A stretch of 64,000 nt of DNA. It comes from Niabella yanshanensis. GTDB taxonomy: Bacteria > Bacteroidota > Bacteroidia > Chitinophagales > Chitinophagaceae. This document shows positions 1 to 64,000 of the stretch, piece by piece. The notes under the pieces are model-generated. The model made no database searches. It was not told the origin of the DNA and saw only the letters and a list, made by a program, of their open reading frames with translations. The first letter of the stretch is position 1. Each line of letters opens with the position of its first letter. Made by a program: the position numbers and the translations under genes. The stretch lies in NCBI RefSeq assembly GCF_034424215.1, contig NZ_CP139960.1, forward strand, positions 992,001 through 1,056,000, given 5' to 3'.

Positions 1-209
1 GAAAACAACTATTTGTTCGGGAATATCAATGGCAAACAAACAAAAATGAACTCAGCAAGGTCGTTAAAATACAGGCATTCAACATTGCCTGAAACGCATA
101 TCAGAAATTGAAAATAGATTTTTAATTTTTAGCAAACACGACGATAGTAATTTTTTACATTATTATAAGAAATAGTTCCATCAGGAGCAGCGCCCTGTTA
201 CTCATCTTA

Positions 210-3200
210 TTATTTTTTCAACCACAAGATGGCGCCCTGTTTGGAAAGCGGTATGGTAACAGCTTTTCCTGCCGTAACTGTTTGGGCACCGGGGATTAAT
301 TTACCTGAAGCCGGGTCTAAAAAATCAGCTTTGTAATTACCTGTATAAGCTGAGAGATCAACTGTAACAGCTTGTTTATTATCAGACATTAGAATTACAC
401 CTTCCTTACCAACCAGTGCATAATCACCTGCTCTATCTGAAGGCTTCATTGTAGCAGCAGCTCTCAAAAATTCCTGATCGGTACCTTCAGGCAATGCAGG
501 CATTGAGCCTCCGGCCATAAAAATAGCCCAGGCAAAGCGATCTGCTCCTTCTGAAGAGTACATTACTGCTTTACCCGGATACTTTAAACGATACTCTTTC
601 ACGGCTCTATACACCTGTTCAAAGGAAGTTCCTTTGGATTTCATCTGGCGGGCCCATTGACGCGGCGCCAGGTTCTTACCACCTTCCGGTGCGTAAGGCG
701 TGCCATCTGACTGGTAGTACCAGTAACGTATATCTATCAAATCCACCACCGGTGCATATTTTGGGTTTTTCAAAATAGCATCCTGTACATCTTTAGTAGT
801 GCTTAACCCAATAATTGGTTTTGCCTGGTTTTTCTTTTCCCAGCCTGCAATAGTTTGCAACCAAAACTCTACAAAATGCAGAGGTCCGGTAAACTCTTCG
901 CTCGTTAGCTGAATAACATTGGGCGTATTCTTAAAATTATCCAGGCATTTTTCAATGTACAACTGATGTAGCTTTCTTCTTACCGGGTTGGAAACATCAT
1001 AAAATTGCTCGGCATAAAAGATTCTTTTATCTCCTGCATAGTTAACGGGTTCGTTAAAACCTGTATTGTTGATATTATTGGCCGAGCGCCATGGAAAATC
1101 GGCGTAGTGCGCGCCGGCTTCTATAATGTTATGCTGAAAGTAATTCTGATGAATCAGTACTAACTTATTCAATGAAGCCAGCGAAGCAAAGCCCCGAAGT
1201 CTGTCCCAATACCAATCGTTGTATTTAGTGAGATCATATTTGCTCAAACCATCCCAGGCAGAATCCTTTCCACTTCGGGCAAACGGCAATTCGTAAAACG
1301 GCGGCCATACTTCACCGGTCATACGGCGTATACGTTCGTGATCATCGCGTCTCCTATCATACCAAAGGCCATAATTATGCTCCAGTGCAACAATATTCTT
1401 GTTTTTCATGGTTTGTATCACCTCATCCAACTCATCCGTAAGACCTGCTCCGACCCTGCCCGGGACAAACCTGGTAACGGATAACTTGTCCTTAGCTTGT
1501 TGCAGGGCTTTTCCCTCTACACCTCCTGTCCACCAGGGAACGCTTTGCCGTCTTCCAACTGCCACTTCCGGGCCCAGCATTAACCAGCCATTATTTAGTT
1601 TCAGCCCCGTAGCTGAAAGCGGTGGGTAAACGGACCAACCATCATGCGTTCTTGCCGTTGCCGTTTCTACACCTTTGGCATCTGTGCTGATAGGGTTTCG
1701 TTTTGCAGCCTGGCCAATCCATTCGTACATGGTTCGTTTGGGTTTTGAGGCTTCTGCGGTCAGGTCCTGTGCTACCGCAACCGTAGGACTACTGGACGCT
1801 TCTCCTCCAATGTCCAGTATTGCGGCTCTCCGGCTTACATCTTTACCCAATCGTTGAGCCAGCTGGAGGTAATAAAAACTTCTGGGATTAACGTGATTAT
1901 TTGACTCTGCCCAAAACCCTTTTCCTGCAAATTCGCTCCAGGAGCCGTAGGACCAGTTTTGCGCAGTGGGCGGTTTATCGCATTCGATCAAAGAAGCCGT
2001 GCAGTTCCATAAAAAGCTATTGGCGCCTGACCAGCCGGCACCACGCCCGTCCTGTCCGCGATTGCCTAACCGGATGGCATTGCCATCTACCTCCATTACA
2101 TCAAATAAGATACCCGAAGCCCAGCGTCCAATGGCGCCACTGAAACTGTAAGGCCTTTCGGAAACGCATTGAACAAAGGCATTGGGTCCTGTGGCAGCAT
2201 GCCCCACACTGTAGTCATGATATCCATTAGCTGCAAAACAGCGCTGGAACAGGGTTTGCTGACCACGTGTGAAAAATGTGTACCGTCTTTGTCCGCCGAT
2301 TTCTGATACCGGCTGGGTAGAGATACAGTCCTCAACCGTAATACGCCTTGCTGTTTCATTAATGAAAACTGCAGAGCCTGCAAAATGTTTAAAAGATAAT
2401 TGTCGTACCCAGGCATCTTCTGCATTTGTAAAAGTAACCGCCATCCAGCGATGTTCCTCGTCTTTAGCATTGGTACGATCAAAGTCTGATACTAATGTCA
2501 GGTTTTCTATTCCAATATTATTAATGCGCCCGGGCCAACTGTACTTTATTAGGGTTGCTCCGCCATAATTCTGATCAAGCGATGTAGTTAACGGCGCATC
2601 GATAGTAATGGTGTTGCCCTCTATCGCCATTATGGTACGATCAAAATAGAGATCTACATCTCCGGGCTTCCAGCCTAGTGCAGAAACACCTCCCCCAAAA
2701 TCATCCGTACCCAGTGCTGTTATCCATTCCTGTGTAGACGGTCTTTTGATCTGTACCCGATCGCCTACACGAAAATCTCCCGGATCCGCTATCCTGAAAG
2801 ACAGCGCACCCACCGGTACATATTTCTGAGTAATTGCTTTTTCTACCTCTGTCGTTCTATCATCTTTTCCGAAAAAACGAACCAGCCCATCCCGGTCAAC
2901 ACCTTTGCCTGTAACTACAGTTTGCCCCTGTGCACCAAAGCCACGTAATACGATACCGGAGACAGTGATCTTTAATTGTCCGGCTACCTCGTAATTACCT
3001 TTTGAAAGCAGTACAGCACCCCGGAAGCCGTTTGGATCCGGCTGCATGGCAGCCACTTTATCAATCGCAGTTTGAATAGTAGCAGTAGCATCTCCTTTCA
3101 CCAACGGCACTACCAATTTTACAGGCACCGTGGGTATATCTTCCGCCGATGCTTTATAACCGCAATAGGAGAAGTCGGGTACACGATCGCCCGTAGCTGT

Positions 3201-3401
3201 ATCTGCGTTATAAACAACCCTTCCCCGCTCTACCACAACAGGCAGAACAGGCTTAGGTGGTTTTGGTTTTTGCGCGTGCACCGTACTACCCAGGAGTAGC
3301 GTGGTTGCGGCCACTATACTTTTAAAAAAACGGGTAGTTTTAGGAGCAGTATTTACTGCTGCTTTCCTTTCTATGAGATGATTAAGAATAGACTGGGACA
3401 C
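210..3401 (-). CDS. Exported beta-helix protein fused to a TIM-barrel-like module (pectate-lyase superfamily, DUF6298-type)
   Basis: The 1063-residue product starts with a long basic n-region and a hydrophobic segment ending near VHAQ (about residue 44), so it is probably exported. Residues about 95-540 read as a right-handed parallel beta-helix of the pectate-lyase superfamily (ATIQTAIDKV, GAVLLSKGNYEV, GIVLRGFG, then repeated short strand/turn units). From about residue 640 the style changes to a TIM-barrel-like region with conserved acid motifs (LTSEEF, VDLIDIRYWYY, MYSSEGADRF). A small C-terminal beta-domain (about 985-1063, LDPASGKLIPG) resembles the tail of GH140-like enzymes. I believe the C-terminal half corresponds to DUF6298, from memory. 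It lies 20 bp downstream of a PL1 gene and probably shares its transcript. A role in rhamnogalacturonan cleavage is inferred from context; substrate and chemistry are unknown. Confidence 0.72.
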   Translation of the reverse strand: MSQSILNHLIERKAAVNTAPKTTRFFKSIVAATTLLLGSTVHAQKPKPPKPVLPVVVERGRVVYNADTATGDRVPDFSYCGYKASAEDIPTVPVKLVVPLVKGDATATIQTAIDKVAAMQPDPNGFRGAVLLSKGNYEVAGQLKITVSGIVLRGFGAQGQTVVTGKGVDRDGLVRFFGKDDRTTEVEKAITQKYVPVGALSFRIADPGDFRVGDRVQIKRPSTQEWITALGTDDFGGGVSALGWKPGDVDLYFDRTIMAIEGNTITIDAPLTTSLDQNYGGATLIKYSWPGRINNIGIENLTLVSDFDRTNAKDEEHRWMAVTFTNAEDAWVRQLSFKHFAGSAVFINETARRITVEDCISTQPVSEIGGQRRYTFFTRGQQTLFQRCFAANGYHDYSVGHAATGPNAFVQCVSERPYSFSGAIGRWASGILFDVMEVDGNAIRLGNRGQDGRGAGWSGANSFLWNCTASLIECDKPPTAQNWSYGSWSEFAGKGFWAESNNHVNPRSFYYLQLAQRLGKDVSRRAAILDIGGEASSSPTVAVAQDLTAEASKPKRTMYEWIGQAAKRNPISTDAKGVETATARTHDGWSVYPPLSATGLKLNNGWLMLGPEVAVGRRQSVPWWTGGVEGKALQQAKDKLSVTRFVPGRVGAGLTDELDEVIQTMKNKNIVALEHNYGLWYDRRRDDHERIRRMTGEVWPPFYELPFARSGKDSAWDGLSKYDLTKYNDWYWDRLRGFASLASLNKLVLIHQNYFQHNIIEAGAHYADFPWRSANNINNTGFNEPVNYAGDKRIFYAEQFYDVSNPVRRKLHQLYIEKCLDNFKNTPNVIQLTSEEFTGPLHFVEFWLQTIAGWEKKNQAKPIIGLSTTKDVQDAILKNPKYAPVVDLIDIRYWYYQSDGTPYAPEGGKNLAPRQWARQMKSKGTSFEQVYRAVKEYRLKYPGKAVMYSSEGADRFAWAIFMAGGSMPALPEGTDQEFLRAAATMKPSDRAGDYALVGKEGVILMSDNKQAVTVDLSAYTGNYKADFLDPASGKLIPGAQTVTAGKAVTIPLSKQGAILWLKK

Positions 3402-3421
3402 TGCGACCTGGTTTACAATTA

Positions 3422-5065
3422 TTAATATTTACTGATGCCTTTTGATGGCTTCACTATTGCAATATCTACTAAACTATTTAAATAATTTTCAATATTACTA
3501 TATCCGTTCTTCGCAATCTTTACAGCATCGCCGCCATCTTTATGATTTAATTTATGCTTCTTTTCATAGTCATCCGGGATTCCGTCGTTATCGCTATCCA
3601 CATAAGGAGTGCCTTTATATTCAGGGTATCCGCCTACCTGGGAAGGATGTGTAATGATCCCTTGTTTATAGGAATCTTCAGGCAATCTTCTTTTAATAAA
3701 TCTACCGCGATAAGGTTGGGCATTAGGCGCTACATACACCTTTCCCGTTTTTACGGTTTCAACAATACGTTTGTCTACTGCATCCCGTACCGGTAACGTA
3801 GCGCCCACATTTTTTAACACATAATCGTAAGCGTCTTTTGTTGGAATTACAGTTACCGGCGCCAACTGAATAGGCTTGTCGGTACGAATGGAAGCCAGCA
3901 ATTCTTTCACGTTTTTTGACTCGGGTTGCACACCACCATCCCAGTTATCTGCAGTTACTTTTGCATTCCCATCTATATAATTACCTGCCACATAGGCTTT
4001 ACCAAAAGCATTTCTATTTGCAGTGTCGCGACCCGATTCCGGTTTTAAGATCCGATAGCTGATCGGTTCTCCTACAGGAGTAATAGGTCCTGGCTTATAA
4101 TAATTATTAATAAAGTTATAAAACGAGCGATGATCGCCACCATCTGCAGTCCTGTTCCACCAGTTGAATACTACATTGTTTACAAAGTTGAAATCGCCGT
4201 ACATGCCTACTGAAGGATTACGGCTGATATTATTGGCCCATAAATTACGGGCAAACATGTTATTCAATCCTCCTATTGTACTTCCAAAAGCGTGGTTATA
4301 AGTATCCAGTGCTTCAGAGAAAATAGAATTCTGGATAGTAACGTTTACCGTAGGAAGCTTGTCCGCCTTACCTTCTCTGTCATAAACGTGGCGGTACATA
4401 CTCATATTCTCATCCAGGCCCCAGCTTGCTGACACGTGATCGATGATAATATTACCAACGCCGTTGCCTCCTAATCCATCGTCTCTGCGGGTTACTTCGG
4501 TAGCGCCCCTGCGAAAACGCATAAAGCGGATGATTACGTCATGCGTGTCTATTAGTACGGACTCTCCCGCCACACACACACCATCACCTGGCGCACTTTG
4601 TCCGGCAATGGTTATATAAGGCGCCCTTATACTAACCGGGCTTTTGAGCTGTATAATACCCGAAACATTAAATACGATGATCCGCGCTCCGCCTTGCTCG
4701 CAGGCCCAGCGAAAGCTACCGGGGCCGCTATCGTTGAGATTCGTTACGACCAGCACTTTACCGCCACGTCCCCCAAAGCTAAATTGACCACCGCCTTCCG
4801 CACCAGGAAAAGCAGGTATAGTTGCCTGTGGTAGATCAGAAGGTTTGGCGGCCCATGGAATATAAGGCTTTCCAGCCCTGGCTTCTGCTTCAACTACTTT
4901 CAGGGCTGCAGTCCAGCGTTCATTGGAAGCCTTTCTGTCAGCAGCAGATGCTACTTCAGCCGAGTCTTCTACAGACTTTGGAATAACAGGATATTGAGCA
5001 AAAGCTTGATTAGAAAACGTAAAAAAGGAAGCCAGTAATACCGGCAAGCAAAAGGATCGTTTCAC
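3422..5065 (-). CDS. Secreted pectate lyase, polysaccharide lyase family 1
   Basis: The product is a Sec-exported protein of 547 residues (cleavage near AFAQ, residue 24) with a PL1 beta-helix over residues about 85-380. Visible family features are the FPGAEGGGQFSFGGRGGKV entry strand, NDSGPGSFRWACEQ, the DHVSASWGLDEN turn with likely calcium ligands, and SRNPSVG, which carries the candidate catalytic arginine. The C-terminal part contains DSDNDGIPDDYE, a calcium-binding thrombospondin-3/dockerin-like loop common in Bacteroidota PL1 enzymes. The enzyme should cleave polygalacturonan by beta-elimination. It is a close paralogue of the next gene upstream (5153-6793). A strong hairpin terminator lies in the 87-bp gap between them, so this gene may depend on read-through or on a weak promoter of its own. 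Confidence 0.9.
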   Translation of the reverse strand: MKRSFCLPVLLASFFTFSNQAFAQYPVIPKSVEDSAEVASAADRKASNERWTAALKVVEAEARAGKPYIPWAAKPSDLPQATIPAFPGAEGGGQFSFGGRGGKVLVVTNLNDSGPGSFRWACEQGGARIIVFNVSGIIQLKSPVSIRAPYITIAGQSAPGDGVCVAGESVLIDTHDVIIRFMRFRRGATEVTRRDDGLGGNGVGNIIIDHVSASWGLDENMSMYRHVYDREGKADKLPTVNVTIQNSIFSEALDTYNHAFGSTIGGLNNMFARNLWANNISRNPSVGMYGDFNFVNNVVFNWWNRTADGGDHRSFYNFINNYYKPGPITPVGEPISYRILKPESGRDTANRNAFGKAYVAGNYIDGNAKVTADNWDGGVQPESKNVKELLASIRTDKPIQLAPVTVIPTKDAYDYVLKNVGATLPVRDAVDKRIVETVKTGKVYVAPNAQPYRGRFIKRRLPEDSYKQGIITHPSQVGGYPEYKGTPYVDSDNDGIPDDYEKKHKLNHKDGGDAVKIAKNGYSNIENYLNSLVDIAIVKPSKGISKY

Positions 5066-5108
5066 AAAAATTATTTTTGTAGATTATTTAATGGAAAACA
5101 GCATTATC

Positions 5109-5147
5109 AAAAAACAGGCGCGAAACATTGGTCCGTTTCGCGCCTGT
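5109..5147 (-). terminator. Rho-independent terminator after PL1 (5153-6793)
   Basis: A perfect 13-bp inverted repeat (arms 5114-5126 and 5135-5147, 8-nt loop) is followed on the minus strand by a run of T residues. It lies 5 bp after the stop codon of the upstream PL1 gene. Confidence 0.9.
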
Positions 5148-5152
5148 CCGTA

Positions 5153-6793
5153 TTATTTTTTGGCAACAGCCGGTACCACGTTAGCCACGTTCACCAGGCT
5201 ATTCAGATACTCTTCTATATGGGTATAGCCAGATCCTGATTTCGACAATTTAGAAGCATCCGTTGGGTCATTCGGATTTAAGGCTTTCTTTTTCTCATAA
5301 TCATCCGGCATACCGTCATTATCACTGTCTTTATAAGGAGTACCTTTATATTCAGGATAACCGCCTACCTGGTTGATGTCTGTAATAATACCCTGCTTGT
5401 AAGAATCAATAGGTAAACGCCTGTGTTCAAATTGTGTCTCTGGTAATTTTACGCCGGGAATGGGTTTTACCACACCGGTACGCGCCTGCTCTACAATCCT
5501 GGCATCAACGGGGTCACGTTTGGGTAATGTAGCACCTGCATTGCTGAATACATAAGCTTTTGCCGCATCGGCACTCAAAACAGTTAGCTTAGGCATGATC
5601 AAGGGCTTGTTCTGTTTCATATAACCCAGGTGCTCGCCTACTCCATCTTCTTCCTCAATCTGTACACCACCGGCCCAATTATCCTTTGTTATTTTTGGAT
5701 AGCCTTCCATCACATTTCCGTTCACGTAAGCTCTTCCGTACACTTTATAACTCAACTTGCTTCGACCGCTCTCCGGTTTTAAAATCCGATGACCTACATT
5801 GTTTTTAGGTGTTGCGGGTCCCGGTTTAAAATAGTTATTAATGATATTAAATTGCGCTCTGTAATCACCGCCATCGATAGAACGGTGCACCCAGTTATAT
5901 ACAACATTGTTTACAAAGTTGAAAACACCATTCCAACCCACTGAAGGATTACGACCGGCATTATTGGCCCAAAGGTTACGCATGAAGCTACAATTTTCGC
6001 CGCCCAGCGTACTGCCAAATGCATGGTTCCAGGTATCTAAAGCTTCCGCAAAAATTGAGTTCTGGATTGTGATATTCACTGTACCAAATTTATCTTCAAT
6101 TTTACCAGTGCTATCATTGTACATGTGCCGGTACATACTCATATTTTCATCGAGCCCCCAGGTGGCCGACACGTGATCGATCATGATATTACCTACGGGA
6201 TTACCACCAATCGCATCGTCTCTTCTGCCCACCCAGGTATCACCCCGGCGGAAACGCATATAACGTACTATTACATCATGTGTATTAATCCAAACCGTTT
6301 CACCTGCGATACAAACACCATCACCCGGAGCGGACTGCCCTGCAATGGTGATGTAAGGAGCCCTGATAATCAGCGGGGATTTTAATTTAATAATACCTGC
6401 CACATTAAACACTACTGTTCTGGCGCCTCCCTGCTCACAGGCCCACCGAAAACTACCTGGCCCGTCATCATTCAAGTTAGTCACTACGATCACTTTTCCG
6501 CCGCGGCCGCCTCTTACAAATTTACCACCGCCCTCAGCTCCGGGGAATGCAGGAATATCAGCGTAGGGCAACTCGTCGAAACGCGATGCCCAGGGAATAT
6601 AAGGTCTTCCTTCTGTGGCTTCCTTCTTAATAACCGGGTAGGCTATCGCCCACATGGAATCGGAATGTGCTTCAGCAGCTTTCATAATAGCGGCCGAACG
6701 CTCCTGGTCGGCCTTTGGAATTTTCGGATACTGAGCCAGGGCAGCGGAAGTTGCACCGGCCATTAAGATACCTAACAGTACTTTTTTATTCAT
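5153..6793 (-). CDS. Secreted pectate lyase, polysaccharide lyase family 1
   Basis: This is a PL1 pectate lyase paralogous to the gene at 3422-5065 along its whole length. The ATG at 6793 is preferred over the in-frame ATG at 6823 because it gives a compact signal peptide (MNKKVLLGILMAGATSAALAQ). Family motifs seen are FPGAEGGGKFVRGGRGGKV, DHVSATWGLDENMSMYRH, GRNPSVGW with the candidate catalytic arginine, and a C-terminal DSDNDGMPDDYE calcium-binding loop. It should be periplasmic or surface-exposed and release unsaturated galacturonate oligomers. A composite promoter (7001-7085) lies about 210 bp upstream of the start codon, and a 13-bp perfect hairpin with a T-run (5109-5147) follows the stop codon. 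It therefore looks like a monocistronic unit of the HTCS regulon. Confidence 0.9.
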   Translation of the reverse strand: MNKKVLLGILMAGATSAALAQYPKIPKADQERSAAIMKAAEAHSDSMWAIAYPVIKKEATEGRPYIPWASRFDELPYADIPAFPGAEGGGKFVRGGRGGKVIVVTNLNDDGPGSFRWACEQGGARTVVFNVAGIIKLKSPLIIRAPYITIAGQSAPGDGVCIAGETVWINTHDVIVRYMRFRRGDTWVGRRDDAIGGNPVGNIMIDHVSATWGLDENMSMYRHMYNDSTGKIEDKFGTVNITIQNSIFAEALDTWNHAFGSTLGGENCSFMRNLWANNAGRNPSVGWNGVFNFVNNVVYNWVHRSIDGGDYRAQFNIINNYFKPGPATPKNNVGHRILKPESGRSKLSYKVYGRAYVNGNVMEGYPKITKDNWAGGVQIEEEDGVGEHLGYMKQNKPLIMPKLTVLSADAAKAYVFSNAGATLPKRDPVDARIVEQARTGVVKPIPGVKLPETQFEHRRLPIDSYKQGIITDINQVGGYPEYKGTPYKDSDNDGMPDDYEKKKALNPNDPTDASKLSKSGSGYTHIEEYLNSLVNVANVVPAVAKK

Positions 6794-7000
6794 GTGTTTA
6801 CTCTCTATTTTTTTAATGGTCACATGCCTGAATAATCATTACAAATGGTTTGATAACAACTCATGGGCATTTCACAATAATAAATCACTTATAATTCAAT
6901 GATCACCTACACTATGACGATTCCCTGGCTCAATTCCTGCGCCATAAACCGATATTACGTGTAGTTGCGGCGAAGCATCGAAAAACGGAAATAATTGCAT

Positions 7001-7085
7001 AGCAAACGTTTACCCAATAAAATTAGAACGTATGGCCGTCGCCTGCAATGCAATGATTCACTAAGCAACTGTAATATTTTACTGA
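7001..7085 (-). promoter_or_regulatory. Composite promoter P1 (PL1 gene 5153-6793)
   Basis: On the minus strand, in transcription order: a direct repeat with 21-bp period (positions 7056-7085; TCAGTAAAA then TTAGTGAAT), a 5-bp gap, CATTG as -33 element (7046-7050), 20 bp, TAATTTTA as -7 element (7018-7025), and a LacI-type operator-like palindrome (7001-7014, 8 of 10 fixed positions of TGNAANCGNTTNCA) over the expected start site. The start codon is about 210 bp downstream. The remaining 6794-7150 stretch shows nothing else clear. Confidence 0.75.
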
Positions 7086-7151
7086 TACCGGAAAGATTTG
7101 GGAAAATCGTACAGCATCTAACTGCAACAAGACCCTTGCACCGTCTTCTTC

Positions 7152-7188
7152 AATAAAAAAGGTCATCACTGTAGTGCGATGACCTTTT
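7152..7188 (-). terminator. Rho-independent terminator after SusD1
   Basis: An 11-bp stem (7157-7167 with 7178-7188), with an inner CACT/AGTG helix, is followed on the minus strand by a T-run. It is 19 bp beyond the SusD1 stop and ends the DUF3826/SusC1/SusD1 unit. Confidence 0.88.
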
Positions 7189-7207
7189 AACAATATAAAA
7201 GTTAATT

Positions 7208-9187
7208 TTATTGTTGATAATCGAAGGTTCCCTGTCCTCCGGAATAATCCAACCAGCCAATATTCTGTTTTAACCATGGATTATTGCTTAACGGCGCAGC
7301 TGCCAGGCCGGACAAGTAATAATGAGGTCGGAACAAAATACTTACCGGGGTTCCATTTACTCTATCCCAGGCCTGATCGAGGGGAGTCATAACAAATCTA
7401 CTCTGATATAATGCCTTCAGCTTCGCAATTTCTGTATTGAAATTCTCTGCATCCGGATCAATAAGAATATCCTTTTCAGCTGCAGGTATCGGATCTACTT
7501 TAGGTTCAGAGAATGTTTTAGACTGCCAGTAATAACCATTACGGCTGGTTCCATTAATGGGCTGTAAGCCTAGCTTCGACACCGAATTGCCGCTATTGGA
7601 GACGTTATCATATAACATCCAACGCTGTACATCCCAAAAGCGTTTTCCTTCATATGCTAATTCAATACGCCTTTCGTACAAACAAGCTTCGATAGCTTTG
7701 TATTTATCAGCCAGATTGCCGATACCATAATTATTAGCAGAAGGAATACCTACACGAGCTCTTATTTTAGATAAATAACTAATAGTGTTTTGTACATCAC
7801 CTTTTGCAGCGTAGCACTCGGCAATATTTAAAAGCAACTCAGCATAGCGATATTCAAAAATGCTGGTATTGGAAAATGCATAGGTGCCACTTGCAGCAGC
7901 CGGGTTGGACATTTTATAAACAACAGCCGGACTGTTGGTTTGGTTATTTCCATAAGAAGTAGCGGTAGTAGCATCGGCACTTGCTTTCCATCTGTAGAAC
8001 CAGGTATTTTTGTTGGCATCAGAACTCATGCCCCATTTCAGACCCGAGAATGCAAAAGTTCGATAAAAACGAGGTTCCCGGTTTTCAAAGAAAAATGTAT
8101 CTACATAATTCACACCATTTACAGGGCGTTCACCATTGGCTAGAGGAAATAAATCCAACATTTCTTTTGGCGGTGCAATACCCCCGTTTCCACCGTAATC
8201 CGGAAGACGTACTGCATTCTCCCATCCATTATTGTAGCCAGCTGAAGAAACCTGTGTATTGCTAAAAAGGAACACCATAATCGCCTCTTTGTTGAATGTT
8301 CCTGTTTGTGCATACGTCATTCGTGCCCATTCTTTGGCAGTGCTTCCGTACAAGCCATAACCTCCTGCTGTTAGCTTTGTTTCGGCGTCAAGACCGGCCT
8401 GTAAAGCTACCTGCCATTTTTCACTACCTGAATTATCCCAGTCTTTATTAAATAAGGGACTGGCCGCCGTTAATAACACACGGCTTTTCATTGCCAACGC
8501 ACCGGCTGCCGTCAACCTGCCATAATTGACTGCAGGATTCTCCCATTGCATCGGAAGTAAGGCAGCAGCGGAGTCCAGATCCTTTACAATTTGAGCAAAT
8601 GATTCTGAAGAAGTAGCTCTGGGCAACTGGATACTTTCATCAGTGGTACTGCTATTTTGTACGGTTAGTACAATAGGCACACCCCCATAAACTCTGACAA
8701 GGTCGAAATATTGTAACGCTCTCAAAAAATACATCTGACCTTTGGCTCTCTGACGGAAGGTTGCCGATAGATTGGCGGTTTCGGGCTGATCCATCTTGGT
8801 CAAAATTTCGTTGGTAAATCGGAGTCGTGTATATGGATTATTGTTTACGCTTGAATTGGTTGTACCATAATAGCCATCTGCGTCTGTAGGTAACTGCAAG
8901 GTTTTTGTAGGGTCAATGAAGTTAACTACAGTTCCTGCTATTTCCTCCGTCATTCTTGACCGGTTATCGTTGTAACTACCCACCAATTGTTTAAGAGGAC
9001 TGTTGTAGGCTACAAAATAATAATTATAAACCCTGTCAATATACCATCCGGCCAGCGTTTCGTTTGAAAAAACCTGCTCCTCACCATATTGATTATAAGG
9101 TTTCATCTCTTCCAGGAATTTTTGGCTACAGCTGGCCAAAACCAAAATCGAAAGTGATGCAAACAGGTATAATATTTTATTTTTCAT
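7208..9187 (-). CDS. SusD/RagB-family surface glycan-binding lipoprotein (SusD1)
   Basis: The 659-residue lipoprotein has a lipobox ending LASC (Cys20). It shows the SusD layout: an N-terminal SusD-like segment, TPR helices (FRQRAKGQMYFLRALQYFDLVRVYGGVPIV, read here as consecutive short motifs), and the C-terminal RagB/SusD signature around ERRIELAYEGKRFWDVQRW. SusD proteins cap the SusC transporter on the cell surface and capture oligosaccharides. It is 30 bp downstream of SusC1 and is the last gene of the unit started by the DUF3826-type gene. A hairpin terminator at 7152-7188 follows the stop. Unlike the other two pairs, no surface lipoprotein gene follows. Pectin oligomers as the substrate are inferred from the locus. 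Confidence 0.93.
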   Translation of the reverse strand: MKNKILYLFASLSILVLASCSQKFLEEMKPYNQYGEEQVFSNETLAGWYIDRVYNYYFVAYNSPLKQLVGSYNDNRSRMTEEIAGTVVNFIDPTKTLQLPTDADGYYGTTNSSVNNNPYTRLRFTNEILTKMDQPETANLSATFRQRAKGQMYFLRALQYFDLVRVYGGVPIVLTVQNSSTTDESIQLPRATSSESFAQIVKDLDSAAALLPMQWENPAVNYGRLTAAGALAMKSRVLLTAASPLFNKDWDNSGSEKWQVALQAGLDAETKLTAGGYGLYGSTAKEWARMTYAQTGTFNKEAIMVFLFSNTQVSSAGYNNGWENAVRLPDYGGNGGIAPPKEMLDLFPLANGERPVNGVNYVDTFFFENREPRFYRTFAFSGLKWGMSSDANKNTWFYRWKASADATTATSYGNNQTNSPAVVYKMSNPAAASGTYAFSNTSIFEYRYAELLLNIAECYAAKGDVQNTISYLSKIRARVGIPSANNYGIGNLADKYKAIEACLYERRIELAYEGKRFWDVQRWMLYDNVSNSGNSVSKLGLQPINGTSRNGYYWQSKTFSEPKVDPIPAAEKDILIDPDAENFNTEIAKLKALYQSRFVMTPLDQAWDRVNGTPVSILFRPHYYLSGLAAAPLSNNPWLKQNIGWLDYSGGQGTFDYQQ

Positions 9188-9217
9188 AATAATAAATATT
9201 CTTTTTGTTTGAAATTT

Positions 9218-12200
9218 TTAAAACCCAACACTCAGACCCAGAGCCCAGGTACGTAATGTGGGATAAGAGACTCTCGGATCATCGTACATATTGCGATACT
9301 TTTTAGGATAAGGATTGTAAAAGTCCCACAGGTTCTGACCTGACAGATAAATCCTCGCATTTTCCAGATTAATGGACTGCACCCAACTTTTAGGCAGCGT
9401 ATATCCAACACTCAAACTTCTTACGAACATTCTGAAAGTAGGCATCAAAAAGAAATCAGAACGAGTTCCGCCAAATGAATCAAAGTAAGCAAGATTAGGG
9501 GACTTCCCGTTAGGATTGCTCTCAGCATCATACATATCGGTCAGATATACCGGATGAGACCACATAGCGTTGTTACTGGAAGTTCCTTGTTTAATATAAT
9601 CAAGATAGTTAGCACCACCCCAGGAAGTAGCTATTTGAGTCAGCAGGGATATTCCCTTCCAACCCATACTTATATTGGTTGTAAGGCCGTAAGTTCTATT
9701 CGATTTTTTTAGTTTCACATAATCTTCGTCAGCCATGATGCGTCCATTTTGTCCGCCGATAGTTTTACCAGCTACATCTAAATTACCCGCAACATCTTCA
9801 TAAACCAGCATACCTTTTCTCAGGCCGGACTTCTCGGTAATACCCAAAAAGTTAGGCGCTGCGCCCTCAATACCCGAATTGCTAGCAAGGTTGGTAAGAT
9901 AGTTCCAGTAGTTATCAATGTCAGCATCAGTACGTAACATACCGTCTCCACTTGAGGTTTCTTTCCAGGTGGTGAAGCCGTATACCGGAAAAATGCCATA
10001 GTTTCCTTCGGCTCTGCGAGTGGAAGCTATTGAGGGATAATTAAACGGCAGGTCGAAATATTTGACTGTTTTATAATTATTCATTCCGCCATTCACTCCT
10101 ATAGAGTAGCTAAAGTCTCCAATATTATCCTTCCAATTAATCGACAACTCTGATCCCCACGAATTAACTCCGGCAAAGTTTTGCTCCGCGAAAGCTCCTC
10201 CCACAGAGATTGGTGAGTTGATCGCAGCTGACATATCAGTCAACATGTCTCTGGTTGAATTAAAGTATTGGTCGAATGTAACAGACAGGCGTCTGTTGAG
10301 AAACGCGAGATCCAAACCAAAATTTCGTTGCAATGTCTTATCCCAGGTTAATGCCCTGTTAGGCGTTACACCAGGTGTGAAGCCTGTTGTATATATCCCG
10401 CCATTACTACCAAAGCCAAAACCTTTATCGGTAGCTGCAGTATACAATTGCAACCATTTCCAGGGATTGACATTATTATTACCTGTATTCGCAAGCGAAG
10501 CTCTTATTTTAAGGAAATTTACCCAAGAAATATTGTTCTTGAAGAATTTCTCGTCAGACATCACCCAACCTGCCGATACACCAGGGAACTGTCCCCAGTA
10601 ATTTTCGGGGGCAAAGTTGGTTGATGCATCGGTACGATAGACAAACTGAAATAAATATTTCCCCTTGTAATTATAGTTAAGACGCCCTAAATAAGATAAT
10701 GTGCCACCCTGATATCTATAGGTAATTGAATTACCTGTATTTAGCGACCCCGCAGATACAGAAGTCCCGTTGTAAATATCGGCATTAGGATTATCATACA
10801 ACATTCTTCTGTCTTCCAGTTCGGTAGTGGCCCTTTCAACAGAAGCCATAGCCGATATATTATGATCACCAAATTTTCTATCATAATTGATAAAGAAGTT
10901 TGACTGCTCATTCTTTGATGTGGTACCTAAATAACTTACCCGTGCACCAGACCTGTTAACCAATGGCGCACTCCATACAGTCGACTCGTTATATAAATGC
11001 TGGCCTGCTTTATTCCCCAAAGAATCTCTTACGAGTGTGATAGGAAACTGATTCTGCTCTGTTTTAACAGATGCCTGTGATATACCATAATTTAGCTTAA
11101 ACGATAAACCTTTTATAAATGGCAGGTCATACTGCAGGTTAAAATTAGCGTTGTAATTAAATTGCTGGTCTGTTGTCTTCGATCCATTATTTAAAAACGC
11201 ATAATAGTTCCAGTTACTTAGAGAGTTGTTGCCAGACATATTTCCCAATTTGTTAGGGCCTAATGCGGGGGAAATATACTGATCTACTCCATTAATGTTG
11301 TATACCCATGGAATATACTTAGGCATATGCAACAACACACTATAGTCATTTTGCTCTCCACCTACCGCAAAACCATCACTAAAGTTTATTTTAGTAAAAG
11401 ACTTTTCGGAGTTGGTGTTAGAAGCAGCGATTGTAGCGCCAAATTTCAGACCGCTGAGTACTTTTACATCAGTACCTGCACGATAAGTCCATCTGCTAAA
11501 ATCCTGGTTTCCGAGATTAGCACCCTGTGTAAAATAAGAAGCGCCTGTAAAATAAGTTGCTCTCTCTGACCCACCACTAAGATCCAGGGAATGTTGCATG
11601 GCATTGGCCGATCGCCAATCGTTCATTAACCAATCATAATTAGTAGTTCCCATCTCGGCCAATTCTGCATCTGAAAAGAAGTGGTCAGCAGTCCATGTTC
11701 CTAATGCTCTTCCAAAACTGTTGGCAAACTCACCGTACTGGCGCGCGTTCATCACTTTTCCATGACTAATGGCATCATTGGTTTGAAATTTAGCATTGTA
11801 GGAAACCCGTGGCGGCCCTGTTTTCCCTCTCTTTGTTTTTACTATGATAGCACCTTGCGATGCCCTCGATCCATAAATAGCAGCAGCCGCATCACGAAGC
11901 ACGGTGATGCTCTCTATTTCTGATAAATCTAACTGGTTAAAACGATCCAAAGAAGATTTACCGCTTTGTGGATCCAGTTGAATTACATCGTCAATAACTA
12001 CTAAAGGCAGGTCGCTACCGCCATCTTTTCCCCAGTTAAATTGTTGCCTGATACTTAGAGTAGCCATATTCCCCGGCCGGTTGGAACCTCCACTAACATT
12101 TAAACCTGGGATTTGACCTCTTAAAGCCTCTGTGACCGATGCAACGGGCATTTCAGTCAATTTCTTCAGGTCCACCGTCGCCACTGATCCGGTGATGTCC

Positions 12201-12562
12201 CTTCTACTTTGCGTGCCGTATCCCACTACCACTACATCGTCCAGGCTATTCTCCACACGTTTCAAAGAAATATTCATTGGCCCATCCAGCTTCACCGAAA
12301 CTTCACCAAACTCGTAATTTACATGCGAGTATTGTATCACCGCGCCATTTGCAGGAGCATTTAAAGTGAAGTTCCCCTGATCATTTGTAATAGCGGTTTG
12401 CGGGCCATCCTTCACCTTAATGGTAACACCGGCAATCGGAGCTTTGGTAGAATCATCTACCACTGTTCCTGTAACAGTCCTGGTTTGCGCTACGGCAGTC
12501 ATCGTTATCAACAACGGCAGGACAAACAGGAAAGCAAATCGTAAAACATGCTTCGCGTTCAT
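9218..12562 (-). CDS. SusC/RagA-family TonB-dependent outer-membrane transporter (SusC1)
   Basis: The protein has 1114 residues. In order it shows a signal peptide (cleavage near AVAQ, residue 26), a carboxypeptidase-regulatory-like domain (TGTVVDDSTKAPIAGVTIKV), a TonB-box/plug start (DDVVVVGYGTQ), a plug with the SusC signature around ITVLRDAAAAIYGSRASQG, and a long C-terminal 22-strand barrel ending in GLSVGF. SusC proteins import oligosaccharides across the outer membrane using TonB energy. It lies between the DUF3826-type gene (41 bp upstream) and SusD1. It is longer and clearly more divergent than SusC2 and SusC3, so it probably takes a different fragment of the same polymer. Confidence 0.94.
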   Translation of the reverse strand: MNAKHVLRFAFLFVLPLLITMTAVAQTRTVTGTVVDDSTKAPIAGVTIKVKDGPQTAITNDQGNFTLNAPANGAVIQYSHVNYEFGEVSVKLDGPMNISLKRVENSLDDVVVVGYGTQSRRDITGSVATVDLKKLTEMPVASVTEALRGQIPGLNVSGGSNRPGNMATLSIRQQFNWGKDGGSDLPLVVIDDVIQLDPQSGKSSLDRFNQLDLSEIESITVLRDAAAAIYGSRASQGAIIVKTKRGKTGPPRVSYNAKFQTNDAISHGKVMNARQYGEFANSFGRALGTWTADHFFSDAELAEMGTTNYDWLMNDWRSANAMQHSLDLSGGSERATYFTGASYFTQGANLGNQDFSRWTYRAGTDVKVLSGLKFGATIAASNTNSEKSFTKINFSDGFAVGGEQNDYSVLLHMPKYIPWVYNINGVDQYISPALGPNKLGNMSGNNSLSNWNYYAFLNNGSKTTDQQFNYNANFNLQYDLPFIKGLSFKLNYGISQASVKTEQNQFPITLVRDSLGNKAGQHLYNESTVWSAPLVNRSGARVSYLGTTSKNEQSNFFINYDRKFGDHNISAMASVERATTELEDRRMLYDNPNADIYNGTSVSAGSLNTGNSITYRYQGGTLSYLGRLNYNYKGKYLFQFVYRTDASTNFAPENYWGQFPGVSAGWVMSDEKFFKNNISWVNFLKIRASLANTGNNNVNPWKWLQLYTAATDKGFGFGSNGGIYTTGFTPGVTPNRALTWDKTLQRNFGLDLAFLNRRLSVTFDQYFNSTRDMLTDMSAAINSPISVGGAFAEQNFAGVNSWGSELSINWKDNIGDFSYSIGVNGGMNNYKTVKYFDLPFNYPSIASTRRAEGNYGIFPVYGFTTWKETSSGDGMLRTDADIDNYWNYLTNLASNSGIEGAAPNFLGITEKSGLRKGMLVYEDVAGNLDVAGKTIGGQNGRIMADEDYVKLKKSNRTYGLTTNISMGWKGISLLTQIATSWGGANYLDYIKQGTSSNNAMWSHPVYLTDMYDAESNPNGKSPNLAYFDSFGGTRSDFFLMPTFRMFVRSLSVGYTLPKSWVQSINLENARIYLSGQNLWDFYNPYPKKYRNMYDDPRVSYPTLRTWALGLSVGF

Positions 12563-12603
12563 ATCAATTTTCGTTTAATAAGAAATGTATAGAGTAACAG
12601 AGA

Positions 12604-13263
12604 TTATTTTTTTTGGGCTTTTGTTCTTTCATACCAGGCTTCACGCTCCTTTTTCAAATCGTAGCCTCTGGCAGCGAGATAATTATTGATACGTCCTTTG
12701 TATTTTCCGAACCAGCCATGCTTGGCATCGCTCGATCCTGCAGCCATCGCATGCTCGCGGGCTTCATACAAAGCATCGTAAATATATTTTTTTTCGTCTT
12801 CTTTTAAGGAAGGGATCATATCCAGGTGTGCCTTATAGGTTATTGGCAATACGTTGTAGGTGAGCCCATCTTTTACTTTTTCTATTTGCTGTGCATCCAG
12901 ATCTCTGGCAAGAGATTGAACAAATTTTTTATTCAGCCCTGTTCGCTTCTCTTCAGTTGCATCGTTTACCTTTTTCAACTCCGATTCGGCAGCTGATTTC
13001 TCCAAATTTTTAGCTTTTACAGCAGCCGTTGCTGCCGCTTTTTCCTCGTCAATTTTTTTGATATCCACATACTCCTGCGCAATCTGATCGCGCACCCTGT
13101 AAAATTTTACTGAATCGCCGATCTCAAGCGGGGCTACAATTTTATAGGCCCTTTCTTTTACTACCTTTAGGTAGTCGTCATTATTAGCCGTTTGAGAATG
13201 GGCGTTTAACGCTAAAACCAGCGTCAACAGGGACAGAACAGATACTTTTGAAACTTTAGCCAT
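12604..13263 (-). CDS. Exported DUF3826-type protein of unknown function
   Basis: A 219-residue protein with a Sec signal peptide (ALNAHSQ, about residue 24) and a mainly helical, charged mature part. Residues about 70-115 form a coiled-coil-like stretch rich in Lys, Glu and Ala (EEKAAATAAVKAKNLEKSAAE). The C-terminus carries conserved-looking aromatic/charged motifs (HGWFGKYKGRINNYLAARGYDLKKE). I recognise it as DUF3826, a family found in Bacteroidota polysaccharide loci; no activity is known to me. It is the first gene of the SusC1/SusD1 unit, with its start codon only about 22 bp from the promoter -7 element at 13285-13292. It is thus strongly tied to pectin induction. The identification is from memory of the family, so the fold remains a suggestion. 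Confidence 0.75.
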   Translation of the reverse strand: MAKVSKVSVLSLLTLVLALNAHSQTANNDDYLKVVKERAYKIVAPLEIGDSVKFYRVRDQIAQEYVDIKKIDEEKAAATAAVKAKNLEKSAAESELKKVNDATEEKRTGLNKKFVQSLARDLDAQQIEKVKDGLTYNVLPITYKAHLDMIPSLKEDEKKYIYDALYEAREHAMAAGSSDAKHGWFGKYKGRINNYLAARGYDLKKEREAWYERTKAQKK

Positions 13264-13352
13264 TGCAATCGTTTTATTCGGCGATAAAATTAGAATGCTG
13301 CACTATGGCTAACAATGCAAGGTTTCACTAAGAAAATGGAAAATTTTACTAA
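13264..13352 (-). promoter_or_regulatory. Composite promoter P2 (DUF3826-SusC1-SusD1)
   Basis: Same layout as P1: direct repeat TTAGTAAAA/TTAGTGAAA with 21-bp period (13323-13352), 5 bp, CATTG (13313-13317), 20 bp, TAATTTTA (13285-13292), then an operator-like palindrome (13264-13277, 8 of 10 fixed positions). The palindrome ends at the start codon of the DUF3826-type gene, so the leader is only about 15-20 nt. Confidence 0.78.
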
Positions 13353-13354
13353 AC

Positions 13355-13385
13355 AAAAAAAGCCACCCCTGTTTGGGGCAGCTTT
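13355..13385 (-). terminator. Rho-independent terminator after the SusC2 triplet
   Basis: The 11-bp stem (13359-13369 with 13375-13385) contains two G-U pairs and a 5-nt loop, followed on the minus strand by seven T. It ends 3 bp before the direct-repeat activator site of P2, so terminator and next promoter are packed back to back. Confidence 0.85.
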
Positions 13386-13411
13386 AACAATCTGTTTTAA
13401 AATGTTATCGG

Positions 13412-14422
13412 TTACAATTCGTATTTAATACTGACGTCCATAAAGGGCGTGTTCCCATCAAGACTTATTTGATTGATTAGTATCAATCCATATCTACCAT
13501 CGGGAAAAACGAATGGCACACCTTGTCCTACACTTAGGTTTGAAGTGTGTGCCAGAAGATTGGGATTTCTTCCCTTAACGTAATTTACAAGAGCCTCTCT
13601 CGTATAATAGTTGCGAAGAAACGGTGTAGCCTGGCCATTTTGCCCGGCTGCGAATTTGGTTGCTTTTTTTGTCCAGGATGAAATATCATTGGGCATATAT
13701 GGAACGGAGTTGGCGCTTAAAGAATACATTCTTGGGCCCCATGTAATCGCGCCGGTGGTGGCGTTCACCGTCTTCGTTCTGTAAATACCGAGGTCGATAT
13801 TGGCCGAATTGGCGGCACCTGTCTGGTAATTATAAGTTTCACCCGTTGTTAAATTCAGGTAACTGTTGGCACTTCCATTGGTGCTATCCACATCAGGAAA
13901 ATATATTTTGCGATTGACAATATGGGTAATTTCATTCACTACATTTATATTAATTTTTTTATACCCATCGCCCAGATAAACACCCTGCGCATCAAAGGCC
14001 CATATTCTAAAAGTATTAGCACCATTTTTTAAATTACCAATGGACCCGCCGTTAGCGCCAGGTATCGTTGCATTTGTTATTGCTCCATTAGCCCCCACTA
14101 CTCCCTTAATAATGCCGGTATAGGATCTGCGCTGCCCATCATCCAGGGTGATCCGTAGGTTGCCCAACCCGGTCCCACCGGCTTGTAGCACTACCTGGTG
14201 CATATCTTTGTTCGGAGAGGCAATAGTAAAATCAAAGTAAATGCTATCACCTTCATTCAGCGTTTGATTCTCTGCTAAACTGTATGGACTGGTCTGATGC
14301 AATTCCAAAGTAACCTCGAACATGTTAAAAATATTAGGCGCTGTTTTTTTGCAAGATGTCGCTGCAGTAATAACTACAAAAAACAACATCAGCGAAATAC
14401 TATTTTTGAATTGCTTATTCAT
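13412..14422 (-). CDS. Surface lipoprotein in SusE/F position (putative glycan-binding protein)
   Basis: A 336-residue lipoprotein (lipobox ATSC, Cys24) made of beta-rich domains. It is homologous to the protein at 20041-21102. Both share NMFEVTL/NMFKVKL near the N-terminus, a YRIWA..VYLGDG-type strand, a TGAAnSAnIDLG motif, a YSLSANxxPY/F..DISSWTK motif and an ending with PDGRYGLI/PEGKYGVI. It lies 38 bp downstream of SusD2 and is the last gene of that triplet, the usual place of a surface glycan-binding protein. No carbohydrate-binding family could be named from the sequence. Function is inferred from position and lipidation. A GU-containing hairpin with a T-run (13355-13385) follows the stop. 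Confidence 0.75.
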   Translation of the reverse strand: MNKQFKNSISLMLFFVVITAATSCKKTAPNIFNMFEVTLELHQTSPYSLAENQTLNEGDSIYFDFTIASPNKDMHQVVLQAGGTGLGNLRITLDDGQRRSYTGIIKGVVGANGAITNATIPGANGGSIGNLKNGANTFRIWAFDAQGVYLGDGYKKININVVNEITHIVNRKIYFPDVDSTNGSANSYLNLTTGETYNYQTGAANSANIDLGIYRTKTVNATTGAITWGPRMYSLSANSVPYMPNDISSWTKKATKFAAGQNGQATPFLRNYYTREALVNYVKGRNPNLLAHTSNLSVGQGVPFVFPDGRYGLILINQISLDGNTPFMDVSIKYEL

Positions 14423-14460
14423 TTGTAAAAATTGATTCGGTTTTCAATAATAATTTGAGG

Positions 14461-16326
14461 TTATTTCAGCGGATCAAACAACCCGCCATTCCATCCAATG
14501 GTTTGTTCCAGCAACGGACTTGATTTGATAAAAAAGTCAGAAAGAGGATAAAAATAATTTTCCTGGGGCACACTAAAGCCGCCATTACCGCTGGGAAGAA
14601 CAAACTGGTAGGTGAAATATTTGCTTACAGTATCCATGTTATTCATATCCAGGCCATCGCGATAAGTGGTTCCGGTAATTCGATTAGTGGTGTCTTCCAG
14701 TATGGCTTTATAAGCTGATTCTTTTAAAACCACCTGCAAACCGGTTAAAGTGCCATTCATCAAATGATACCGCCGGGTACGCCTCAGATCTTCCACACGC
14801 TTACCCTCGAAGGCAAATTCAACAAAGCGCTCATTTAATATCAGGTCACGCATCTGGTCTACCGATACAGCCAGGTTAAGACCATAATCGTTTGCACCAG
14901 CAATAATACCGGCCCGCTGTCTTAGTTTTTTTACCATTTCCTTCGCCACATCTATGTTACCCACTTCGTTAGCAGCTTCAGCATAGTTCAGCATTACATC
15001 GGCCAGGCGTAGTTCGATCCAGTCCATGCCACTTCCGCCAAAATCGTTTTGGTTTCGAACGGCGCCGTTTGCAAGAGCTGGCGTGGTAAACCTTTTACAA
15101 TACACGCCCCGGTCACCAGTTTCGCCTATGGCAGTCTTATAGGTCCACTGCTTTCTGTTAGTAGAACCTCCCAGGTTCCAGGTGCTGCCGTTATAAGCGA
15201 TGGTAGCTTCAAAACGAGGATCGCGATCCTTCCAGAAAAGGAGAGCATTGTACCCGCTTCCACTAGCGTTAATAGGTGTACCATCTTTCATAGTATAGGC
15301 ATCCAGCAACCTGGTGCTGGCATAATAAATATCACTGGGAGAACCTCCGGCAGACATGGGCCGGCTACGATATTCTACGTTATGACCTCGTTTAGCAACT
15401 GTAGGAGAATAGGAACGGATAATAATAGCCTCCGTATTAGCGTCGCCTTCTGTTCTGAAAATACTCTCATAAGTAGGCATCAACGCTTTGCCGTTGTCAA
15501 TGGCTATAGTATACGCTGCTTTGCAGGCTTCAAAAGCTGTCTGCCAGCGGCTGGCATCATAAGGATGGGCAGCAGCATCTCTTGGATTAAACTGCGGGCT
15601 CGCCCAACATAGCAGCGCTTCAGCTTTTAATGCAGCTGCGGCAGTTTTTGTCAGCTTTCCGATTTGTCCATCACCAACCCATGTTACTCCCTCCAGGTTC
15701 ACCATTGCTGAATCACAATCCTTCACAATCTGCTCAAACATCTGCCGGGCGCTGGCCCTGCCTGACAGGGTTAGATTACTAGGATTTTGTGGTTCTAAAA
15801 CCAGGGGCATACCACCATAAATTTTCGCCAGGTCTAAATATGCCATAGCACGAAGCGCATAGTATTGCCCCAGAAATCTTCTTTTGGTTTCAGCAGGTAA
15901 ATTCCCTTCCGGTATATACTTAATTCCATTATTAGTTCGCGCGATATCAAAATACCGGTTATCGCCATAGTTCGCTCCCTGGTACTTAAAGCCTATATAT
16001 CTGATATCATTGGCAGCCAGGCTTCCTTGTAAACCCAGCGTCCGGCGTGCCCTGTCGGTGTTTGCCGCCCAATAATTTTCATCGCTGGCATAATGGATTT
16101 CGAGGTTGGCGCCTGATGGAAATGCCTCGTATGCAAAATGGGGCATGATCACATCGTAAGCCTCATTGAGGTGATATTGAATGGCACCCTCATTACTCCA
16201 GATTGCAGCATCTATCCCCCCCCTGTCTCTCAACTGAAAGAACTTATCGCTTTTTTTGCTACATGCGGACAACATTAGACATCCCATTGAAGCAATCAAA
16301 ATTTTGTTATATAACTTATTGTTCAT
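14461..16326 (-). CDS. SusD/RagB-family surface glycan-binding lipoprotein (SusD2)
   Basis: SusD-family lipoprotein of 621 residues. The ATG at 16326 is preferred because it gives a short lipoprotein signal with lipobox LSAC (Cys22); an in-frame ATG six codons upstream (16344) is possible. TPR helices (KRRFLGQYYALRAMAYLDLAKIYGGMPLV, as separate motifs) and the C-terminal ERFVEFAFEGKRVEDLRR signature are present. The protein closely resembles SusD3 (21148-23058), for example in GSGMDWIELRLADVMLNYAE versus GSGMDWIEIRLAEVMMDYAE. It follows SusC2 with 25 bp between and should form the SusC2/D2 complex on the outer membrane. Confidence 0.93.
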   Translation of the reverse strand: MNNKLYNKILIASMGCLMLSACSKKSDKFFQLRDRGGIDAAIWSNEGAIQYHLNEAYDVIMPHFAYEAFPSGANLEIHYASDENYWAANTDRARRTLGLQGSLAANDIRYIGFKYQGANYGDNRYFDIARTNNGIKYIPEGNLPAETKRRFLGQYYALRAMAYLDLAKIYGGMPLVLEPQNPSNLTLSGRASARQMFEQIVKDCDSAMVNLEGVTWVGDGQIGKLTKTAAAALKAEALLCWASPQFNPRDAAAHPYDASRWQTAFEACKAAYTIAIDNGKALMPTYESIFRTEGDANTEAIIIRSYSPTVAKRGHNVEYRSRPMSAGGSPSDIYYASTRLLDAYTMKDGTPINASGSGYNALLFWKDRDPRFEATIAYNGSTWNLGGSTNRKQWTYKTAIGETGDRGVYCKRFTTPALANGAVRNQNDFGGSGMDWIELRLADVMLNYAEAANEVGNIDVAKEMVKKLRQRAGIIAGANDYGLNLAVSVDQMRDLILNERFVEFAFEGKRVEDLRRTRRYHLMNGTLTGLQVVLKESAYKAILEDTTNRITGTTYRDGLDMNNMDTVSKYFTYQFVLPSGNGGFSVPQENYFYPLSDFFIKSSPLLEQTIGWNGGLFDPLK

Positions 16327-16351
16327 TAGTTCAATATTTATCATTTAAAAA

Positions 16352-19300
16352 CTATAACCCGAGTCTTAACCCCACAGAAATGGTTCGAATAGTTGGATAG
16401 TCAAAAATATAATTCTGATAAGGGTCTTTGTACTTTAAAGGATTTTTAAGTACCCAAAGATTGTTACCCGTTAAAAGCAGGCTGGCATCACTCATTCTGA
16501 TCCTTGACAGAAAGGCTTTTGGTAATGTATAACTGAGGGTCATATCATTTACCCTGATCATGGTTCCGTCAACCGCCCATATATCAGCATCCTGGTTAAA
16601 AAGCCTTGAATCAAATCTTGGAAATCTTCCGTTTGGATTTTCAGGCGACCACCGGTCGGTCATAAACGCCGGCAAGTTAGATGCGTTACCCGCCATTTCT
16701 CTTGCTTTAGAATCAACAAATTCCTTACCACCAAAACGACCTATTATATTAACTCTTAGCTGAATCGATTTATAGGTAAGGCCCAGCTGTGTATTCAGAA
16801 CCAGTTTGGGATCGATCCTGTCGAACATCAGCACTTTATCCCTTTCGGTAATCACACCGTCGCCGTTGGCATCATCAAAATACATCCAACCCAATTGAGG
16901 TGCCTGATTGTCGATCAGATAATTAGGGTTTTCAGCCATGAAAGCATCCAACTGTTCCTGCGTTCTGAAAATACCCTTCACCCTGTAGCCCCAGTTTCCA
17001 CTGGTATATCTTCTGGGATCAGTTCCAAAGCCAACCTGCCAGTCTTCCGGTGTGGTTTCAAACAATTTAAACGGATCGTACAGCATGCGCGTGGTAACCG
17101 AATTACCAAAGCCAAAGTTTGTACTTACATTCAGCCTTAAGTCTTTAGCCAGGTTAGCCTTATAACCAATGGTAAATTCTGTGCCCCAGTTATAGCGTTC
17201 CATATAATTAACAACAGGAGCTGCAAAACCTGCAAAAGCCGGGAATGATGCATCTGCGCCCTTATCAAACATGTCGTAACCACGGTTTTGAAATACATCA
17301 ATACCCAATGTGATCTTATCACGCCACATAGCCATTTCCAAACCAGCATTGAAAGTTCTTTTACTCTCCCAGGAAATATCCGGGTTAGGAATACGCTCAG
17401 GATTCAAACCGCCCTGCAAACTGTTGCCGTACAAATAACCGGAAACGTCTGCGCGGAACCGCTCTTTCCACAACCAGGCGTCAATAGAGCTATTACCTAC
17501 TATACCGTAACTCGCCCGTAATTTCAGAAAGTTTATAAATGTTATGTTATCTTTAAAGAAGTTCTCCCTACTTACAACCCAACCAGCTCCGATACTTGGA
17601 AACACGCCCCAAACTTTACCCAACGCAAAATTTGAAGAAGCGTCAGCACGTATTACTCCCTCTAAAGAGTATTTACCCATATAGTCGTAGTTTAAACGGC
17701 CGAAGAAGGATCTTTTTACGCCTACCGTAATACCCCTTGATGGAGAGGTGGTAGACTGATCAAAAGCCCAAAAGTCATCCAAACCTGGTAATATTTGGGT
17801 GAGCCAACGAACACCCACTGACTCGCTGTTGCTTTCAGACTGCTCCGCTCCTCCTAAAACAGTCAGATTGTGATTATTCGCAATGGTCTTTTTATACTGT
17901 AGTGTGAAAAAGCCCTGGTAACTGTTCGATCTGCTAAGGCCTGGCTCGTATAATGAGTTATTACCCTGATTCACAATTATCGGCTCCGTTATTTGCGTAG
18001 GTATAGCGTTGCGGGGCCCGATACCGGTATAATTGTAAAGTGTGTACGGTGGCTGGTAGGTGGTGGTACCGTCGCTGCCAGACGATTGTGAAATCTGGAA
18101 CCTAGCTGTTAAGCCTTTCAGGACTCCGGAAAAATCATAAGTTAATGCTGTATTAATACGGTAGCTCGCGGATTTGCTTTCCCGGTAATAACCCGATCCA
18201 ATTGACCCAAAAGGGTTGTCTCCTCCAAAATTCAAATACTGACCATCAATTTGGTAAGGAACCCATTCGGGAACCTGTGCCAGTCTCTCTATGAACTGCT
18301 GATCTTCGTTGGCCGTTGGGTTGCCGCTATAGCGGATCCGGTGATCTACATTAAAATTCACATCGGCTTTTAATCCTTTTACGATGGTGGCCACTACTCC
18401 TGCACGAAATCCGAATTTATCCTGTTTGATACCGGCATAGTTTCCGTTCTCATTTTGATAGTTTCCTCCAACAAAATAAGTTACATTTTCGCTACCACCG
18501 GAAATAGACAGGTTATGCCGGTTCATCTGCGAAGGCTTCCATAGCGCGTCAAGCCAGGTTCCATCGGGCAAAGTTTTGAGATAGTTTAAAACAGAATCAG
18601 AGTAATAGTCGGAAGCCTGCGCATAACCTACCCTATTATTATCGTTTAATGCTTTTGCCAGTTCATAGGAGGACATCATATCAGGCAACCTCGTAGCGTC
18701 GGAAATACCTATATAGCCATTGTACGAGAAACGGGGCTTACCTGCTCTACCTCTTTTAGTGGTTAGCAATACCACGCCGTTCGCACCGGAAGCACCATAG
18801 ATAGCCGCAGAACCGGCATCCTTTAACACCGTAATATCTTCAACCATCGATGGGTCAATATTATCAAAGGCATCCTTGGTTACGGTAATACCATCAATAA
18901 TGTACAGCGGTTCATCAGTTACTCCCAGCCGTTCTGCTTCTGCCGAAGTGGCTGAATTTCGAATATTTAAAGTAATGCCTGCACCGGGCCTGCCCGAAGC
19001 CTGGCTTACGCTTAATCCGGCAATACGCCCTCTCAAGGCACCGGCAATATTAGGAGCCGGCACATCCTGGATTTCTTCCCCTTTTATGTTAGCTACAGCA
19101 CCCGTAAGTTGTGAACGCTTTTGGGTGCCATAACCAATTACCACCACGTCATCCATACTTACATTCAGTTTTTTTGTCCTGATAATCAAAGGACCTTCAG
19201 CAGGTATCGCTACTGATCCTACTTCATAGCCTACATGAGAGTATTCTAATTCTCCACCTGTTGTAGGTACATTTAATGTAAAGCTCCCCTTAGCATCCGT

Positions 19301-19474
19301 AACGGCGCTCTGGGGCCCGCCTTTCACGCGGATCGTTACTCCGGCTACTGGCTCGTCGGAAGCGTCATCCAAAACGCTGCCGGTAATCGATCTGGTTTGT
19401 GCGTGTACAGTACCATTGAAGAGCGCTAACAACACAAGCAGACACGTAAATTTCAAAATGTGCTTGAAATACAT
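16352..19474 (-). CDS. SusC/RagA-family TonB-dependent outer-membrane transporter (SusC2)
   Basis: The 1040-residue transporter has a signal peptide (MYFKHILKF start, cleavage near VHAQ), a carboxypeptidase-regulatory-like domain (TGSVLDDASDEPVAGVTIRV), the plug motifs DDVVVIGYGTQ and ITVLKDAGSAAIYGASGANG, and a barrel ending in GLRLGL. It is the first gene of a triplet with SusD2 and a surface lipoprotein. The same N-terminal start (MYFKHILKF) and near-identical DNA around the start codon in SusC3 show that the two triplets arose by duplication. A composite promoter (19716-19817) lies about 245-320 bp upstream of the start codon, leaving a leader of roughly 250 nt. Confidence 0.94.
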   Translation of the reverse strand: MYFKHILKFTCLLVLLALFNGTVHAQTRSITGSVLDDASDEPVAGVTIRVKGGPQSAVTDAKGSFTLNVPTTGGELEYSHVGYEVGSVAIPAEGPLIIRTKKLNVSMDDVVVIGYGTQKRSQLTGAVANIKGEEIQDVPAPNIAGALRGRIAGLSVSQASGRPGAGITLNIRNSATSAEAERLGVTDEPLYIIDGITVTKDAFDNIDPSMVEDITVLKDAGSAAIYGASGANGVVLLTTKRGRAGKPRFSYNGYIGISDATRLPDMMSSYELAKALNDNNRVGYAQASDYYSDSVLNYLKTLPDGTWLDALWKPSQMNRHNLSISGGSENVTYFVGGNYQNENGNYAGIKQDKFGFRAGVVATIVKGLKADVNFNVDHRIRYSGNPTANEDQQFIERLAQVPEWVPYQIDGQYLNFGGDNPFGSIGSGYYRESKSASYRINTALTYDFSGVLKGLTARFQISQSSGSDGTTTYQPPYTLYNYTGIGPRNAIPTQITEPIIVNQGNNSLYEPGLSRSNSYQGFFTLQYKKTIANNHNLTVLGGAEQSESNSESVGVRWLTQILPGLDDFWAFDQSTTSPSRGITVGVKRSFFGRLNYDYMGKYSLEGVIRADASSNFALGKVWGVFPSIGAGWVVSRENFFKDNITFINFLKLRASYGIVGNSSIDAWLWKERFRADVSGYLYGNSLQGGLNPERIPNPDISWESKRTFNAGLEMAMWRDKITLGIDVFQNRGYDMFDKGADASFPAFAGFAAPVVNYMERYNWGTEFTIGYKANLAKDLRLNVSTNFGFGNSVTTRMLYDPFKLFETTPEDWQVGFGTDPRRYTSGNWGYRVKGIFRTQEQLDAFMAENPNYLIDNQAPQLGWMYFDDANGDGVITERDKVLMFDRIDPKLVLNTQLGLTYKSIQLRVNIIGRFGGKEFVDSKAREMAGNASNLPAFMTDRWSPENPNGRFPRFDSRLFNQDADIWAVDGTMIRVNDMTLSYTLPKAFLSRIRMSDASLLLTGNNLWVLKNPLKYKDPYQNYIFDYPTIRTISVGLRLGL

Positions 19475-19715
19475 ATGGCTTTTAGTTTAAAAAATAAAAC
19501 AGTTAATAAGTTATTTATTGGCATAATCGTTTTACCAGGCAATACATTTCCATCATGATATGTCAATGCTTTTTGAAACATCCTGTTCCCGTTCGCATAC
19601 GACATATCACCTTACATAACCACCCGAACATATGACCCCTAGATCATCAACCCAGTGATAAAAATTATAATGGTAAAATTTTTGTTTGACAAAAGCAGTT
19701 TATTAAAAAGCAGAA

Positions 19716-19817
19716 GTCAATCGTTTACATTTCAAAAGTAGCCCGTTAAGAAAGCATTAACAATGTAAGCTTTCACTAAGAAAATGGAAGATTTTACTAT
19801 TCATGTAAACGATTTCA
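19716..19817 (-). promoter_or_regulatory. Composite promoter P3 (SusC2-SusD2-lipoprotein)
   Basis: Direct repeat ATAGTAAAA/TTAGTGAAA with 21-bp period (19771-19800), CATTG (19761-19765), 20 bp, TACTTTTG (19733-19740), which matches the Bacteroidota TAnnTTTG consensus fully. Operator-like palindromes lie on both sides: 19716-19729 (8 of 10) over the start site and 19804-19817 (10 of 10) just upstream of the repeat. The 30-bp repeat differs from that of P2 at only two positions. Confidence 0.8.
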
Positions 19818-19925
19818 ATTGTCCCCGGATTTATCCTGTTTTTGTTATTAGGAGACCGGCGTCATCAATGATTCAATATATCTGTCCTTTAAGATACAAT
19901 TTAAATATCCTTCTATCCTTTCAAA

Positions 19926-19951
19926 CAAAAATCCCCTGTAGAAACAGGGGA
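19926..19951 (-). terminator. Rho-independent terminator after the SusC3 triplet
   Basis: The 8-bp perfect stem (19932-19939 with 19944-19951) has a 4-nt loop and a following TTTTTG run on the minus strand. It lies about 90 bp after the surface-lipoprotein stop at 20041. A LacI-type operator-like sequence (19956-19969) adjoins it. Confidence 0.85.
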
Positions 19952-19955
19952 CGCT

Positions 19956-19969
19956 TGTAAACGATTGAC
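19956..19969. promoter_or_regulatory. LacI-type operator-like palindrome beside the 19926-19951 terminator
   Basis: TGTAAACGATTGAC fits 8 of 10 fixed positions of TGNAANCGNTTNCA. A related but one-base-shorter copy follows the similar hairpin near 26706, so hairpin and operator appear to have been copied together. Confidence 0.45.
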
Positions 19970-20040
19970 TTTATAAGAAGTCGAATCAAAAAATTAGAAT
20001 ACTATAGGAATGAATAAATCATAGTTATCACAGTTATTTG

Positions 20041-21102
20041 TTATTCCTGTATCCTCCATGTTAATTGCAAATAGTTTTTTGAACGATAGTCGCTGTTGAC
20101 TGACTGAACCAGTATGACGCCATATTTACCTTCTGGAGTTTTAAAATAAATGTACTGTCCTGCAGCTAAAGGTGTTTTTAATCCGTCGGCCGCTGTAGCA
20201 GGCACCCTTGTAAGGTTAAGGGTTTGCTTCCTGGCCTCCGTCTCAATTTTCAAGCTGGTATTGAATTTCTTCAGCATGTCATTAATATTCCCCCCTGTAT
20301 TTTGTTTTGAAAACAAAGTCCCTCTTTTGGTCCAGCTACTGATATCGTACCCCACGAAGGGTAATGGATTAGCAGAAAGGGAGTATAGATAGTTAACCCT
20401 GGTTGCTGACCAGGCAGTGTCGGGTGTTCCATCGCCGTTCATATCAATAAGCTGATAGGTACCGGTTCTTTCATATTTAGCGTACATTCCCAGGTCAATA
20501 CTTGCAGAATGAGCCGCACCGGTTGTATAGCTATATAACCGGCCGTCAGAAAGAGAAACATACGAGTTTTCCTTCTGTTCCAGTGTATCATGGGCGAATA
20601 GCCAACGATTCGTATAAAACCGCATATCAGAAGATACGTTGATGGTAAGCTTGCGTCCACCGTCACCTAAATACACCCCATTTCTGTCGTTGGCCCATAT
20701 ACGATAAGTGGTGGCGCTGCCTTCGCCCAAATCTTTGGCATAGAACGTAATCTTCCCGGAGTAAGTTCTTCGGTTCATTCCATCTGTAATAGCTATTCTT
20801 TGCTGGGGAAGACCGCCGCCTGTTTTATATAATGCTACCTGGTACATATCTTCCTCGGGAGATTCGATAGTATAGTCAATTAAGACAGAATCGGCTGGGC
20901 CTAAATTCACCACATCATCATCGCCCATTGCATGAGGCTGACTTTTGTGCAGGGTTAGTTTTACCTTGAACATATTGAGTACATTGGGTACATGCGGCAC
21001 ATTGACTGGCATTCTCTTAGGTTCGCCTAATTCACCTTTTTTACAGCCGTAACCAACAACTACTATAACCAGTAGTACAAAAAGTATATTGCTAAATTTC
21101 AT
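20041..21102 (-). CDS. Surface lipoprotein in SusE/F position (putative glycan-binding protein)
   Basis: A 353-residue lipoprotein with a short hydrophobic signal and lipobox GYGC (Cys20). It is paralogous to the lipoprotein at 13412-14422: shared features are LNMFKVKLTLHKS near the start, TTYRIWANDRNGVYLGDGG, TGAAHSASIDLG, YLYSLSANPLPF with DISSWTKRG, and PEGKYGVILVQS near the end. It contains DMNGDGTPDTAW, a short Asp/Asn/Gly loop that may bind calcium and is missing from the paralogue. It is the last gene of the SusC3/SusD3 triplet, 45 bp after SusD3. Glycan binding at the cell surface is inferred from position. A hairpin terminator (19926-19951) lies about 90 bp downstream. Confidence 0.74.
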   Translation of the reverse strand: MKFSNILFVLLVIVVVGYGCKKGELGEPKRMPVNVPHVPNVLNMFKVKLTLHKSQPHAMGDDDVVNLGPADSVLIDYTIESPEEDMYQVALYKTGGGLPQQRIAITDGMNRRTYSGKITFYAKDLGEGSATTYRIWANDRNGVYLGDGGRKLTINVSSDMRFYTNRWLFAHDTLEQKENSYVSLSDGRLYSYTTGAAHSASIDLGMYAKYERTGTYQLIDMNGDGTPDTAWSATRVNYLYSLSANPLPFVGYDISSWTKRGTLFSKQNTGGNINDMLKKFNTSLKIETEARKQTLNLTRVPATAADGLKTPLAAGQYIYFKTPEGKYGVILVQSVNSDYRSKNYLQLTWRIQE

Positions 21103-21147
21103 TGCTTATATTTTAACTCATTAAAATAAAAAATACAGAACAGTCCG

Positions 21148-23058
21148 CTATAGCGGGTCAAAAATGCCCCCGCTCCAACCGATCGTTTGCTCTAACAATG
21201 GTGTTGAATTCAGGAATTGATTACTGAGCGGGAAAAAATAATATTCTTCGGGCATAGCAAAAGCACCATTTCCCGATGGTGGATTATATACATATGGATA
21301 TCGAAACCACTTAATAACAGAAGCTGGGTTATAAAAATCAAGCGTATCTCTTCTTAAACTTGTCGGTGAGATACCTAAATCATTTTCGCCGATGGGGGCT
21401 TCAATCGAATCTTTATTCAAACCCAGTTGAAACTGCATTTGAACCATTTGTCCTAAAGTACCTTCGAGTTGGTGCATACGTCGTGTCCGACGCAAATCGT
21501 CATTTCTTTTACCTTCGAAGGCAAATTCTACCATACGCTCGTTCATAATTAATTCCCGCATTTGCTCTTTATTAGTAGCCAAAGTCAAACCGTAATCCAT
21601 GTCTCCTTGTACAACACCTGCCCTTTTCCTGATTTGCCTTACCATATCTTTCGCAGTAGTAATATCACCAGTTTCATTAGCAGTTTCGGCATAATCCATC
21701 ATTACTTCTGCCAAACGAATTTCTATCCAGTCCATCCCGCTGCCACCTACATCATTAGCCGCCGCTACGCTTGTTCTTGCCAGGTTGGGCATGGTAAAAC
21801 GCTTTACATAAAAGGGTTTCGCAGACTCATTTTGTCCGTCTACCCTGGCGCCCGCATAGGTCCATTGCCTGCGGTTAGTTTTGGCGCTTAAAGGCCAAAC
21901 TGAGCCATTAAATGCAATAGTAGCGTCAAACCGGGGATCGCGATTGGCCCAGAATATGGTATCATTATAAGGATATTCGGAGCTGGCATTGGTTCTGGGG
22001 CGTCCATCCTTCATTAAGTAGGCGTTAATCATTTGCTGGCTGGGATTATAGACATCATTAGGCGACCCACCCTCAGAACCAGGCCGGCTGCGGGATTCTA
22101 CCGCATGGAATTTCCGGTATTGGGTAGAAGAATAGGATCTAACTAAAATTGCTTCTTTATTAGCGGCACCCTCCACCTGGAAAATAGCGGAGTAGTTGCT
22201 CATCAAACCATATCCCGCGGCCAAAGCTATATTGTAAGCTTCCTGCGCGGCTTTATGAGCAGCCTGCCATCTTTCAGGATGAGCGCCTTCGCCCGGATTA
22301 AACAAAGGGCTTGCCCACCATAACAATGCTTTTGCCTTTAAAGCGGCTACTGCTGTCGGATTAAATTTACCGCGATGAATGTCCTGATCGCCCCAGCTTC
22401 CTTCCGGGCCGGTCCAAACAACATCCTTCAGATTAGCCATTGCTGAATCGTAATCTCTTACAATAGATTCAAACATTACGCTGGCTTTTTCACGACCTTT
22501 CAGGGTTAAAACACCCGGACTTTGTGGCTCCAGGACCAGGGGCATACCCCCGTATATTTTTGTAAGCCCCATATAAGCCATTCCTCTCAATGCGTAGAAC
22601 TGTCCCAACAAGCTCTTTTTATCAGCGTCGGGTATTATGCTGCCCGGTAGATTTTTAATACCGAGGTTTACTTTTGCGATATCAAAATACCGGTTTTCTC
22701 CATAGTTGGCGCCGGCATACTTGTTAGCAACGTACCTGCACTCATCTGGTTGCAAAAAGCCGTTGAAATTGAAATACTTCTTACCCCAGTTGTCATTGGC
22801 CGAATAATAATTTTCGTCGCTTACCAGGTGCATACCATAATTGTTGCCCGTATACTCATAAATGAAATTGGGCATAATAAACTGGTAAGAATCATTCAAC
22901 AGATATTGTATCGATGCTTCATCATCCCATATACCCGCGTCGATAGCCAAGGGATCCCTGATCATTACCAGGTCTTCTATTTTTTTACATGCCGATATGC
23001 CAAACACTACCAGCATAGCTAACAATAAATAATTTTTCTTAACGATTAAATATTTCAT
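21148..23058 (-). CDS. SusD/RagB-family surface glycan-binding lipoprotein (SusD3)
   Basis: SusD-family protein of 636 residues when started at the ATG at 23058, which places the lipobox ISAC at Cys24; an ATG 11 codons upstream (23091) would give an awkwardly long n-region. TPR region LLGQFYALRGMAYMGLTKIYGG and the C-terminal NERMVEFAFEGKRNDDLRR signature are present. It is closely related to SusD2. It follows SusC3 by 41 bp and precedes the surface lipoprotein gene. Expected role: outer-leaflet lid of the SusC3 importer that binds a pectin-derived oligosaccharide; ligand inferred from the locus only. Confidence 0.93.
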   Translation of the reverse strand: MKYLIVKKNYLLLAMLVVFGISACKKIEDLVMIRDPLAIDAGIWDDEASIQYLLNDSYQFIMPNFIYEYTGNNYGMHLVSDENYYSANDNWGKKYFNFNGFLQPDECRYVANKYAGANYGENRYFDIAKVNLGIKNLPGSIIPDADKKSLLGQFYALRGMAYMGLTKIYGGMPLVLEPQSPGVLTLKGREKASVMFESIVRDYDSAMANLKDVVWTGPEGSWGDQDIHRGKFNPTAVAALKAKALLWWASPLFNPGEGAHPERWQAAHKAAQEAYNIALAAGYGLMSNYSAIFQVEGAANKEAILVRSYSSTQYRKFHAVESRSRPGSEGGSPNDVYNPSQQMINAYLMKDGRPRTNASSEYPYNDTIFWANRDPRFDATIAFNGSVWPLSAKTNRRQWTYAGARVDGQNESAKPFYVKRFTMPNLARTSVAAANDVGGSGMDWIEIRLAEVMMDYAETANETGDITTAKDMVRQIRKRAGVVQGDMDYGLTLATNKEQMRELIMNERMVEFAFEGKRNDDLRRTRRMHQLEGTLGQMVQMQFQLGLNKDSIEAPIGENDLGISPTSLRRDTLDFYNPASVIKWFRYPYVYNPPSGNGAFAMPEEYYFFPLSNQFLNSTPLLEQTIGWSGGIFDPL

Positions 23059-23099
23059 ATCAAATATTTTTATTGTACTTAAATGCTTCAAATTTTTTA

Positions 23100-26000
23100 T
23101 TAAAGTCCGAGATTCAACCCAACAGAAATAGTTCTGAGCGTAGGATAATCGTAGATATATGAGTTCTCCGGATCTTTATATTTCAACGGATTTTTAATCA
23201 GCCATAGATTGTTAGCCGAAATCAGGAACCGGGCGCTGCTTAACCCAACTCTATTTACGACTTGCTTTGGCGCTGCATAACTTAAAGTCATATCATTTAC
23301 GCGTATGGTCGTACCATCTACCGCCCAAAAATCAGACTCCATAGATATTCCCGGATCATCAAAACGGGGAAATTGAGCGTCGGGATTCTCTACCGACCAG
23401 GTATCATTCCAAAAATTGGCAATATTTTTTGTTGGAGTAGCAATACTCCTTCTGGCTTTAGTATCATAAAATACCTTTCCACCTATACGGGCACCAATAT
23501 TTACTCTCCAATCAAAAGATTTATAAGTAAGCCCTAGTTGAAGCCCGGTAGATAGTGCAGGATCAGTACCCTTTTTAAACATCAGCGTTAAATCGCGATC
23601 TGTAACAATGCCATTGCCATCGATATCTTTATATTTAAGCCAACCTGCCTCCGGAATTGCGCCAAACATGGTATACCCAGGGTGAGCAGACATAAACTCA
23701 TCTACTTCCTGCTGGCTGCGGAACATACCTTCTACGATCATACCATAGTTTCCTCCATTGTAAATAGTAGGATCTGTTCCAAATTGAGCTAAATTGCCCC
23801 AGTCCTCTGTATAAGGATCTTCCCATAATTGAAAACGGTTATAGAACATTTTCGCCAGGATAGACCTGCCAAAACCAAAATTGGTACTTGCTCTAAACCT
23901 GAGATCTTTAGCCAGATTGGCATTGTAACCTATAGAAAACTCCGTTCCCCAGCGATAGATGGTACGATAGTTAACAACCGGCGCAGCAAACCCTGCGTAC
24001 ATCGGGAAGTTTTGGTCATTACCCTTATCAAACACTTCGAAGTTCTTGGTTTGAAAGGTCTCAAAACCAAGGTTCAGTTTATTGTTAAACAGGCTTAAAT
24101 CCACACCAAAGTTGAAAGTACGATTACGTTCCCAGGTAATGTCTGGATTAGGGTATACATCAGGCCTCAGGCCGGCCATACTGGTATTGTTATATAAATA
24201 TGAGCCAACATTAATTTTGTAACGTTCCCTCCAATAGGTAGCACCTACACGGTCGTCACCTGTTAAACCGATATTAGCGCGTAATTTCAGGTAACTGATA
24301 AAGGACGGTGCATGATCCTTAAAGAAGGTCTCCTGGCTTACTACCCAACCTGCACCAAGTCTCGGGAAAAAACCCCAGATGTTTTCTACAGCAAAGTTGG
24401 AAGAGGCATCCAAACGGGCTGTTCCTTCTAAGGTATATTTACCTGCATACGTATAATTAAAATTACCAAAGAAAGAGCGTTTGCCACCCAAAGAAGCTGA
24501 AGGCGTATTGACGGTAGGAATCGGATTAAATGCCCAATAGTAGTTCTGTTCGGGAATCTGCTGACCGGAATAATAATACCCCATGCCAGACCCACTGTTC
24601 TCACTTTGTTCACCGCCCACCATAATACTGAAATCATGCGCACCAATGGTTCGGGCATAACTAATATTTAAGAAAACCCTGTAGTTACTACTTTCGCTTT
24701 TTCCCTGGCTTAAGCGAGCATTATCACCACCGTTAACTATAACTGGATTTCCGATAATTGAGTCCCGGTAAAAAAGGTTATTATTTCCCCACCTCGCAAA
24801 ATTGTACTGGAGATACTCAGGCCTGTACTCTTCCGATTTTCCAGAGCTGGCAGTTGTAGATGCCTGGAATCGAATATTTAATCCTTTCAATGGTCCTTTT
24901 TCAGGCGCATATACCAGTCCTGCATTTAAACCGTAGCTCTTATTTTTGCTCTCATTGTACATGCCGGAATTATCCAATGCAAAAGGATTAAAATTCGCAG
25001 TTGCTCCTCCTATATAATTCACGTATTTATCGCCAAATTGAATAGGCGTCCAGCGTGGCACCTGTATTAACGTTTCTAAAAAGTTTTGGTCATTTTCGCT
25101 CCAGCCGTTTCTACTATACCGAACATTATTATCAATGTTGAAATTAACCTCCATTCTCAGGTTACTGATGAGTTTAGCGGTTAATCCTCCACGAAAATTA
25201 TACTTATCAGACTTTTGGCCGGCATAGTTGGCATTCTGGTTCTGGTAGCCCCCTCCCACAAAAAAAGTCATTTTATCACTACCACCTGAAAGATTCAGGC
25301 TATGGCGTTGCATTAGCGCTGGTTGCCAAATCTGGTCAAACCAGCTCTCATATTGATTATTTTTGAGGTACTCCAGGTCTTCATCAGAAAAGTGATCTTC
25401 TTCTTTCACCCCTTTGATGCGGTAAGTTTCGTTTAATAACTTAGCATGGTCATACGCCGACAGCATGGTAGCTTTTCTTACAGCATCCTCAATGCCAACA
25501 AAACCACTGTAGCTTAAGCGAGGGGGGCCTGGTTTTCCTTTTTTAGTAGTGACTAAGATAACGCCCTTGGCTCCTGAAGCCCCATAGATGGCTGCCGACG
25601 CGTCTTTCAAAATGCTGATATCTTCGATCATAGAAGGATCGAGGTTATCAAAAGTGGATTTACCTACGATCATATTGTCGATAACATACAGTGGCTCGGC
25701 AGAGGCTCCTCCTACGCCCTCTGAAGAACTGGCGCCTCTTACATTTAAGGTAATACTGGCGCCCGGACGGCCTGAAGCAGAACTCACACCTAACCCGGCA
25801 ACACGACCGCGTAAGGCAGCTGCTATATTTTGCACGGGAAGATCTACAATGTCCTCAGATTTTACAGTGGCCACGGCGCCGGTTAGTTTCGAACGTTTCT
25901 GCGTTCCGTAGCCCACCACCACTATTTCATCCATGCTCAAATCCAGCTTTTTCATAGTAATGTTCATGGCTCCCGACTCAGGTACCAGGTCTTCCCCATT

Positions 26001-26252
26001 TTCATAACCTATATACGACCACTCGAGTATAACTTTTCCATCAGGAATTTTTAGAGAAAAGTTACCCGTTTTATCGGTGGATGTGGATTGCCGCCCTCCT
26101 TTTATGCTAATAGTTACCCCAGCAAGAGGCGTACTTGCCGAGTCTGACACCACGGTGCCAACAACTGTTTTGGTTTGCGCCATAGCCTGCGTTTGTAGCA
26201 ATACAATAGCTATTAACAGGCACGCAAATTTTAAAATGTGCTTGAAATACAT
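23100..26252 (-). CDS. SusC/RagA-family TonB-dependent outer-membrane transporter (SusC3)
   Basis: The 1050-residue transporter has a signal peptide (MYFKHILKF start, cleavage near AMAQ), a carboxypeptidase-regulatory-like domain, the plug motifs DEIVVVGYGTQ and ISILKDASAAIYGASGAKG, and a barrel ending in GLNLGL. It is paralogous to SusC2 and heads the third importer triplet. Its 742-bp leader differs from the other importer leaders. It carries three LacI-type operator-like palindromes (26312-26325, 26454-26467, 26565-26578) and a consensus -7 element (26473-26480), but no convincing copy of the 21-bp-period direct repeat found at the other units. It may be controlled differently from SusC1 and SusC2. 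Confidence 0.94.
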   Translation of the reverse strand: MYFKHILKFACLLIAIVLLQTQAMAQTKTVVGTVVSDSASTPLAGVTISIKGGRQSTSTDKTGNFSLKIPDGKVILEWSYIGYENGEDLVPESGAMNITMKKLDLSMDEIVVVGYGTQKRSKLTGAVATVKSEDIVDLPVQNIAAALRGRVAGLGVSSASGRPGASITLNVRGASSSEGVGGASAEPLYVIDNMIVGKSTFDNLDPSMIEDISILKDASAAIYGASGAKGVILVTTKKGKPGPPRLSYSGFVGIEDAVRKATMLSAYDHAKLLNETYRIKGVKEEDHFSDEDLEYLKNNQYESWFDQIWQPALMQRHSLNLSGGSDKMTFFVGGGYQNQNANYAGQKSDKYNFRGGLTAKLISNLRMEVNFNIDNNVRYSRNGWSENDQNFLETLIQVPRWTPIQFGDKYVNYIGGATANFNPFALDNSGMYNESKNKSYGLNAGLVYAPEKGPLKGLNIRFQASTTASSGKSEEYRPEYLQYNFARWGNNNLFYRDSIIGNPVIVNGGDNARLSQGKSESSNYRVFLNISYARTIGAHDFSIMVGGEQSENSGSGMGYYYSGQQIPEQNYYWAFNPIPTVNTPSASLGGKRSFFGNFNYTYAGKYTLEGTARLDASSNFAVENIWGFFPRLGAGWVVSQETFFKDHAPSFISYLKLRANIGLTGDDRVGATYWRERYKINVGSYLYNNTSMAGLRPDVYPNPDITWERNRTFNFGVDLSLFNNKLNLGFETFQTKNFEVFDKGNDQNFPMYAGFAAPVVNYRTIYRWGTEFSIGYNANLAKDLRFRASTNFGFGRSILAKMFYNRFQLWEDPYTEDWGNLAQFGTDPTIYNGGNYGMIVEGMFRSQQEVDEFMSAHPGYTMFGAIPEAGWLKYKDIDGNGIVTDRDLTLMFKKGTDPALSTGLQLGLTYKSFDWRVNIGARIGGKVFYDTKARRSIATPTKNIANFWNDTWSVENPDAQFPRFDDPGISMESDFWAVDGTTIRVNDMTLSYAAPKQVVNRVGLSSARFLISANNLWLIKNPLKYKDPENSYIYDYPTLRTISVGLNLGL

Positions 26253-26311
26253 ATGGCTTTTGTTTTAAAGTGACAGTTTGGTTATTAAACTTCTGATTGA
26301 CATTCAGATCA

Positions 26312-26578
26312 TGAAAACGATTTCATTTTATCTCCAGCATACCGCTTCAAATTAATTGTCATTTAAACACTTAATAAACAAGCGTGGAGGCTGGAGCAGT
26401 AGAAAATAAGCAGCAAAACTTCCTTGCATGGAGCTGATCGCTTTTCCTATTATTGCAACCGTTTACATGTCACAAACATAATTTTCGAAGCAAAAAGCGA
26501 GGTTTAAATTTTATCGGAATAGGTTCATTTTTTGACACTTTCTCCTAAGTAACTGGTAATCAAAAGTAAACGTTTACA
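26312..26578 (-). promoter_or_regulatory. SusC3 leader with three LacI-type operator-like palindromes and a -7 element
   Basis: Palindromes fitting TGNAANCGNTTNCA lie at 26312-26325 (10 of 10 fixed positions), 26454-26467 (10 of 10) and 26565-26578 (9 of 10). A full TAnnTTTG match (TATGTTTG, 26473-26480, minus strand) stands 5 bp before the second palindrome, but no -33 TTG stands at the right distance. In the rest of 26253-26994 I see only the hairpin at 26673-26700. Confidence 0.6.
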
Positions 26579-26672
26579 TTTTGGAAAATATTATCGTGTA
26601 TGCTTTGGTTCTTCTTACCTTGTAGCTTTTTTTCCGGTGGTTTAATAACCCTTATCCGGGCTATTATTCTAC

Positions 26673-26700
26673 AAAAATGCCCTCCATAAAAATAGAGGGC
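26673..26700 (-). terminator. Hairpin terminator downstream of the HTCS operon
   Basis: The 6-bp GC-rich stem (26679-26684 with 26695-26700) has a 10-nt AT-rich loop and is followed on the minus strand by ATTTTTG. It is about 295 bp after the HTCS stop, so the operon may carry a long 3' tail. The surrounding bases resemble those around the hairpin at 19926-19951. Confidence 0.65.
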
Positions 26701-26994
26701 GTACTTGTAACGATTAACTAGACTTTTGATTTTAATGAGCTGCCCATATATTAAAAAATTAGCAGTTAGTTGTGGACGGCGTATCTATATTTTCTAAGCT
26801 TTTACTTATGCAAACTTATAGATCACGCGGAAAAAGAAAGTTCAGTTTTTGACTTATCGGGGTTCAATTATTGATACAAGGGCGTCTGAAATCTATTTAA
26901 GATGCAGCCATTGAAAAATGAGCCCTGTCCCCTACCAAAGTTCTTATAGCATAGGGGCTATTGCTGATTCATGTATATGATTCCCCCCAAGTGG

Positions 26995-29900
26995 TTATTT
27001 TCTATTTTTCAAGTAGTCGGTTGGTGATACGCCAAAACGCTCTTTAAAACAGGTGCTGAAATATTTAGGGTTGTTGAAACCACTGTTATAAGCGGCCTCA
27101 GATATGTTAACGGCGCCGGCATCCAGATAGGTTTTGGCTTTATCTAAACGCCGGTCTTTCACAAACTCAACCGGTGTGATGCCTGTCAGGCTTTTAAACT
27201 TTTTATAAAATGTGGTTCGTCCCATATTCATAGATCCGGCTACTAATTCTATATTAAAGTTGTAATCCCCCATTTTATCTTCTACCACTTTAATCACTTC
27301 TTCCAGAAACTGCTCATCCTTTTCCGTTACAACCGGTTTTTCCATTCGGGCTACAGGTTCAGTTTCTACGTTCTCATTAACTGGTTGGCTGGTTGCCATT
27401 TCGGGAGTTAATGATATACGGCTGCGACCTTCCAGCAAACCAAACAACCGGGCTCTTTGCTTTAATAAGCTATTAACAGAGGCAAAAAGCAAATTGCTGT
27501 TGAACGGTTTGGTGATGTAAAAATCAGCTCCGTATTGTATTCCCTCAATCTGGCTTTCTACAGATGATCTTGCGGTTAAAAGTACAACAGGAATATGGCT
27601 GGTAGTTATACTATTCTTCAACCGGTCCAGCATCTCAATACCATCCATTTCCGGCATCATTACGTCGCTGATGATCAGGTCGGGTTGCAGTTTTTGCGCA
27701 GTATGATACCCTTCCACCCCGTTGGTGGCTGTGGTTACATGATAATATTCTTTCAGTTGTTGTGCTAAAAACACCCGCAACTCCTCATTATCTTCTACCA
27801 ATAATACCTGTGGCAACAGGCGCTTCTCACCTGTCCCCTGCCCGGCTTCAAGATCCGGCTCTGCAGACATTACCATATTCAATGTAGATGGATCAGGTTG
27901 TCTATCGTTGGCCGGAACTCCAAAACCTGTGATATTTTTATCAGGAACGGCAAACTGCACGGTAAGACCCCCATGCCGGTTATTAAAGGCTTCAATATGA
28001 CCACCGTGCAATTCTACCAGTTCTTTAGCCAGGGCCAGTCCAATTCCAACTCCCTTCATTTGCCGGTTATCGCTGTAGGTTCCACTATGAAAAAGTTTGA
28101 ATATATTCTTCAACTGGTCTTTGCTTATACCTGGCCCCTGATCTTCCACAGTTACAGTAATGTTTTCCTGCTCTGAAGCAATATTCAGCAGGATAGCTTT
28201 ACCCGGAGGGGTAAATTTAAAAGCATTGGCCAAAAGATTGTAGATCACCGTAGCAATCTTTTCACTATCGATATAAACCATGATGTTGGGCCTAACACTT
28301 GTTATTTGAAAATCAATTTCTTTCTCTGATTGCTCTGCTTCGAAATGTGCGGCGATACCATAAGCCAGTTGAACGATGTCCATGCCTGAAGCATGAAGCG
28401 TTAGTTTACCCGACTGTACTTTCCTGAAGTCCAATAGCTGATTTATAAAATGCACCATCCGGTTAGCATTTTTGCTGATCACGGATAAATAGCCTTGTCC
28501 TTGCGGAGAAAGCTTTTCTTTTTTAGATAATTGCTCCAAAGGATTAACAATAAGGGTAAGGGGTGTACGAAGCTCATGAGAAATATTAGTAAAGAAATTC
28601 AGCTTCATTTCTGATAGCTGCTGTTCGATAACCACCTTGTTTCTTAACCTTATCATGGTGGTAACAGTGCGGCGTATGAGTTCGATAATGACAATGGCGA
28701 ATATCCCATAAATACAGTAAGCCCACCAGGTACCCCAGAAAGGCGGCTTTATAATAATAGAAAGTTTTCTATATGTGCTCTTATTGTAATCTTCTCCATC
28801 CCCTTTTACCTCGAATGTATACTTGCCCGGAGAAAGGTTGGTAAAAACCGCCCTGCCTGACACATCCCGGCTCCAGTTATTATTAAACCCGGTCAGCCGG
28901 AAACTATATTCATGTACATTCCGCCTGTAGTCGGGTATCACATAATTGATCGCTATAGTATTCTGGTTATGCTGAAGTGTTAATGCATTTATATAATTAA
29001 TATCACTGTCGGCCACTTTATTTTCTCCTCCCGGGGTTATTTCTACATTGTTAACCTGCAGCGAAGTAAGCAACATGCCTGAAGGCTTGAGAACTCTTTG
29101 CAAATTAGCGGGATTAAATGTCATTAGTCCCTGCGAAGTGCCCCATACCAGATTACCCTGCACATCCTTAGAGCAGGCGCCTTCAGAAAATCCAATGGAG
29201 GGTAAGCCATCGTAGGAATCGTAATTAACAATGTGCTTGTTTTTTGAGTGCAGGCACGAAAGTCCCCCTTCCGTAGCTAACCAAATATTACCCCATTTGT
29301 CTTCCACCCCGTTGAGCACATAATCGTTTGCCAATCCCTGCCGCGTACCCCACGACTCAAAAGACAAGCCACCACCGGCGGTTTTGGTAGCCAGTGAAAT
29401 TCCGCCTCCTGCAGTGGTGATCCACATCTTACTTTCAACAGTCGGGATCAGGTACAGCACATCATTATCCGGCAGGCCTTTATTTGCCTGCACCTGTTTC
29501 CTGTATATCCTTACTTTGTAGCGGCCCGAGCCGTGCCGGTCAGCTGATTGTAAAGTAAGTAGCCCTCCTGTAGTTGCTGCCCAGACCATACCGTTACGGT
29601 CCATAGACAAATGCCGGACCTGCTCAAAAGTATTCGCAGGATATTTAGGGAGGCTTACCGGAACCCGGTAAAAACGACAGACACCCTGGTCGTCATTTAC
29701 GCGAATTAAACCTGCATCATAAGAACCGATCCAGATATTGTGTAACCGGTCCTCCAGTATGGAGTAAATACGAAAACCTTTCTTCTCATTAGCAACGGTT
29801 GGATAGTGTTGCAATTGGTAAGAATTGCGTTCCAGGTCGGTTGGTATTGCTTTATAAAGGCCATCATTCTTTGTACCGATCCATATATTTCCCCTGCTAT

Positions 29901-31440
29901 CCTCCATGATGGCGTAAGCAACTATTGAGTATTCGCTCAACGGTTTGTTATTAAACCTGAGCAACTTATTTGTCCCATTTTGATGAACGGTCAGCTGTCC
30001 TCCCTGTGTCGATGCCCACCTCCTGTTTTGTTTATCGAAATATACGGCTCTCACTTCAAGATCAGGAAAGTGAGCCGTCTCGCTTATATTCTCCAGCTGG
30101 AATATATTTCTCTGTATGATCAGCTTGGTAACACCTCTGAATTCGGAACCCACCCACAACACGCCGCTATCGTAGAAAATACGATACACCGAATTGAACA
30201 ATTTATTGGAAGAACCTTCCAGGGGTAAAGCAGCCACCATCTCGTCATCCCGCTCATTATAATAAACCAGTTCTCCGTTGGAGTAGGTGATCCATACCGT
30301 TTTATTAAAATCCTGTAATGCTGTAAACCGGTTACTAACATTGCGTTTACCGGCTATACCCGAAGCATAAAATTTAAAGCCGTCAAGTCCCTTCTTCAAC
30401 AGTAATACTCCTTTATCTACTGCCTCTATCCACAAATTCCCGTTTGAATCTTCAAACATATTTCCCATTCTATAGGAAGATTGCTTCTTAACATAGCTCA
30501 GTCCGTTTTCCCTGTATTCAGCGGTAATCAGTTTACCTGACGCTGTAGTCATATAAACCAGGCCTGAGAATTTTGAGCAATGCACTGACTCTATCGTTTC
30601 CCGGGGGAAGGCGGTAAGGTAAAGCTTGTTCTTCTTTTTTACATACACGCCCACTGCGCCATTATGAGAGGTAAAATAAATATAGTGTGCATTTTCTGAG
30701 GCCTTTGTAAAATTTCTGCGTCCTTCGCCTATCTGAACAGGTTCTTCTCTCCTATAAATCCCGGAGCCAGCCCGTTTAAACCTGGAAATACCTCCTGTAT
30801 TACTGATCCAGACATTGTCTTCCTCATCTTTATGAATGAAGAAAATATGATTAGAATCCAACCTGTTTGCTTTTGGTGAATCGGCACTGTATCTTATGAT
30901 ACTACCGGGCGTTATACCTCGCAGCGGTAAACAGAGTGCGCCTCCGTTTACCGTTATCAGCCATATCCGGTCACCTGTGATAGCAGAAATACCGTGCACC
31001 TGTACAATTTTCCCAGCTGCTTTGTTAATAATATCACTTACCGGGAGGAAAATTTCTTTATGCTTATCAAAACAGTACAGGTATTTATCGTAGGTAATGA
31101 TCCATAAAAAACCTTTGTGATCGTCTACAACCTGCCGCACCCTGTCATTATGAATTCGCTGGCTGCCTAATGCAGAAGTTTTGAAAGACTTAAAGTTTTT
31201 ACCATCAAAACGGTTAATACCGTTCCAGGTCCCGAACCACATAAAACCATCGTCATCTTTAAGCATGGTGGATACCATCCGGTGCGAAAGGCCATCTTCT
31301 GAAGTAAAATATTCGGTTTTATATTTTACCTGCGCAAAGACGACGCATGTCTGCATACAACAGATGACAAGCAAAACGTATTTTCTAAAAAGCAATGGCA
31401 TTAGTCGGTTTATTCCTTGTCTTGCGGCCAGGTTAAACAC
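26995..31440 (-). CDS. Hybrid two-component system regulator (HTCS) of the pectin locus
   Basis: One 1481-residue chain combines sensor kinase and response regulator. In order: a signal peptide (cleavage near VVFAQ), periplasmic regulator-propeller repeats (about 40-820, with units such as DDDGFMWFGTWNGINRFDG), a Y_Y_Y domain (about 830-890), a membrane segment (about 903-925), HisKA with NISHELRTPL (His955), HATPase with N-box (Asn1072) and G-boxes (DQGPG 1100-1104, GVGIG 1130-1134), a receiver domain (1211-1325) with Asp1259 in ISDVMMPEMDG, and an AraC-type DNA-binding domain (about 1385-1481). HTCS proteins sense oligosaccharides in the periplasm and activate their locus. An ATG at 31401 also gives a good signal peptide. 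The gene closes the glycosidase operon, 18 bp after the sialidase-like gene. It is the best candidate to bind the 21-bp-period direct repeats described below. Confidence 0.95.
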   Translation of the reverse strand: MFNLAARQGINRLMPLLFRKYVLLVICCMQTCVVFAQVKYKTEYFTSEDGLSHRMVSTMLKDDDGFMWFGTWNGINRFDGKNFKSFKTSALGSQRIHNDRVRQVVDDHKGFLWIITYDKYLYCFDKHKEIFLPVSDIINKAAGKIVQVHGISAITGDRIWLITVNGGALCLPLRGITPGSIIRYSADSPKANRLDSNHIFFIHKDEEDNVWISNTGGISRFKRAGSGIYRREEPVQIGEGRRNFTKASENAHYIYFTSHNGAVGVYVKKKNKLYLTAFPRETIESVHCSKFSGLVYMTTASGKLITAEYRENGLSYVKKQSSYRMGNMFEDSNGNLWIEAVDKGVLLLKKGLDGFKFYASGIAGKRNVSNRFTALQDFNKTVWITYSNGELVYYNERDDEMVAALPLEGSSNKLFNSVYRIFYDSGVLWVGSEFRGVTKLIIQRNIFQLENISETAHFPDLEVRAVYFDKQNRRWASTQGGQLTVHQNGTNKLLRFNNKPLSEYSIVAYAIMEDSRGNIWIGTKNDGLYKAIPTDLERNSYQLQHYPTVANEKKGFRIYSILEDRLHNIWIGSYDAGLIRVNDDQGVCRFYRVPVSLPKYPANTFEQVRHLSMDRNGMVWAATTGGLLTLQSADRHGSGRYKVRIYRKQVQANKGLPDNDVLYLIPTVESKMWITTAGGGISLATKTAGGGLSFESWGTRQGLANDYVLNGVEDKWGNIWLATEGGLSCLHSKNKHIVNYDSYDGLPSIGFSEGACSKDVQGNLVWGTSQGLMTFNPANLQRVLKPSGMLLTSLQVNNVEITPGGENKVADSDINYINALTLQHNQNTIAINYVIPDYRRNVHEYSFRLTGFNNNWSRDVSGRAVFTNLSPGKYTFEVKGDGEDYNKSTYRKLSIIIKPPFWGTWWAYCIYGIFAIVIIELIRRTVTTMIRLRNKVVIEQQLSEMKLNFFTNISHELRTPLTLIVNPLEQLSKKEKLSPQGQGYLSVISKNANRMVHFINQLLDFRKVQSGKLTLHASGMDIVQLAYGIAAHFEAEQSEKEIDFQITSVRPNIMVYIDSEKIATVIYNLLANAFKFTPPGKAILLNIASEQENITVTVEDQGPGISKDQLKNIFKLFHSGTYSDNRQMKGVGIGLALAKELVELHGGHIEAFNNRHGGLTVQFAVPDKNITGFGVPANDRQPDPSTLNMVMSAEPDLEAGQGTGEKRLLPQVLLVEDNEELRVFLAQQLKEYYHVTTATNGVEGYHTAQKLQPDLIISDVMMPEMDGIEMLDRLKNSITTSHIPVVLLTARSSVESQIEGIQYGADFYITKPFNSNLLFASVNSLLKQRARLFGLLEGRSRISLTPEMATSQPVNENVETEPVARMEKPVVTEKDEQFLEEVIKVVEDKMGDYNFNIELVAGSMNMGRTTFYKKFKSLTGITPVEFVKDRRLDKAKTYLDAGAVNISEAAYNSGFNNPKYFSTCFKERFGVSPTDYLKNRK

Positions 31441-31458
31441 TATGGTTTCAGGGTTGTT

Positions 31459-32631
31459 CTATTTTTCAGTGCTCACAACAAGTGGTATCTTATCCGAAGG
31501 CCACTTGCCGTTTTTAATAGGATAAGTCACCAGTTTATCGGGATCCACAACAACATGTTTGATTCTTTCCCGGTGCCAGGTATAAACAATGTGTACCAAG
31601 CCGTCGGAAGTTTGAATAATAGAAGGATAAGAATATTGTTTTTCCTTACCATCAATATAATCCAATACCAAAGCCGCATCCCAGTTTTTCCCATCCTTAC
31701 TTACAGCCAGGTTGATGACACCCCTGCCCTTATGTCCCATCTTAGGTTCGTTGCGGGTTGCATGATTATAAATCAGTAATTGACGCCCATCTTTTAAAGT
31801 CACCGCATCCAACCCCGAATTATTATTGGGCAATCCCAGTGGCTTCATTTCAGACCAGGTCAGTCCTTTGTCTTTTGACCAGCCTTCGGCAATATATCCA
31901 TTATCATTATACCTGGTGCGCGCCAGCATTTGCAAACGGCCATCAGGATACGTAAGAATAGTGGGTTGTATGGCTCCTACCTTCTTGGGGTCTGTTAAAG
32001 GCCCGATATAAGTCCAGCTCTTCCCTCCATCGGTACTACGCTCCACGTGAGGAATCCAGCCGTTCTTTTCAGTGCTTGATCCGGACAAAATGGTTCCGTC
32101 ATTTAATTGTACCGGTTTATTCTTTATTGGACCTACAATTTTGCCTTCCAGCTTTTTTGCTTCACTCCAGGTATGACCATTGTCTTTGGAAGTCTTCACT
32201 TCTCCCCACCAATCGCGCGGATTAGGTCCAACTTTATAAAACAACATGATATCACCGCCTTTGGGTTGAAAAAGTACCGGATTCCAGGTAGGCATGCGCT
32301 CACCCACTGGTTGTATGCCGTTTGCCACGCTAACAGGTGCAGACCAGGAACCTCCGGGCTTTTTACGGGATAACCGGATTTCTACATCGGGATGCCGCTC
32401 ATAAGTTCCTCCGAAAAAAGTGCAAAGCAGATCGCCATTTGATAGTTCTAATATAGTAGCCGAATGACAGGAGGGAAAGTCGGCTTTTGTATAAATAAAT
32501 TCTTCTAAAACAATGCCGGCACGATGCTTAGGCGGTTGCGGTTCTTCAAGTACGAACCTATTGTTGGCCGAACTGCTGGAGCCAGCAGTTAAAGTAGCAA
32601 TTATAAATAGTCCTCTAAGAATCCTTTTCAT
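31459..32631 (-). CDS. Exported sialidase-superfamily (BNR-repeat) six-bladed-propeller protein
   Basis: The 390-residue exported protein has a signal peptide and several Asp-box (BNR) repeats: SKDNGHTW, STDGGKSW and SKDKGLTW. It also has the LSNGDLLCTFFGG and PTWNPVLFQ motifs of the BNR_2 (PF13088) group. The RIP/FRIP motif of true sialidases is not visible near the N-terminus, so sialic acid is an unlikely substrate. In a pectin locus, a glycosidase or lyase acting on an acidic sugar of rhamnogalacturonan is more plausible; B. thetaiotaomicron is known to use a GH33 enzyme on the Dha residue of RG-II. It lies between a GH2 gene (27 bp) and the HTCS gene (18 bp). Confidence 0.72.
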   Translation of the reverse strand: MKRILRGLFIIATLTAGSSSSANNRFVLEEPQPPKHRAGIVLEEFIYTKADFPSCHSATILELSNGDLLCTFFGGTYERHPDVEIRLSRKKPGGSWSAPVSVANGIQPVGERMPTWNPVLFQPKGGDIMLFYKVGPNPRDWWGEVKTSKDNGHTWSEAKKLEGKIVGPIKNKPVQLNDGTILSGSSTEKNGWIPHVERSTDGGKSWTYIGPLTDPKKVGAIQPTILTYPDGRLQMLARTRYNDNGYIAEGWSKDKGLTWSEMKPLGLPNNNSGLDAVTLKDGRQLLIYNHATRNEPKMGHKGRGVINLAVSKDGKNWDAALVLDYIDGKEKQYSYPSIIQTSDGLVHIVYTWHRERIKHVVVDPDKLVTYPIKNGKWPSDKIPLVVSTEK

Positions 32632-32658
32632 AAATGAAATTTAGTATGATCGTTAAAC

Positions 32659-35061
32659 TTATTTTACAGTTATCAAAGTCGTTGCAGGAGGCAGTCCTTC
32701 TACATTTAGCGTAACTTTTAACTGTCCTGGCTTTACCCCTTTGATCATAGAAAGTAACAGCCCTTTGTATATATGATGTTGCGCATCTTTCAAAGAGTTA
32801 ACATCGGCAGGATTACCATTATCCATTCCTGCTACATTACCTGCCCCTTCGATATTAACTTTTACCAGCTGATCGGCATCAGGAACGAGGTTCCCCTCTT
32901 TGTCTACTACTCTGGCAGTAATAAAAGCCAGCTCATTTTTTTTGCTATTAATTATTTTGTTTTCAACAGAAAGCTCCAACCTGTAATCGGCTCCGGCAGT
33001 TTTAATAATTTTCGACAATACCTGTTTATTATTTTTATAGGACACAGCTTTCAATTCTCCGGCTTCGTAAGGCACCCGCCACATTACGTGAAAAGCTGTA
33101 TCTATTTTGGTTTTTCTTCCCAGCGATTTTCCATTTACAAAAAGCTCCACTTCATCAGCGTTGTTATAATACGTTTTTACATCCACCAATTGCCCTTCCT
33201 TCCAGTTCCAATGTGGGTACAGGTGTAAAACCGGTTTAGTAGTCCATTCGCTTTGGTACATATAATAGACATCTTTAGGGAAGCCTGCCATATCGATAAT
33301 ACCATAATAAGAACTACGGGCAGGATAAGGATAAGGAACGGGTTCTCCCAGGAAATCAAATCCACTCCATACAAAGAGGCCAGACATATATTTATAACGT
33401 TTTACCTGCCACCAGTTGTTTTCATGGGTGACGCCCCAATACGCCGCTACATTATCATAAGCAGAAACAGTAAAGTCCGGATTACCATTTTCTACATATT
33501 TAAACTTTGAAGACGATGGCCATAAGCGTAAAGAGTCTGACGGCATATCATAATGTCCGCGGCTCGCCAATCCTGATACATTTTCGGATGCAATAACTTT
33601 TACGCCGGGGAAATTTTTCTGGAAATCTTTGTAGGAATCTATTTTATAGTTTAAACCAATTATATCCAGCGCACCAGATTGATAAATATAATTTTTTTCA
33701 GGATCAGTTTCTGTTAAGGCAGAAAGAACAGGTCGCGTGGTATCAATATCTTTCACTATTTTAACCAGGTCCCTGGTTATTGTAATGCCAGTAGAATCAA
33801 ACTGCTCCCGTATTTCGTTCCCGATACTCCATATGATAACGGATGGATGATTACGGTCGCGTTTTATCATGTGCTCCAGGTCTCTTTGATGCCATTCAGG
33901 AAAATCAATGGAATAATCAAACTTGTTCTTCTTTTTGGCCCACATATCAAAGCTCTCATCCATCACCAGGAAACCCATTTCATCACAAAGGTCCAACAAC
34001 CTCGCCGCTGGCGGGTTATGCGCCATTCTAATAGCATTGACACCCATCTCTCTTAATATCTTTAATTGTCGTCTTGCAGCCGACTCATTATAAGCAGCGC
34101 CCAATGCTCCCAGATCGTGGTGCTGACAAACACCCAGTATTTTAAGATATTGACCGTTTAAAGAAAATCCGTTATCGACATCAAAATTGAAATAGCGGAT
34201 ACCGAATGTAGAGCTATACTCATCTACCCATTTATTATCCTGGAACACTTTTGTAACCATCTTATACAAATACGGGTGACTGATTGACCATAACTGGGGC
34301 TGATTCACGGCCAGGGTCTGATAATACTTACCATTCTTCGAAGTTGTAGCATTTACTTCGCTTATTTTTTTTCCCTGTGCGTCGTAAACAGTTGAAATAA
34401 ATTTCAGAACACCTTTACCGTCCCGTTGCACATCATGTTCAACGGATACGATAGCACTTTGGCTATTTACCTGAGGCGTGGTGATAAAAGATCCCCAGTG
34501 TTTTATTGCAGTCTTATTGGTTACCACCAGCTTTACATCCCTGTAGATACCCGATCCGGTGTACCATCGTGAATTAGGTTGTTGTGAGTTGTCAACGCGC
34601 ACCGCAACCGTATTTATCTGGCCGGCCGGTTTTAACCAGCGGCTCAGTTCATAGCGAAAGGCGGTATAACCATAAGGCCATTTACCGAGGTAATGGCCGT
34701 TAATCCATACTTCGCTATTTCGATGAACACCGTCAAACTCTATATATACTTTTCTACCAGTACTGTTGGTGGTGAAGGTTTTCCTATACCAGCCAATGCC
34801 CCCGGGTAAAGCGCCTCCGGCATTTCTGGCAGGATGCGTAGAATCAAACCGCCCTTCTATACTCCAGTCGTGCGGAAGATCGAGCATTCTCCATTCTTTT
34901 GAATCAAAGCCAGGTTTAACATAATTACTATCGTCACCCAATATGAACGACCACCCCTTGTTAAAGTCGATTATTTGCCTGGGTGACTGCGCCATGCCAA
35001 CCAACGGAATCAGGCTTATCAGCATTAAAAAATGTCGAACTGTCATTATACCTTTAATCAT
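32659..35061 (-). CDS. Exported GH2 beta-galactosidase-type glycosidase
   Basis: An 800-residue enzyme with a signal peptide (cleavage near GMAQ, residue 25) and the GH2 order of domains: sugar-binding jelly roll (about 30-190, GIGWYRKTF, GVHRNSEVWINGHYLGKWPYGY), immunoglobulin-like domain, TIM barrel (about 300-600) and C-terminal beta-domains. The acid/base is Glu416 in WSIGNE and the likely nucleophile is Glu493 in ASENVSG. GH2 members act on beta-galactosides, beta-glucuronides or beta-mannosides. In this locus, removal of beta-linked galactose or glucuronate from rhamnogalacturonan side chains is the likely task. An in-frame ATG at 35046 is an alternative start. It follows the propeller glycosidase-like gene by 103 bp. 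Confidence 0.88.
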   Translation of the reverse strand: MIKGIMTVRHFLMLISLIPLVGMAQSPRQIIDFNKGWSFILGDDSNYVKPGFDSKEWRMLDLPHDWSIEGRFDSTHPARNAGGALPGGIGWYRKTFTTNSTGRKVYIEFDGVHRNSEVWINGHYLGKWPYGYTAFRYELSRWLKPAGQINTVAVRVDNSQQPNSRWYTGSGIYRDVKLVVTNKTAIKHWGSFITTPQVNSQSAIVSVEHDVQRDGKGVLKFISTVYDAQGKKISEVNATTSKNGKYYQTLAVNQPQLWSISHPYLYKMVTKVFQDNKWVDEYSSTFGIRYFNFDVDNGFSLNGQYLKILGVCQHHDLGALGAAYNESAARRQLKILREMGVNAIRMAHNPPAARLLDLCDEMGFLVMDESFDMWAKKKNKFDYSIDFPEWHQRDLEHMIKRDRNHPSVIIWSIGNEIREQFDSTGITITRDLVKIVKDIDTTRPVLSALTETDPEKNYIYQSGALDIIGLNYKIDSYKDFQKNFPGVKVIASENVSGLASRGHYDMPSDSLRLWPSSSKFKYVENGNPDFTVSAYDNVAAYWGVTHENNWWQVKRYKYMSGLFVWSGFDFLGEPVPYPYPARSSYYGIIDMAGFPKDVYYMYQSEWTTKPVLHLYPHWNWKEGQLVDVKTYYNNADEVELFVNGKSLGRKTKIDTAFHVMWRVPYEAGELKAVSYKNNKQVLSKIIKTAGADYRLELSVENKIINSKKNELAFITARVVDKEGNLVPDADQLVKVNIEGAGNVAGMDNGNPADVNSLKDAQHHIYKGLLLSMIKGVKPGQLKVTLNVEGLPPATTLITVK

Positions 35062-35164
35062 AGTTACAAATGAGTTATTTGATGCGTCTGTTATATCGTT
35101 ATCAGATATGTAATACCTTTTCTATATGCAGTTTCCCCACCGAACAGTGGCTGATTTAATATAA

Positions 35165-36259
35165 TCAGAACCTGATATTGCTATTACCTTTATCTACCGA
35201 GGTAGCAACTGCTATTCCCCGGTTGTCCTTTGTATCCACGGCACAATAAAAATGATACACCACACCCTTATGCTTTAGGACAAAGGATTTATGTGCGTAC
35301 TTTTTATCAATATCTATTGTCGAATTAACCAGGTCAGCTCCGTTCCAATCGGTCCAGTTAACAAGATCATAGGAACAGGCAAACCGGTTAAAAGTTTCAG
35401 CTTCCCTCCCTTTCCAAAAAGCGCCGAAATAAAACATCACCCATACATTACCAATCTTCTGTATTTGAGGATCTCCTGTAATACCTCTTGAATGGTGTAC
35501 CACGGGCTCACGCTGGTATCTCTTCCAGTTCACCATATCGTTGGACACAGCCATCCCAATGCGTTCATACCAACGGGTTGGTTTGTTATTGGGCAAAGAA
35601 TCTCCTACCGCATTATAATACATGATAAACTTATGACCCGTTTTTCCTACTTTATCTTCTACCACATAGCTCTTGAATAACTTATTCCGGTTCTCCCACC
35701 AACGTACATCAGGGTCAGATGATGCAAGTACCGGATGATCGAGTCGTTGCCACTCAAATGCCTGCGTAGGCTTTTTAGAAGTGCAGGCCATGCCAATTGA
35801 CAGCGGCTCCGGCTCATACCCGGATGAAGAGCCTCCGAAATATGACATCCAGTATTTACCATCGTATTTACCTAATTGATAATTTCCACCCCATTTGGTA
35901 TCTACTAATGCATTGTAACCCGCCTTCTGATTTTGATCCCAGCCATCTTTAGTAAATGACATTTGACGCCCCAGGTTTTTCCAATGTAAAAGGTCCTTGC
36001 TGCTGGCCAGCCAGGTTTCATACCCCTTGCCATCAAAAGCAATATAACTCATGTACCAGGTATTGCCGGATTTGTAAACAGTAGGACAATCAATTTTCTT
36101 ACCGGTATCAGGAGGTAATAGCACCAGACCATATTTATAGGGCGTTTTTACTTCCTCGTATACTTTTTGCATTTCTATTTGCGGCACAACAGCAGGCTGC
36201 TGAGCCTGTAGGAAACCAGCAGTAGCCATGCAAATCAAAATCATTATACAATACTTCAT
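35165..36259 (-). CDS. Exported five-bladed-propeller glycosidase-like protein (GH43/GH32-like)
   Basis: The 364-residue exported protein (cleavage near LQAQ, residue 20) shows the blade pattern of five-bladed beta-propeller glycosidases: DCPTVYKSGNTWYMSYIAFD with an early acidic residue, ASSKDLLHWKNLG, GKYWMSYFGG, DPDVRW, SNDMVNWKRY, TGDPQIQKIGNVWVMFYFG and SYDLVNWTDW. Such proteins include GH43, GH62, GH117 and GH137 enzymes, acting mainly on arabinofuranose or related linkages. I cannot place it in a family. Its stop is 2 bp before the GH78 gene's side of the operon (36259/36262), so it is surely co-transcribed. An arabinofuranosidase-like role on pectin side chains is an inference. Confidence 0.7.
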   Translation of the reverse strand: MKYCIMILICMATAGFLQAQQPAVVPQIEMQKVYEEVKTPYKYGLVLLPPDTGKKIDCPTVYKSGNTWYMSYIAFDGKGYETWLASSKDLLHWKNLGRQMSFTKDGWDQNQKAGYNALVDTKWGGNYQLGKYDGKYWMSYFGGSSSGYEPEPLSIGMACTSKKPTQAFEWQRLDHPVLASSDPDVRWWENRNKLFKSYVVEDKVGKTGHKFIMYYNAVGDSLPNNKPTRWYERIGMAVSNDMVNWKRYQREPVVHHSRGITGDPQIQKIGNVWVMFYFGAFWKGREAETFNRFACSYDLVNWTDWNGADLVNSTIDIDKKYAHKSFVLKHKGVVYHFYCAVDTKDNRGIAVATSVDKGNSNIRF

Positions 36260-36261
36260 TT

Positions 36262-38964
36262 TTATTTTTTTATGGAGAATTCATAGGCACCCGAGCCAAT
36301 CTTTACAGGCTGCTTTTTATATCCGGCTGGGAAATAAATAGTGGCTTTACTATTAGGTGGAATGGCTACACCCAAATTAAAACTGTCTCCTTCTATTTTC
36401 CAGTTCACCGATATCAAACCATTTACCGAATGATAAGTAGCTTTTGCTTCCTTAATATCTCCAACCGGCTGAGGTTTTATCTCAATGTCCTTAAAGCCGA
36501 TCGAACCCGGGGCCTGACCAATTCCGCATAGGCCTGTATAAAACCATTCCATCAAATGTCCCAGCATAAAATGATTATTGGAAACATTAGGCAAAGCCTG
36601 CCAGGACTCTGTTAACGCTGTAGCCCCCTTTGCCAACTGATATCCATAACCCGGCACATCGCTTCGGCTGTTCATATCATAAATAACATCAGACCTACCG
36701 GCGGCTTCCAGCGCTTTTAATACATATCGATAACCAATATCGCCCGCTGTTAACCGGTTATCCTTACTACGAATGTCCTCAATCAAATGAGCCAGTACCG
36801 CTTCATAATCCTGCGGCTCGACCAGCTTCATAAACAATGGGATTGCATTGGAGGTCTGGCTACCCGATCCGTATTGTTTAGTTGATGGGTTAAAGTATTT
36901 TTTATTAAACGCAGTTTTGATATCAGATGCAATTTTCTGATACATGACAGCATCTTCCCTTTTACCCAATATATTGGCTATCTGTTCTAATAAATGAGCG
37001 TCATAATAGTAATAGGCTGTAGCTGTTAACCCCATTGGTGTTAATTGCGAAAAGCCCGGCCTGTTCGGCCCCAGGTCATACCAATCGCCTAATCCATACA
37101 TGAGGATAAAACTGCTATCTTTCGACTGCAGGTATTTAAAGTAACGCTGCATGGTACTGTAATTCTCAGTGAGCAGGCGTTTGTCTCCGGTCCATTGATA
37201 CACATACCAGGGGAAAATAATGGCGGTACTTCCCCACTCCGGAGAATCTCTAAAATAGCCGTCGGCAAAGTGCATCTCCGTGAACTCGGGTATGGTAGCA
37301 GGCACTAATCCGTTGGCTAGTTGTTGCGTACGTATATCGCGCATTATTTTATGTGCAAAAGAAACAATATCGTAATTGTGTTGTATGGCATTGCCCATCA
37401 AATGCACCTGCTCCTGCCATCCCAGCTTTTCCCTATGCGGGCAATCAGTAAACACACTGGTAAAATTACTGTTCAACGCCCATTGAATCAGTTGGTGCGT
37501 TTTATTAAATAAATCACTGGAACTTCGGAAACTTCCATTTACAGGAGCGCTGTTACGTAAATGCCAGCCTTCTATTTTTTGAATAGCAGGATACTCTTTA
37601 TAGGCTGATCCCTTAGGTTCTGCACCTGCAACCTGTAAATATCTGAAGCCATAATAGGAAAAACGGGGATTCCATTTTTCAACGCCGTCCCCCTTTAAAA
37701 CATAGGTATATACATGTGGAGCACCTGTATGCTTCTGATTGGCAGTGCCGCTATCTGTTAAAAGTTCAGCAGGCATGATGCGTATGGTATCTCCTTTTTT
37801 CCCATGCACTTCTATATATGGAACACCTGAAAAATTCTGGCCCAGATCGTAAACCCATACACCAGGGCTCAACTTCTTTTGCGCAACAGGTGTAAAGCGC
37901 TGCATGAGTTTTACAGGCATGCCCAACTGCGCCACCAACTCAGGGCCGGTGGTAGTTACCACGTTCTGCCAGGCAGCATCATTGAAACCCATTTTATCCC
38001 ATCCCTTCTTTTCCAGGTTAGCATTATAATCTTCCCCACCATAGATACTTGAAAAATAGATAGGTGATGGCGCTGTTTTCCAGGATGCATCGGAAACAAT
38101 ATTATCTGTGGTCCCATCTGTATATTCTACTAATACGCGTGCGATCATTTTAGGATAGCCATAAGCCCCGGTCATTTTGCGATATCGCTCTCCAGGGATA
38201 TAATAAAACCCATTCCCCAAGATAACGCCTAACGCATTCGTTCCGATACGTAATTGATCAGTAATATCAAATGTTACATATTGCGCCTGCCTGGCATACT
38301 GCGTCCATCCAGGATCTAAAAAATGATCTCCAACTTTACTTCCATTAATGCTCATTTCAAAATGACCCAGGCCCGAAATGAATACGGTAGCAGCTTTAAT
38401 GCCTTTCTTTACAATAATATCTTTCCTGAATAACGGCAATACGTCAGGCCGTTTACCCCATTCCTTTTTACCGCTTCCATGCATTAAAGGAACATATTTA
38501 TTGCTATCCGGTAATTCATTATAAGCGATCCAACGGGCGCCTTTCCAATCACCGGCACTCCAAAGACCTGTTCTCCAGGAAGCGGGCTTGCTAAAGGATG
38601 ATTCCTGTCCCTTCTGATCCCAAACCATCACCTTCCAATAATACTTTGTAGCAGGTTTTATAGAAAGACTTTTGGGTAATACCTGTTGATTATCGCTGCC
38701 GCTTACTTTTTTCGAATCCCAGATATTAGCCTTGTCGTTTATCAATAGCACGCTGTCATCTGCCACCAATATCCGGTATGCAACCTGCATGGTATTTTTC
38801 TCAAAAGCCTGTATTTCCCAGCTTAAAAGAGGTTGAGCCGTTTCAATTCCTATCGGGTTCACGGTATACTCGCAGCGGGGATCCAACACACGCAAAAAAG
38901 CTAACTGGGCATTCACCTGACCAATGCTCCAAACAAAAAATAGAACTAAACCAAATTGCTTCAT
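36262..38964 (-). CDS. Exported alpha-L-rhamnosidase, GH78
   Basis: A 900-residue enzyme with a signal peptide (cleavage near VNAQ, residue 20). Domains in order: fibronectin-like (RVLDPRCEYTVNPIGI), beta-sandwiches (about 130-460, including GLGHFEMSINGSKVGDHFLDPGW), an (alpha/alpha)6 barrel (about 480-810) and a C-terminal beta-domain. Family signatures include DCPHREKLGWQEQ (507-519, general acid region), DSPEWG (573-578) and ATALTESW with Glu786 as the probable base. It should release terminal alpha-L-rhamnose from rhamnogalacturonan, with rhamnose then handled by RhaT (51630-52658). It is 18 bp downstream of the GH2/malectin gene. Confidence 0.95.
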   Translation of the reverse strand: MKQFGLVLFFVWSIGQVNAQLAFLRVLDPRCEYTVNPIGIETAQPLLSWEIQAFEKNTMQVAYRILVADDSVLLINDKANIWDSKKVSGSDNQQVLPKSLSIKPATKYYWKVMVWDQKGQESSFSKPASWRTGLWSAGDWKGARWIAYNELPDSNKYVPLMHGSGKKEWGKRPDVLPLFRKDIIVKKGIKAATVFISGLGHFEMSINGSKVGDHFLDPGWTQYARQAQYVTFDITDQLRIGTNALGVILGNGFYYIPGERYRKMTGAYGYPKMIARVLVEYTDGTTDNIVSDASWKTAPSPIYFSSIYGGEDYNANLEKKGWDKMGFNDAAWQNVVTTTGPELVAQLGMPVKLMQRFTPVAQKKLSPGVWVYDLGQNFSGVPYIEVHGKKGDTIRIMPAELLTDSGTANQKHTGAPHVYTYVLKGDGVEKWNPRFSYYGFRYLQVAGAEPKGSAYKEYPAIQKIEGWHLRNSAPVNGSFRSSSDLFNKTHQLIQWALNSNFTSVFTDCPHREKLGWQEQVHLMGNAIQHNYDIVSFAHKIMRDIRTQQLANGLVPATIPEFTEMHFADGYFRDSPEWGSTAIIFPWYVYQWTGDKRLLTENYSTMQRYFKYLQSKDSSFILMYGLGDWYDLGPNRPGFSQLTPMGLTATAYYYYDAHLLEQIANILGKREDAVMYQKIASDIKTAFNKKYFNPSTKQYGSGSQTSNAIPLFMKLVEPQDYEAVLAHLIEDIRSKDNRLTAGDIGYRYVLKALEAAGRSDVIYDMNSRSDVPGYGYQLAKGATALTESWQALPNVSNNHFMLGHLMEWFYTGLCGIGQAPGSIGFKDIEIKPQPVGDIKEAKATYHSVNGLISVNWKIEGDSFNLGVAIPPNSKATIYFPAGYKKQPVKIGSGAYEFSIKK

Positions 38965-38982
38965 GTACGTTTCATTAATTGT

Positions 38983-41900
38983 TTATTGTATATCTATATT
39001 GGAAACAATTAACCCATTTGCATTTCGGGTGATCAGTTTTACTTTATAGCTTCCTGCATTGATCATCCCTCCTGTATTAATGGTAATATAATTCCATTTA
39101 CCCGGCCTGGTTGTCTTAAACACTACAGCTTCATCCACCATTTTATTATTTCCTACATCAAATAATTGTAGTGTTCCCGTTACATCCTGCTCCAGCGGAC
39201 TGTTATACTTAACGGTTATCGAATACACATCAGCTACACCGGTGGCTATCGGCCAGGTTATTTCTGCGGGTTCGTTATTCTTCACCACCGTACGCTCACC
39301 GCCGGCCACAACTTGTTTAACCACACTACTATTCAACACGGCCACATCAGCCTTATAAGATGTAGTCGGTTTCAGGTCGTATGCAGGTTGCATGTTAGTA
39401 GCTGGTAAAATACCCATCAGCCCAATATCTTTCGAATCTATTATAACTGTTTTGCCTGTTTCAAAACGTTTACGGTATACATCATATTTTTTACCCCCCT
39501 CCTCATCACTTACTATCGAATCGCTCAGCCGCTCAAAATCTTTTAATACTGATGCATTTTCTTTTGCAACACCCACATATACATCAATAGTCTCATTAGC
39601 GACAAATTGCAGCTTTGTACTATTATTTCGAGACACGCGGATCCAGTCAGCCCCAAACAATGCCGGGTCCAGCTTATATACGCGGGTGGCCTGATTGGTA
39701 AATAATTGATCTCCCTCATCCAGCCAGGCATTGTAAACACACCCATTACATTTCAGTTCCCGGATCATTTCAGAAGCAGGTGCTGCTTTTATATTCCTGC
39801 TATTGGATGCTATGGCGATAGCAGAAATAATCGCCTGCCCGGCTCTGGTATCAGGAAATGATATCCTCAACAAGCCGTTTGAGACTTTTGCCGTTACCGT
39901 CTTTTTTAATGCCTTATTTGCCCCTGCTTCCTTCCAGATATCTAAATCTTTTATTACAGTCTGACCGTTAACGGCCACATCAAACAAACGCATAGCCCCC
40001 GCTTCCATAGATCCGCCCACACCCAGCCAAGGTTCAACAAAATATAATTCAATTTCGTAACTGCCATTAGGTAAAGGAAACTGGTAATAGAGTTGATTGA
40101 GCCCGTACCTGAATGATTGAAATAACGCCCAATCTTTTGTGCCTTTTATAGCGGCATTGGTTCGTCTCTGGCTGGCAAAAAAAGCAGGCATATTATCAAA
40201 AGCACTGGTCCAGGAAGAAGAACCCCAATACTTATTCGCGGCATTGGGATGCAAAGCTCTGTCAGCACTCCATTTATTTCCCCATTCATCAACGTAATCA
40301 GCACCGCCACTATTAACCCGGTATACATAATTCAAACCAGGTTTTGGTTTTAACAGGGAGGTTCCAGAAGGTCTTAAGGCTGCTACTCCCGGTGCTTCGG
40401 GCAGATGGTCCAGGAAAACGGTATCCCTCGCCACTGATTTGCCATTTACGTAGCCTACTGCATATAAAACATTATATTGAATATTGGCTTTATTAAAAAT
40501 GAAATGCGTTCCAAATCCACCGTGTTTTTGCTTACCCAAAGAAACTTGTCCCAAATCATTAAAGAGTTCTACCTCGTCACAATTTGAATAAACCATTATA
40601 GAATCTTTTAAACCGGGCTTCGTCCATCGGTTGGGCCAGGTATGGGAGGCTATATATACCATGGGTTCTTTTTGCGCCGAGACGTAATTACTGCGGAACA
40701 TATAGAAAATGTCCGTTGGCTCCTCCCAGGGTGTTAGCATTCCCTTGTAGTTTACTGGTCCGATACGATCTAGCTCTCTCAAGCCTTCTCCACCCTGTAT
40801 CCTGCCCGGGTTATCATGTGAAGTCAGCAACCAGAAGAAATGCCCCGCCACACTATCTTTTACTGATTCCGCCAAACGCAGTTTCTTTTCCATTAACTGG
40901 GTAAAACGATCTTCACTAACCGGAGCATTCTGTTTATATCCGCCTTCGGTATGAAGGTCCAGCGTACGCCAGGCACCATACTCGCCTACCAGCACCTGCT
41001 TCTTTAAATCTTCACCGTAAGTATCCGGATTACCTCCATAAGTGCCCGTCCAGTTTTGCGGCACATCCCAGTCGGTACCTTCGCCACCATTACAGGTAGT
41101 TACTAATCTTTGCGAAGCTGAGGTAGGATCAAGATCCCTTATCAGTTGTGTACACTCTTTAGCAAATGCTTCAGGTATCTTACTTTCATTTTGTAAACCC
41201 CACAATACTACTGAAGGATCGTTTCTCCTTTCGATAACCCACTCTTTAAGTAGCTGCTTAAAGTTCGCCTTAAATTCAGGCGTATCGTACCAAACATGCG
41301 CAGATAGTTGTGTCCACCACAGTATACCTTTCTGGTTGAACAGCTTTCCATATAATAGGTTGTGGGGTTGATGCCCATCCCGGAAAGCATTAAACCCTGC
41401 TGCTTCCATCCATTTTATTCTTGCAACAACCTGCTCTTTTGAAAAAGCGTGGCTTTGTCCTATTAAATGCTCATATTCGGCTACCCCGTTGATGAATACA
41501 GGTTTACCATTGAGATAAAACTGGTTGGTCGCGGTTTTCCAGTTAACCGTTCTGAATCCGAAATCTGTTTCCAGCCGGTCAATCTCCCTGCTTCCTTCTT
41601 TGATGACAGATACGATCTTATACAAATAAGGGTCTTCTACCGACCAAAGATTTACTTTTTTAATATCGATATTCTTTGTTGAAAGTTCAAGGTTGCTGTT
41701 CGCTTTGAGAGATCCCTTCTCAGTCACCGTTTTTACGATGGCTCCCTTTTTATCAACAAGGTTATGAACAACGGTAAATAACTTTTGCTGCGCACCATAA
41801 TTTTTAATAAGCGTATTAATGTTCAATACCGCGGCATTACCTTTAAGGGTCGCCCAGGCATGTACGCCGAATGGTTCAATCCGCAAGTCGTTGGTTATAA

Positions 41901-42567
41901 TAAGTTGCACCGGTCTGAATATCCCCATGGGTTGTGAACCCTCGCTAAAACCGCGTTCGTCACTACAACCACCACATACCCAGGGAAGATCTTTGATAAA
42001 CGGGGGATGCCATGCCCGAACAGCCAGCTGGTTATTGGTACCGTCTGTTTTGATATGATTGGTTACGTCAATGGTAAAAGTAGTCCGCCCTCCTGCATGT
42101 GCCCCAACCTCCTGTCCGTTTAAATAAACCGTTGCATAAGAGCCTACTCCTTCAAAAAAAAGGAAAAAGCGCTTGCCGGCTTTCGACTGTTTCAGTTTAA
42201 CGGTTCTGCGGTACCATGCATCACCATGTTTGTTGCCATGCAGCAAACGGCGATAGCCGTGATAGTCATCCCAATTGTGCGGGACGGTTACCTGCTTCCA
42301 TTTACTATCATCGAACTTAATCTGAAAAGCAGGTGCCAGAGGGCTTTCATCGTTGCCGGCAATTGTACGCCAGTTACTGTTCAAGTCTATTGCGATCCGT
42401 CCAGTCGAAGGTTGCCCGATGGCAGCGCTACCCGATAAAAAAATCAGAACGGTCACCAGCGTTGTCACAGCTGAGACCATTAGTTTGCTTTTGTAAGCCT
42501 TAATCCCGCTTACATCAATGATAGTAAATTCTTTCAATACGTTTTTATTGTTGCTGCAATGATCCAT
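38983..42567 (-). CDS. Exported multidomain GH2 glycosidase with malectin-like domain
   Basis: A product of about 1194 residues, from the ATG at 42567 (MDHCSNNKNVL); ATGs at 42612 and 42480 are also in frame. The hydrophobic signal core is VSAVTTLVTVLIFLSGSAAIGQ (read as two short segments). The GH2 jelly roll, immunoglobulin-like domain and barrel follow. LWGLQNES holds the acid/base and LVGEYGAWR the nucleophile. A malectin-like domain (YRVNSGGADYVDEWGNKW through YELYFVEPWLG-like strands) and C-terminal beta-domains follow. Beta-galactosidase or beta-glucuronidase activity on pectin side chains is likely; the malectin domain probably binds carbohydrate. The start overlaps the GH95 stop by 23 bp, which suggests translational coupling. 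Confidence 0.86.
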   Translation of the reverse strand: MDHCSNNKNVLKEFTIIDVSGIKAYKSKLMVSAVTTLVTVLIFLSGSAAIGQPSTGRIAIDLNSNWRTIAGNDESPLAPAFQIKFDDSKWKQVTVPHNWDDYHGYRRLLHGNKHGDAWYRRTVKLKQSKAGKRFFLFFEGVGSYATVYLNGQEVGAHAGGRTTFTIDVTNHIKTDGTNNQLAVRAWHPPFIKDLPWVCGGCSDERGFSEGSQPMGIFRPVQLIITNDLRIEPFGVHAWATLKGNAAVLNINTLIKNYGAQQKLFTVVHNLVDKKGAIVKTVTEKGSLKANSNLELSTKNIDIKKVNLWSVEDPYLYKIVSVIKEGSREIDRLETDFGFRTVNWKTATNQFYLNGKPVFINGVAEYEHLIGQSHAFSKEQVVARIKWMEAAGFNAFRDGHQPHNLLYGKLFNQKGILWWTQLSAHVWYDTPEFKANFKQLLKEWVIERRNDPSVVLWGLQNESKIPEAFAKECTQLIRDLDPTSASQRLVTTCNGGEGTDWDVPQNWTGTYGGNPDTYGEDLKKQVLVGEYGAWRTLDLHTEGGYKQNAPVSEDRFTQLMEKKLRLAESVKDSVAGHFFWLLTSHDNPGRIQGGEGLRELDRIGPVNYKGMLTPWEEPTDIFYMFRSNYVSAQKEPMVYIASHTWPNRWTKPGLKDSIMVYSNCDEVELFNDLGQVSLGKQKHGGFGTHFIFNKANIQYNVLYAVGYVNGKSVARDTVFLDHLPEAPGVAALRPSGTSLLKPKPGLNYVYRVNSGGADYVDEWGNKWSADRALHPNAANKYWGSSSWTSAFDNMPAFFASQRRTNAAIKGTKDWALFQSFRYGLNQLYYQFPLPNGSYEIELYFVEPWLGVGGSMEAGAMRLFDVAVNGQTVIKDLDIWKEAGANKALKKTVTAKVSNGLLRISFPDTRAGQAIISAIAIASNSRNIKAAPASEMIRELKCNGCVYNAWLDEGDQLFTNQATRVYKLDPALFGADWIRVSRNNSTKLQFVANETIDVYVGVAKENASVLKDFERLSDSIVSDEEGGKKYDVYRKRFETGKTVIIDSKDIGLMGILPATNMQPAYDLKPTTSYKADVAVLNSSVVKQVVAGGERTVVKNNEPAEITWPIATGVADVYSITVKYNSPLEQDVTGTLQLFDVGNNKMVDEAVVFKTTRPGKWNYITINTGGMINAGSYKVKLITRNANGLIVSNIDIQ

Positions 42568-45376
42568 TAAATTGATAGGTTCTGTTTTTTTCTGTTGACA
42601 TATTGACCGCATGATCTTTATAGCGAAGCTGCAAGGGCCGGCCTGCTAAAGATTTGACACTAACCGCCTGCAATACCCCTCTGCTCCATTTTATAGAAAG
42701 TTCAAAACCACCACGGGCTTTTAATCCTTTTACTTCTCCATCGGGCAATGCCGAAGGCAAAGCAGGTAATATATCTATATATCTTGTGTGACTTTGTAAC
42801 AACATTTCTCCAATACCGGCAGCGCCTCCAAAGTTCCCGTCAATCTGGAAGGGCGGATGCGCATCAAACAAATTGGGATAACTTCCCGCACCACCTTTAA
42901 CAGGGCTTAACAACATTTGTATGAGCTTATAAGTGTGATCGCCATCTAAAAAACGCGCCCATAGATTGATCTTCCAGCCCAGACTCCAGCCGGTGGCAGC
43001 GTCTCCCCTGTAAAGTAAAGATTGTCGTGCTGCTTTTATCATATCAGGAGTTTGCTCCCAATTAATTTCACTACCCGGATATACCGCCCATAGATGAGAC
43101 ACATGGCGATGCTTATCGGTTGTATCGTCTACATCCTGCATCCACTCCTGTAACTGGCCATAGCGACCAATAGTGTTCGGAGCGATCTGGCTGTATTGGA
43201 CTTCCAGTTTTTTTCTGAAAGCTTCATCAGTCTTTAAAATAGAGCTGGCTTCAATAGTGCTTTTAAACAAATTGCGGATAATCTGGTGATCCATAGTGGG
43301 ACCAGCAACCAGACCTCCATGCTCGGGCGAATTAGAAGGCGTGCTGATTAAATAACCGGTTTTAGGATCTTTAACCAGGAAGGCGCTAAAGAATTCCGCA
43401 GCGCCTTTCATTAACGGATATGCAGTATCTTTTAAAAACCTGTTATTCTGTGTATATAAATAATGCTGCCATAAATGATCACAGAGCCAGGCACCACCCG
43501 TGATCCAGATACCATGATTAGAAGCGTTGATAGCTGCAGTACCTCTCCATAGATCTGTGTTATGATGTAATACCCATCCTGGTGCGTCGTAATATTGTTT
43601 GGCCGTTTCAGTTCCCGAAACAGAGAGTTCTCGGATCATTTCAAACAAAGGTTGCTGGGTTGCTGATACATTCAAAAGATCAGAAGGCCAGTAATTCATT
43701 TCAGCGTTGATATTGGTAGTATACTTGCTGCCCCAGGGCGGAGAGAGCAGGTCGTTCCATATGCCCTGCAGATTAGCCGGACGTGTGCCCGGACGTGAAC
43801 TACTGATGAGTAGGTAGCGACCGTATTGCAGATACAAGGCCACAAAATCCGGATCATTATTGTTTAATGCAAATTCATTCAGGCGTCGGTCAGTCGTAAG
43901 GGTTGAACGGCTGGCGTTGTTATGGCCCAGGCGGATTGAAAACGTATTGAAATAACTTTGATACTCTTTAACATGCGCATCGTTAACCTGCTGCCAGCTT
44001 TTACTTTTCAGCTTGTTAAGACTGGCCAATGCCAATTGCGAAGGATTGGCGGTCACGTCTTTAAAGTTTCTATAATTAGTATTAGCGCTAAGCCAGGCGG
44101 CAACTTCATCTGCGCCGGTTACAACTATTTTATTTTCCTTAACCAATACCAAGCCGCCTGTTGCACGTATACTTAAATAACTAACACCGTTTAATGCTCC
44201 GTCCTTCACCTTTACTTCAAGACTCACCGTACTGCCATTAACCCTCTTTACGTTGTTTGATTTGTGAGGACTGCTTAGTTCAGCCGTAAAGCTGATGCTC
44301 TTATTCCTGCTGGCGGTGAAATGAACACCCAGCGCCTGGTTGGGGGCACTCACAATATATTCCCTTAAAAAAGTGGTACCTTTGTAGGTATAAGCCGTTG
44401 TTGCTCTGGCATTAGCTATATCTAATGTGCGTCTGTAATCTGCAACTGCTGACTCATCTACATCAAATACAAAATTCAGATCACCAAAGGGCTGGTAAGC
44501 AGCCTGGTACTGACCTACAGCCGGTACATCGGTATCCTGGATAAAATATTTCCATTGACCATTGAGTGACAACTTCTGTGATACAGCTTCATTTACCGGG
44601 TACACGCCGATGTGATTAGACACATCTTTATAGCCCATTACCCCTCCTTTACCGGTAAAATTGATCACTAATATCGCTATGCTATTTTTACCAACTTTAA
44701 GAGCCGAAGCGGGGATTACATAATTGCGTGCATCTGCATTCGCTTGCGACCCCACCAGGACACCGTTAATATAAGTAAAGTCCTGATCTGCTATTTTATT
44801 AATATCAAGTTTCAGGTCTTTACCATTCCATTTTGGAGGTAAATCGAATTGATAACGAAACCATACGGCTCCATCCATTCCCTCAAAACCCTGTGTTTCC
44901 CAGCCCTCATAGTGTGGTACCGCCATTGTTTTCCAGGACGCATCATTATATCCCGGTTGCGAAGGATTGCTTTTCAATTGAAGAATCGCCTGCACTTTTT
45001 TCAGCCATGCATCCCTGTTTCCTTCATTCGATTTAAGGCCCATGAACTCTTTGCCTGCCAGTTCTTCCGCCTGCTTCTGCTTTCCGGCAAACAGCAATCC
45101 CCTTATGGTATCAAGGTATTTATAAGCTCCCTGCTTATTATAATTACGCGGGTAACCCGTCCACAATGTTTCTTCATTAAACTGTACTCTATCGTTTTTT
45201 ATGCCGCCGAATACCATGGCACCTATCCTACCATTACCTATTGGCAATGCTTCAACCCATTTGGTGGCAGGCTTATCATACCATAGTGTCAGGTGATCCT
45301 GGGCATAAATGGTTGTGACGCTCATTGAAAGGGCCAGACCAACAGATAACTTTAAAAAAGATATTTTAGCGGGCAT
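42545..45376 (-). CDS. Exported GH95 alpha-L-fucosidase/alpha-L-galactosidase with an inserted sugar-binding domain
   Basis: A 943-residue protein with a signal peptide (TIYAQ, residue 26). The GH95 N-terminal domain begins with LTLWYDKPATKWVEALPIGNGRIGAMVFGG and the (alpha/alpha)6 barrel shows SSSRPGTRPANLQGIWN, TNINAEMNYWPS, NTDLWRGTA, GRYGQLQEWMQDVDD, HRHVSHLWAVYPG and DGNFGGAAGIGEML. All are hallmark GH95 motifs. Residues about 130-270 (WKTMAVPHYEGWE, GAVWFRYQF, INGVLVGSQ, GKNSIAILVI) look like a GH2-type jelly roll inserted in the N-terminal domain, which explains the excess length over usual GH95 proteins of about 800 residues. Expected role: removal of terminal alpha-L-fucose or alpha-L-galactose from pectin side chains. 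Confidence 0.93.
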   Translation of the reverse strand: MPAKISFLKLSVGLALSMSVTTIYAQDHLTLWYDKPATKWVEALPIGNGRIGAMVFGGIKNDRVQFNEETLWTGYPRNYNKQGAYKYLDTIRGLLFAGKQKQAEELAGKEFMGLKSNEGNRDAWLKKVQAILQLKSNPSQPGYNDASWKTMAVPHYEGWETQGFEGMDGAVWFRYQFDLPPKWNGKDLKLDINKIADQDFTYINGVLVGSQANADARNYVIPASALKVGKNSIAILVINFTGKGGVMGYKDVSNHIGVYPVNEAVSQKLSLNGQWKYFIQDTDVPAVGQYQAAYQPFGDLNFVFDVDESAVADYRRTLDIANARATTAYTYKGTTFLREYIVSAPNQALGVHFTASRNKSISFTAELSSPHKSNNVKRVNGSTVSLEVKVKDGALNGVSYLSIRATGGLVLVKENKIVVTGADEVAAWLSANTNYRNFKDVTANPSQLALASLNKLKSKSWQQVNDAHVKEYQSYFNTFSIRLGHNNASRSTLTTDRRLNEFALNNNDPDFVALYLQYGRYLLISSSRPGTRPANLQGIWNDLLSPPWGSKYTTNINAEMNYWPSDLLNVSATQQPLFEMIRELSVSGTETAKQYYDAPGWVLHHNTDLWRGTAAINASNHGIWITGGAWLCDHLWQHYLYTQNNRFLKDTAYPLMKGAAEFFSAFLVKDPKTGYLISTPSNSPEHGGLVAGPTMDHQIIRNLFKSTIEASSILKTDEAFRKKLEVQYSQIAPNTIGRYGQLQEWMQDVDDTTDKHRHVSHLWAVYPGSEINWEQTPDMIKAARQSLLYRGDAATGWSLGWKINLWARFLDGDHTYKLIQMLLSPVKGGAGSYPNLFDAHPPFQIDGNFGGAAGIGEMLLQSHTRYIDILPALPSALPDGEVKGLKARGGFELSIKWSRGVLQAVSVKSLAGRPLQLRYKDHAVNMSTEKNRTYQFNGSLQQQ

Positions 45377-45385
45377 ACTGTTCTA

Positions 45386-46960
45386 TTAATTACGTTTAAC
45401 TTCTTTTGTGTTTACTTCTTTTCCTACCAGTATCAGCTCATCTGTAAAAATGTTATTTCTTAAATTGATATCCCTGCTGTTGGCACCGGTTATTTCAAGA
45501 TACTTTTTGGTATCATAAAAAGGCCAGCTATTTTGCAGCAACACTCCTTTGGTATTATTCAGTACAATCACAGGCTTATCCTGAAGCGGTTTAGCTGTTT
45601 CAACCCCATTCACTAATAAGCGCTCCACATTATCGGCTTTCAAAGAACTTCCTACAGTAGCATTAACTCTTACATTATGTAATTGAATGTCTTTTGCATT
45701 TCTGATAGTAATACCGCGCTGTGCCTCAAATACTACATCATGCAAGCTAATTTCACTCACCGGCATTTCTTCAATACCATTGATATACATAGCCTCATTG
45801 GTATAAGCAGTGATATTGCTTAAGCGTATGTTACGGAACTTTGGCGTGCGTTCTGTAACGGGCTCGGGAGCAGACTTTCCATATTCCATGTCCATCACAA
45901 TAGCCTGGTCCTTTATATTTTTCATGATGATATTATCAACGCGGATGTCCTCTACCACGCCACCGCGGCCTCTCATTGTTTTAAGTCGTATACCTCTATC
46001 GGTGCCATCAAATACACAGTTGCTGATGGTGATCTTTTTAACATCGCCACTCATTTCACTACCAATCACCACACCGCCATGGCCACTCAACATCGTACAA
46101 TTAGTAATAGAATAGTTTTCTGCAGGTTTAGCCTTAGCCCGGCCTGGTTGATCCTTACCGGATTTGATAGTGATACAATCATCTCCCACACTAATAAAAC
46201 AATCGCTGATACGTACGTTGCTGCAACTCTCCGGATTAATACCGTCGGTGTTAGGCGCCAAACGCTGCGGGTTCAACACCGTTACCGCATGAATCGTTAC
46301 GTTATCGCAAAACTCGGGGTTAATGGTCCAGAAGGGAGAATTGCGGAAAGTAACACCTTGTATCAGGATATTTTTGCTGTGCATAAACTGAACCAGCGGA
46401 GGGCGCAGAAAGCCTCTCTTCATTTGCTTGGGTTCATCAGGTAATAAGATATCCTTATTCAGGCGATCAAATTCGTATTGCCATTTAGACCTGGGTTGAT
46501 CAGCTTTGTATCCCTCTACAAAATCCCACCATTTTTTCCCGTGCCCATCAATAATGCCCCTTCCGGTAATGGCGATGTTCTCTACATTGTTGGCATAAAA
46601 CAACGGGGAAAAGCTGGTTACATCCACCCCTTCGTAGCGACTTTCCACCATGGGCAGGTAATCATCAAAATCATTGCTGAAATGAAGTTCAGCGCCGGCA
46701 TCAACCAAAAGGGTAATATTGCTCTTAAAATGAATTGGGCCGGTAAGATATTTTCCTGCAGGGAAATATACCGTACCACCACCTGCTTTTGCAGCAGCAT
46801 CGATGGCTTTTTTTATTGCCTGTGTGGCTTTGGCGCTGCTATCTTTTTTTGCACCAAACTTTGTAACATCGTAATACTGTTGACCTGATGCGCTAAAACC
46901 AACACAACAAACTATCAAAAACAAAAAATAACGGATTACACCGGGGCAAGACCTCTTCAT
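45386..46960 (-). CDS. Exported GH28 polygalacturonase/rhamnogalacturonase-type hydrolase
   Basis: A 524-residue GH28 enzyme with a signal peptide (SASGQ, about residue 26) and a right-handed beta-helix. All catalytic motifs are present: NTDG (237-240, Asp239), DD (260-261), GHG (293-295) and RLK (325-327, in the RIK position). GH28 enzymes hydrolyse alpha-1,4 galacturonosyl bonds or galacturonosyl-rhamnose bonds; in a locus with GH78 either is possible. It is the first gene of the glycosidase/HTCS operon and is followed by GH95 after 9 bp. A weak promoter candidate that keeps part of the composite promoter layout lies at 47051-47117. Confidence 0.93.
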   Translation of the reverse strand: MKRSCPGVIRYFLFLIVCCVGFSASGQQYYDVTKFGAKKDSSAKATQAIKKAIDAAAKAGGGTVYFPAGKYLTGPIHFKSNITLLVDAGAELHFSNDFDDYLPMVESRYEGVDVTSFSPLFYANNVENIAITGRGIIDGHGKKWWDFVEGYKADQPRSKWQYEFDRLNKDILLPDEPKQMKRGFLRPPLVQFMHSKNILIQGVTFRNSPFWTINPEFCDNVTIHAVTVLNPQRLAPNTDGINPESCSNVRISDCFISVGDDCITIKSGKDQPGRAKAKPAENYSITNCTMLSGHGGVVIGSEMSGDVKKITISNCVFDGTDRGIRLKTMRGRGGVVEDIRVDNIIMKNIKDQAIVMDMEYGKSAPEPVTERTPKFRNIRLSNITAYTNEAMYINGIEEMPVSEISLHDVVFEAQRGITIRNAKDIQLHNVRVNATVGSSLKADNVERLLVNGVETAKPLQDKPVIVLNNTKGVLLQNSWPFYDTKKYLEITGANSRDINLRNNIFTDELILVGKEVNTKEVKRN

Positions 46961-47050
46961 ATTGTAGAATCGTTTAACTAAATTTCTTTTAATTTAATTA
47001 CGCTAACAACGTATAATAATGTTAGGTTCAAAACGTTGTGCGAAACGCAA

Positions 47051-47117
47051 TAAAGATACCAGCCATTCCTTTAAAATTAATGGCGATATTTATTTTCAGC
47101 TTGTACATTTTTACTAT
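47051..47117 (-). promoter_or_regulatory. Weak composite-promoter candidate for the GH28-HTCS operon
   Basis: The distal half of the activator repeat is well kept (ATAGTAAAA, ending at 47117), the proximal half is not. A -33-like CATTA (47078-47082) and a -7-like TATCTTTA (47051-47058) stand at nearly the P1-P4 spacing (19 rather than 20 bp). A further operator-like sequence lies at 46965-46978 (half matched), just upstream of the GH28 start. Confidence 0.3.
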
Positions 47118-47167
47118 TTGATGTTACCAGCCTGTAACGCTTTAGCGAATGAATAATATATCGCTCC

Positions 47168-47277
47168 CACGGAGCTCAATTTGCTAATTGATAATTTCGT
47201 CTACCAATATTTCAGTCCCGACGGACTTAACATTTACGAATATATGCTCCCAACAAAGGCTTCTATGTAACTGTAGG
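47168..47277. repeat. REP-like interspersed repeat, copy 1
   Basis: About 110 bp beginning CACGGAGCT, with AATTGATAAT, a small hairpin AGTCC/GGACT (47214-47227) and CCAACAAAGGCTTC. It aligns to copy 2 at 47402-47511 throughout. The hairpin style (GTCCC..GGGAC) is that of short interspersed repeats common between Bacteroidota genes. Confidence 0.6.
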
Positions 47278-47401
47278 ACAACGATGCTTTTTCAATATCC
47301 ATTAAGATTCGGACGAGGCCGCATACTGAATAATCAAAACATGCTACTTTTTGCGATTTGCGATTGGGGCGCGGCTAACTTTACGTGTGGTAATTATATA
47401 T

Positions 47402-47511
47402 CACGGAGCTTTATATACCAATTGATAATTTTCATCCAACAGGATTTAAGTCCTGACGGACTTAAAATTCTCGAGCATCCCCCAACAAAGGCTTCAGTAT
47501 AACTGTAAAGG
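47402..47511. repeat. REP-like interspersed repeat, copy 2
   Basis: Imperfect direct copy of 47168-47277 at a distance of 234 bp. It holds a 9-bp perfect hairpin (47445-47453 with 47458-47466, 4-nt loop). Confidence 0.62.
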
Positions 47512-47724
47512 CATAAGGCTTCTTGCGTTCTGTTAATCACACGCCATTTCTATGGAGTTAAAAAAAAGAACGCAGCTTATTCTCCCAGGTTGCCGTTCCT
47601 GTGATACGATGCTAGTAATTACATAACTGTCATACATCTTTTTTAAATCGATATATGAAAATAAGGTAGAGCTGAATAACGCATTCGGAAGATCGATGTA
47701 AATTATACGAACCGTGTTTTCAAT

Positions 47725-47815
47725 AACATTCAGTCCCGGAGGGACCTGGCATTGGTAACACAGCTCTTAAGTGTCCGGTAACGAGTCCTGTAAGGATGAC
47801 ATATTAACACAGCAG
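47725..47815. repeat. REP-like repeat remnant, copy 3
   Basis: GTCCCGGAGGGAC hairpin (47733-47745) and AGTCCTGTAAGGAT (47784-47797) belong to the same repeat style. The rest of the 46961-47833 gap (873 bp) outside the repeats and the candidate promoter shows no gene I can support. Confidence 0.45.
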
Positions 47816-47833
47816 TGCAGCGCCCAGGTATGT

Positions 47834-50560
47834 TTACTCAAATAGCCAGTCTACCTGCTTCCTGTTGCCGCTTTCATACAAACCAGCGTCGTAGATACGT
47901 AAAGGTGGTTCTCCATCTACAAAACCCAGTATCAATGCTACGCCTTTCGCCAGCTTCAGTGTGTTAGTACCCGGTTTAAATTCATAGTTATGTATATGCA
48001 ATTGAGGCATTCCCGGTATGATCATGGCGTTTGCAATTTTTGTATCTGCCTGCCCGTACTCGTTTGCCGTGGCATTGGTTTCCAGCTCTGGTTGCTTCAG
48101 GTAAGTGGTATCCACCGTAAATGCGGCTTTCTGTGGTTTTAAGAAACCTACCAATACCTTTACCGGACGATCATTGGTAAAAGTTATTTGAGTTCCCTTT
48201 TCTATTTGCTGTTTAAAAGATGTCTTCAGCCCCTTTAGTCCTTTTAGCTCACCGGCAAAAGATCTGATAGCAAAGCTGGTATCTGTAAAAGGTTGAGCCA
48301 GGCTATCGATTGTGTAATAATAACCTGCTGTTGCTAATTGAACCTTAGCATTTCTTAATGAAGCCACGTACTGCGCTGCGCCAGGCTTTACCTGTTTCAA
48401 TGAATCAATTTTATGTTGAAATACAGTCAATTCTTTTTCGAAAACAGGTAATACATCGTACCAGTTCTTATACTTTCCTCCCTGCCCGGTTAAAGGAATT
48501 TTCCTGGCACCCGTCTGCATACTGTTGGCATAGAGGTAACTACCTTTCGTTAATTCAGTAAGCGCTTTGTACCATTTCACACTTTCTTTGAGAAGGGGTA
48601 AAGCTTTATCCAGATCCTTTATATCGTTGGAATATTTATAACGCAATACCTGTAAAGCTGCTTCAGCTTTAAAAGCAAAATGATAAGCCATCGCCCTATA
48701 GCTATAAGCATCCTTTTTTAAGCGCTCAAATTCTGCTTTATCTTTCTTTACCAGCTTTACTGCATCGATGGCGGCTACGGCTTTATCTCCATGCGCTTTA
48801 ACGTCGTTGATAATTTTAACGGGCGTTTCCCCTGTATGTTGTTTGCCGTTCCACTCTTTATCGGCATATTCGGCTAATGATTCGCCTTCCGGGCTTTCCG
48901 CTTCATACAACAGGGTAAAAAGGCCGAAACGATAAGGGTTGATTAATTGCGTCATCAACATACCGAGGTTCAGCGTTTGCCGGTTGCCATCTGTAATTCC
49001 AAAGCGTCTTAGGAGCTTCGGCGATATCTCCCCCATTTCTTCGTAGGCTTTCAGAATATTGCCTCCATCCGACTCAGATACGCCAAATTGGTCAGCCAGG
49101 TTTCGATTCCAATAAATAATTTCCGCAGAGCGGTCTCTCTTCGCTTTCCAGGCATAACGGCTCCAGGCTTTGTACCAAAGCCAGTCTCTCTCAATCTGCA
49201 ATAGTCTTGCCCCACCCTTTACACTATCAGCGGCATAAGGCCAGTCCCAATAAGAAGCCTGCGGGTATAAATGAAGACCATTGCCCCCCATCACTTCGTG
49301 CATGCCAATTACCGAACGTTGAATAAAATCAGCCGAACCATAACGGAATGGTTCCAGGTTGGCCAGGATATGCACGTTCTCTATCTGTACCGAGCCCAGT
49401 TTGCTTAGCTTTTGATGCAACTCAGCCCAGGCGCCACGTGGCCGGTCATAAGTAAGCGCTTCTCCATTAAACTTAGCTTCCGTATATAAGTTTTTATACA
49501 ACGGCAGTGCGGCATCCATTACTGCAGGTGCGTCAGTATCGTGAGCACGCAATACAATTGGTGGTTCTTCCGTTTTACCCAATGCTTTTAAGCCATCTTT
49601 TACACCCGGGATGATCGTCTTCGTAAACCAATTGATATCATCTTGTCCAACACCTTCCATGGCTTCACCTAAACACACCATCAATCCTACATTCGGATAT
49701 TTCTCTACGAAAGCTGCGATAGATTTTTGTGTATAATCTGCAATAACAGGTATAATGGGTCTTTCCCTCTCCTGTGTTTTAATACCATGTTTCTCAGCAA
49801 AAGGTTTAGATACGATGATATTATAAAACATCTGAATTACCCAGATACCTCTTTTATCTGCTTCGGTAGTAAGGAAACGAAAAATGTCTTCGTTTTTTTT
49901 AAAAGTCACATCATCAACCTCAACAGCATAGGGATAATCTTTTAATTTAACCAATGATGCAAAAGGATGGCCATTCCAGAGATAGAGCGAGTTCATCCGG
50001 TTGCTGACCATTGAATCCAGCACCTGTATCCACAGTTTTTTATCATATAGCCAGGGAAAGGTTTGCGGTGTATAAGGATACTCGTAAACGGTGCGCCCGG
50101 GCAAGTAGTAAGGCTTTTGCAGCCCGATACATTCACCACGCAATACCATTTCCGGCGCATCCTGCAGGTTAACAGATGCCGGTAACTTTTTCAATTCAGC
50201 GGATTGTTCGGCCAGCTCTAAGCAGCCATATAATAAACCTGAAGCGTCAGCTCCCGATATACGGGTTATTTTTTTTGAAGACTGAATGTAAAAACCTTCT
50301 TTTTTGAGATTGCTATTGAAGTTCCCCTCAATGATGATCAGCTTTTGGTTAGCCGGATTATTTTTACCGGTGGTTGTTACAACGGACACCATGTACCCGA
50401 TTTTCTGCAATTTGCTTTTTAACAACTCCACTCCATATACAACCCTTTGCTGCTTCGGAAGCGGATTCACTATTATCACTTTTTCTACAGCCGCTGCTAA
50501 AGCGGTATTGGTCCAGATAACAAATACCAATAATCCTATTATTCTGTTCATTCGACTCAT
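47834..50560 (-). CDS. Exported TIM-barrel uronidase-like glycosidase (possibly GH138 alpha-galacturonidase)
   Basis: A 908-residue protein with a signal peptide (ALAAAV, about residue 23). Residues about 25-130 form a GH20b/GH67-type N-terminal alpha/beta domain (KLIIIEGNFNSN, GLLYGCLELAEQ). A barrel then begins with MVLRGECIGLQKPYYLPGR. Candidate catalytic acids are Glu299 in VCLGEAMEG and Glu361 or Glu367 in TEAKFNGEA. The C-terminal third is helical, then beta-rich. This layout matches alpha-uronidase-like families. I lean to GH138 (alpha-galacturonidase of RG-II/RG-I breakdown) because the pair of acids has similar spacing, but this is from memory. It is the only exported enzyme of the operon that otherwise codes for cytoplasmic proteins. 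Its start is 12 bp from the Gfo/Idh gene. Confidence 0.6.
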   Translation of the reverse strand: MSRMNRIIGLLVFVIWTNTALAAAVEKVIIVNPLPKQQRVVYGVELLKSKLQKIGYMVSVVTTTGKNNPANQKLIIIEGNFNSNLKKEGFYIQSSKKITRISGADASGLLYGCLELAEQSAELKKLPASVNLQDAPEMVLRGECIGLQKPYYLPGRTVYEYPYTPQTFPWLYDKKLWIQVLDSMVSNRMNSLYLWNGHPFASLVKLKDYPYAVEVDDVTFKKNEDIFRFLTTEADKRGIWVIQMFYNIIVSKPFAEKHGIKTQERERPIIPVIADYTQKSIAAFVEKYPNVGLMVCLGEAMEGVGQDDINWFTKTIIPGVKDGLKALGKTEEPPIVLRAHDTDAPAVMDAALPLYKNLYTEAKFNGEALTYDRPRGAWAELHQKLSKLGSVQIENVHILANLEPFRYGSADFIQRSVIGMHEVMGGNGLHLYPQASYWDWPYAADSVKGGARLLQIERDWLWYKAWSRYAWKAKRDRSAEIIYWNRNLADQFGVSESDGGNILKAYEEMGEISPKLLRRFGITDGNRQTLNLGMLMTQLINPYRFGLFTLLYEAESPEGESLAEYADKEWNGKQHTGETPVKIINDVKAHGDKAVAAIDAVKLVKKDKAEFERLKKDAYSYRAMAYHFAFKAEAALQVLRYKYSNDIKDLDKALPLLKESVKWYKALTELTKGSYLYANSMQTGARKIPLTGQGGKYKNWYDVLPVFEKELTVFQHKIDSLKQVKPGAAQYVASLRNAKVQLATAGYYYTIDSLAQPFTDTSFAIRSFAGELKGLKGLKTSFKQQIEKGTQITFTNDRPVKVLVGFLKPQKAAFTVDTTYLKQPELETNATANEYGQADTKIANAMIIPGMPQLHIHNYEFKPGTNTLKLAKGVALILGFVDGEPPLRIYDAGLYESGNRKQVDWLFE

Positions 50561-50572
50561 TCGTTATTATGT

Positions 50573-51628
50573 TCAAAAAAAATCATCTGTTATTACTCCG
50601 CCTTTCTTATTGCTGGTATAAGCTGCTTCAACGCAAATCATGGTTTCCAGGGCGTCATCAATACTGTTCTCAGGTTGATCAATAATACCTGCTTTTGCCA
50701 GCTGCATCTGCTGCATCGTTCCTATAAAAGCATGTGGGAACCAGGTTCCATCTATTGCTTTTGCCTGCCATTGTGCCTTCGTCCCTTCCTCAACAACGAT
50801 ATATTCAAAACTATCCGGCACTCCATGGGGATAATTGATCAGGGCGCCAAAGGTTATTTTAATCGCACCTTTCGTCCCTTCAATTTTTACATAGGACTCT
50901 TGTTTTTGATAACTGAAATTGTGGTTGTGGTTCGTATGAATAACAGCGCGCACCATATCACCGTAGTCCATTATAATATTAGACTTTACAGAAGCCAGTT
51001 GCGTTGCTTCAGGATGCTTAAAGGTTCTGGCATATACTTTAGAGGGGGTGCCTAAGAATGAGCGGATCAGATCGACATAATGGATGCTATGGTAATTAAT
51101 TTCCATTCTTTCTTTTGAAAACAGGAACTCCCACAAGTTCCAGGGTGTATGCACATTTACATATACCTCCAGGTCTGTTATGGTTCCTATTTTTCCATCA
51201 GCAATTATTTTCCTGGCTTCCAGTATATAAGGTGCAAAACGCATCTGGAAATTAACCCCTGCCAGTAATTGCTTCTTTTTAGCAATAGCATGAATGGCTT
51301 TAGCTTCTTCGAGACTTTCTCCGTAGGGTTTCTGAATCAATATCGTTGCACCATCAGGCAGTTGCTTTAATACCGGTATAATCTCTGACGCAGGCAATGC
51401 AAAATCATAGATAGCATTGGTACCATGTGCTGCCACCATCTCTTCCAGGCTATCATAAACTTTTTCAATGCCAAATTTTTCAGCCAGGGATATTGCTTTC
51501 TGTTTATTCCGGTTCACAATGCCTGCAACCTCAAACCCGGCTATCCGGTAAGCGGGCAAATGAGCATCAGCTACTATACCGCCGGCTCCAATAATACAAA
51601 CAGGCGCGGCCTCATTATTATTTGTCAT
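50573..51628 (-). CDS. Gfo/Idh/MocA-family NAD(P)-dependent sugar oxidoreductase
   Basis: A 351-residue cytoplasmic protein with an N-terminal Rossmann fold (VCIIGAGGIVADAHLPAY) and the family's C-terminal alpha/beta domain. The usual EKP motif is QKP (IQKPYGESLEEA), a tolerated variant. NYHSIHYVDLIRSFLG carries the conserved active-site histidine region. Such enzymes oxidise or reduce sugars, inositols or sugar acids, or act through redox-linked elimination. It lies 1 bp after the RhaT stop and 12 bp before the uronidase-like gene. An oxidative step on rhamnose, galacturonate or a derivative is likely. The exact substrate cannot be read from the sequence. Confidence 0.85.
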   Translation of the reverse strand: MTNNNEAAPVCIIGAGGIVADAHLPAYRIAGFEVAGIVNRNKQKAISLAEKFGIEKVYDSLEEMVAAHGTNAIYDFALPASEIIPVLKQLPDGATILIQKPYGESLEEAKAIHAIAKKKQLLAGVNFQMRFAPYILEARKIIADGKIGTITDLEVYVNVHTPWNLWEFLFSKERMEINYHSIHYVDLIRSFLGTPSKVYARTFKHPEATQLASVKSNIIMDYGDMVRAVIHTNHNHNFSYQKQESYVKIEGTKGAIKITFGALINYPHGVPDSFEYIVVEEGTKAQWQAKAIDGTWFPHAFIGTMQQMQLAKAGIIDQPENSIDDALETMICVEAAYTSNKKGGVITDDFF

Positions 51629-51629
51629 A

Positions 51630-52658
51630 TCAGGTTCCTCCCAGGTAATTACCGTAAGTGAGTACCACTACGGCTAATAAAAGAATAAATAATGCAAATC
51701 CCAATGCACGACGCGTTATAACTCTGGTAGCTTTCCACTCCTTCAAAATAACACCTACCAATGAGCTAAAAAACACCAGCATGATCATATGTATAGCCCA
51801 GCTGGAAAACTCATATTTTCCGAGCCGCACATGTCCCAATCCGTAAAAGAAAAATTGCCCGTACCAGAGCATACCCGTAATCAAAGCCATCAGATAATTG
51901 ATCCCAAGACCACCAGCTTGTCCGTTCGACGCATATTCAGATAAGGTTTTATTTTTAAGATGTAACCACAATGTATATACCAGCGTTGTTACAAATGCGC
52001 CCGTATTGGAGAACAGGTATACTACATTTACCTGGAAATCGCCGGCGCCATAATTGGCTGCAATATCTGATATTGGTTTACCCGCATTGATCGCAAAGCC
52101 ATAAAATGCAGATAATACTCCGGCTAACAGACATAACGGCAGCCCTTTTTTAAAAGAAAAACCTGACTGATTTTGCGAAACATCTTTTTCTTTTAATCGC
52201 CCGGCTACTCCACAAAATGCAATTCCGGCAGCACCTAAGATTACACCTGTTAAAATCCATTGCCCTCCCGTTCCGCTCAATGCTTCACCTAATGTACCCG
52301 CCAGCATGGGAGGAACCAGGGTTCCTAAAACGCAGGAGATCCCTACCGATATGGCATAAGTCAGAGAGAAACCGATATGTTTGATAGCCATACCAAAAGC
52401 TGTTCCACCGACACCGTAAGCCATTCCCAGCAGGAAAGAATTACGCATCGCTTCTCCCGGTGCTTCTGATAACACTTTACCTAAAGAGGGGATGGTGAGC
52501 CAGGCCACCAGGATCGGCAACAATAACCAACAAACCGACGCCTGGGCCAGCCAATAAGTTTGCCAGCTCCAGCCCTTAACCTCTTTTTCGGGAGTATAGC
52601 ATAAGGATGCTGAAGCAGCTCCAACTCCATGAAAAAATATACCGCCGAATAATTGCAT
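51630..52658 (-). CDS. rhaT: L-rhamnose/proton symporter RhaT-family inner-membrane transporter
   Basis: The 342-residue polytopic protein has the length and ten-helix pattern of E. coli RhaT (344 residues). Sequence features of the RhaT family (PF06379) include GIFFHGVGAASASLCYTP near the N-terminus, KGWSWQTYWLAQ, LLGMAYGVGGTAFGMAIKHIG, SLTYAISVGISCVLGTLVPP and a C-terminal half starting with LPLCLLAGVLSAFYGFAINAG. It should import L-rhamnose (or a related deoxysugar) from the periplasm, where GH78 releases it. It lies 34 bp after the amidohydrolase gene in the P4 operon. No rhaA, rhaB or rhaD gene occurs in the window. Confidence 0.9.
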   Translation of the reverse strand: MQLFGGIFFHGVGAASASLCYTPEKEVKGWSWQTYWLAQASVCWLLLPILVAWLTIPSLGKVLSEAPGEAMRNSFLLGMAYGVGGTAFGMAIKHIGFSLTYAISVGISCVLGTLVPPMLAGTLGEALSGTGGQWILTGVILGAAGIAFCGVAGRLKEKDVSQNQSGFSFKKGLPLCLLAGVLSAFYGFAINAGKPISDIAANYGAGDFQVNVVYLFSNTGAFVTTLVYTLWLHLKNKTLSEYASNGQAGGLGINYLMALITGMLWYGQFFFYGLGHVRLGKYEFSSWAIHMIMLVFFSSLVGVILKEWKATRVITRRALGFALFILLLAVVVLTYGNYLGGT

Positions 52659-52692
52659 ATCTGAGGCTAATTTGTAGAACCGAAGCTCTCGT

Positions 52693-53544
52693 TTAAAGGT
52701 TAAGATTATAAAACGCTATCGCATTTTCACTGAATATCCTGTTTCTGGTGTGCTCATCTGATACAAGATCTTCAATTACCTGTTGATAAACCGTCCAGGT
52801 ATGAACATAGGAGCCCCCTAGTATTGATACCGGCCAGTCACCTCCGAGGAAACAACGATCGGAGCCAAATTCAGCCAATATAAAATCAACATAAGGTTTA
52901 ATGTTTTCGGCTGTGAAGTTTTCTTTTCCTGCAGTAGTGCCCATGCCCGATATTTTAGCATAAAACTGTGGATGTGCCGCCGCTATCTTCATTAACTTCC
53001 CCCATTCCCCAAATTTTTCCCCGGACTGTATGGGCGGCTGATTAAGATGGTCGAATACCATCCTGAGCCCCGGAACTTTCTCTGCAACTTGGAGGGCTGT
53101 TTGAATATGGGTTGTTTTCACCCCTACTACATCATAAGGTAGCTGGCGTGCCGACAATAACTTTAAGCTTTCAATAACTGCATCCTGCAATAACCATCGA
53201 TCATCAGGCTCATCATGAATTAAGTGCCTCACCCCTTTAAAATATTTTTCTTCTGATAACACAGATTGCAGCAATTGCTCCGTCTTCGGGGGATTTAAAA
53301 GCGGCAACCAGCCCACGATACCTTTTATCCAATCATGCTGTTCCGCGGCCTCTATCATCAATGCTGTATCGTCTAAAGTATTGTCTGCCTGTACTATTAT
53401 TCCGGCATCTACCGAAGCAGTCAGGCGCAGGTCTTCAAGATCTTCGAGATTATAATTTTTATGGAGTACATCCGGGGCGGCTTTCAACCAATCATAGGCA
53501 GATCGTTCCAGATTCCAGATATGTACATGCGTATCGATTATCAT
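52693..53544 (-). CDS. Amidohydrolase-family sugar lactonase-like protein (COG3618)
   Basis: A 283-residue cytoplasmic TIM-barrel metal hydrolase. Motifs seen are DTHVHIW at the N-terminus, GVRHLIHDEPD, MVFDHLNQPPI, YAKISGMGT and FLGGDWPVS near the C-terminus. These are typical of the group that includes L-fuconolactonase, L-rhamnono-lactonase and 2-pyrone-4,6-dicarboxylate lactonase. A lactonase for an aldonolactone made from imported rhamnose or a similar sugar would fit its place between RhaT and the CoA-transferases. It sits 39 bp after the CoA-transferase gene and 34 bp before rhaT. Decarboxylase activity, also known in this superfamily, cannot be excluded. Confidence 0.82.
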   Translation of the reverse strand: MIIDTHVHIWNLERSAYDWLKAAPDVLHKNYNLEDLEDLRLTASVDAGIIVQADNTLDDTALMIEAAEQHDWIKGIVGWLPLLNPPKTEQLLQSVLSEEKYFKGVRHLIHDEPDDRWLLQDAVIESLKLLSARQLPYDVVGVKTTHIQTALQVAEKVPGLRMVFDHLNQPPIQSGEKFGEWGKLMKIAAAHPQFYAKISGMGTTAGKENFTAENIKPYVDFILAEFGSDRCFLGGDWPVSILGGSYVHTWTVYQQVIEDLVSDEHTRNRIFSENAIAFYNLNL

Positions 53545-53583
53545 AATGGACGTTCAATCATATCGATACCAAGCTATTATAGC

Positions 53584-54756
53584 CTATTTGGCATCAATAA
53601 TTTCGGGCTTTACCCCGACTTCAAATTTAAGATCAATTTCGTTATTATGTTCTCCCAAACCCGGGGCGCCTATATGGCCCGAAAGATGCTGACCATCTAT
53701 TGTGATGGGCGACCTCGTCGTTTTTATGGAAATCCCGTTGGTTGTTTTCACCACCACTTCCATATTTAATACCTGGTACCCTTCTTCCTTTGTCAACTGC
53801 TCATAATCAAATACCCTGGAACACCAGATACCTGCCGGTTCGAGACAATCTAACCAATAAGACGTCGTATTGTTCAGAAGATGGCGCGCTAATACTGATT
53901 TTATTTCATCTCTTTTACCGAACCAATCCTTTTTGTCGGTGTAACCGGCTAATTCAACACATCCCGTCAACGCTCCGAGCTCTATAATGTCTGCCATAGC
54001 CAGGGCTATATAATCATCATTGGTTTTATAAATACCATAAGGTGCTGCAACATAGGCATGCCCGCTATTAACAGCGCTACGCGCCGGCAGCTGTCCCCCG
54101 TCATTGTAGTAGCAGGTTAATACCTCGAACTGGAAATCCAGTGCACTTTCCAGCATACTTACCTCTATGCTTCCGCCCTCACCTGTAACTGCCTTTTGAT
54201 ACAAAAGAGATAATATGCCCTGAGCCAGATGTGCGCCCGCTAGCATATCTACTACAGAAACACCCATCGGGGTAGGGTTAGCATTGCTGCTATTATTTAG
54301 CCATGCGAGCCCCGAAACAGATTGTAACAACAAATCCTGTCCTGGCAATTTTCTCCACTCTCCTTCATCTCCATAACCAGTTATACTGGCATAAATCACC
54401 GAAGGATTTATTTCTTTCACGCTCTCATAATCAAACCCCAGCCGTTCCATAACACCGGGACGAAAATTATGCATCACTACATCAGCCTTTTTGATCAGTT
54501 CTATAATCCTGATTACGTCATCAGGGCTTTTCAAATCGGCTGTATAACTTTTTTTATTGCGATTGATAGCATGAAATATAGACGACTCTCCATCAATCAC
54601 CACATCAGAAACATACAGCTCCCTGCAAATGTCCCCGGTACCGGGCTTTTCAATCTTTATGACTTCAGCGCCAAAATCTGCCAGGCATAAAGATGCCGAG
54701 GGACCAGACAAAAACTGGCTGAAGTCAATAACCAATATATCCTGTAGCAGTTTCAT
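53584..54756 (-). CDS. CaiB/BaiF family III CoA-transferase, subunit 2
   Basis: A 390-residue cytoplasmic protein. Family III motifs: IDFSQFLSGPSASLCLADFGAEVIKIEKPG (as adjacent motifs), NFRPGVMERLG, SITGYGDEGEW and PGQDLLLQSVSGL with the catalytic Asp141. These enzymes move CoA between carboxylic acids through acyl-aspartate intermediates. It lies 3 bp downstream of a second CaiB homologue with Asp142 conserved. Paired CaiB genes often encode heteromeric enzymes such as the succinyl-CoA:malate/citramalate or benzylsuccinate transferases. With a MaoC hydratase in the same operon, activation and hydration of an unsaturated or hydroxy acid is a reasonable reading. Substrate unknown. Confidence 0.88.
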   Translation of the reverse strand: MKLLQDILVIDFSQFLSGPSASLCLADFGAEVIKIEKPGTGDICRELYVSDVVIDGESSIFHAINRNKKSYTADLKSPDDVIRIIELIKKADVVMHNFRPGVMERLGFDYESVKEINPSVIYASITGYGDEGEWRKLPGQDLLLQSVSGLAWLNNSSNANPTPMGVSVVDMLAGAHLAQGILSLLYQKAVTGEGGSIEVSMLESALDFQFEVLTCYYNDGGQLPARSAVNSGHAYVAAPYGIYKTNDDYIALAMADIIELGALTGCVELAGYTDKKDWFGKRDEIKSVLARHLLNNTTSYWLDCLEPAGIWCSRVFDYEQLTKEEGYQVLNMEVVVKTTNGISIKTTRSPITIDGQHLSGHIGAPGLGEHNNEIDLKFEVGVKPEIIDAK

Positions 54757-54759
54757 GAT

Positions 54760-55896
54760 TTACAAAAGTTCTTCCTTTATTTTTTGTGTATGCTGTCCTA
54801 ATAACGGAGCCGGCTTGTCTGAAAATAAACGTTCGCCGTTAATCCTTATAGGACAACGCGTAGTCAAATACGCTTCCCTCCCGTTTATTGACACTGTATT
54901 CTCCATTTGTACACTCTTGTAGAGGTCCGTTTTTCGCAATACATTCCAGTCGTTCACTTCAGATGCCCACAATCCGGCGTCTTTCAAACGATCCAGCCAG
55001 TAAGCATTATTTTGAGTAAGTAATTTTTCGGAAATGATAGCCTTTATTTCATCCCGCTTTGCAAAAACATCCGCCTGTGTGTATCGCGCCAGTTCTTCTA
55101 TAGCCAGCGCTTTTGTTAATTCGGGAATGTTCATCATTGCCAACGCAATATGCCCTTCTGCCGTTTTGTAAATACCATAGGGTGCTCCCAACAAAGGGTT
55201 CCCGTTACTAACGGCGCTTCTTTTAATACCGGCTTTACTATGATAATGTGTAGTAAACAGCTCAAACTGCAGACTGATCGCGGATTCCAGCAAGCTCAGC
55301 TCAACATACGCGCCCATACCGGTTTTCTGTCGCCTGATCAAAGCAGCTAATATACCCTGCACCGTGTGAATGCCGCAAATGCTATCAACAATAGACAGGC
55401 CGAAGGGCATGGGGCCATCGCCATCATCCCCTGTTGTGTAAGCAAGGCCTGAAAGAGATTGCAGCAGCAAATCCTGTCCTGGTTTATTTTTCCAGGGTCC
55501 CTTCCTGCCGTAGCCCGTTATCTCGGCATATACGATACGCTTGTTTATTTTTTGAACATCAGTATAAGCAAGCCCGATTTTCTCCATTACCCCGGGCCTG
55601 AAATTATGGGTGATCACATCCGCTTTCCCGATCAGCTTTTTTACCAATTCAAGATCAGCCGGATTTTTCAGATCTGCAGTAAAACTTTCTTTATTGCGAT
55701 TGATCGCATGGAAGTTTAAAGCATCCTCCCCTACCCAAAGATTTTTTATGGATAGTTTCCTGCACGGATCACCACCACCCGGTCGCTCTATTTTAATTAC
55801 CCGCGCACCCAGATCAGCCAAACGCAAACCTGCCGATGGTCCGGACAGGTACTGGCTAAACTCCAAAACAATTAAACCTTTTAAGGGTAGAAACAT
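54760..55896 (-). CDS. CaiB/BaiF family III CoA-transferase, subunit 1
   Basis: A 378-residue family III CoA-transferase homologous to the next gene (53584-54756). Motifs are LEFSQYLSGPSAGLRLADLGARVIKIERPG (as adjacent motifs), NFRPGVMEKIG, ITGYGRKGPWKNKPGQDLLLQ with Asp142 as the catalytic nucleophile, and GAPYGIYKTAEGHIALAM. Both paralogues keep the aspartate, so neither looks like an inactive partner. Its ATG overlaps the stop codon of the solute-binding-protein gene by one base (55896), a strong sign of translational coupling. An alpha2beta2-type CoA-transferase is inferred. The acyl substrate is not known. Confidence 0.88.
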   Translation of the reverse strand: MFLPLKGLIVLEFSQYLSGPSAGLRLADLGARVIKIERPGGGDPCRKLSIKNLWVGEDALNFHAINRNKESFTADLKNPADLELVKKLIGKADVITHNFRPGVMEKIGLAYTDVQKINKRIVYAEITGYGRKGPWKNKPGQDLLLQSLSGLAYTTGDDGDGPMPFGLSIVDSICGIHTVQGILAALIRRQKTGMGAYVELSLLESAISLQFELFTTHYHSKAGIKRSAVSNGNPLLGAPYGIYKTAEGHIALAMMNIPELTKALAIEELARYTQADVFAKRDEIKAIISEKLLTQNNAYWLDRLKDAGLWASEVNDWNVLRKTDLYKSVQMENTVSINGREAYLTTRCPIRINGERLFSDKPAPLLGQHTQKIKEELL

Positions 55897-57065
55897 CAGG
55901 CAAATACTTTTGATAAATTTTTCTCTAAAGACGTTATATACATTTCGTTAAGCTTTGCTAAAACAGCTTCAGCATTATTTTGCTTTCCCGACATAAATTC
56001 CTGTATATACAGCCCGGCTTCATCCTGGAAATGAAGATATCCGTGATAACGGGGGCGTAAATATCCATTCTCCATCACCGGTAATACGTTCCTGAAAAAG
56101 TTATTGGTCAGTTCATTATTCCGGTCATTCTTCCAGGCGGCCAAATAACCAGGCTGTCCTTCATTCAGGGTATAACCGTTGGTTTGAAATTGTGGAGAGC
56201 AAACCATCTCAGCAAAAGCTACAGCTTCCTGTTTGTGTTTCGAAAAGTTAGACACAGATAACCCTGTACCACCTATAGTCGTCCTTAATTTTTCACCATT
56301 ATAGTCGACCACATCGGTATAATGTAATAAACTCTTTGCGTAACCTTCACGCGAGTAGTTGGTATATCCATAAGCAAAAGGGCAATACCAGTAATCATCG
56401 GTTGCGGACATTGCTTCGGCTACCCGAATCGGGTTCTTACTAAACATGCTACGGTCTATCAGCGAGTATAATTCATACATCGTATTTAGTGCAGCTATGC
56501 CGGTTGCAGTATCAATCACTTCTTCTGTTGTAGCAAAAGGAGTCTTCCCCTGTGCGATGCAAAAGGTATAGAAATTCATCAACAGGTCTATGGGGATTGC
56601 AGGAACGGCTACCTTTCCCTGTTTTGCTAAAGCAACTACTTCCTGCCAGGTTTGTGGCGCTGGTACACCAGCTGCATCAAAAAGATCTTTACGGTAACTG
56701 GCAGCAGGAGTGGCAGCATCTATAGCTAATGCCCATTGATGACCTCCATAAAAATAACTGGGATGGGATGCGCCCACACTATTTTCTGCCTGATCCTGTA
56801 AATAGGCTTCAGGCAAATACGCGTCTAAAGCCAATACACAGCCGGTAGCTGCTGCAGTTCCCACCCAGGGATGATCAATGATCAACAGATCATATTCCTC
56901 TGTCAGTTTCTCTATGGGAAAATCTGCAAACTGCTGAAGGCTCCGTTTATGCCATTGCACCTCAACACCGGGATGTAATTCGGTAAACCGTTGAGATGCC
57001 GCCTGCAAAGGCGTTATCCCCCTGCTATGATTCCAGGTAATTCCTTTTAAAACAATATCAGCCAT
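55896..57065 (-). CDS. Solute-binding-protein family 1 homologue lacking a signal peptide
   Basis: A 389-residue protein that reads as a full bilobal periplasmic-binding-protein fold of family 1: [22 protein letters not shown] (as strand and helix), [46 protein letters not shown] (hinge region) and [23 protein letters not shown]. It starts directly with the first strand ([13 protein letters not shown]) and has no hydrophobic or lipobox segment. No in-frame extension is possible before the overlapping MaoC gene (8-bp overlap). No ABC permease or ATPase is present. Overlaps of 8 bp upstream and 1 bp downstream tie it to cytoplasmic enzymes. It may act inside the cell as a ligand carrier, enzyme subunit or sensor; this is inference. 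Confidence 0.82.
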
Positions 57066-57507
57066 TCACTTCCTTTTTTTCAACCAATAATAAATGCTCA
57101 CAAACCATCACTAACTCATCGTTTTGATTGAATACTTCCAACGCCTCGGACACAATACCATAGCCAGGCTTCTTGTGATCTCTTTTATCTTTTATGACTA
57201 CTTTTGCTTTGATGGTATCGTTAATAAAAACGGGACGAATAAACCGAAGCTTTTCATAACCATAAGTCATAGCCACTTCATTAATTAAGCCAGCAGATAA
57301 ACCTACGCCTATACTGAAAATTAAAGTTCCATGGGCAATCCGCCTTTTAAAAGGTTGTGTTTTACACCATTCTTCATCCATGTGATGGGGGTAAAAATCT
57401 CCTGACTGGCCGGCATGCAACACTATATCTGCATCGGTAATGGTTCTGCCTGTAGTGGATCTGGAATCTCCTAATACAAATTCCTCATAATATATTTTAA
57501 CGCTCAT
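57058..57507 (-). CDS. MaoC-type hot-dog (R)-specific enoyl-CoA hydratase/dehydratase
   Basis: A 149-residue single hot-dog domain. The R-hydratase signature is present: [25 protein letters not shown] (given here as GDFYPHH plus RRIAHG), with the catalytic Asp and His. The C-terminal strands [20 protein letters not shown] and [12 protein letters not shown] complete the fold. Such enzymes add or remove water on acyl-CoA thioesters, for example mesaconyl-CoA or crotonyl-CoA. It is the first gene of the CoA operon. The start codon is about 23 bp from the promoter -7 element (57531-57538). It overlaps the solute-binding-protein gene by 8 bp. Confidence 0.88.
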
Positions 57508-57509
57508 AT

Positions 57510-57598
57510 TGCAAGCCTTTTATCGCTGATCGAAAATAGATCAAGGCCTGAGGTTAAAAAATGGGTTGTTTGACTAATATGATGGAAGATTTTCCTAG
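57510..57598 (-). promoter_or_regulatory. Composite promoter P4 (MaoC/CoA-transferase/RhaT operon)
   Basis: Direct repeat CTAGGAAAA/TTAGTCAAA with the same 21-bp period (57569-57598) and the same internal ATCTTCCAT as P3; then CATTT at the -33 position (57559-57563), 20 bp, TATTTTCG as -7 (57531-57538), and a weaker operator-like palindrome (57510-57523, 7 of 10) next to the start codon. The spacing equals that of P1-P3. It is the only visible promoter for the eight-gene operon and lies between divergent genes. Confidence 0.68.
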
Positions 57599-57703
57599 TA
57601 ACTTTAAAGAAATTTTACTGTATTTCGGAGGTAAAATAGCGGATATTCTCTTTTATGAGAAAAAACTATTCCGGAAAAAATTGATAATTTTACTACGCTT
57701 GTT

Positions 57704-58969
57704 ATGGAAACTTATGGTAAAATATTACTGATTGCAATGCCTGCTTTTCTGGCACTTGTATTATTCGAAAAGTGGTATGCCTGGCGAAAGGGAAACGATA
57801 ACGTAAAAACGGCAGATATGATCAGCAGTCTGCTAAGCGGTATAACAAATGTCACGAAAGATGTATTGGGCTTAAGCATTGCCATTTATGGTTATGGCTG
57901 GATGGTTGAAAACCTGGCAATCTATCAGGTGAAGGCCACCTGGCTTACTTACCTTATCGCATTCATCGCGCTCGATTTTTCGGGATATATCGTACACCGC
58001 ATACAGCACACTTACAATTTTTTCTGGAATGGCCACCTGGTTCATCATAGTAGTGAAGAATTCAACCTGGCCTGTGCCTTGAGACAAAGTATTTCCGGCG
58101 TCGTTAAAATATTTGCTATTTTCCTGCTTCCGGCCGCATTGCTGGGTGTTCCTGAAAAAGTGATCGCAGTAGTTGCCCCCCTGCACCTGTTTGCACAATT
58201 CTGGTATCATACTATTCATATCAATAAAATGGGGTTGCTGGAAAAAATTATCGTAACGCCTTCTCACCACCGTGTTCATCATGCCATTAACCCCGAATAC
58301 CTTGATAAGAATTATTCGCAGATCTTTATCTTCTGGGACAAATGGTTCGGAACCTTCCAGGAAGAACTACCCGATCAACCACCGGTATATGGCATCACCC
58401 GGCCGGTACAAACCTGGAACCCGGTCAAAATCAATTTTCAGCATTTGTGGCTGTTGCTAAAAGATGCCTGGTACACGAAAAGCTGGAAGGATAAATGGAG
58501 AATATGGCTGATGCCAACAGGCTGGCGACCTGCAGATGTAGCAGATAAATACCCCGTTTATAAAATAGAAGACGTGTATCAATTTAATAAATATGAAACG
58601 CATATTTTCCCTTTAATGAAGCTATGGCTATGGATTCAATTAATGGTGCTTTTGCTTTTCCTTTCTTATTTGTTTGGCAACATCGCTGCCATAGGTATAC
58701 CGGGCATTTTCATTTACGGACTATTCATATTCCTCTATGTGTATGCTTTTGCCGAATTGATGGATAATCATTTGAATGCCTGGGTTTGGGAATTATTCAA
58801 ACTGCTTTGTGGCTCTTTAATCATTTTTTATACCGGAGATTGGTTTGGGTTAAATGCTGTAGCTGCTTATCTGACTTATATTATAGTTGCCTACCTGCTA
58901 CTGTCTGCAGTTGTTCACTATTATTTTTGTTTACAATCTAAAAAAGCAGGGATTCCAATAAATTACTAA
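57704..58969 (+). CDS. Sterol desaturase/fatty acid hydroxylase superfamily membrane protein
   Basis: A 421-residue polytopic inner-membrane protein with the histidine clusters of the superfamily: HRIQH and HLVHHS in the N-terminal half and HHRVHHAINPEYLDKNY further on, which together bind a di-iron centre. Hydrophobic segments lie near residues 5-20, 45-70, 75-95, 125-150 and in the C-terminal 120 residues. It resembles alkylglycerol-monooxygenase-like proteins of Bacteroidota, which hydroxylate lipids. It is divergent from the MaoC operon, across a 196-bp region that contains P4. It is probably co-transcribed with the barrel protein gene 23 bp downstream. No obvious link to pectin use. Confidence 0.88.
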   Translation: METYGKILLIAMPAFLALVLFEKWYAWRKGNDNVKTADMISSLLSGITNVTKDVLGLSIAIYGYGWMVENLAIYQVKATWLTYLIAFIALDFSGYIVHRIQHTYNFFWNGHLVHHSSEEFNLACALRQSISGVVKIFAIFLLPAALLGVPEKVIAVVAPLHLFAQFWYHTIHINKMGLLEKIIVTPSHHRVHHAINPEYLDKNYSQIFIFWDKWFGTFQEELPDQPPVYGITRPVQTWNPVKINFQHLWLLLKDAWYTKSWKDKWRIWLMPTGWRPADVADKYPVYKIEDVYQFNKYETHIFPLMKLWLWIQLMVLLLFLSYLFGNIAAIGIPGIFIYGLFIFLYVYAFAELMDNHLNAWVWELFKLLCGSLIIFYTGDWFGLNAVAAYLTYIIVAYLLLSAVVHYYFCLQSKKAGIPINY

Positions 58970-58992
58970 TATTGTTATTATAAATTATTAAA

Positions 58993-59916
58993 GTGAAACC
59001 AAGAAAAACAATCACCGCTATCCTAACCCTAGTACTATTTGCAGGCTTAATTAATGATGCGCTGGCTCAATCTTTTCCTAATCCTGTTCAGGGGAACTTA
59101 AGTATTACGGCCGGAGCTGCGTATCAGAAAACGGATTTCAGATGGTCAATTGCCGGCACGCCGGAAGGTACAGATCCCAATATTTACTCTGAACTTATTT
59201 ACAACCCAATACATTCGGCCGGCTTTCATGTTGCTGCGGCTTATAATCCTTACCGCAGGTTTTCATTAACCGCCAGCTTCAGTCGCCTGCAAACTTTCAA
59301 AGGCAGTGCCACAGATATAGATTATAATGGTGACGATCGAACAGACTATATACCTCCTGACATAGGTGACACTCTTTTCAACAGCCATAAAGGGAATATG
59401 CAACAGTATGATATCGCCTTAAGTTATTCAATATTCGAAAATAACATTTTTGAAGTCAGGGCCGGAGCCGGATTCAACTATTCAAAAGAATTGTTTTATT
59501 TACGCGACGATGCGCTGCCCAACCTAAATACAACTTACGAGGCTAAATGGCAATCCGCCAGGATCTTTTTAAACGGAACAGTATGGCTGACAAAGCAATT
59601 GTATATAACCCCCGATGTATCTTTTCAGCCGGGAACCTATGATGGAGTTGCTAATTGGAATATAAAGGAAGAGTTTAAACAACCTGTAAGCTTCATTCAA
59701 CAAGCCAATAGCAGTGGCTGGAACTATAGAGCTCAACTGGGCTACCTGTTTAATAATCATATTGCGATTAATGCAACCTGGTCATATTCCGACTGGAGAA
59801 CAGGTAAGGGAGTTGATCGCCTGTTCCTTAAAAATGGAACAGTACCTGAAACACAAATGAACGGTGCTTTTAAGAAAAGCAGCGGCTGGGGATTGAGCGC
59901 CACTTACACCTTTTAA
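58993..59916 (+). CDS. Exported outer-membrane beta-barrel protein, unknown function
   Basis: A 307-residue protein that starts at a GTG codon (58993) with a clear signal peptide (KPRKTITAILTLVLFAGLINDALAQ, as adjacent pieces). The mature part alternates aromatic and polar residues in strand-like blocks (SAGFHVAAAYNPYRRFSLTASFSRL, NQ-rich turns, YRAQLGYLFNNHIAINATWSY) and ends in SATYTF, with a terminal phenylalanine as in proteins inserted by BamA. A small barrel of about 10-12 strands is likely. It follows the hydroxylase gene by 23 bp and ends 2 bp before the convergent SanA/YdcF-type gene. Lipid or lipid-product handling together with the hydroxylase is only a guess. Confidence 0.7.
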   Translation: MKPRKTITAILTLVLFAGLINDALAQSFPNPVQGNLSITAGAAYQKTDFRWSIAGTPEGTDPNIYSELIYNPIHSAGFHVAAAYNPYRRFSLTASFSRLQTFKGSATDIDYNGDDRTDYIPPDIGDTLFNSHKGNMQQYDIALSYSIFENNIFEVRAGAGFNYSKELFYLRDDALPNLNTTYEAKWQSARIFLNGTVWLTKQLYITPDVSFQPGTYDGVANWNIKEEFKQPVSFIQQANSSGWNYRAQLGYLFNNHIAINATWSYSDWRTGKGVDRLFLKNGTVPETQMNGAFKKSSGWGLSATYTF

Positions 59917-59918
59917 AC

Positions 59919-60599
59919 TTACAAAGGATCAGCTTTCCGGCCCGTCCTGTTTTCCCAGGGAATGAATGCGCCCAAAGTGCCCCGGAATCTTTTCAGTTTA
60001 TTTTCCCGATCAACTATAGACCTGAATTTAGCTTCATAGGCAGATGACGGGTTAATTTCAAGTTCTACCCCATTAAGTTTTCTAAGCGTATCAACAATAA
60101 ATGGCACATGCCAGATGGAAGTAGCAAAGCGGCGCCGTGTAAACCCTTTCATCATCAAAGATTGAAAAGGGTCGGTGACCAGGGCAATGGTTTTAAAACC
60201 TTGCTTCCGGGCCATTTCATAAGAATAATAAATATTCTCAGTACTGTGCTCTGCCTGTGTTTCAAAAAAGATATTGGCTGCGGGTATCCCCAGCTCCTCT
60301 GCATATAAGCCCATAATGCGGGCTTCATAATAAGGAGAGTAAACAGCGCTCCCCGAAAAAATAACGTTTCGTATAATTCCCTTCTTATAGAGGAAATCGG
60401 CCCAGAGAACCCGGCCTTTCATCACAGAGTCCCATTGGTTGTTGTAAAACGGCACACCCGGAACAATAGCCACATCAAAGGTCTTATTACTATCGGTTAC
60501 TTCCCGGTAAAGTTTGGCCGGACGCTCGCGATATATATAGGTTTTGCAACCTAAAAGAAAAGCAGTAACAAGAATGACCAAAAATGCAGACCGATACAT
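59919..60599 (-). CDS. SanA/YdcF-type (DUF218) lipoprotein
   Basis: Started at the ATG at 60599, the product has 226 residues with a lipobox-like FLLGC (Cys17); an ATG at 60674 would lengthen it and overlap the MFS gene. The DUF218 fold is visible: FDVAIVPGVPF, a GRVLWADFLYKKGIIRNVIFSG segment, EARIMGLYAEELGIPAANIFFETQAEHSTENIYYS (as adjacent motifs) and TIALVTDPFQSLMMKGF. Members are linked to envelope integrity or vancomycin sensitivity in E. coli (SanA) and have no firm enzymatic role. It is the last gene after the EmrB-like gene (58-bp gap), and its stop is convergent with the barrel protein. Confidence 0.8.
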   Translation of the reverse strand: MYRSAFLVILVTAFLLGCKTYIYRERPAKLYREVTDSNKTFDVAIVPGVPFYNNQWDSVMKGRVLWADFLYKKGIIRNVIFSGSAVYSPYYEARIMGLYAEELGIPAANIFFETQAEHSTENIYYSYEMARKQGFKTIALVTDPFQSLMMKGFTRRRFATSIWHVPFIVDTLRKLNGVELEINPSSAYEAKFRSIVDRENKLKRFRGTLGAFIPWENRTGRKADPL

Positions 60600-60657
60600 A
60601 GCAATGTAAAATAGTACATTTACAGGTATCAGTCGAATTAGAAAAATTCTAATACCA

Positions 60658-62241
60658 TTAGTGCATAGCGGCACTCATGTCTATTGCTTCTTTATCCTTC
60701 CGGTTTCTAACCATCAATATAAAAGGTATACAGATCAGGAAAAGCACTCCCAGGTATAAAAATACATCCATATAAGAAAGTACTGCAGCCTGTTTGGTAA
60801 CAGTGAAGTCCAGCGCTTTATATGCAGAATTCAAAGCCATATCCGGAGACATTCCCTTAGCTATAAAACCCTGTTTTAATGCCATTACCCTTTGCTGTAC
60901 ATCCAGGTTATTAACATCGAGTTTTGAGATCAGATCGTTCCGGTAGGACATATTCTTATTGCTCATAAACGTAGTGATAGCTGCTACTCCAAAAGACCCT
61001 CCCAACTGCCGCATCATGCCGGTAAAGGCCGCACCCTGCCCAATCTGCTGCCCCTTTAGGGTTGACAGAGCCATCGTTGTAATAGGTATAAAAAGTAAAC
61101 TCAATCCTATACCGCGAACGATCAGCATCCAGAAGAAGTTATCCTTTGCGGTATCAGGTGTAATAATCTTATATCCCCAGAAACTATATACAAAGAAAAG
61201 GAACAGACCTACGGCTACCATATACTGCTGCGATACCCCTTTTGATATCAAACGCCCTACTACAGGCATCATGAAAGCAGTAGCCAGCGTTGCCGGTATC
61301 ATCAGTAAGCCCGATTGCAATGCTGTCCAGCCTAATAAACTCTGGGTATACAACGGTATGACAAATGTAGACCCATACAAGCCAAAACCGAGGATAAATG
61401 ACATTCCTGTTCCAATACGGAGATTACCGTTTTTCAATACTCTTAGTTCCACAATAGGATTCTTGTAAGTAAGTTCCCGCCATATAAAAAAGAAAAGACC
61501 AAATACTGCCAATGCTGTAAAAATTGAGATAACAGGGCTGGTAAACCAATCTTCCTCATGTCCACGCTCCAGTATAAACTGTAAAGATCCTACCGTTACA
61601 GTTAACAAAAATATACCCAGCCAATCTATTGCCTTTGTTGAAGTTTTAGCCGCATATTTCGGACTTTTTATGAACTGTAACGTTAGCAGAACTGCTATTA
61701 TCCCCAAAGGAATATTGATATAGAAAATATATGGCCAGCTAAAATTATCTACGATATAGCCTCCCAGGGGCGGCCCTAATGTTGGTCCCACAATTACACC
61801 TAACCCGTAAATGGCTTGCGCCATACCTCTTTTTTCGGCGGGGTACGATTCGGTGATAATGGTTTGGGATGTAACCAGCAAGGCCCCACCTCCTACGCCC
61901 TGCAGAAATCTAAACGCCACCAACTCCCATATATTGGTAGCATTACCACAAAGAAATGAACAGACGGTAAACAATGCTATGGAAAAAGCGAAATAGTTTC
62001 GCCGTCCAAACTGTTGCGACAACCAACTGGTCATCGGAACAATGATCACATTACCTATCGCATAAGCTGTTATTACCCAACCTACCTCCGACAAGGTGGC
62101 GCCCATATTCCCCTTCATATCATTGAGCGCCACGTTCACAATTGTTGTATCCACAATTTCCAGTAACGCACACACGATGGCTGTCAGGGTTACTATAAAC
62201 CGGCGGAAACCGTATTCCACCAGTGAATTTTGATCTTCCAT
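60658..62241 (-). CDS. DHA2-family (EmrB/QacA) MFS multidrug exporter
   Basis: A 527-residue polytopic protein started at the ATG at 62241 (MEDQNSLVEYG); an upstream ATG at 62268 is less likely. It has 14 predicted membrane helices. DHA2 motifs: LEIVDTTIVNVAL in helix 1, SQQFGRRNYF in the first loop (motif A), GLGVIVGPTLGPPLGGYI in helix 5 (motif C), and RGIGLSLLFIPITTMAL. It exports drugs or lipophilic compounds using the proton gradient, as a tripartite pump with the HlyD and TolC-like proteins encoded upstream (62493-64000). The gap to the adaptor gene is 251 bp and holds a 7-bp tandem repeat. Confidence 0.92.
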   Translation of the reverse strand: MEDQNSLVEYGFRRFIVTLTAIVCALLEIVDTTIVNVALNDMKGNMGATLSEVGWVITAYAIGNVIIVPMTSWLSQQFGRRNYFAFSIALFTVCSFLCGNATNIWELVAFRFLQGVGGGALLVTSQTIITESYPAEKRGMAQAIYGLGVIVGPTLGPPLGGYIVDNFSWPYIFYINIPLGIIAVLLTLQFIKSPKYAAKTSTKAIDWLGIFLLTVTVGSLQFILERGHEEDWFTSPVISIFTALAVFGLFFFIWRELTYKNPIVELRVLKNGNLRIGTGMSFILGFGLYGSTFVIPLYTQSLLGWTALQSGLLMIPATLATAFMMPVVGRLISKGVSQQYMVAVGLFLFFVYSFWGYKIITPDTAKDNFFWMLIVRGIGLSLLFIPITTMALSTLKGQQIGQGAAFTGMMRQLGGSFGVAAITTFMSNKNMSYRNDLISKLDVNNLDVQQRVMALKQGFIAKGMSPDMALNSAYKALDFTVTKQAAVLSYMDVFLYLGVLFLICIPFILMVRNRKDKEAIDMSAAMH

Positions 62242-62443
62242 TTTTATTATTATTTCAGCAGCTACCAATCAGGCCTTAACATGCGCCCACCTGTTCTCTA
62301 AACGGCGTTTACCTGACTCCCATGCTCTCTTCGCCCCTGATCCATCTGAGCTATCATCCGCACCCACTTTACCAGATTACGGCCTCAATGATACTGCGCC
62401 GGACCACTTTATTAACACGCTGCCATTAACCATTATCACTCCC

Positions 62444-62481
62444 TATTCTCTATTCTCTATTCCCTATTCTCTATTCACTAT
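62444..62481. repeat. 7-bp tandem repeat (TATTCTC) between the adaptor and exporter genes
   Basis: Five consecutive 7-bp units (TATTCTC, TATTCTC, TATTCCC, TATTCTC, TATTCAC) plus TAT lie 12 bp downstream of the HlyD stop and about 200 bp before the EmrB start. Nothing else is recognised in 62242-62492. Confidence 0.75.
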
Positions 62482-62492
62482 CAGTCACCTCA

Positions 62493-63620
62493 CTAATTCA
62501 GATGCACATCCACTACTACATTCAAACCCGGACGTAATTTTTGAATTAAAGAATCCTTCTTATCAGTGAATTCAATTTTCACAGGCAAACGTTGTACTAC
62601 TTTTACGAAATTTCCGCTGGCGTTATCCGGAGGTAATAATGCAAAGCGCGCACCTGTAGCCGGAGAAAATGAAGTTAGTTTGGCATCAAACTCATGCTTT
62701 GGAAATGCATCTACTGTTAAAGACACTTTCTGCCCTTCTACCATTTTAGCTATCTGGGTTTCTTTAAAATTAGCTACTACCCATTTATCATTGTTTAAAA
62801 CTACATTAAACAGCTGTGCACCCGCCTGAATAAACTGACCTACCTGCACCGGCACCTTGGATACCACGCCACTTTCTGCAGCTACAATTGCAGTGTAACT
62901 GAGGTTCAATTTCGCATTTTCAATTTCCACTTCTTTCTGCCTGATGCTGGAACGCGCTATAACAGACTGCTCTGAACTAGCAAATACCTGGCTCTTTACA
63001 ACGCTGGTTTGAGCAGCAGCCTGGTTTCGCTGGGCTATCAATATTTCCAATTGCTTATCTGCCGATTGCTTGGCAGCCAATGCCTGCTCGTATTGCTGCT
63101 GGGTAATGGAATGATCTTTTATCAGGTTTTCGTACCTTTTCAGATCTTCCGTAGTACGCCAGATATTTACTTTAGCGGCTTCAATTTGTGCGTTAGCAGT
63201 AGCAACCGCCGCATTAGCTGTACCCATATTTTTGTTGGTAGCCGAAGTACTGGCTTCAGCAGAAGAAAGGTTGCTCCTGGCTGTTCCTAAAGCAGCCTCC
63301 GCCTGTTGAAGTGCCATTGTTAAATCTCTTTTGTCCAATACCAGCAATGTGTCTCCCTTATTCACAAATTGGTTATCCCGAACACGAACCTCACTTATAT
63401 ACCCTGAAATCTTTGAGATAACGGGGCTCAGATTAGCTTCCACCTGTGCGTCATCAGTTTCCTCATGGCTTTGACCATGTATATAGCCGGATATACCAAA
63501 ATAAGCCCCCAGCACAACCATGATTGCGAGAATAATAAAAAATATCGGACTTCTTTTTTTTGCTGCAGGCGCATTAGCCGGTGCCTGTTCATTTGCTTCT
63601 GTAACTGTATTATTTGCCAT
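62493..63620 (-). CDS. HlyD/EmrA-family membrane fusion protein of an MFS efflux pump
   Basis: A 375-residue periplasmic adaptor. One N-terminal membrane anchor (SPIFFIILAIMVVLGAYFGISGY) is followed by a lipoyl half-motif (VEANLSPVISKISGYISEVRV), a long alpha-hairpin coiled coil (about 100-215, rich in Ala, Gln and Glu) and a second lipoyl/beta-barrel part (AAESGVVSKVPVQVGQFIQAG, WVVANFKETQIAKM). The EmrA-type layout fits partnership with the DHA2 exporter downstream and the TolC-type protein upstream (17-bp gap). Confidence 0.93.
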   Translation of the reverse strand: MANNTVTEANEQAPANAPAAKKRSPIFFIILAIMVVLGAYFGISGYIHGQSHEETDDAQVEANLSPVISKISGYISEVRVRDNQFVNKGDTLLVLDKRDLTMALQQAEAALGTARSNLSSAEASTSATNKNMGTANAAVATANAQIEAAKVNIWRTTEDLKRYENLIKDHSITQQQYEQALAAKQSADKQLEILIAQRNQAAAQTSVVKSQVFASSEQSVIARSSIRQKEVEIENAKLNLSYTAIVAAESGVVSKVPVQVGQFIQAGAQLFNVVLNNDKWVVANFKETQIAKMVEGQKVSLTVDAFPKHEFDAKLTSFSPATGARFALLPPDNASGNFVKVVQRLPVKIEFTDKKDSLIQKLRPGLNVVVDVHLN

Positions 63621-63637
63621 CTTTAATGAATTAATAT

Positions 63638-64000
63638 TTATTGATAAAGTACCCCGGTTGTTTCTAATAGTTTTCTATAGGCCAGTGCTGCATCTGCCTT
63701 CGCGTTTAAAACATTGATTTTAGTGGATAATAATGCCACATTGGCGTCTAACAGTTCTGTAATGGTCACCAGGCTATTATCAAATTTATTTTTGGTAATC
63801 CTGTAATTTTCTTCGGCCTGTCGCTCAGACTTCTCGTAAACCTCTATTTTCTTTTTAGCTACAAATGCATTTTGGTAATCCCTGTTGATCTCCAGTTTGA
63901 TATCATCCATTAATAACTCTTTGGAAGCCGTAAGCTGTGTTTCCCTCGCCCTGGACTGTTTTAACACCGCATTGCTCTTCCACAGGTTAGCGAGGTTATA
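63638..64000 (-). CDS. TolC-family outer-membrane efflux protein, partial (C-terminal part only)
   Basis: The reading frame is open to the right edge of the window and has no start inside it. About 120 residues are visible: YNLANLWKSNAVLKQ at the edge, then a long helix (LELMDD-like, KLEINRDYQNAFVAKKKIEVYE), SERQAEENYRITKNKFDNSLVTITELLDANVALLSTK (as adjacent motifs) and a final helix ending LETTGVLYQ. Motifs of the type RxKFxxGxxTxxELLDA mark the outer-membrane efflux protein (OEP) family. It is the outer-membrane channel of the EmrAB-type pump encoded downstream. Confidence 0.88.
   Translation of the reverse strand, partial: YNLANLWKSNAVLKQSRARETQLTASKELLMDDIKLEINRDYQNAFVAKKKIEVYEKSERQAEENYRITKNKFDNSLVTITELLDANVALLSTKINVLNAKADAALAYRKLLETTGVLYQ

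Follow-up and report, generated by a model that had tools for sequence, protein, structure and literature searches.

The window, i.e., the whole stretch of DNA that was analyzed, spans 64,000 nt of the forward strand of Niabella yanshanensis (GCF_034424215.1, NZ_CP139960.1, positions 992,001–1,056,000), and all coordinates below are window-based. Gene identities were assigned by Pfam and NCBIfam profile searches, and structure matches come from Foldseek and from comparison with solved chains. A tight array of eight genes had been described at 47834–57507, and all of its open reading frames were found there, encoded on the minus strand and spaced −8 to 39 bp apart:

57058–57507, minus strand: MaoC-type hydratase, proposed (de)hydratase of a sugar-acyl-CoA (PF01575, 1e-23)
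55896–57065, minus strand: signal-less SBP-fold protein, SBP_bac_1 (PF01547, 4e-19)
54760–55896, minus strand: family III CoA-transferase A (CoAT_A), CoA_transf_3 (PF02515, 9.6e-96)
53584–54756, minus strand: family III CoA-transferase B (CoAT_B), CoA_transf_3 (PF02515, 5.5e-92)
52693–53544, minus strand: Amidohydro_2 lactonase (Lact1), L-fucono-lactonase-like (PF04909, 9.4e-36)
51630–52658, minus strand: RhaT-family sugar/proton symporter (PF06379, 4.3e-56)
50573–51628, minus strand: Gfo/Idh/MocA dehydrogenase, proposed sugar 1-dehydrogenase (PF01408, 4.7e-13)
47834–50560, minus strand: alpha-D-galacturonidase with export-type N-terminus, module partner (NF049878, 1418.7 bits)

Catalytic-type residues are retained in all aligned module proteins, barring one lactonase. 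The MaoC protein carries the motif GD..PHH.D, which fits GDxxPxH, with Asp37 and His42 retained in 91/91 aligned sequences (84 distinct); its best curated family is PaaZ (hydratase end, 98 bits vs. a cut-off of 562.8), and its nearest solved chain is 4ffu (2.9e-52). Asp171 of CoAT_A is present in 73/73 aligned sequences and Asp170 of CoAT_B in 111/111 sequences labelled CoAT_B (66 and 104 distinct, respectively, by the last 120 residues), and both proteins are thus predicted, by fold family and catalytic Asp, to be family III CoA-transferases. The 5.54-Mb genome holds no other CoA_transf_3 match. Lact1 scores 149.1 bits with the L-fucono-1,5-lactonase model NF052480, under the equivalog cut-off of 400, and its alignment retains HxH in 64/64 and the Asp in 63/64 sequences. 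The symporter falls under all five RhaT NCBIfam cut-offs (best 291 vs. 468), and the Gfo/Idh protein, whose QKP Lys is kept in 87/87 aligned sequences, is not closely related to any solved structure (best E 4.9e-11). The galacturonidase, a member of family GH138, matches NF049878 over its full length (cut-off 1300) as well as the solved BPa0997 (6hzf, E 5.7e-294). Profile searches revealed no thiolase, ligase or lyase able to use a CoA ester among the eight genes, and no metal-dependent sugar-acid dehydratase in these or ten scanned neighbours.

The predicted SBP model (AF2 pLDDT 92.4) resembles maltose/trehalose-type SBPs in Foldseek (TM about 0.8), a fold common to the MalE-type sugar-binding proteins of ABC importers. 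In contrast to those, it has no export-type N-terminus, and permease and ATPase are absent from the eight genes. That the protein is signal-less, as previously proposed, was borne out by its lack of a strongly hydrophobic N-terminus: the maximal 10-residue Kyte–Doolittle mean in the first 35 residues is 1.22, vs. 3.10 for the GH138 protein, the test being a rough one because the Gfo/Idh protein scores 2.50. Among 97 family SBPs, read from 12 residues ahead of the GITW motif, the N-terminal maximum is 1.79. The binding protein of an ABC importer would be expected to have an export signal and to be encoded with other importer components, so this role does not fit; binding, escort, regulation or catalysis are proposed as candidate roles.

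At lower window coordinates lie the following genes:

26995–31440, minus strand: hybrid two-component regulator (HTCS), candidate activator (Pfam)
35165–36259, minus strand: GH137-like N-terminal segment of a BT0996-type RG-II enzyme (NF049877 positions 5–358, 495 bits; the cut-off of 1800, under which both parts score, is for the whole enzyme)
36262–38964, minus strand: GH78 alpha-L-rhamnosidase family (Pfam)
38983–42612, minus strand: GH2 and malectin part of the BT0996-type enzyme (NF049877 positions 364–1400, 1410 bits)
42545–45376, minus strand: GH95, alpha-L-fucosidase/galactosidase family (PF22124, 1.2e-171)
45386–46960, minus strand: GH28 polygalacturonase-family enzyme (profile search)

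Pfam assigns 35165–36259 as GH130-like; we take it to be the GH137-like portion of a BT0996-type enzyme. With its GH138 gene and a BT0996-like enzyme split into two genes, the locus looks like an RG-II locus, and a third RG-II-specific hydrolase, DUF5703/GH139, is encoded elsewhere in the genome. The RG-II loci of Bacteroides thetaiotaomicron reportedly carry GH137, GH138, GH139 and others, and the host locus likewise combines GH138, BT0996-like parts, SusC/SusD and an HTCS. However, the control Bacteroides ihuae has DUF5703 without a CoA_transf_3 match, whereas the host module has two.

The preliminary description had also placed one activator site before both the module and the importers. 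The pattern TAGKAAAATCTTCCAT, searched in the whole window with up to 2 mismatches, gave three matches, at the MaoC gene and at two SusC/SusD importer operons, confirming the common site:

57582–57597, minus strand: operator in the module promoter, upstream of MaoC
19784–19799, minus strand: operator upstream of SusC 16352–19474
13336–13351, minus strand: operator upstream of the 12604–13263 and SusC 9218–12562 genes, with 1 mismatch

By expectation 0.12 matches would occur, and 0/100 shuffles reach 3; because the pattern was built from the first two sites, only 13336–13351 is an independent match. By eye, each site is followed by a similar second half 21 bp further on. The pattern was not found in the SusC upstream region 26253–26994.

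The host genome holds other genes for galacturonate and L-rhamnose, and putative ones for the lower L-fucose route. UxaC, UxaB and KduI of the galacturonate route are over their cut-offs (UxaA-, KdgK- and KdgA-like genes under), the L-rhamnose enzyme RhaEW scores 974 bits, and a lactonase–FAH–SDR locus (L185) has FAH (NF053535, 358 bits) and lactonase (NF052480, 267 bits) under cut-off and a generic SDR match. For free L-fucose, putative lower-pathway genes alone were located; neither RhaA nor a FucD-like enolase (best match 5.5e-18) was found in the genome. Because genes for galacturonate isomerization, RhaEW and putative lower L-fucose genes exist elsewhere, the module probably serves another substrate, and the acid is likely to be 2-O-methyl-L-fuconate.

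Conservation was read in 147 sampled genomes of the host family and, more widely, in the best 80 SBP loci. The conserved core comprises MaoC, SBP, paired family III CoA-transferases, a lactonase or second SBP, Gfo/Idh and a RhaT- or FucP-type importer, and occurs in 22/147 family genomes. MaoC, two CoA-transferases and Gfo/Idh lie near the SBP in 21/21 family loci (SBP at least 48% identity), as they do in the majority of the wider set of 80. Two CoA-transferase genes are present in 70 of these 80; at nine, some on short contigs, a CoA-transferase is absent from the sequence read. Absence from related pectin loci had been named as a refutation of the CoA cluster; the neighbourhood search, the genomic part of that test, found it conserved there and did not refute it. 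Two proposed members fared less simply. The galacturonidase does stand beside the module (14/21 family and 22/80 wider loci), but as a partner with an export-type N-terminus rather than as core, and the SBP, although usual, is dispensable: one genome (G077) has CoAT_A–CoAT_B–Lact1–Gfo/Idh–MaoC beside GH106, about 7 kb from GH139, without an SBP. No published description of the module was found in the literature searched.

The best genomic partner of the module is GH139 (DUF5703; deposited structures 9HYQ and 9HMB), the RG-II hydrolase that was counted genome-wide. GH139 is a 2-O-methyl-alpha-L-fucosidase, releasing the 2-O-methyl-fucose of RG-II; one protein, SDT91673.1, is reported to show no detectable activity. 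At a threshold of at least 280 bits, GH139 occurs in 21/22 module genomes vs. 6/125 others (p 4e-19); at the Pfam cut-off in 21/22 vs. 20/125 (p 3.5e-13); and among 64 genomes with RhaEW and FAH in 20/20 vs. 6/44 (p 1e-11). One of the six "non-module" genomes is G077 with its SBP-less module; the other five lack an SBP match, and the neighbourhood read around their GH139 (4.8 kb in G135, about 20 kb in G109) contains no module gene. Where SBP and GH139 co-occur (21 genomes), they share a contig in 19; 6 genomes have them no more than 10 kb apart, and 16 no more than 100 kb. Loci L108, L117 and L164 have GH139 directly upstream of the module, and in L092 and L100 a divergent subfamily, closer to 9hmb, sits between CoAT_B and a second MaoC. 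Among the alphaproteobacterial loci read, none has GH139 next to the module, and a plasmid collection has 2 records matching GH139 vs. 170 for the SBP. GH139 could also track the module merely because both belong to RG-II degraders.

Fucose-type genes are further partners. L037 has an L-fucose cassette next to its module, with cut-offs exceeded for the L-fucose dehydrogenase and for one of two fucP models, and Flavobacterium module loci have similar L-fucose genes; no dehydratase was recognised in either set of cassettes. The MFS importer branch of the module exceeds the TIGR00885 fucP cut-off (365 vs. 280 bits). Over the 22 module genomes, an FAH relative (E ≤ 1e-85) is found in 20 and RhaEW over cut-off in all. 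In Labrenzia and Roseateles XES5, CoA-transferase, SBP, Gfo/Idh and MaoC genes lie in L-fucose-type operons with RG-II enzymes not adjacent, that of Labrenzia including genes annotated as L-fuconate dehydratase, FAH and mutarotase; in S. meliloti a CoA-transferase/SBP pair lies about 12 kb from fucose-type genes.

The earlier suggestion, that the substrate of the module may be a CoA-activated acid originating from a pectin sugar or substituent, is supported by the conservation, the common operator, the RG-II type of the locus and the association with GH139. Tentatively, and at somewhat less than an even chance, we read it as an operon that breaks down 2-O-methyl-L-fucose, or a close O-methyl 6-deoxyhexose, from RG-II, via the CoA thioester of the acid. 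The substrate is deduced from gene association and the CoA steps from family chemistry, and every reaction, the step order, the way in which methanol leaves and the SBP role are predictions. The sugar would enter by the RhaT-like importer (FucP-type or ABC in other lineages), Gfo/Idh would oxidize C1 to give a lactone, and Lact1 would open it to 2-O-methyl-L-fuconate. The paired CoA-transferases would place CoA on this acid, and MaoC would eliminate across C2–C3 using the thioester-acidified C2 proton, as in the CaiB/CaiD cycle. The product would be the enol ether of 2-keto-3-deoxy-L-fuconate; methanol would be lost, CoA passed to the next acid, and 2-keto-3-deoxyfuconate converted by the shared lower L-fucose pathway (SDR and FAH hydrolase) to pyruvate and lactate. 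Demethoxylation has no clear catalyst in this scheme, because C2 hydration of a 2-methoxy-enoyl-CoA opposes normal conjugate addition.

Known systems resemble parts of this scheme. In the CaiB/CaiD carnitine CoA cycle, an acid is activated and dehydrated and the CoA passed on, likewise by a family III CoA-transferase and an enoyl-CoA hydratase-type enzyme, whereas the module has a sugar-acid setting, MaoC in place of crotonase, two CoA-transferases, an SBP, a lactonase and a dehydrogenase. With the oxidative L-fucose/L-rhamnose diketo-hydrolase pathway (FucDH, lactonase, dehydratase, SDR, FAH) the module shares a dehydrogenase, a COG3618-type lactonase and an importer, and lower genes of that pathway adjoin it in L037, Flavobacterium and Labrenzia; however, it has Gfo/Idh for the SDR dehydrogenase and CoA-transferases plus MaoC for the metal-dependent dehydratase. 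6-O-Methyl-D-galactose is reportedly demethylated oxidatively by a P450 and an alcohol dehydrogenase, giving formaldehyde (PMC10033563); both systems would handle an O-methyl sugar, but a P450 match is absent from the eight genes.

Breakdown of a different RG-II-specific sugar by the module (aceric acid, 2-O-methyl-D-xylose or apiose) is unlikely, even if aceric acid, deoxy and carboxylated, could be activated by CoA directly, the locus is of RG-II type, GH139 would accompany any RG-II-specific function, and a GH137-like or GH138 gene occurs in 28/80 loci. The Labrenzia and Roseateles operons, the GH139 within the gene run of L092/L100, and the mutarotase, fuconolactonase-like lactonase and FucP/RhaT importers, which suit a 6-deoxyhexose, argue against it. 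The missing dehydratase in the Flavobacterium and L037 cassettes, like the lack of RhaA and a FucD-like enolase in the host, would fit a CoA-cycled aldonate dehydratase for unmodified L-rhamnose or L-fucose that takes the place of enolase-, IlvD- or UxaA-type dehydratases. We consider this quite unlikely, as all module genomes have RhaEW, many non-module genomes have L-fucose operons, a UxaA-like gene without UxaB occurs in 12 of the 60 FAH loci read, Labrenzia retains L-fuconate dehydratase in the same operon, and GH139 would be left unexplained.

A wide range of small acids can serve family III CoA-transferases, and the window pair comes nearest to the curated families of oxalate, glutarate and mesaconate transferases, each below its cut-off; together with an acyl-CoA-ligase-like gene beside the CoA genes of Ammoniphilus (L112), this would suit action on a small by-product, lactate or acetate of ester-group origin, merely co-regulated with sugar import. 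Such a role appears improbable given the tight operon with lactonase and dehydrogenase across many genera and the lack of a CoA-ester-using partner in the eight genes. Chance clustering of unrelated genes, for which the mixed enzyme types alone speak, has a negligible probability and was rejected on the conserved core neighbourhoods and a natural CoAT_A–CoAT_B fusion (L034).

For the 2-O-methyl-L-fucose reading, the releasing hydrolase for the RG-II sugar is known, and the module offers a candidate for the intracellular fate of the sugar; a conserved, apparently co-regulated set that tracks the 2-O-methyl-fucosidase makes this fate addressable genetically. If the CoA route holds, acyl-CoA chemistry would join sugar catabolism in an unusual form of sugar breakdown, signal-less sugar-binding proteins would gain a job, and candidate marker genes would become available for O-methyl deoxyhexose turnover in soil. 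Possible but doubtful is the broader combination, a sugar demethylation free of O2 and methyltransferase, by CoA thioester and MaoC C2–C3 elimination, SBP-aided, as general ether cleavage. There, the enol ether would break down into methanol and 2-keto-3-deoxyfuconate, MalE-like SBPs that have lost their export signal would act inside the cell as sugar-acid carriers or even as the enol-ether-cleaving enzyme, and the spread of a MaoC and a crotonase version over several phyla would point to general CoA-based ether breakage in sugar acids. Crotonase-family genes occur in module loci L051, L112 and L123, and the two versions span Bacteroidota, Bacillota, Acidobacteriota and Pseudomonadota.

This set of genes makes up a conserved catabolic module with a link to RG-II. 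Among substrates, 2-O-methyl-L-fucose is the best candidate, and CoA-thioester elimination is the leading candidate for the chemistry. The preliminary description had read it as a CoA module tied to pectin sugar use, and this broad reading is supported by the conservation of the set and its RG-II link. The open-licence literature searched held nothing relevant on a CoA-transferase/MaoC sugar module or on methyl-sugar catabolism, and an RG-II-linked CoA module is not described there. The tight eight-gene array reported at that stage is also confirmed, with all eight ORFs on the - strand and intergenic gaps of -8 to 39 bp. The order from the promoter is as follows:

MaoC protein (- strand)
signal-less binding protein, SBP (- strand)
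CoA-transferase CoAT_A (- strand)
CoA-transferase CoAT_B (- strand)
Amidohydro_2 lactonase (- strand)
RhaT-like symporter (- strand)
Gfo/Idh/MocA dehydrogenase (- strand)
GH138 (- strand)

The genome has no CoA_transf_3 matches other than CoAT_A and CoAT_B. The predicted structure of the SBP is a confident MalE-like fold (pLDDT 92.4; Foldseek), and the N-terminus of GH138 is hydrophobic, with none as strong in the SBP. Residues which we take to be catalytic in these families are conserved, i.e., the Asp of the CoATs (73/73 and 111/111 aligned relatives), the Asp and His of MaoC (91/91), the Lys of Gfo/Idh (87/87), and the HxH (64/64) and Asp (63/64) of the lactonase, each count including about seven repeats because seven of the 80 wider loci are also among the 21 family loci. 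These alignments left out MaoC relatives below 50% identity and Gfo/Idh and lactonase relatives below 38%.

SBP matches occur in 24 of 147 sampled family genomes, an even sample that is not phylogenetically independent, and reach at least 48% identity in 22, that of Niabella yanshanensis included. At the other 21 loci, MaoC, CoAT_A, CoAT_B and Gfo/Idh are always nearby (21/21), accompanied by the lactonase at 19, RhaT at 14 and GH138 at 14. The two CoATs are fused once, as a single 783-aa ORF (locus L034, 10552-12903), which hints at a heteromer. Across the phylum more widely, the SBP has a strong match (E < 1e-160) in 16 of 296 sampled genomes. The wider set of loci was taken from the best 80 of 512 SBP relatives, of which 71 have a CoA-transferase gene and 70 have two; MaoC is found at 68 of the 71 and Gfo/Idh at 64, and some of the nine without a CoA-transferase nearby lie on short contigs. 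Owners among these 80 include Chitinophagaceae, Flavobacterium, Pedobacter, Mucilaginibacter and Pontibacter, as well as Cohnella, Ammoniphilus, a Bryobacteraceae MAG and Microbulbifer. The importer at the same 80 loci is RhaT-like only (34), of an MFS cluster only (22), both (6) or neither (18); the single MFS member scanned scores above the TIGR00885 fucP cut-off and below that of PRK10133.

The window itself looks like an RG-II locus: besides GH138 it encodes a two-part RG-II enzyme of the BT0996 type, whose parts appear as separate genes at 35165-36259 and 38983-42612, with a GH78 between them. The link to a particular RG-II sugar comes from DUF5703 (GH139), which adjoins the module in several loci and matches the structures 9HYQ and 9HMB, both deposited with PMC12282258; according to that paper, GH139 is the only known enzyme releasing the 2-O-methyl-L-fucose of RG-II. 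DUF5703 lies just upstream of the module in Pontibacter, Botryobacter and Rufibacter, and a divergent-subfamily member sits between CoAT_B and a second MaoC at two loci (L092, L100). At 280 bits or more, a line set after the list was inspected, DUF5703_N is present in 21 of 22 module genomes vs. 6 of 125 others (Fisher p 4e-19); at the Pfam cut-off the counts are 21/22 and 20/125 (p 3.5e-13), all Fisher tests of co-occurrence with the module ignoring shared descent. RhaEW, the L-rhamnose enzyme, and FAH of the lower L-fucose genes track the module less well (22/22 vs. 48/125, p 1e-8, and 20/22 vs. 63/125, p 3e-4, respectively), and among the 64 genomes with both, DUF5703_N is found in 20/20 with the module vs. 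6/44 without (p 1e-11). GH139 was found in none of 60 FAH loci examined, 19 of them from module genomes. In the 21 genomes with both SBP and GH139, the two share a contig in 19, lying within 10 kb in 6, 20 kb in 7 and 100 kb in 16; in Niabella yanshanensis, GH139 stands near a GH106 at ~470 kb, 0.58 Mb from the module. When same-genus pairs were compared (module, SBP at least 48%; GH139, at least 280 bits), the two changed together in five genera (g1, g5, g8, g34, g65) and disagreed in g7 and g25, with g30 unclear.

One of the six exceptions, genome G077, carries CoAT_A, CoAT_B, lactonase, Gfo/Idh and MaoC beside a GH106 and ~7 kb from GH139, and an SBP match was not found genome-wide; counted as a module genome, it brings GH139 to 22/23 vs. 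5/124. Against the proposed reading, besides the nine SBP loci without a nearby CoA-transferase, one module genome (G025) is without GH139, and five sampled genomes have GH139 with neither an SBP match nor a module gene near it. A control Bacteroides has DUF5703 and no CoA_transf_3 match. In three of those five genomes (L281, L282, L284), a zinc alcohol dehydrogenase adjoins GH139, suggesting that a second route for 2-O-methyl-fucose may exist. This dehydrogenase also occurs with L-fucose genes.

Galacturonate was rejected as the substrate because genes for its route stand elsewhere in the genome, in one run at 2.31 Mb (L189), where UxaC, tagaturonate reductase and KduI score above their cut-offs and two UxaA-like, one KdgK-like and one KdgA-like gene fall below theirs. 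L-Rhamnose was first favoured because RhaA is absent, not found in this genome and present in 1 of the 147 sampled. However, RhaEW is present here (974 bits) and over its cut-off in all module genomes, which weakens this reading. A lactonase-FAH-SDR set of the lower L-fucose/L-rhamnose type is also present in the genome (FAH 358 vs. a cut-off of 500). With all these genes elsewhere, the module probably serves something else. The absence of FucD does not prove that the module replaces L-fuconate dehydratase, since FucD-like enolases are rare anyway (4/22 module vs. 12/125 other genomes, E <= 1e-90) and a UxaA-like gene is present in the absence of UxaB at 12 of the 60 FAH loci examined, out of 83 FAH genomes, and together with UxaB at 7. 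The UxaA-like gene of these 12 loci (L193, L195, L198, L199, L213, L220, L221, L226, L227, L232, L236, L242), beside L-fucose-type genes, may serve these bacteria as their L-fuconate dehydratase.

For 2-O-methyl-L-fucose, the imported sugar would be oxidized at C1 by Gfo/Idh, the lactone opened, and CoA transferred onto the acid. MaoC would then eliminate at C2-C3, and the resulting enol ether would lose methanol, whether spontaneously, through the additional MaoC that some loci have or through the SBP, giving a keto acid that could enter SDR and FAH. A dehydratase requiring a free 2-OH may explain the use of CoA. An accessory role of the SBP is favoured, as G077 has the module without it. This scheme is weakest in two places: GH139 may be no more than a marker of RG-II degraders, and MaoC enzymes do not ordinarily hydrate at C2. 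More distant SBPs are paired with a CoA-transferase and a crotonase at L051 and, adjoining a MaoC set, at L112, and in Microbulbifer (L123) a crotonase holds the position of MaoC elsewhere. With two unrelated hydratase folds occupying similar positions, the key feature is arguably a hydratase/dehydratase step on a CoA ester. Assigning the Microbulbifer locus to 3,6-anhydrogalactose was not supported, its family matches being generic. In Labrenzia and Roseateles XES5, going by annotated names, the CoA-transferase and SBP adjoin an ABC sugar importer, mutarotase, Gfo/Idh, MaoC, SDR and L-fuconate dehydratase, with FAH also in Labrenzia; in S. meliloti the pair lies ~12 kb from like-named fucose-type genes, with IS elements between.

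A second signal-less binding protein, SBP2 (c7; Pfam SBP_bac_1), takes the lactonase's place in 23 of the 80 wider loci; the two never occur together, 44 having the lactonase and 13 neither. SBP2 as a lactonase stand-in was rejected on its clade pattern, since 2 changes on the SBP tree suffice to account for the SBP2 label, so that the exclusion reflects hardly more than a single event. SBP and SBP2 share at most a distant likeness (20% over 103 residues, E 2e-4).

The module and two importer operons share a 16-base upstream site, with 3 matches on the - strand vs. 0.12 expected; the pattern was derived from two of them, so only the third counts as independent. By eye, each extends into a second half 21 bp on, and the paired halves resemble the site of an AraC-type dimer. 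The site was not found in the SusC region (26253-26994), and the obvious candidate regulator is the HTCS encoded at 26995-31440.

Near-identical SBP relatives lie without a CoA-transferase in the sequence examined at L061, L062, L065, L068 and L071, the neighbours at L062 including an SSF transporter, a PhyH-family protein, a UxuA-like protein and RraA. At L290 (14458-19278), CoAT_A, CoAT_B, lactonase, Gfo/Idh and MaoC occur without SBP, and their surroundings include relatives of the window's BNR, GH78 and DUF6298 genes. In Mucilaginibacter, the module is followed by a RuBisCO-like protein (L131, 8050-9357), with members of the same cluster at L129 and L093.
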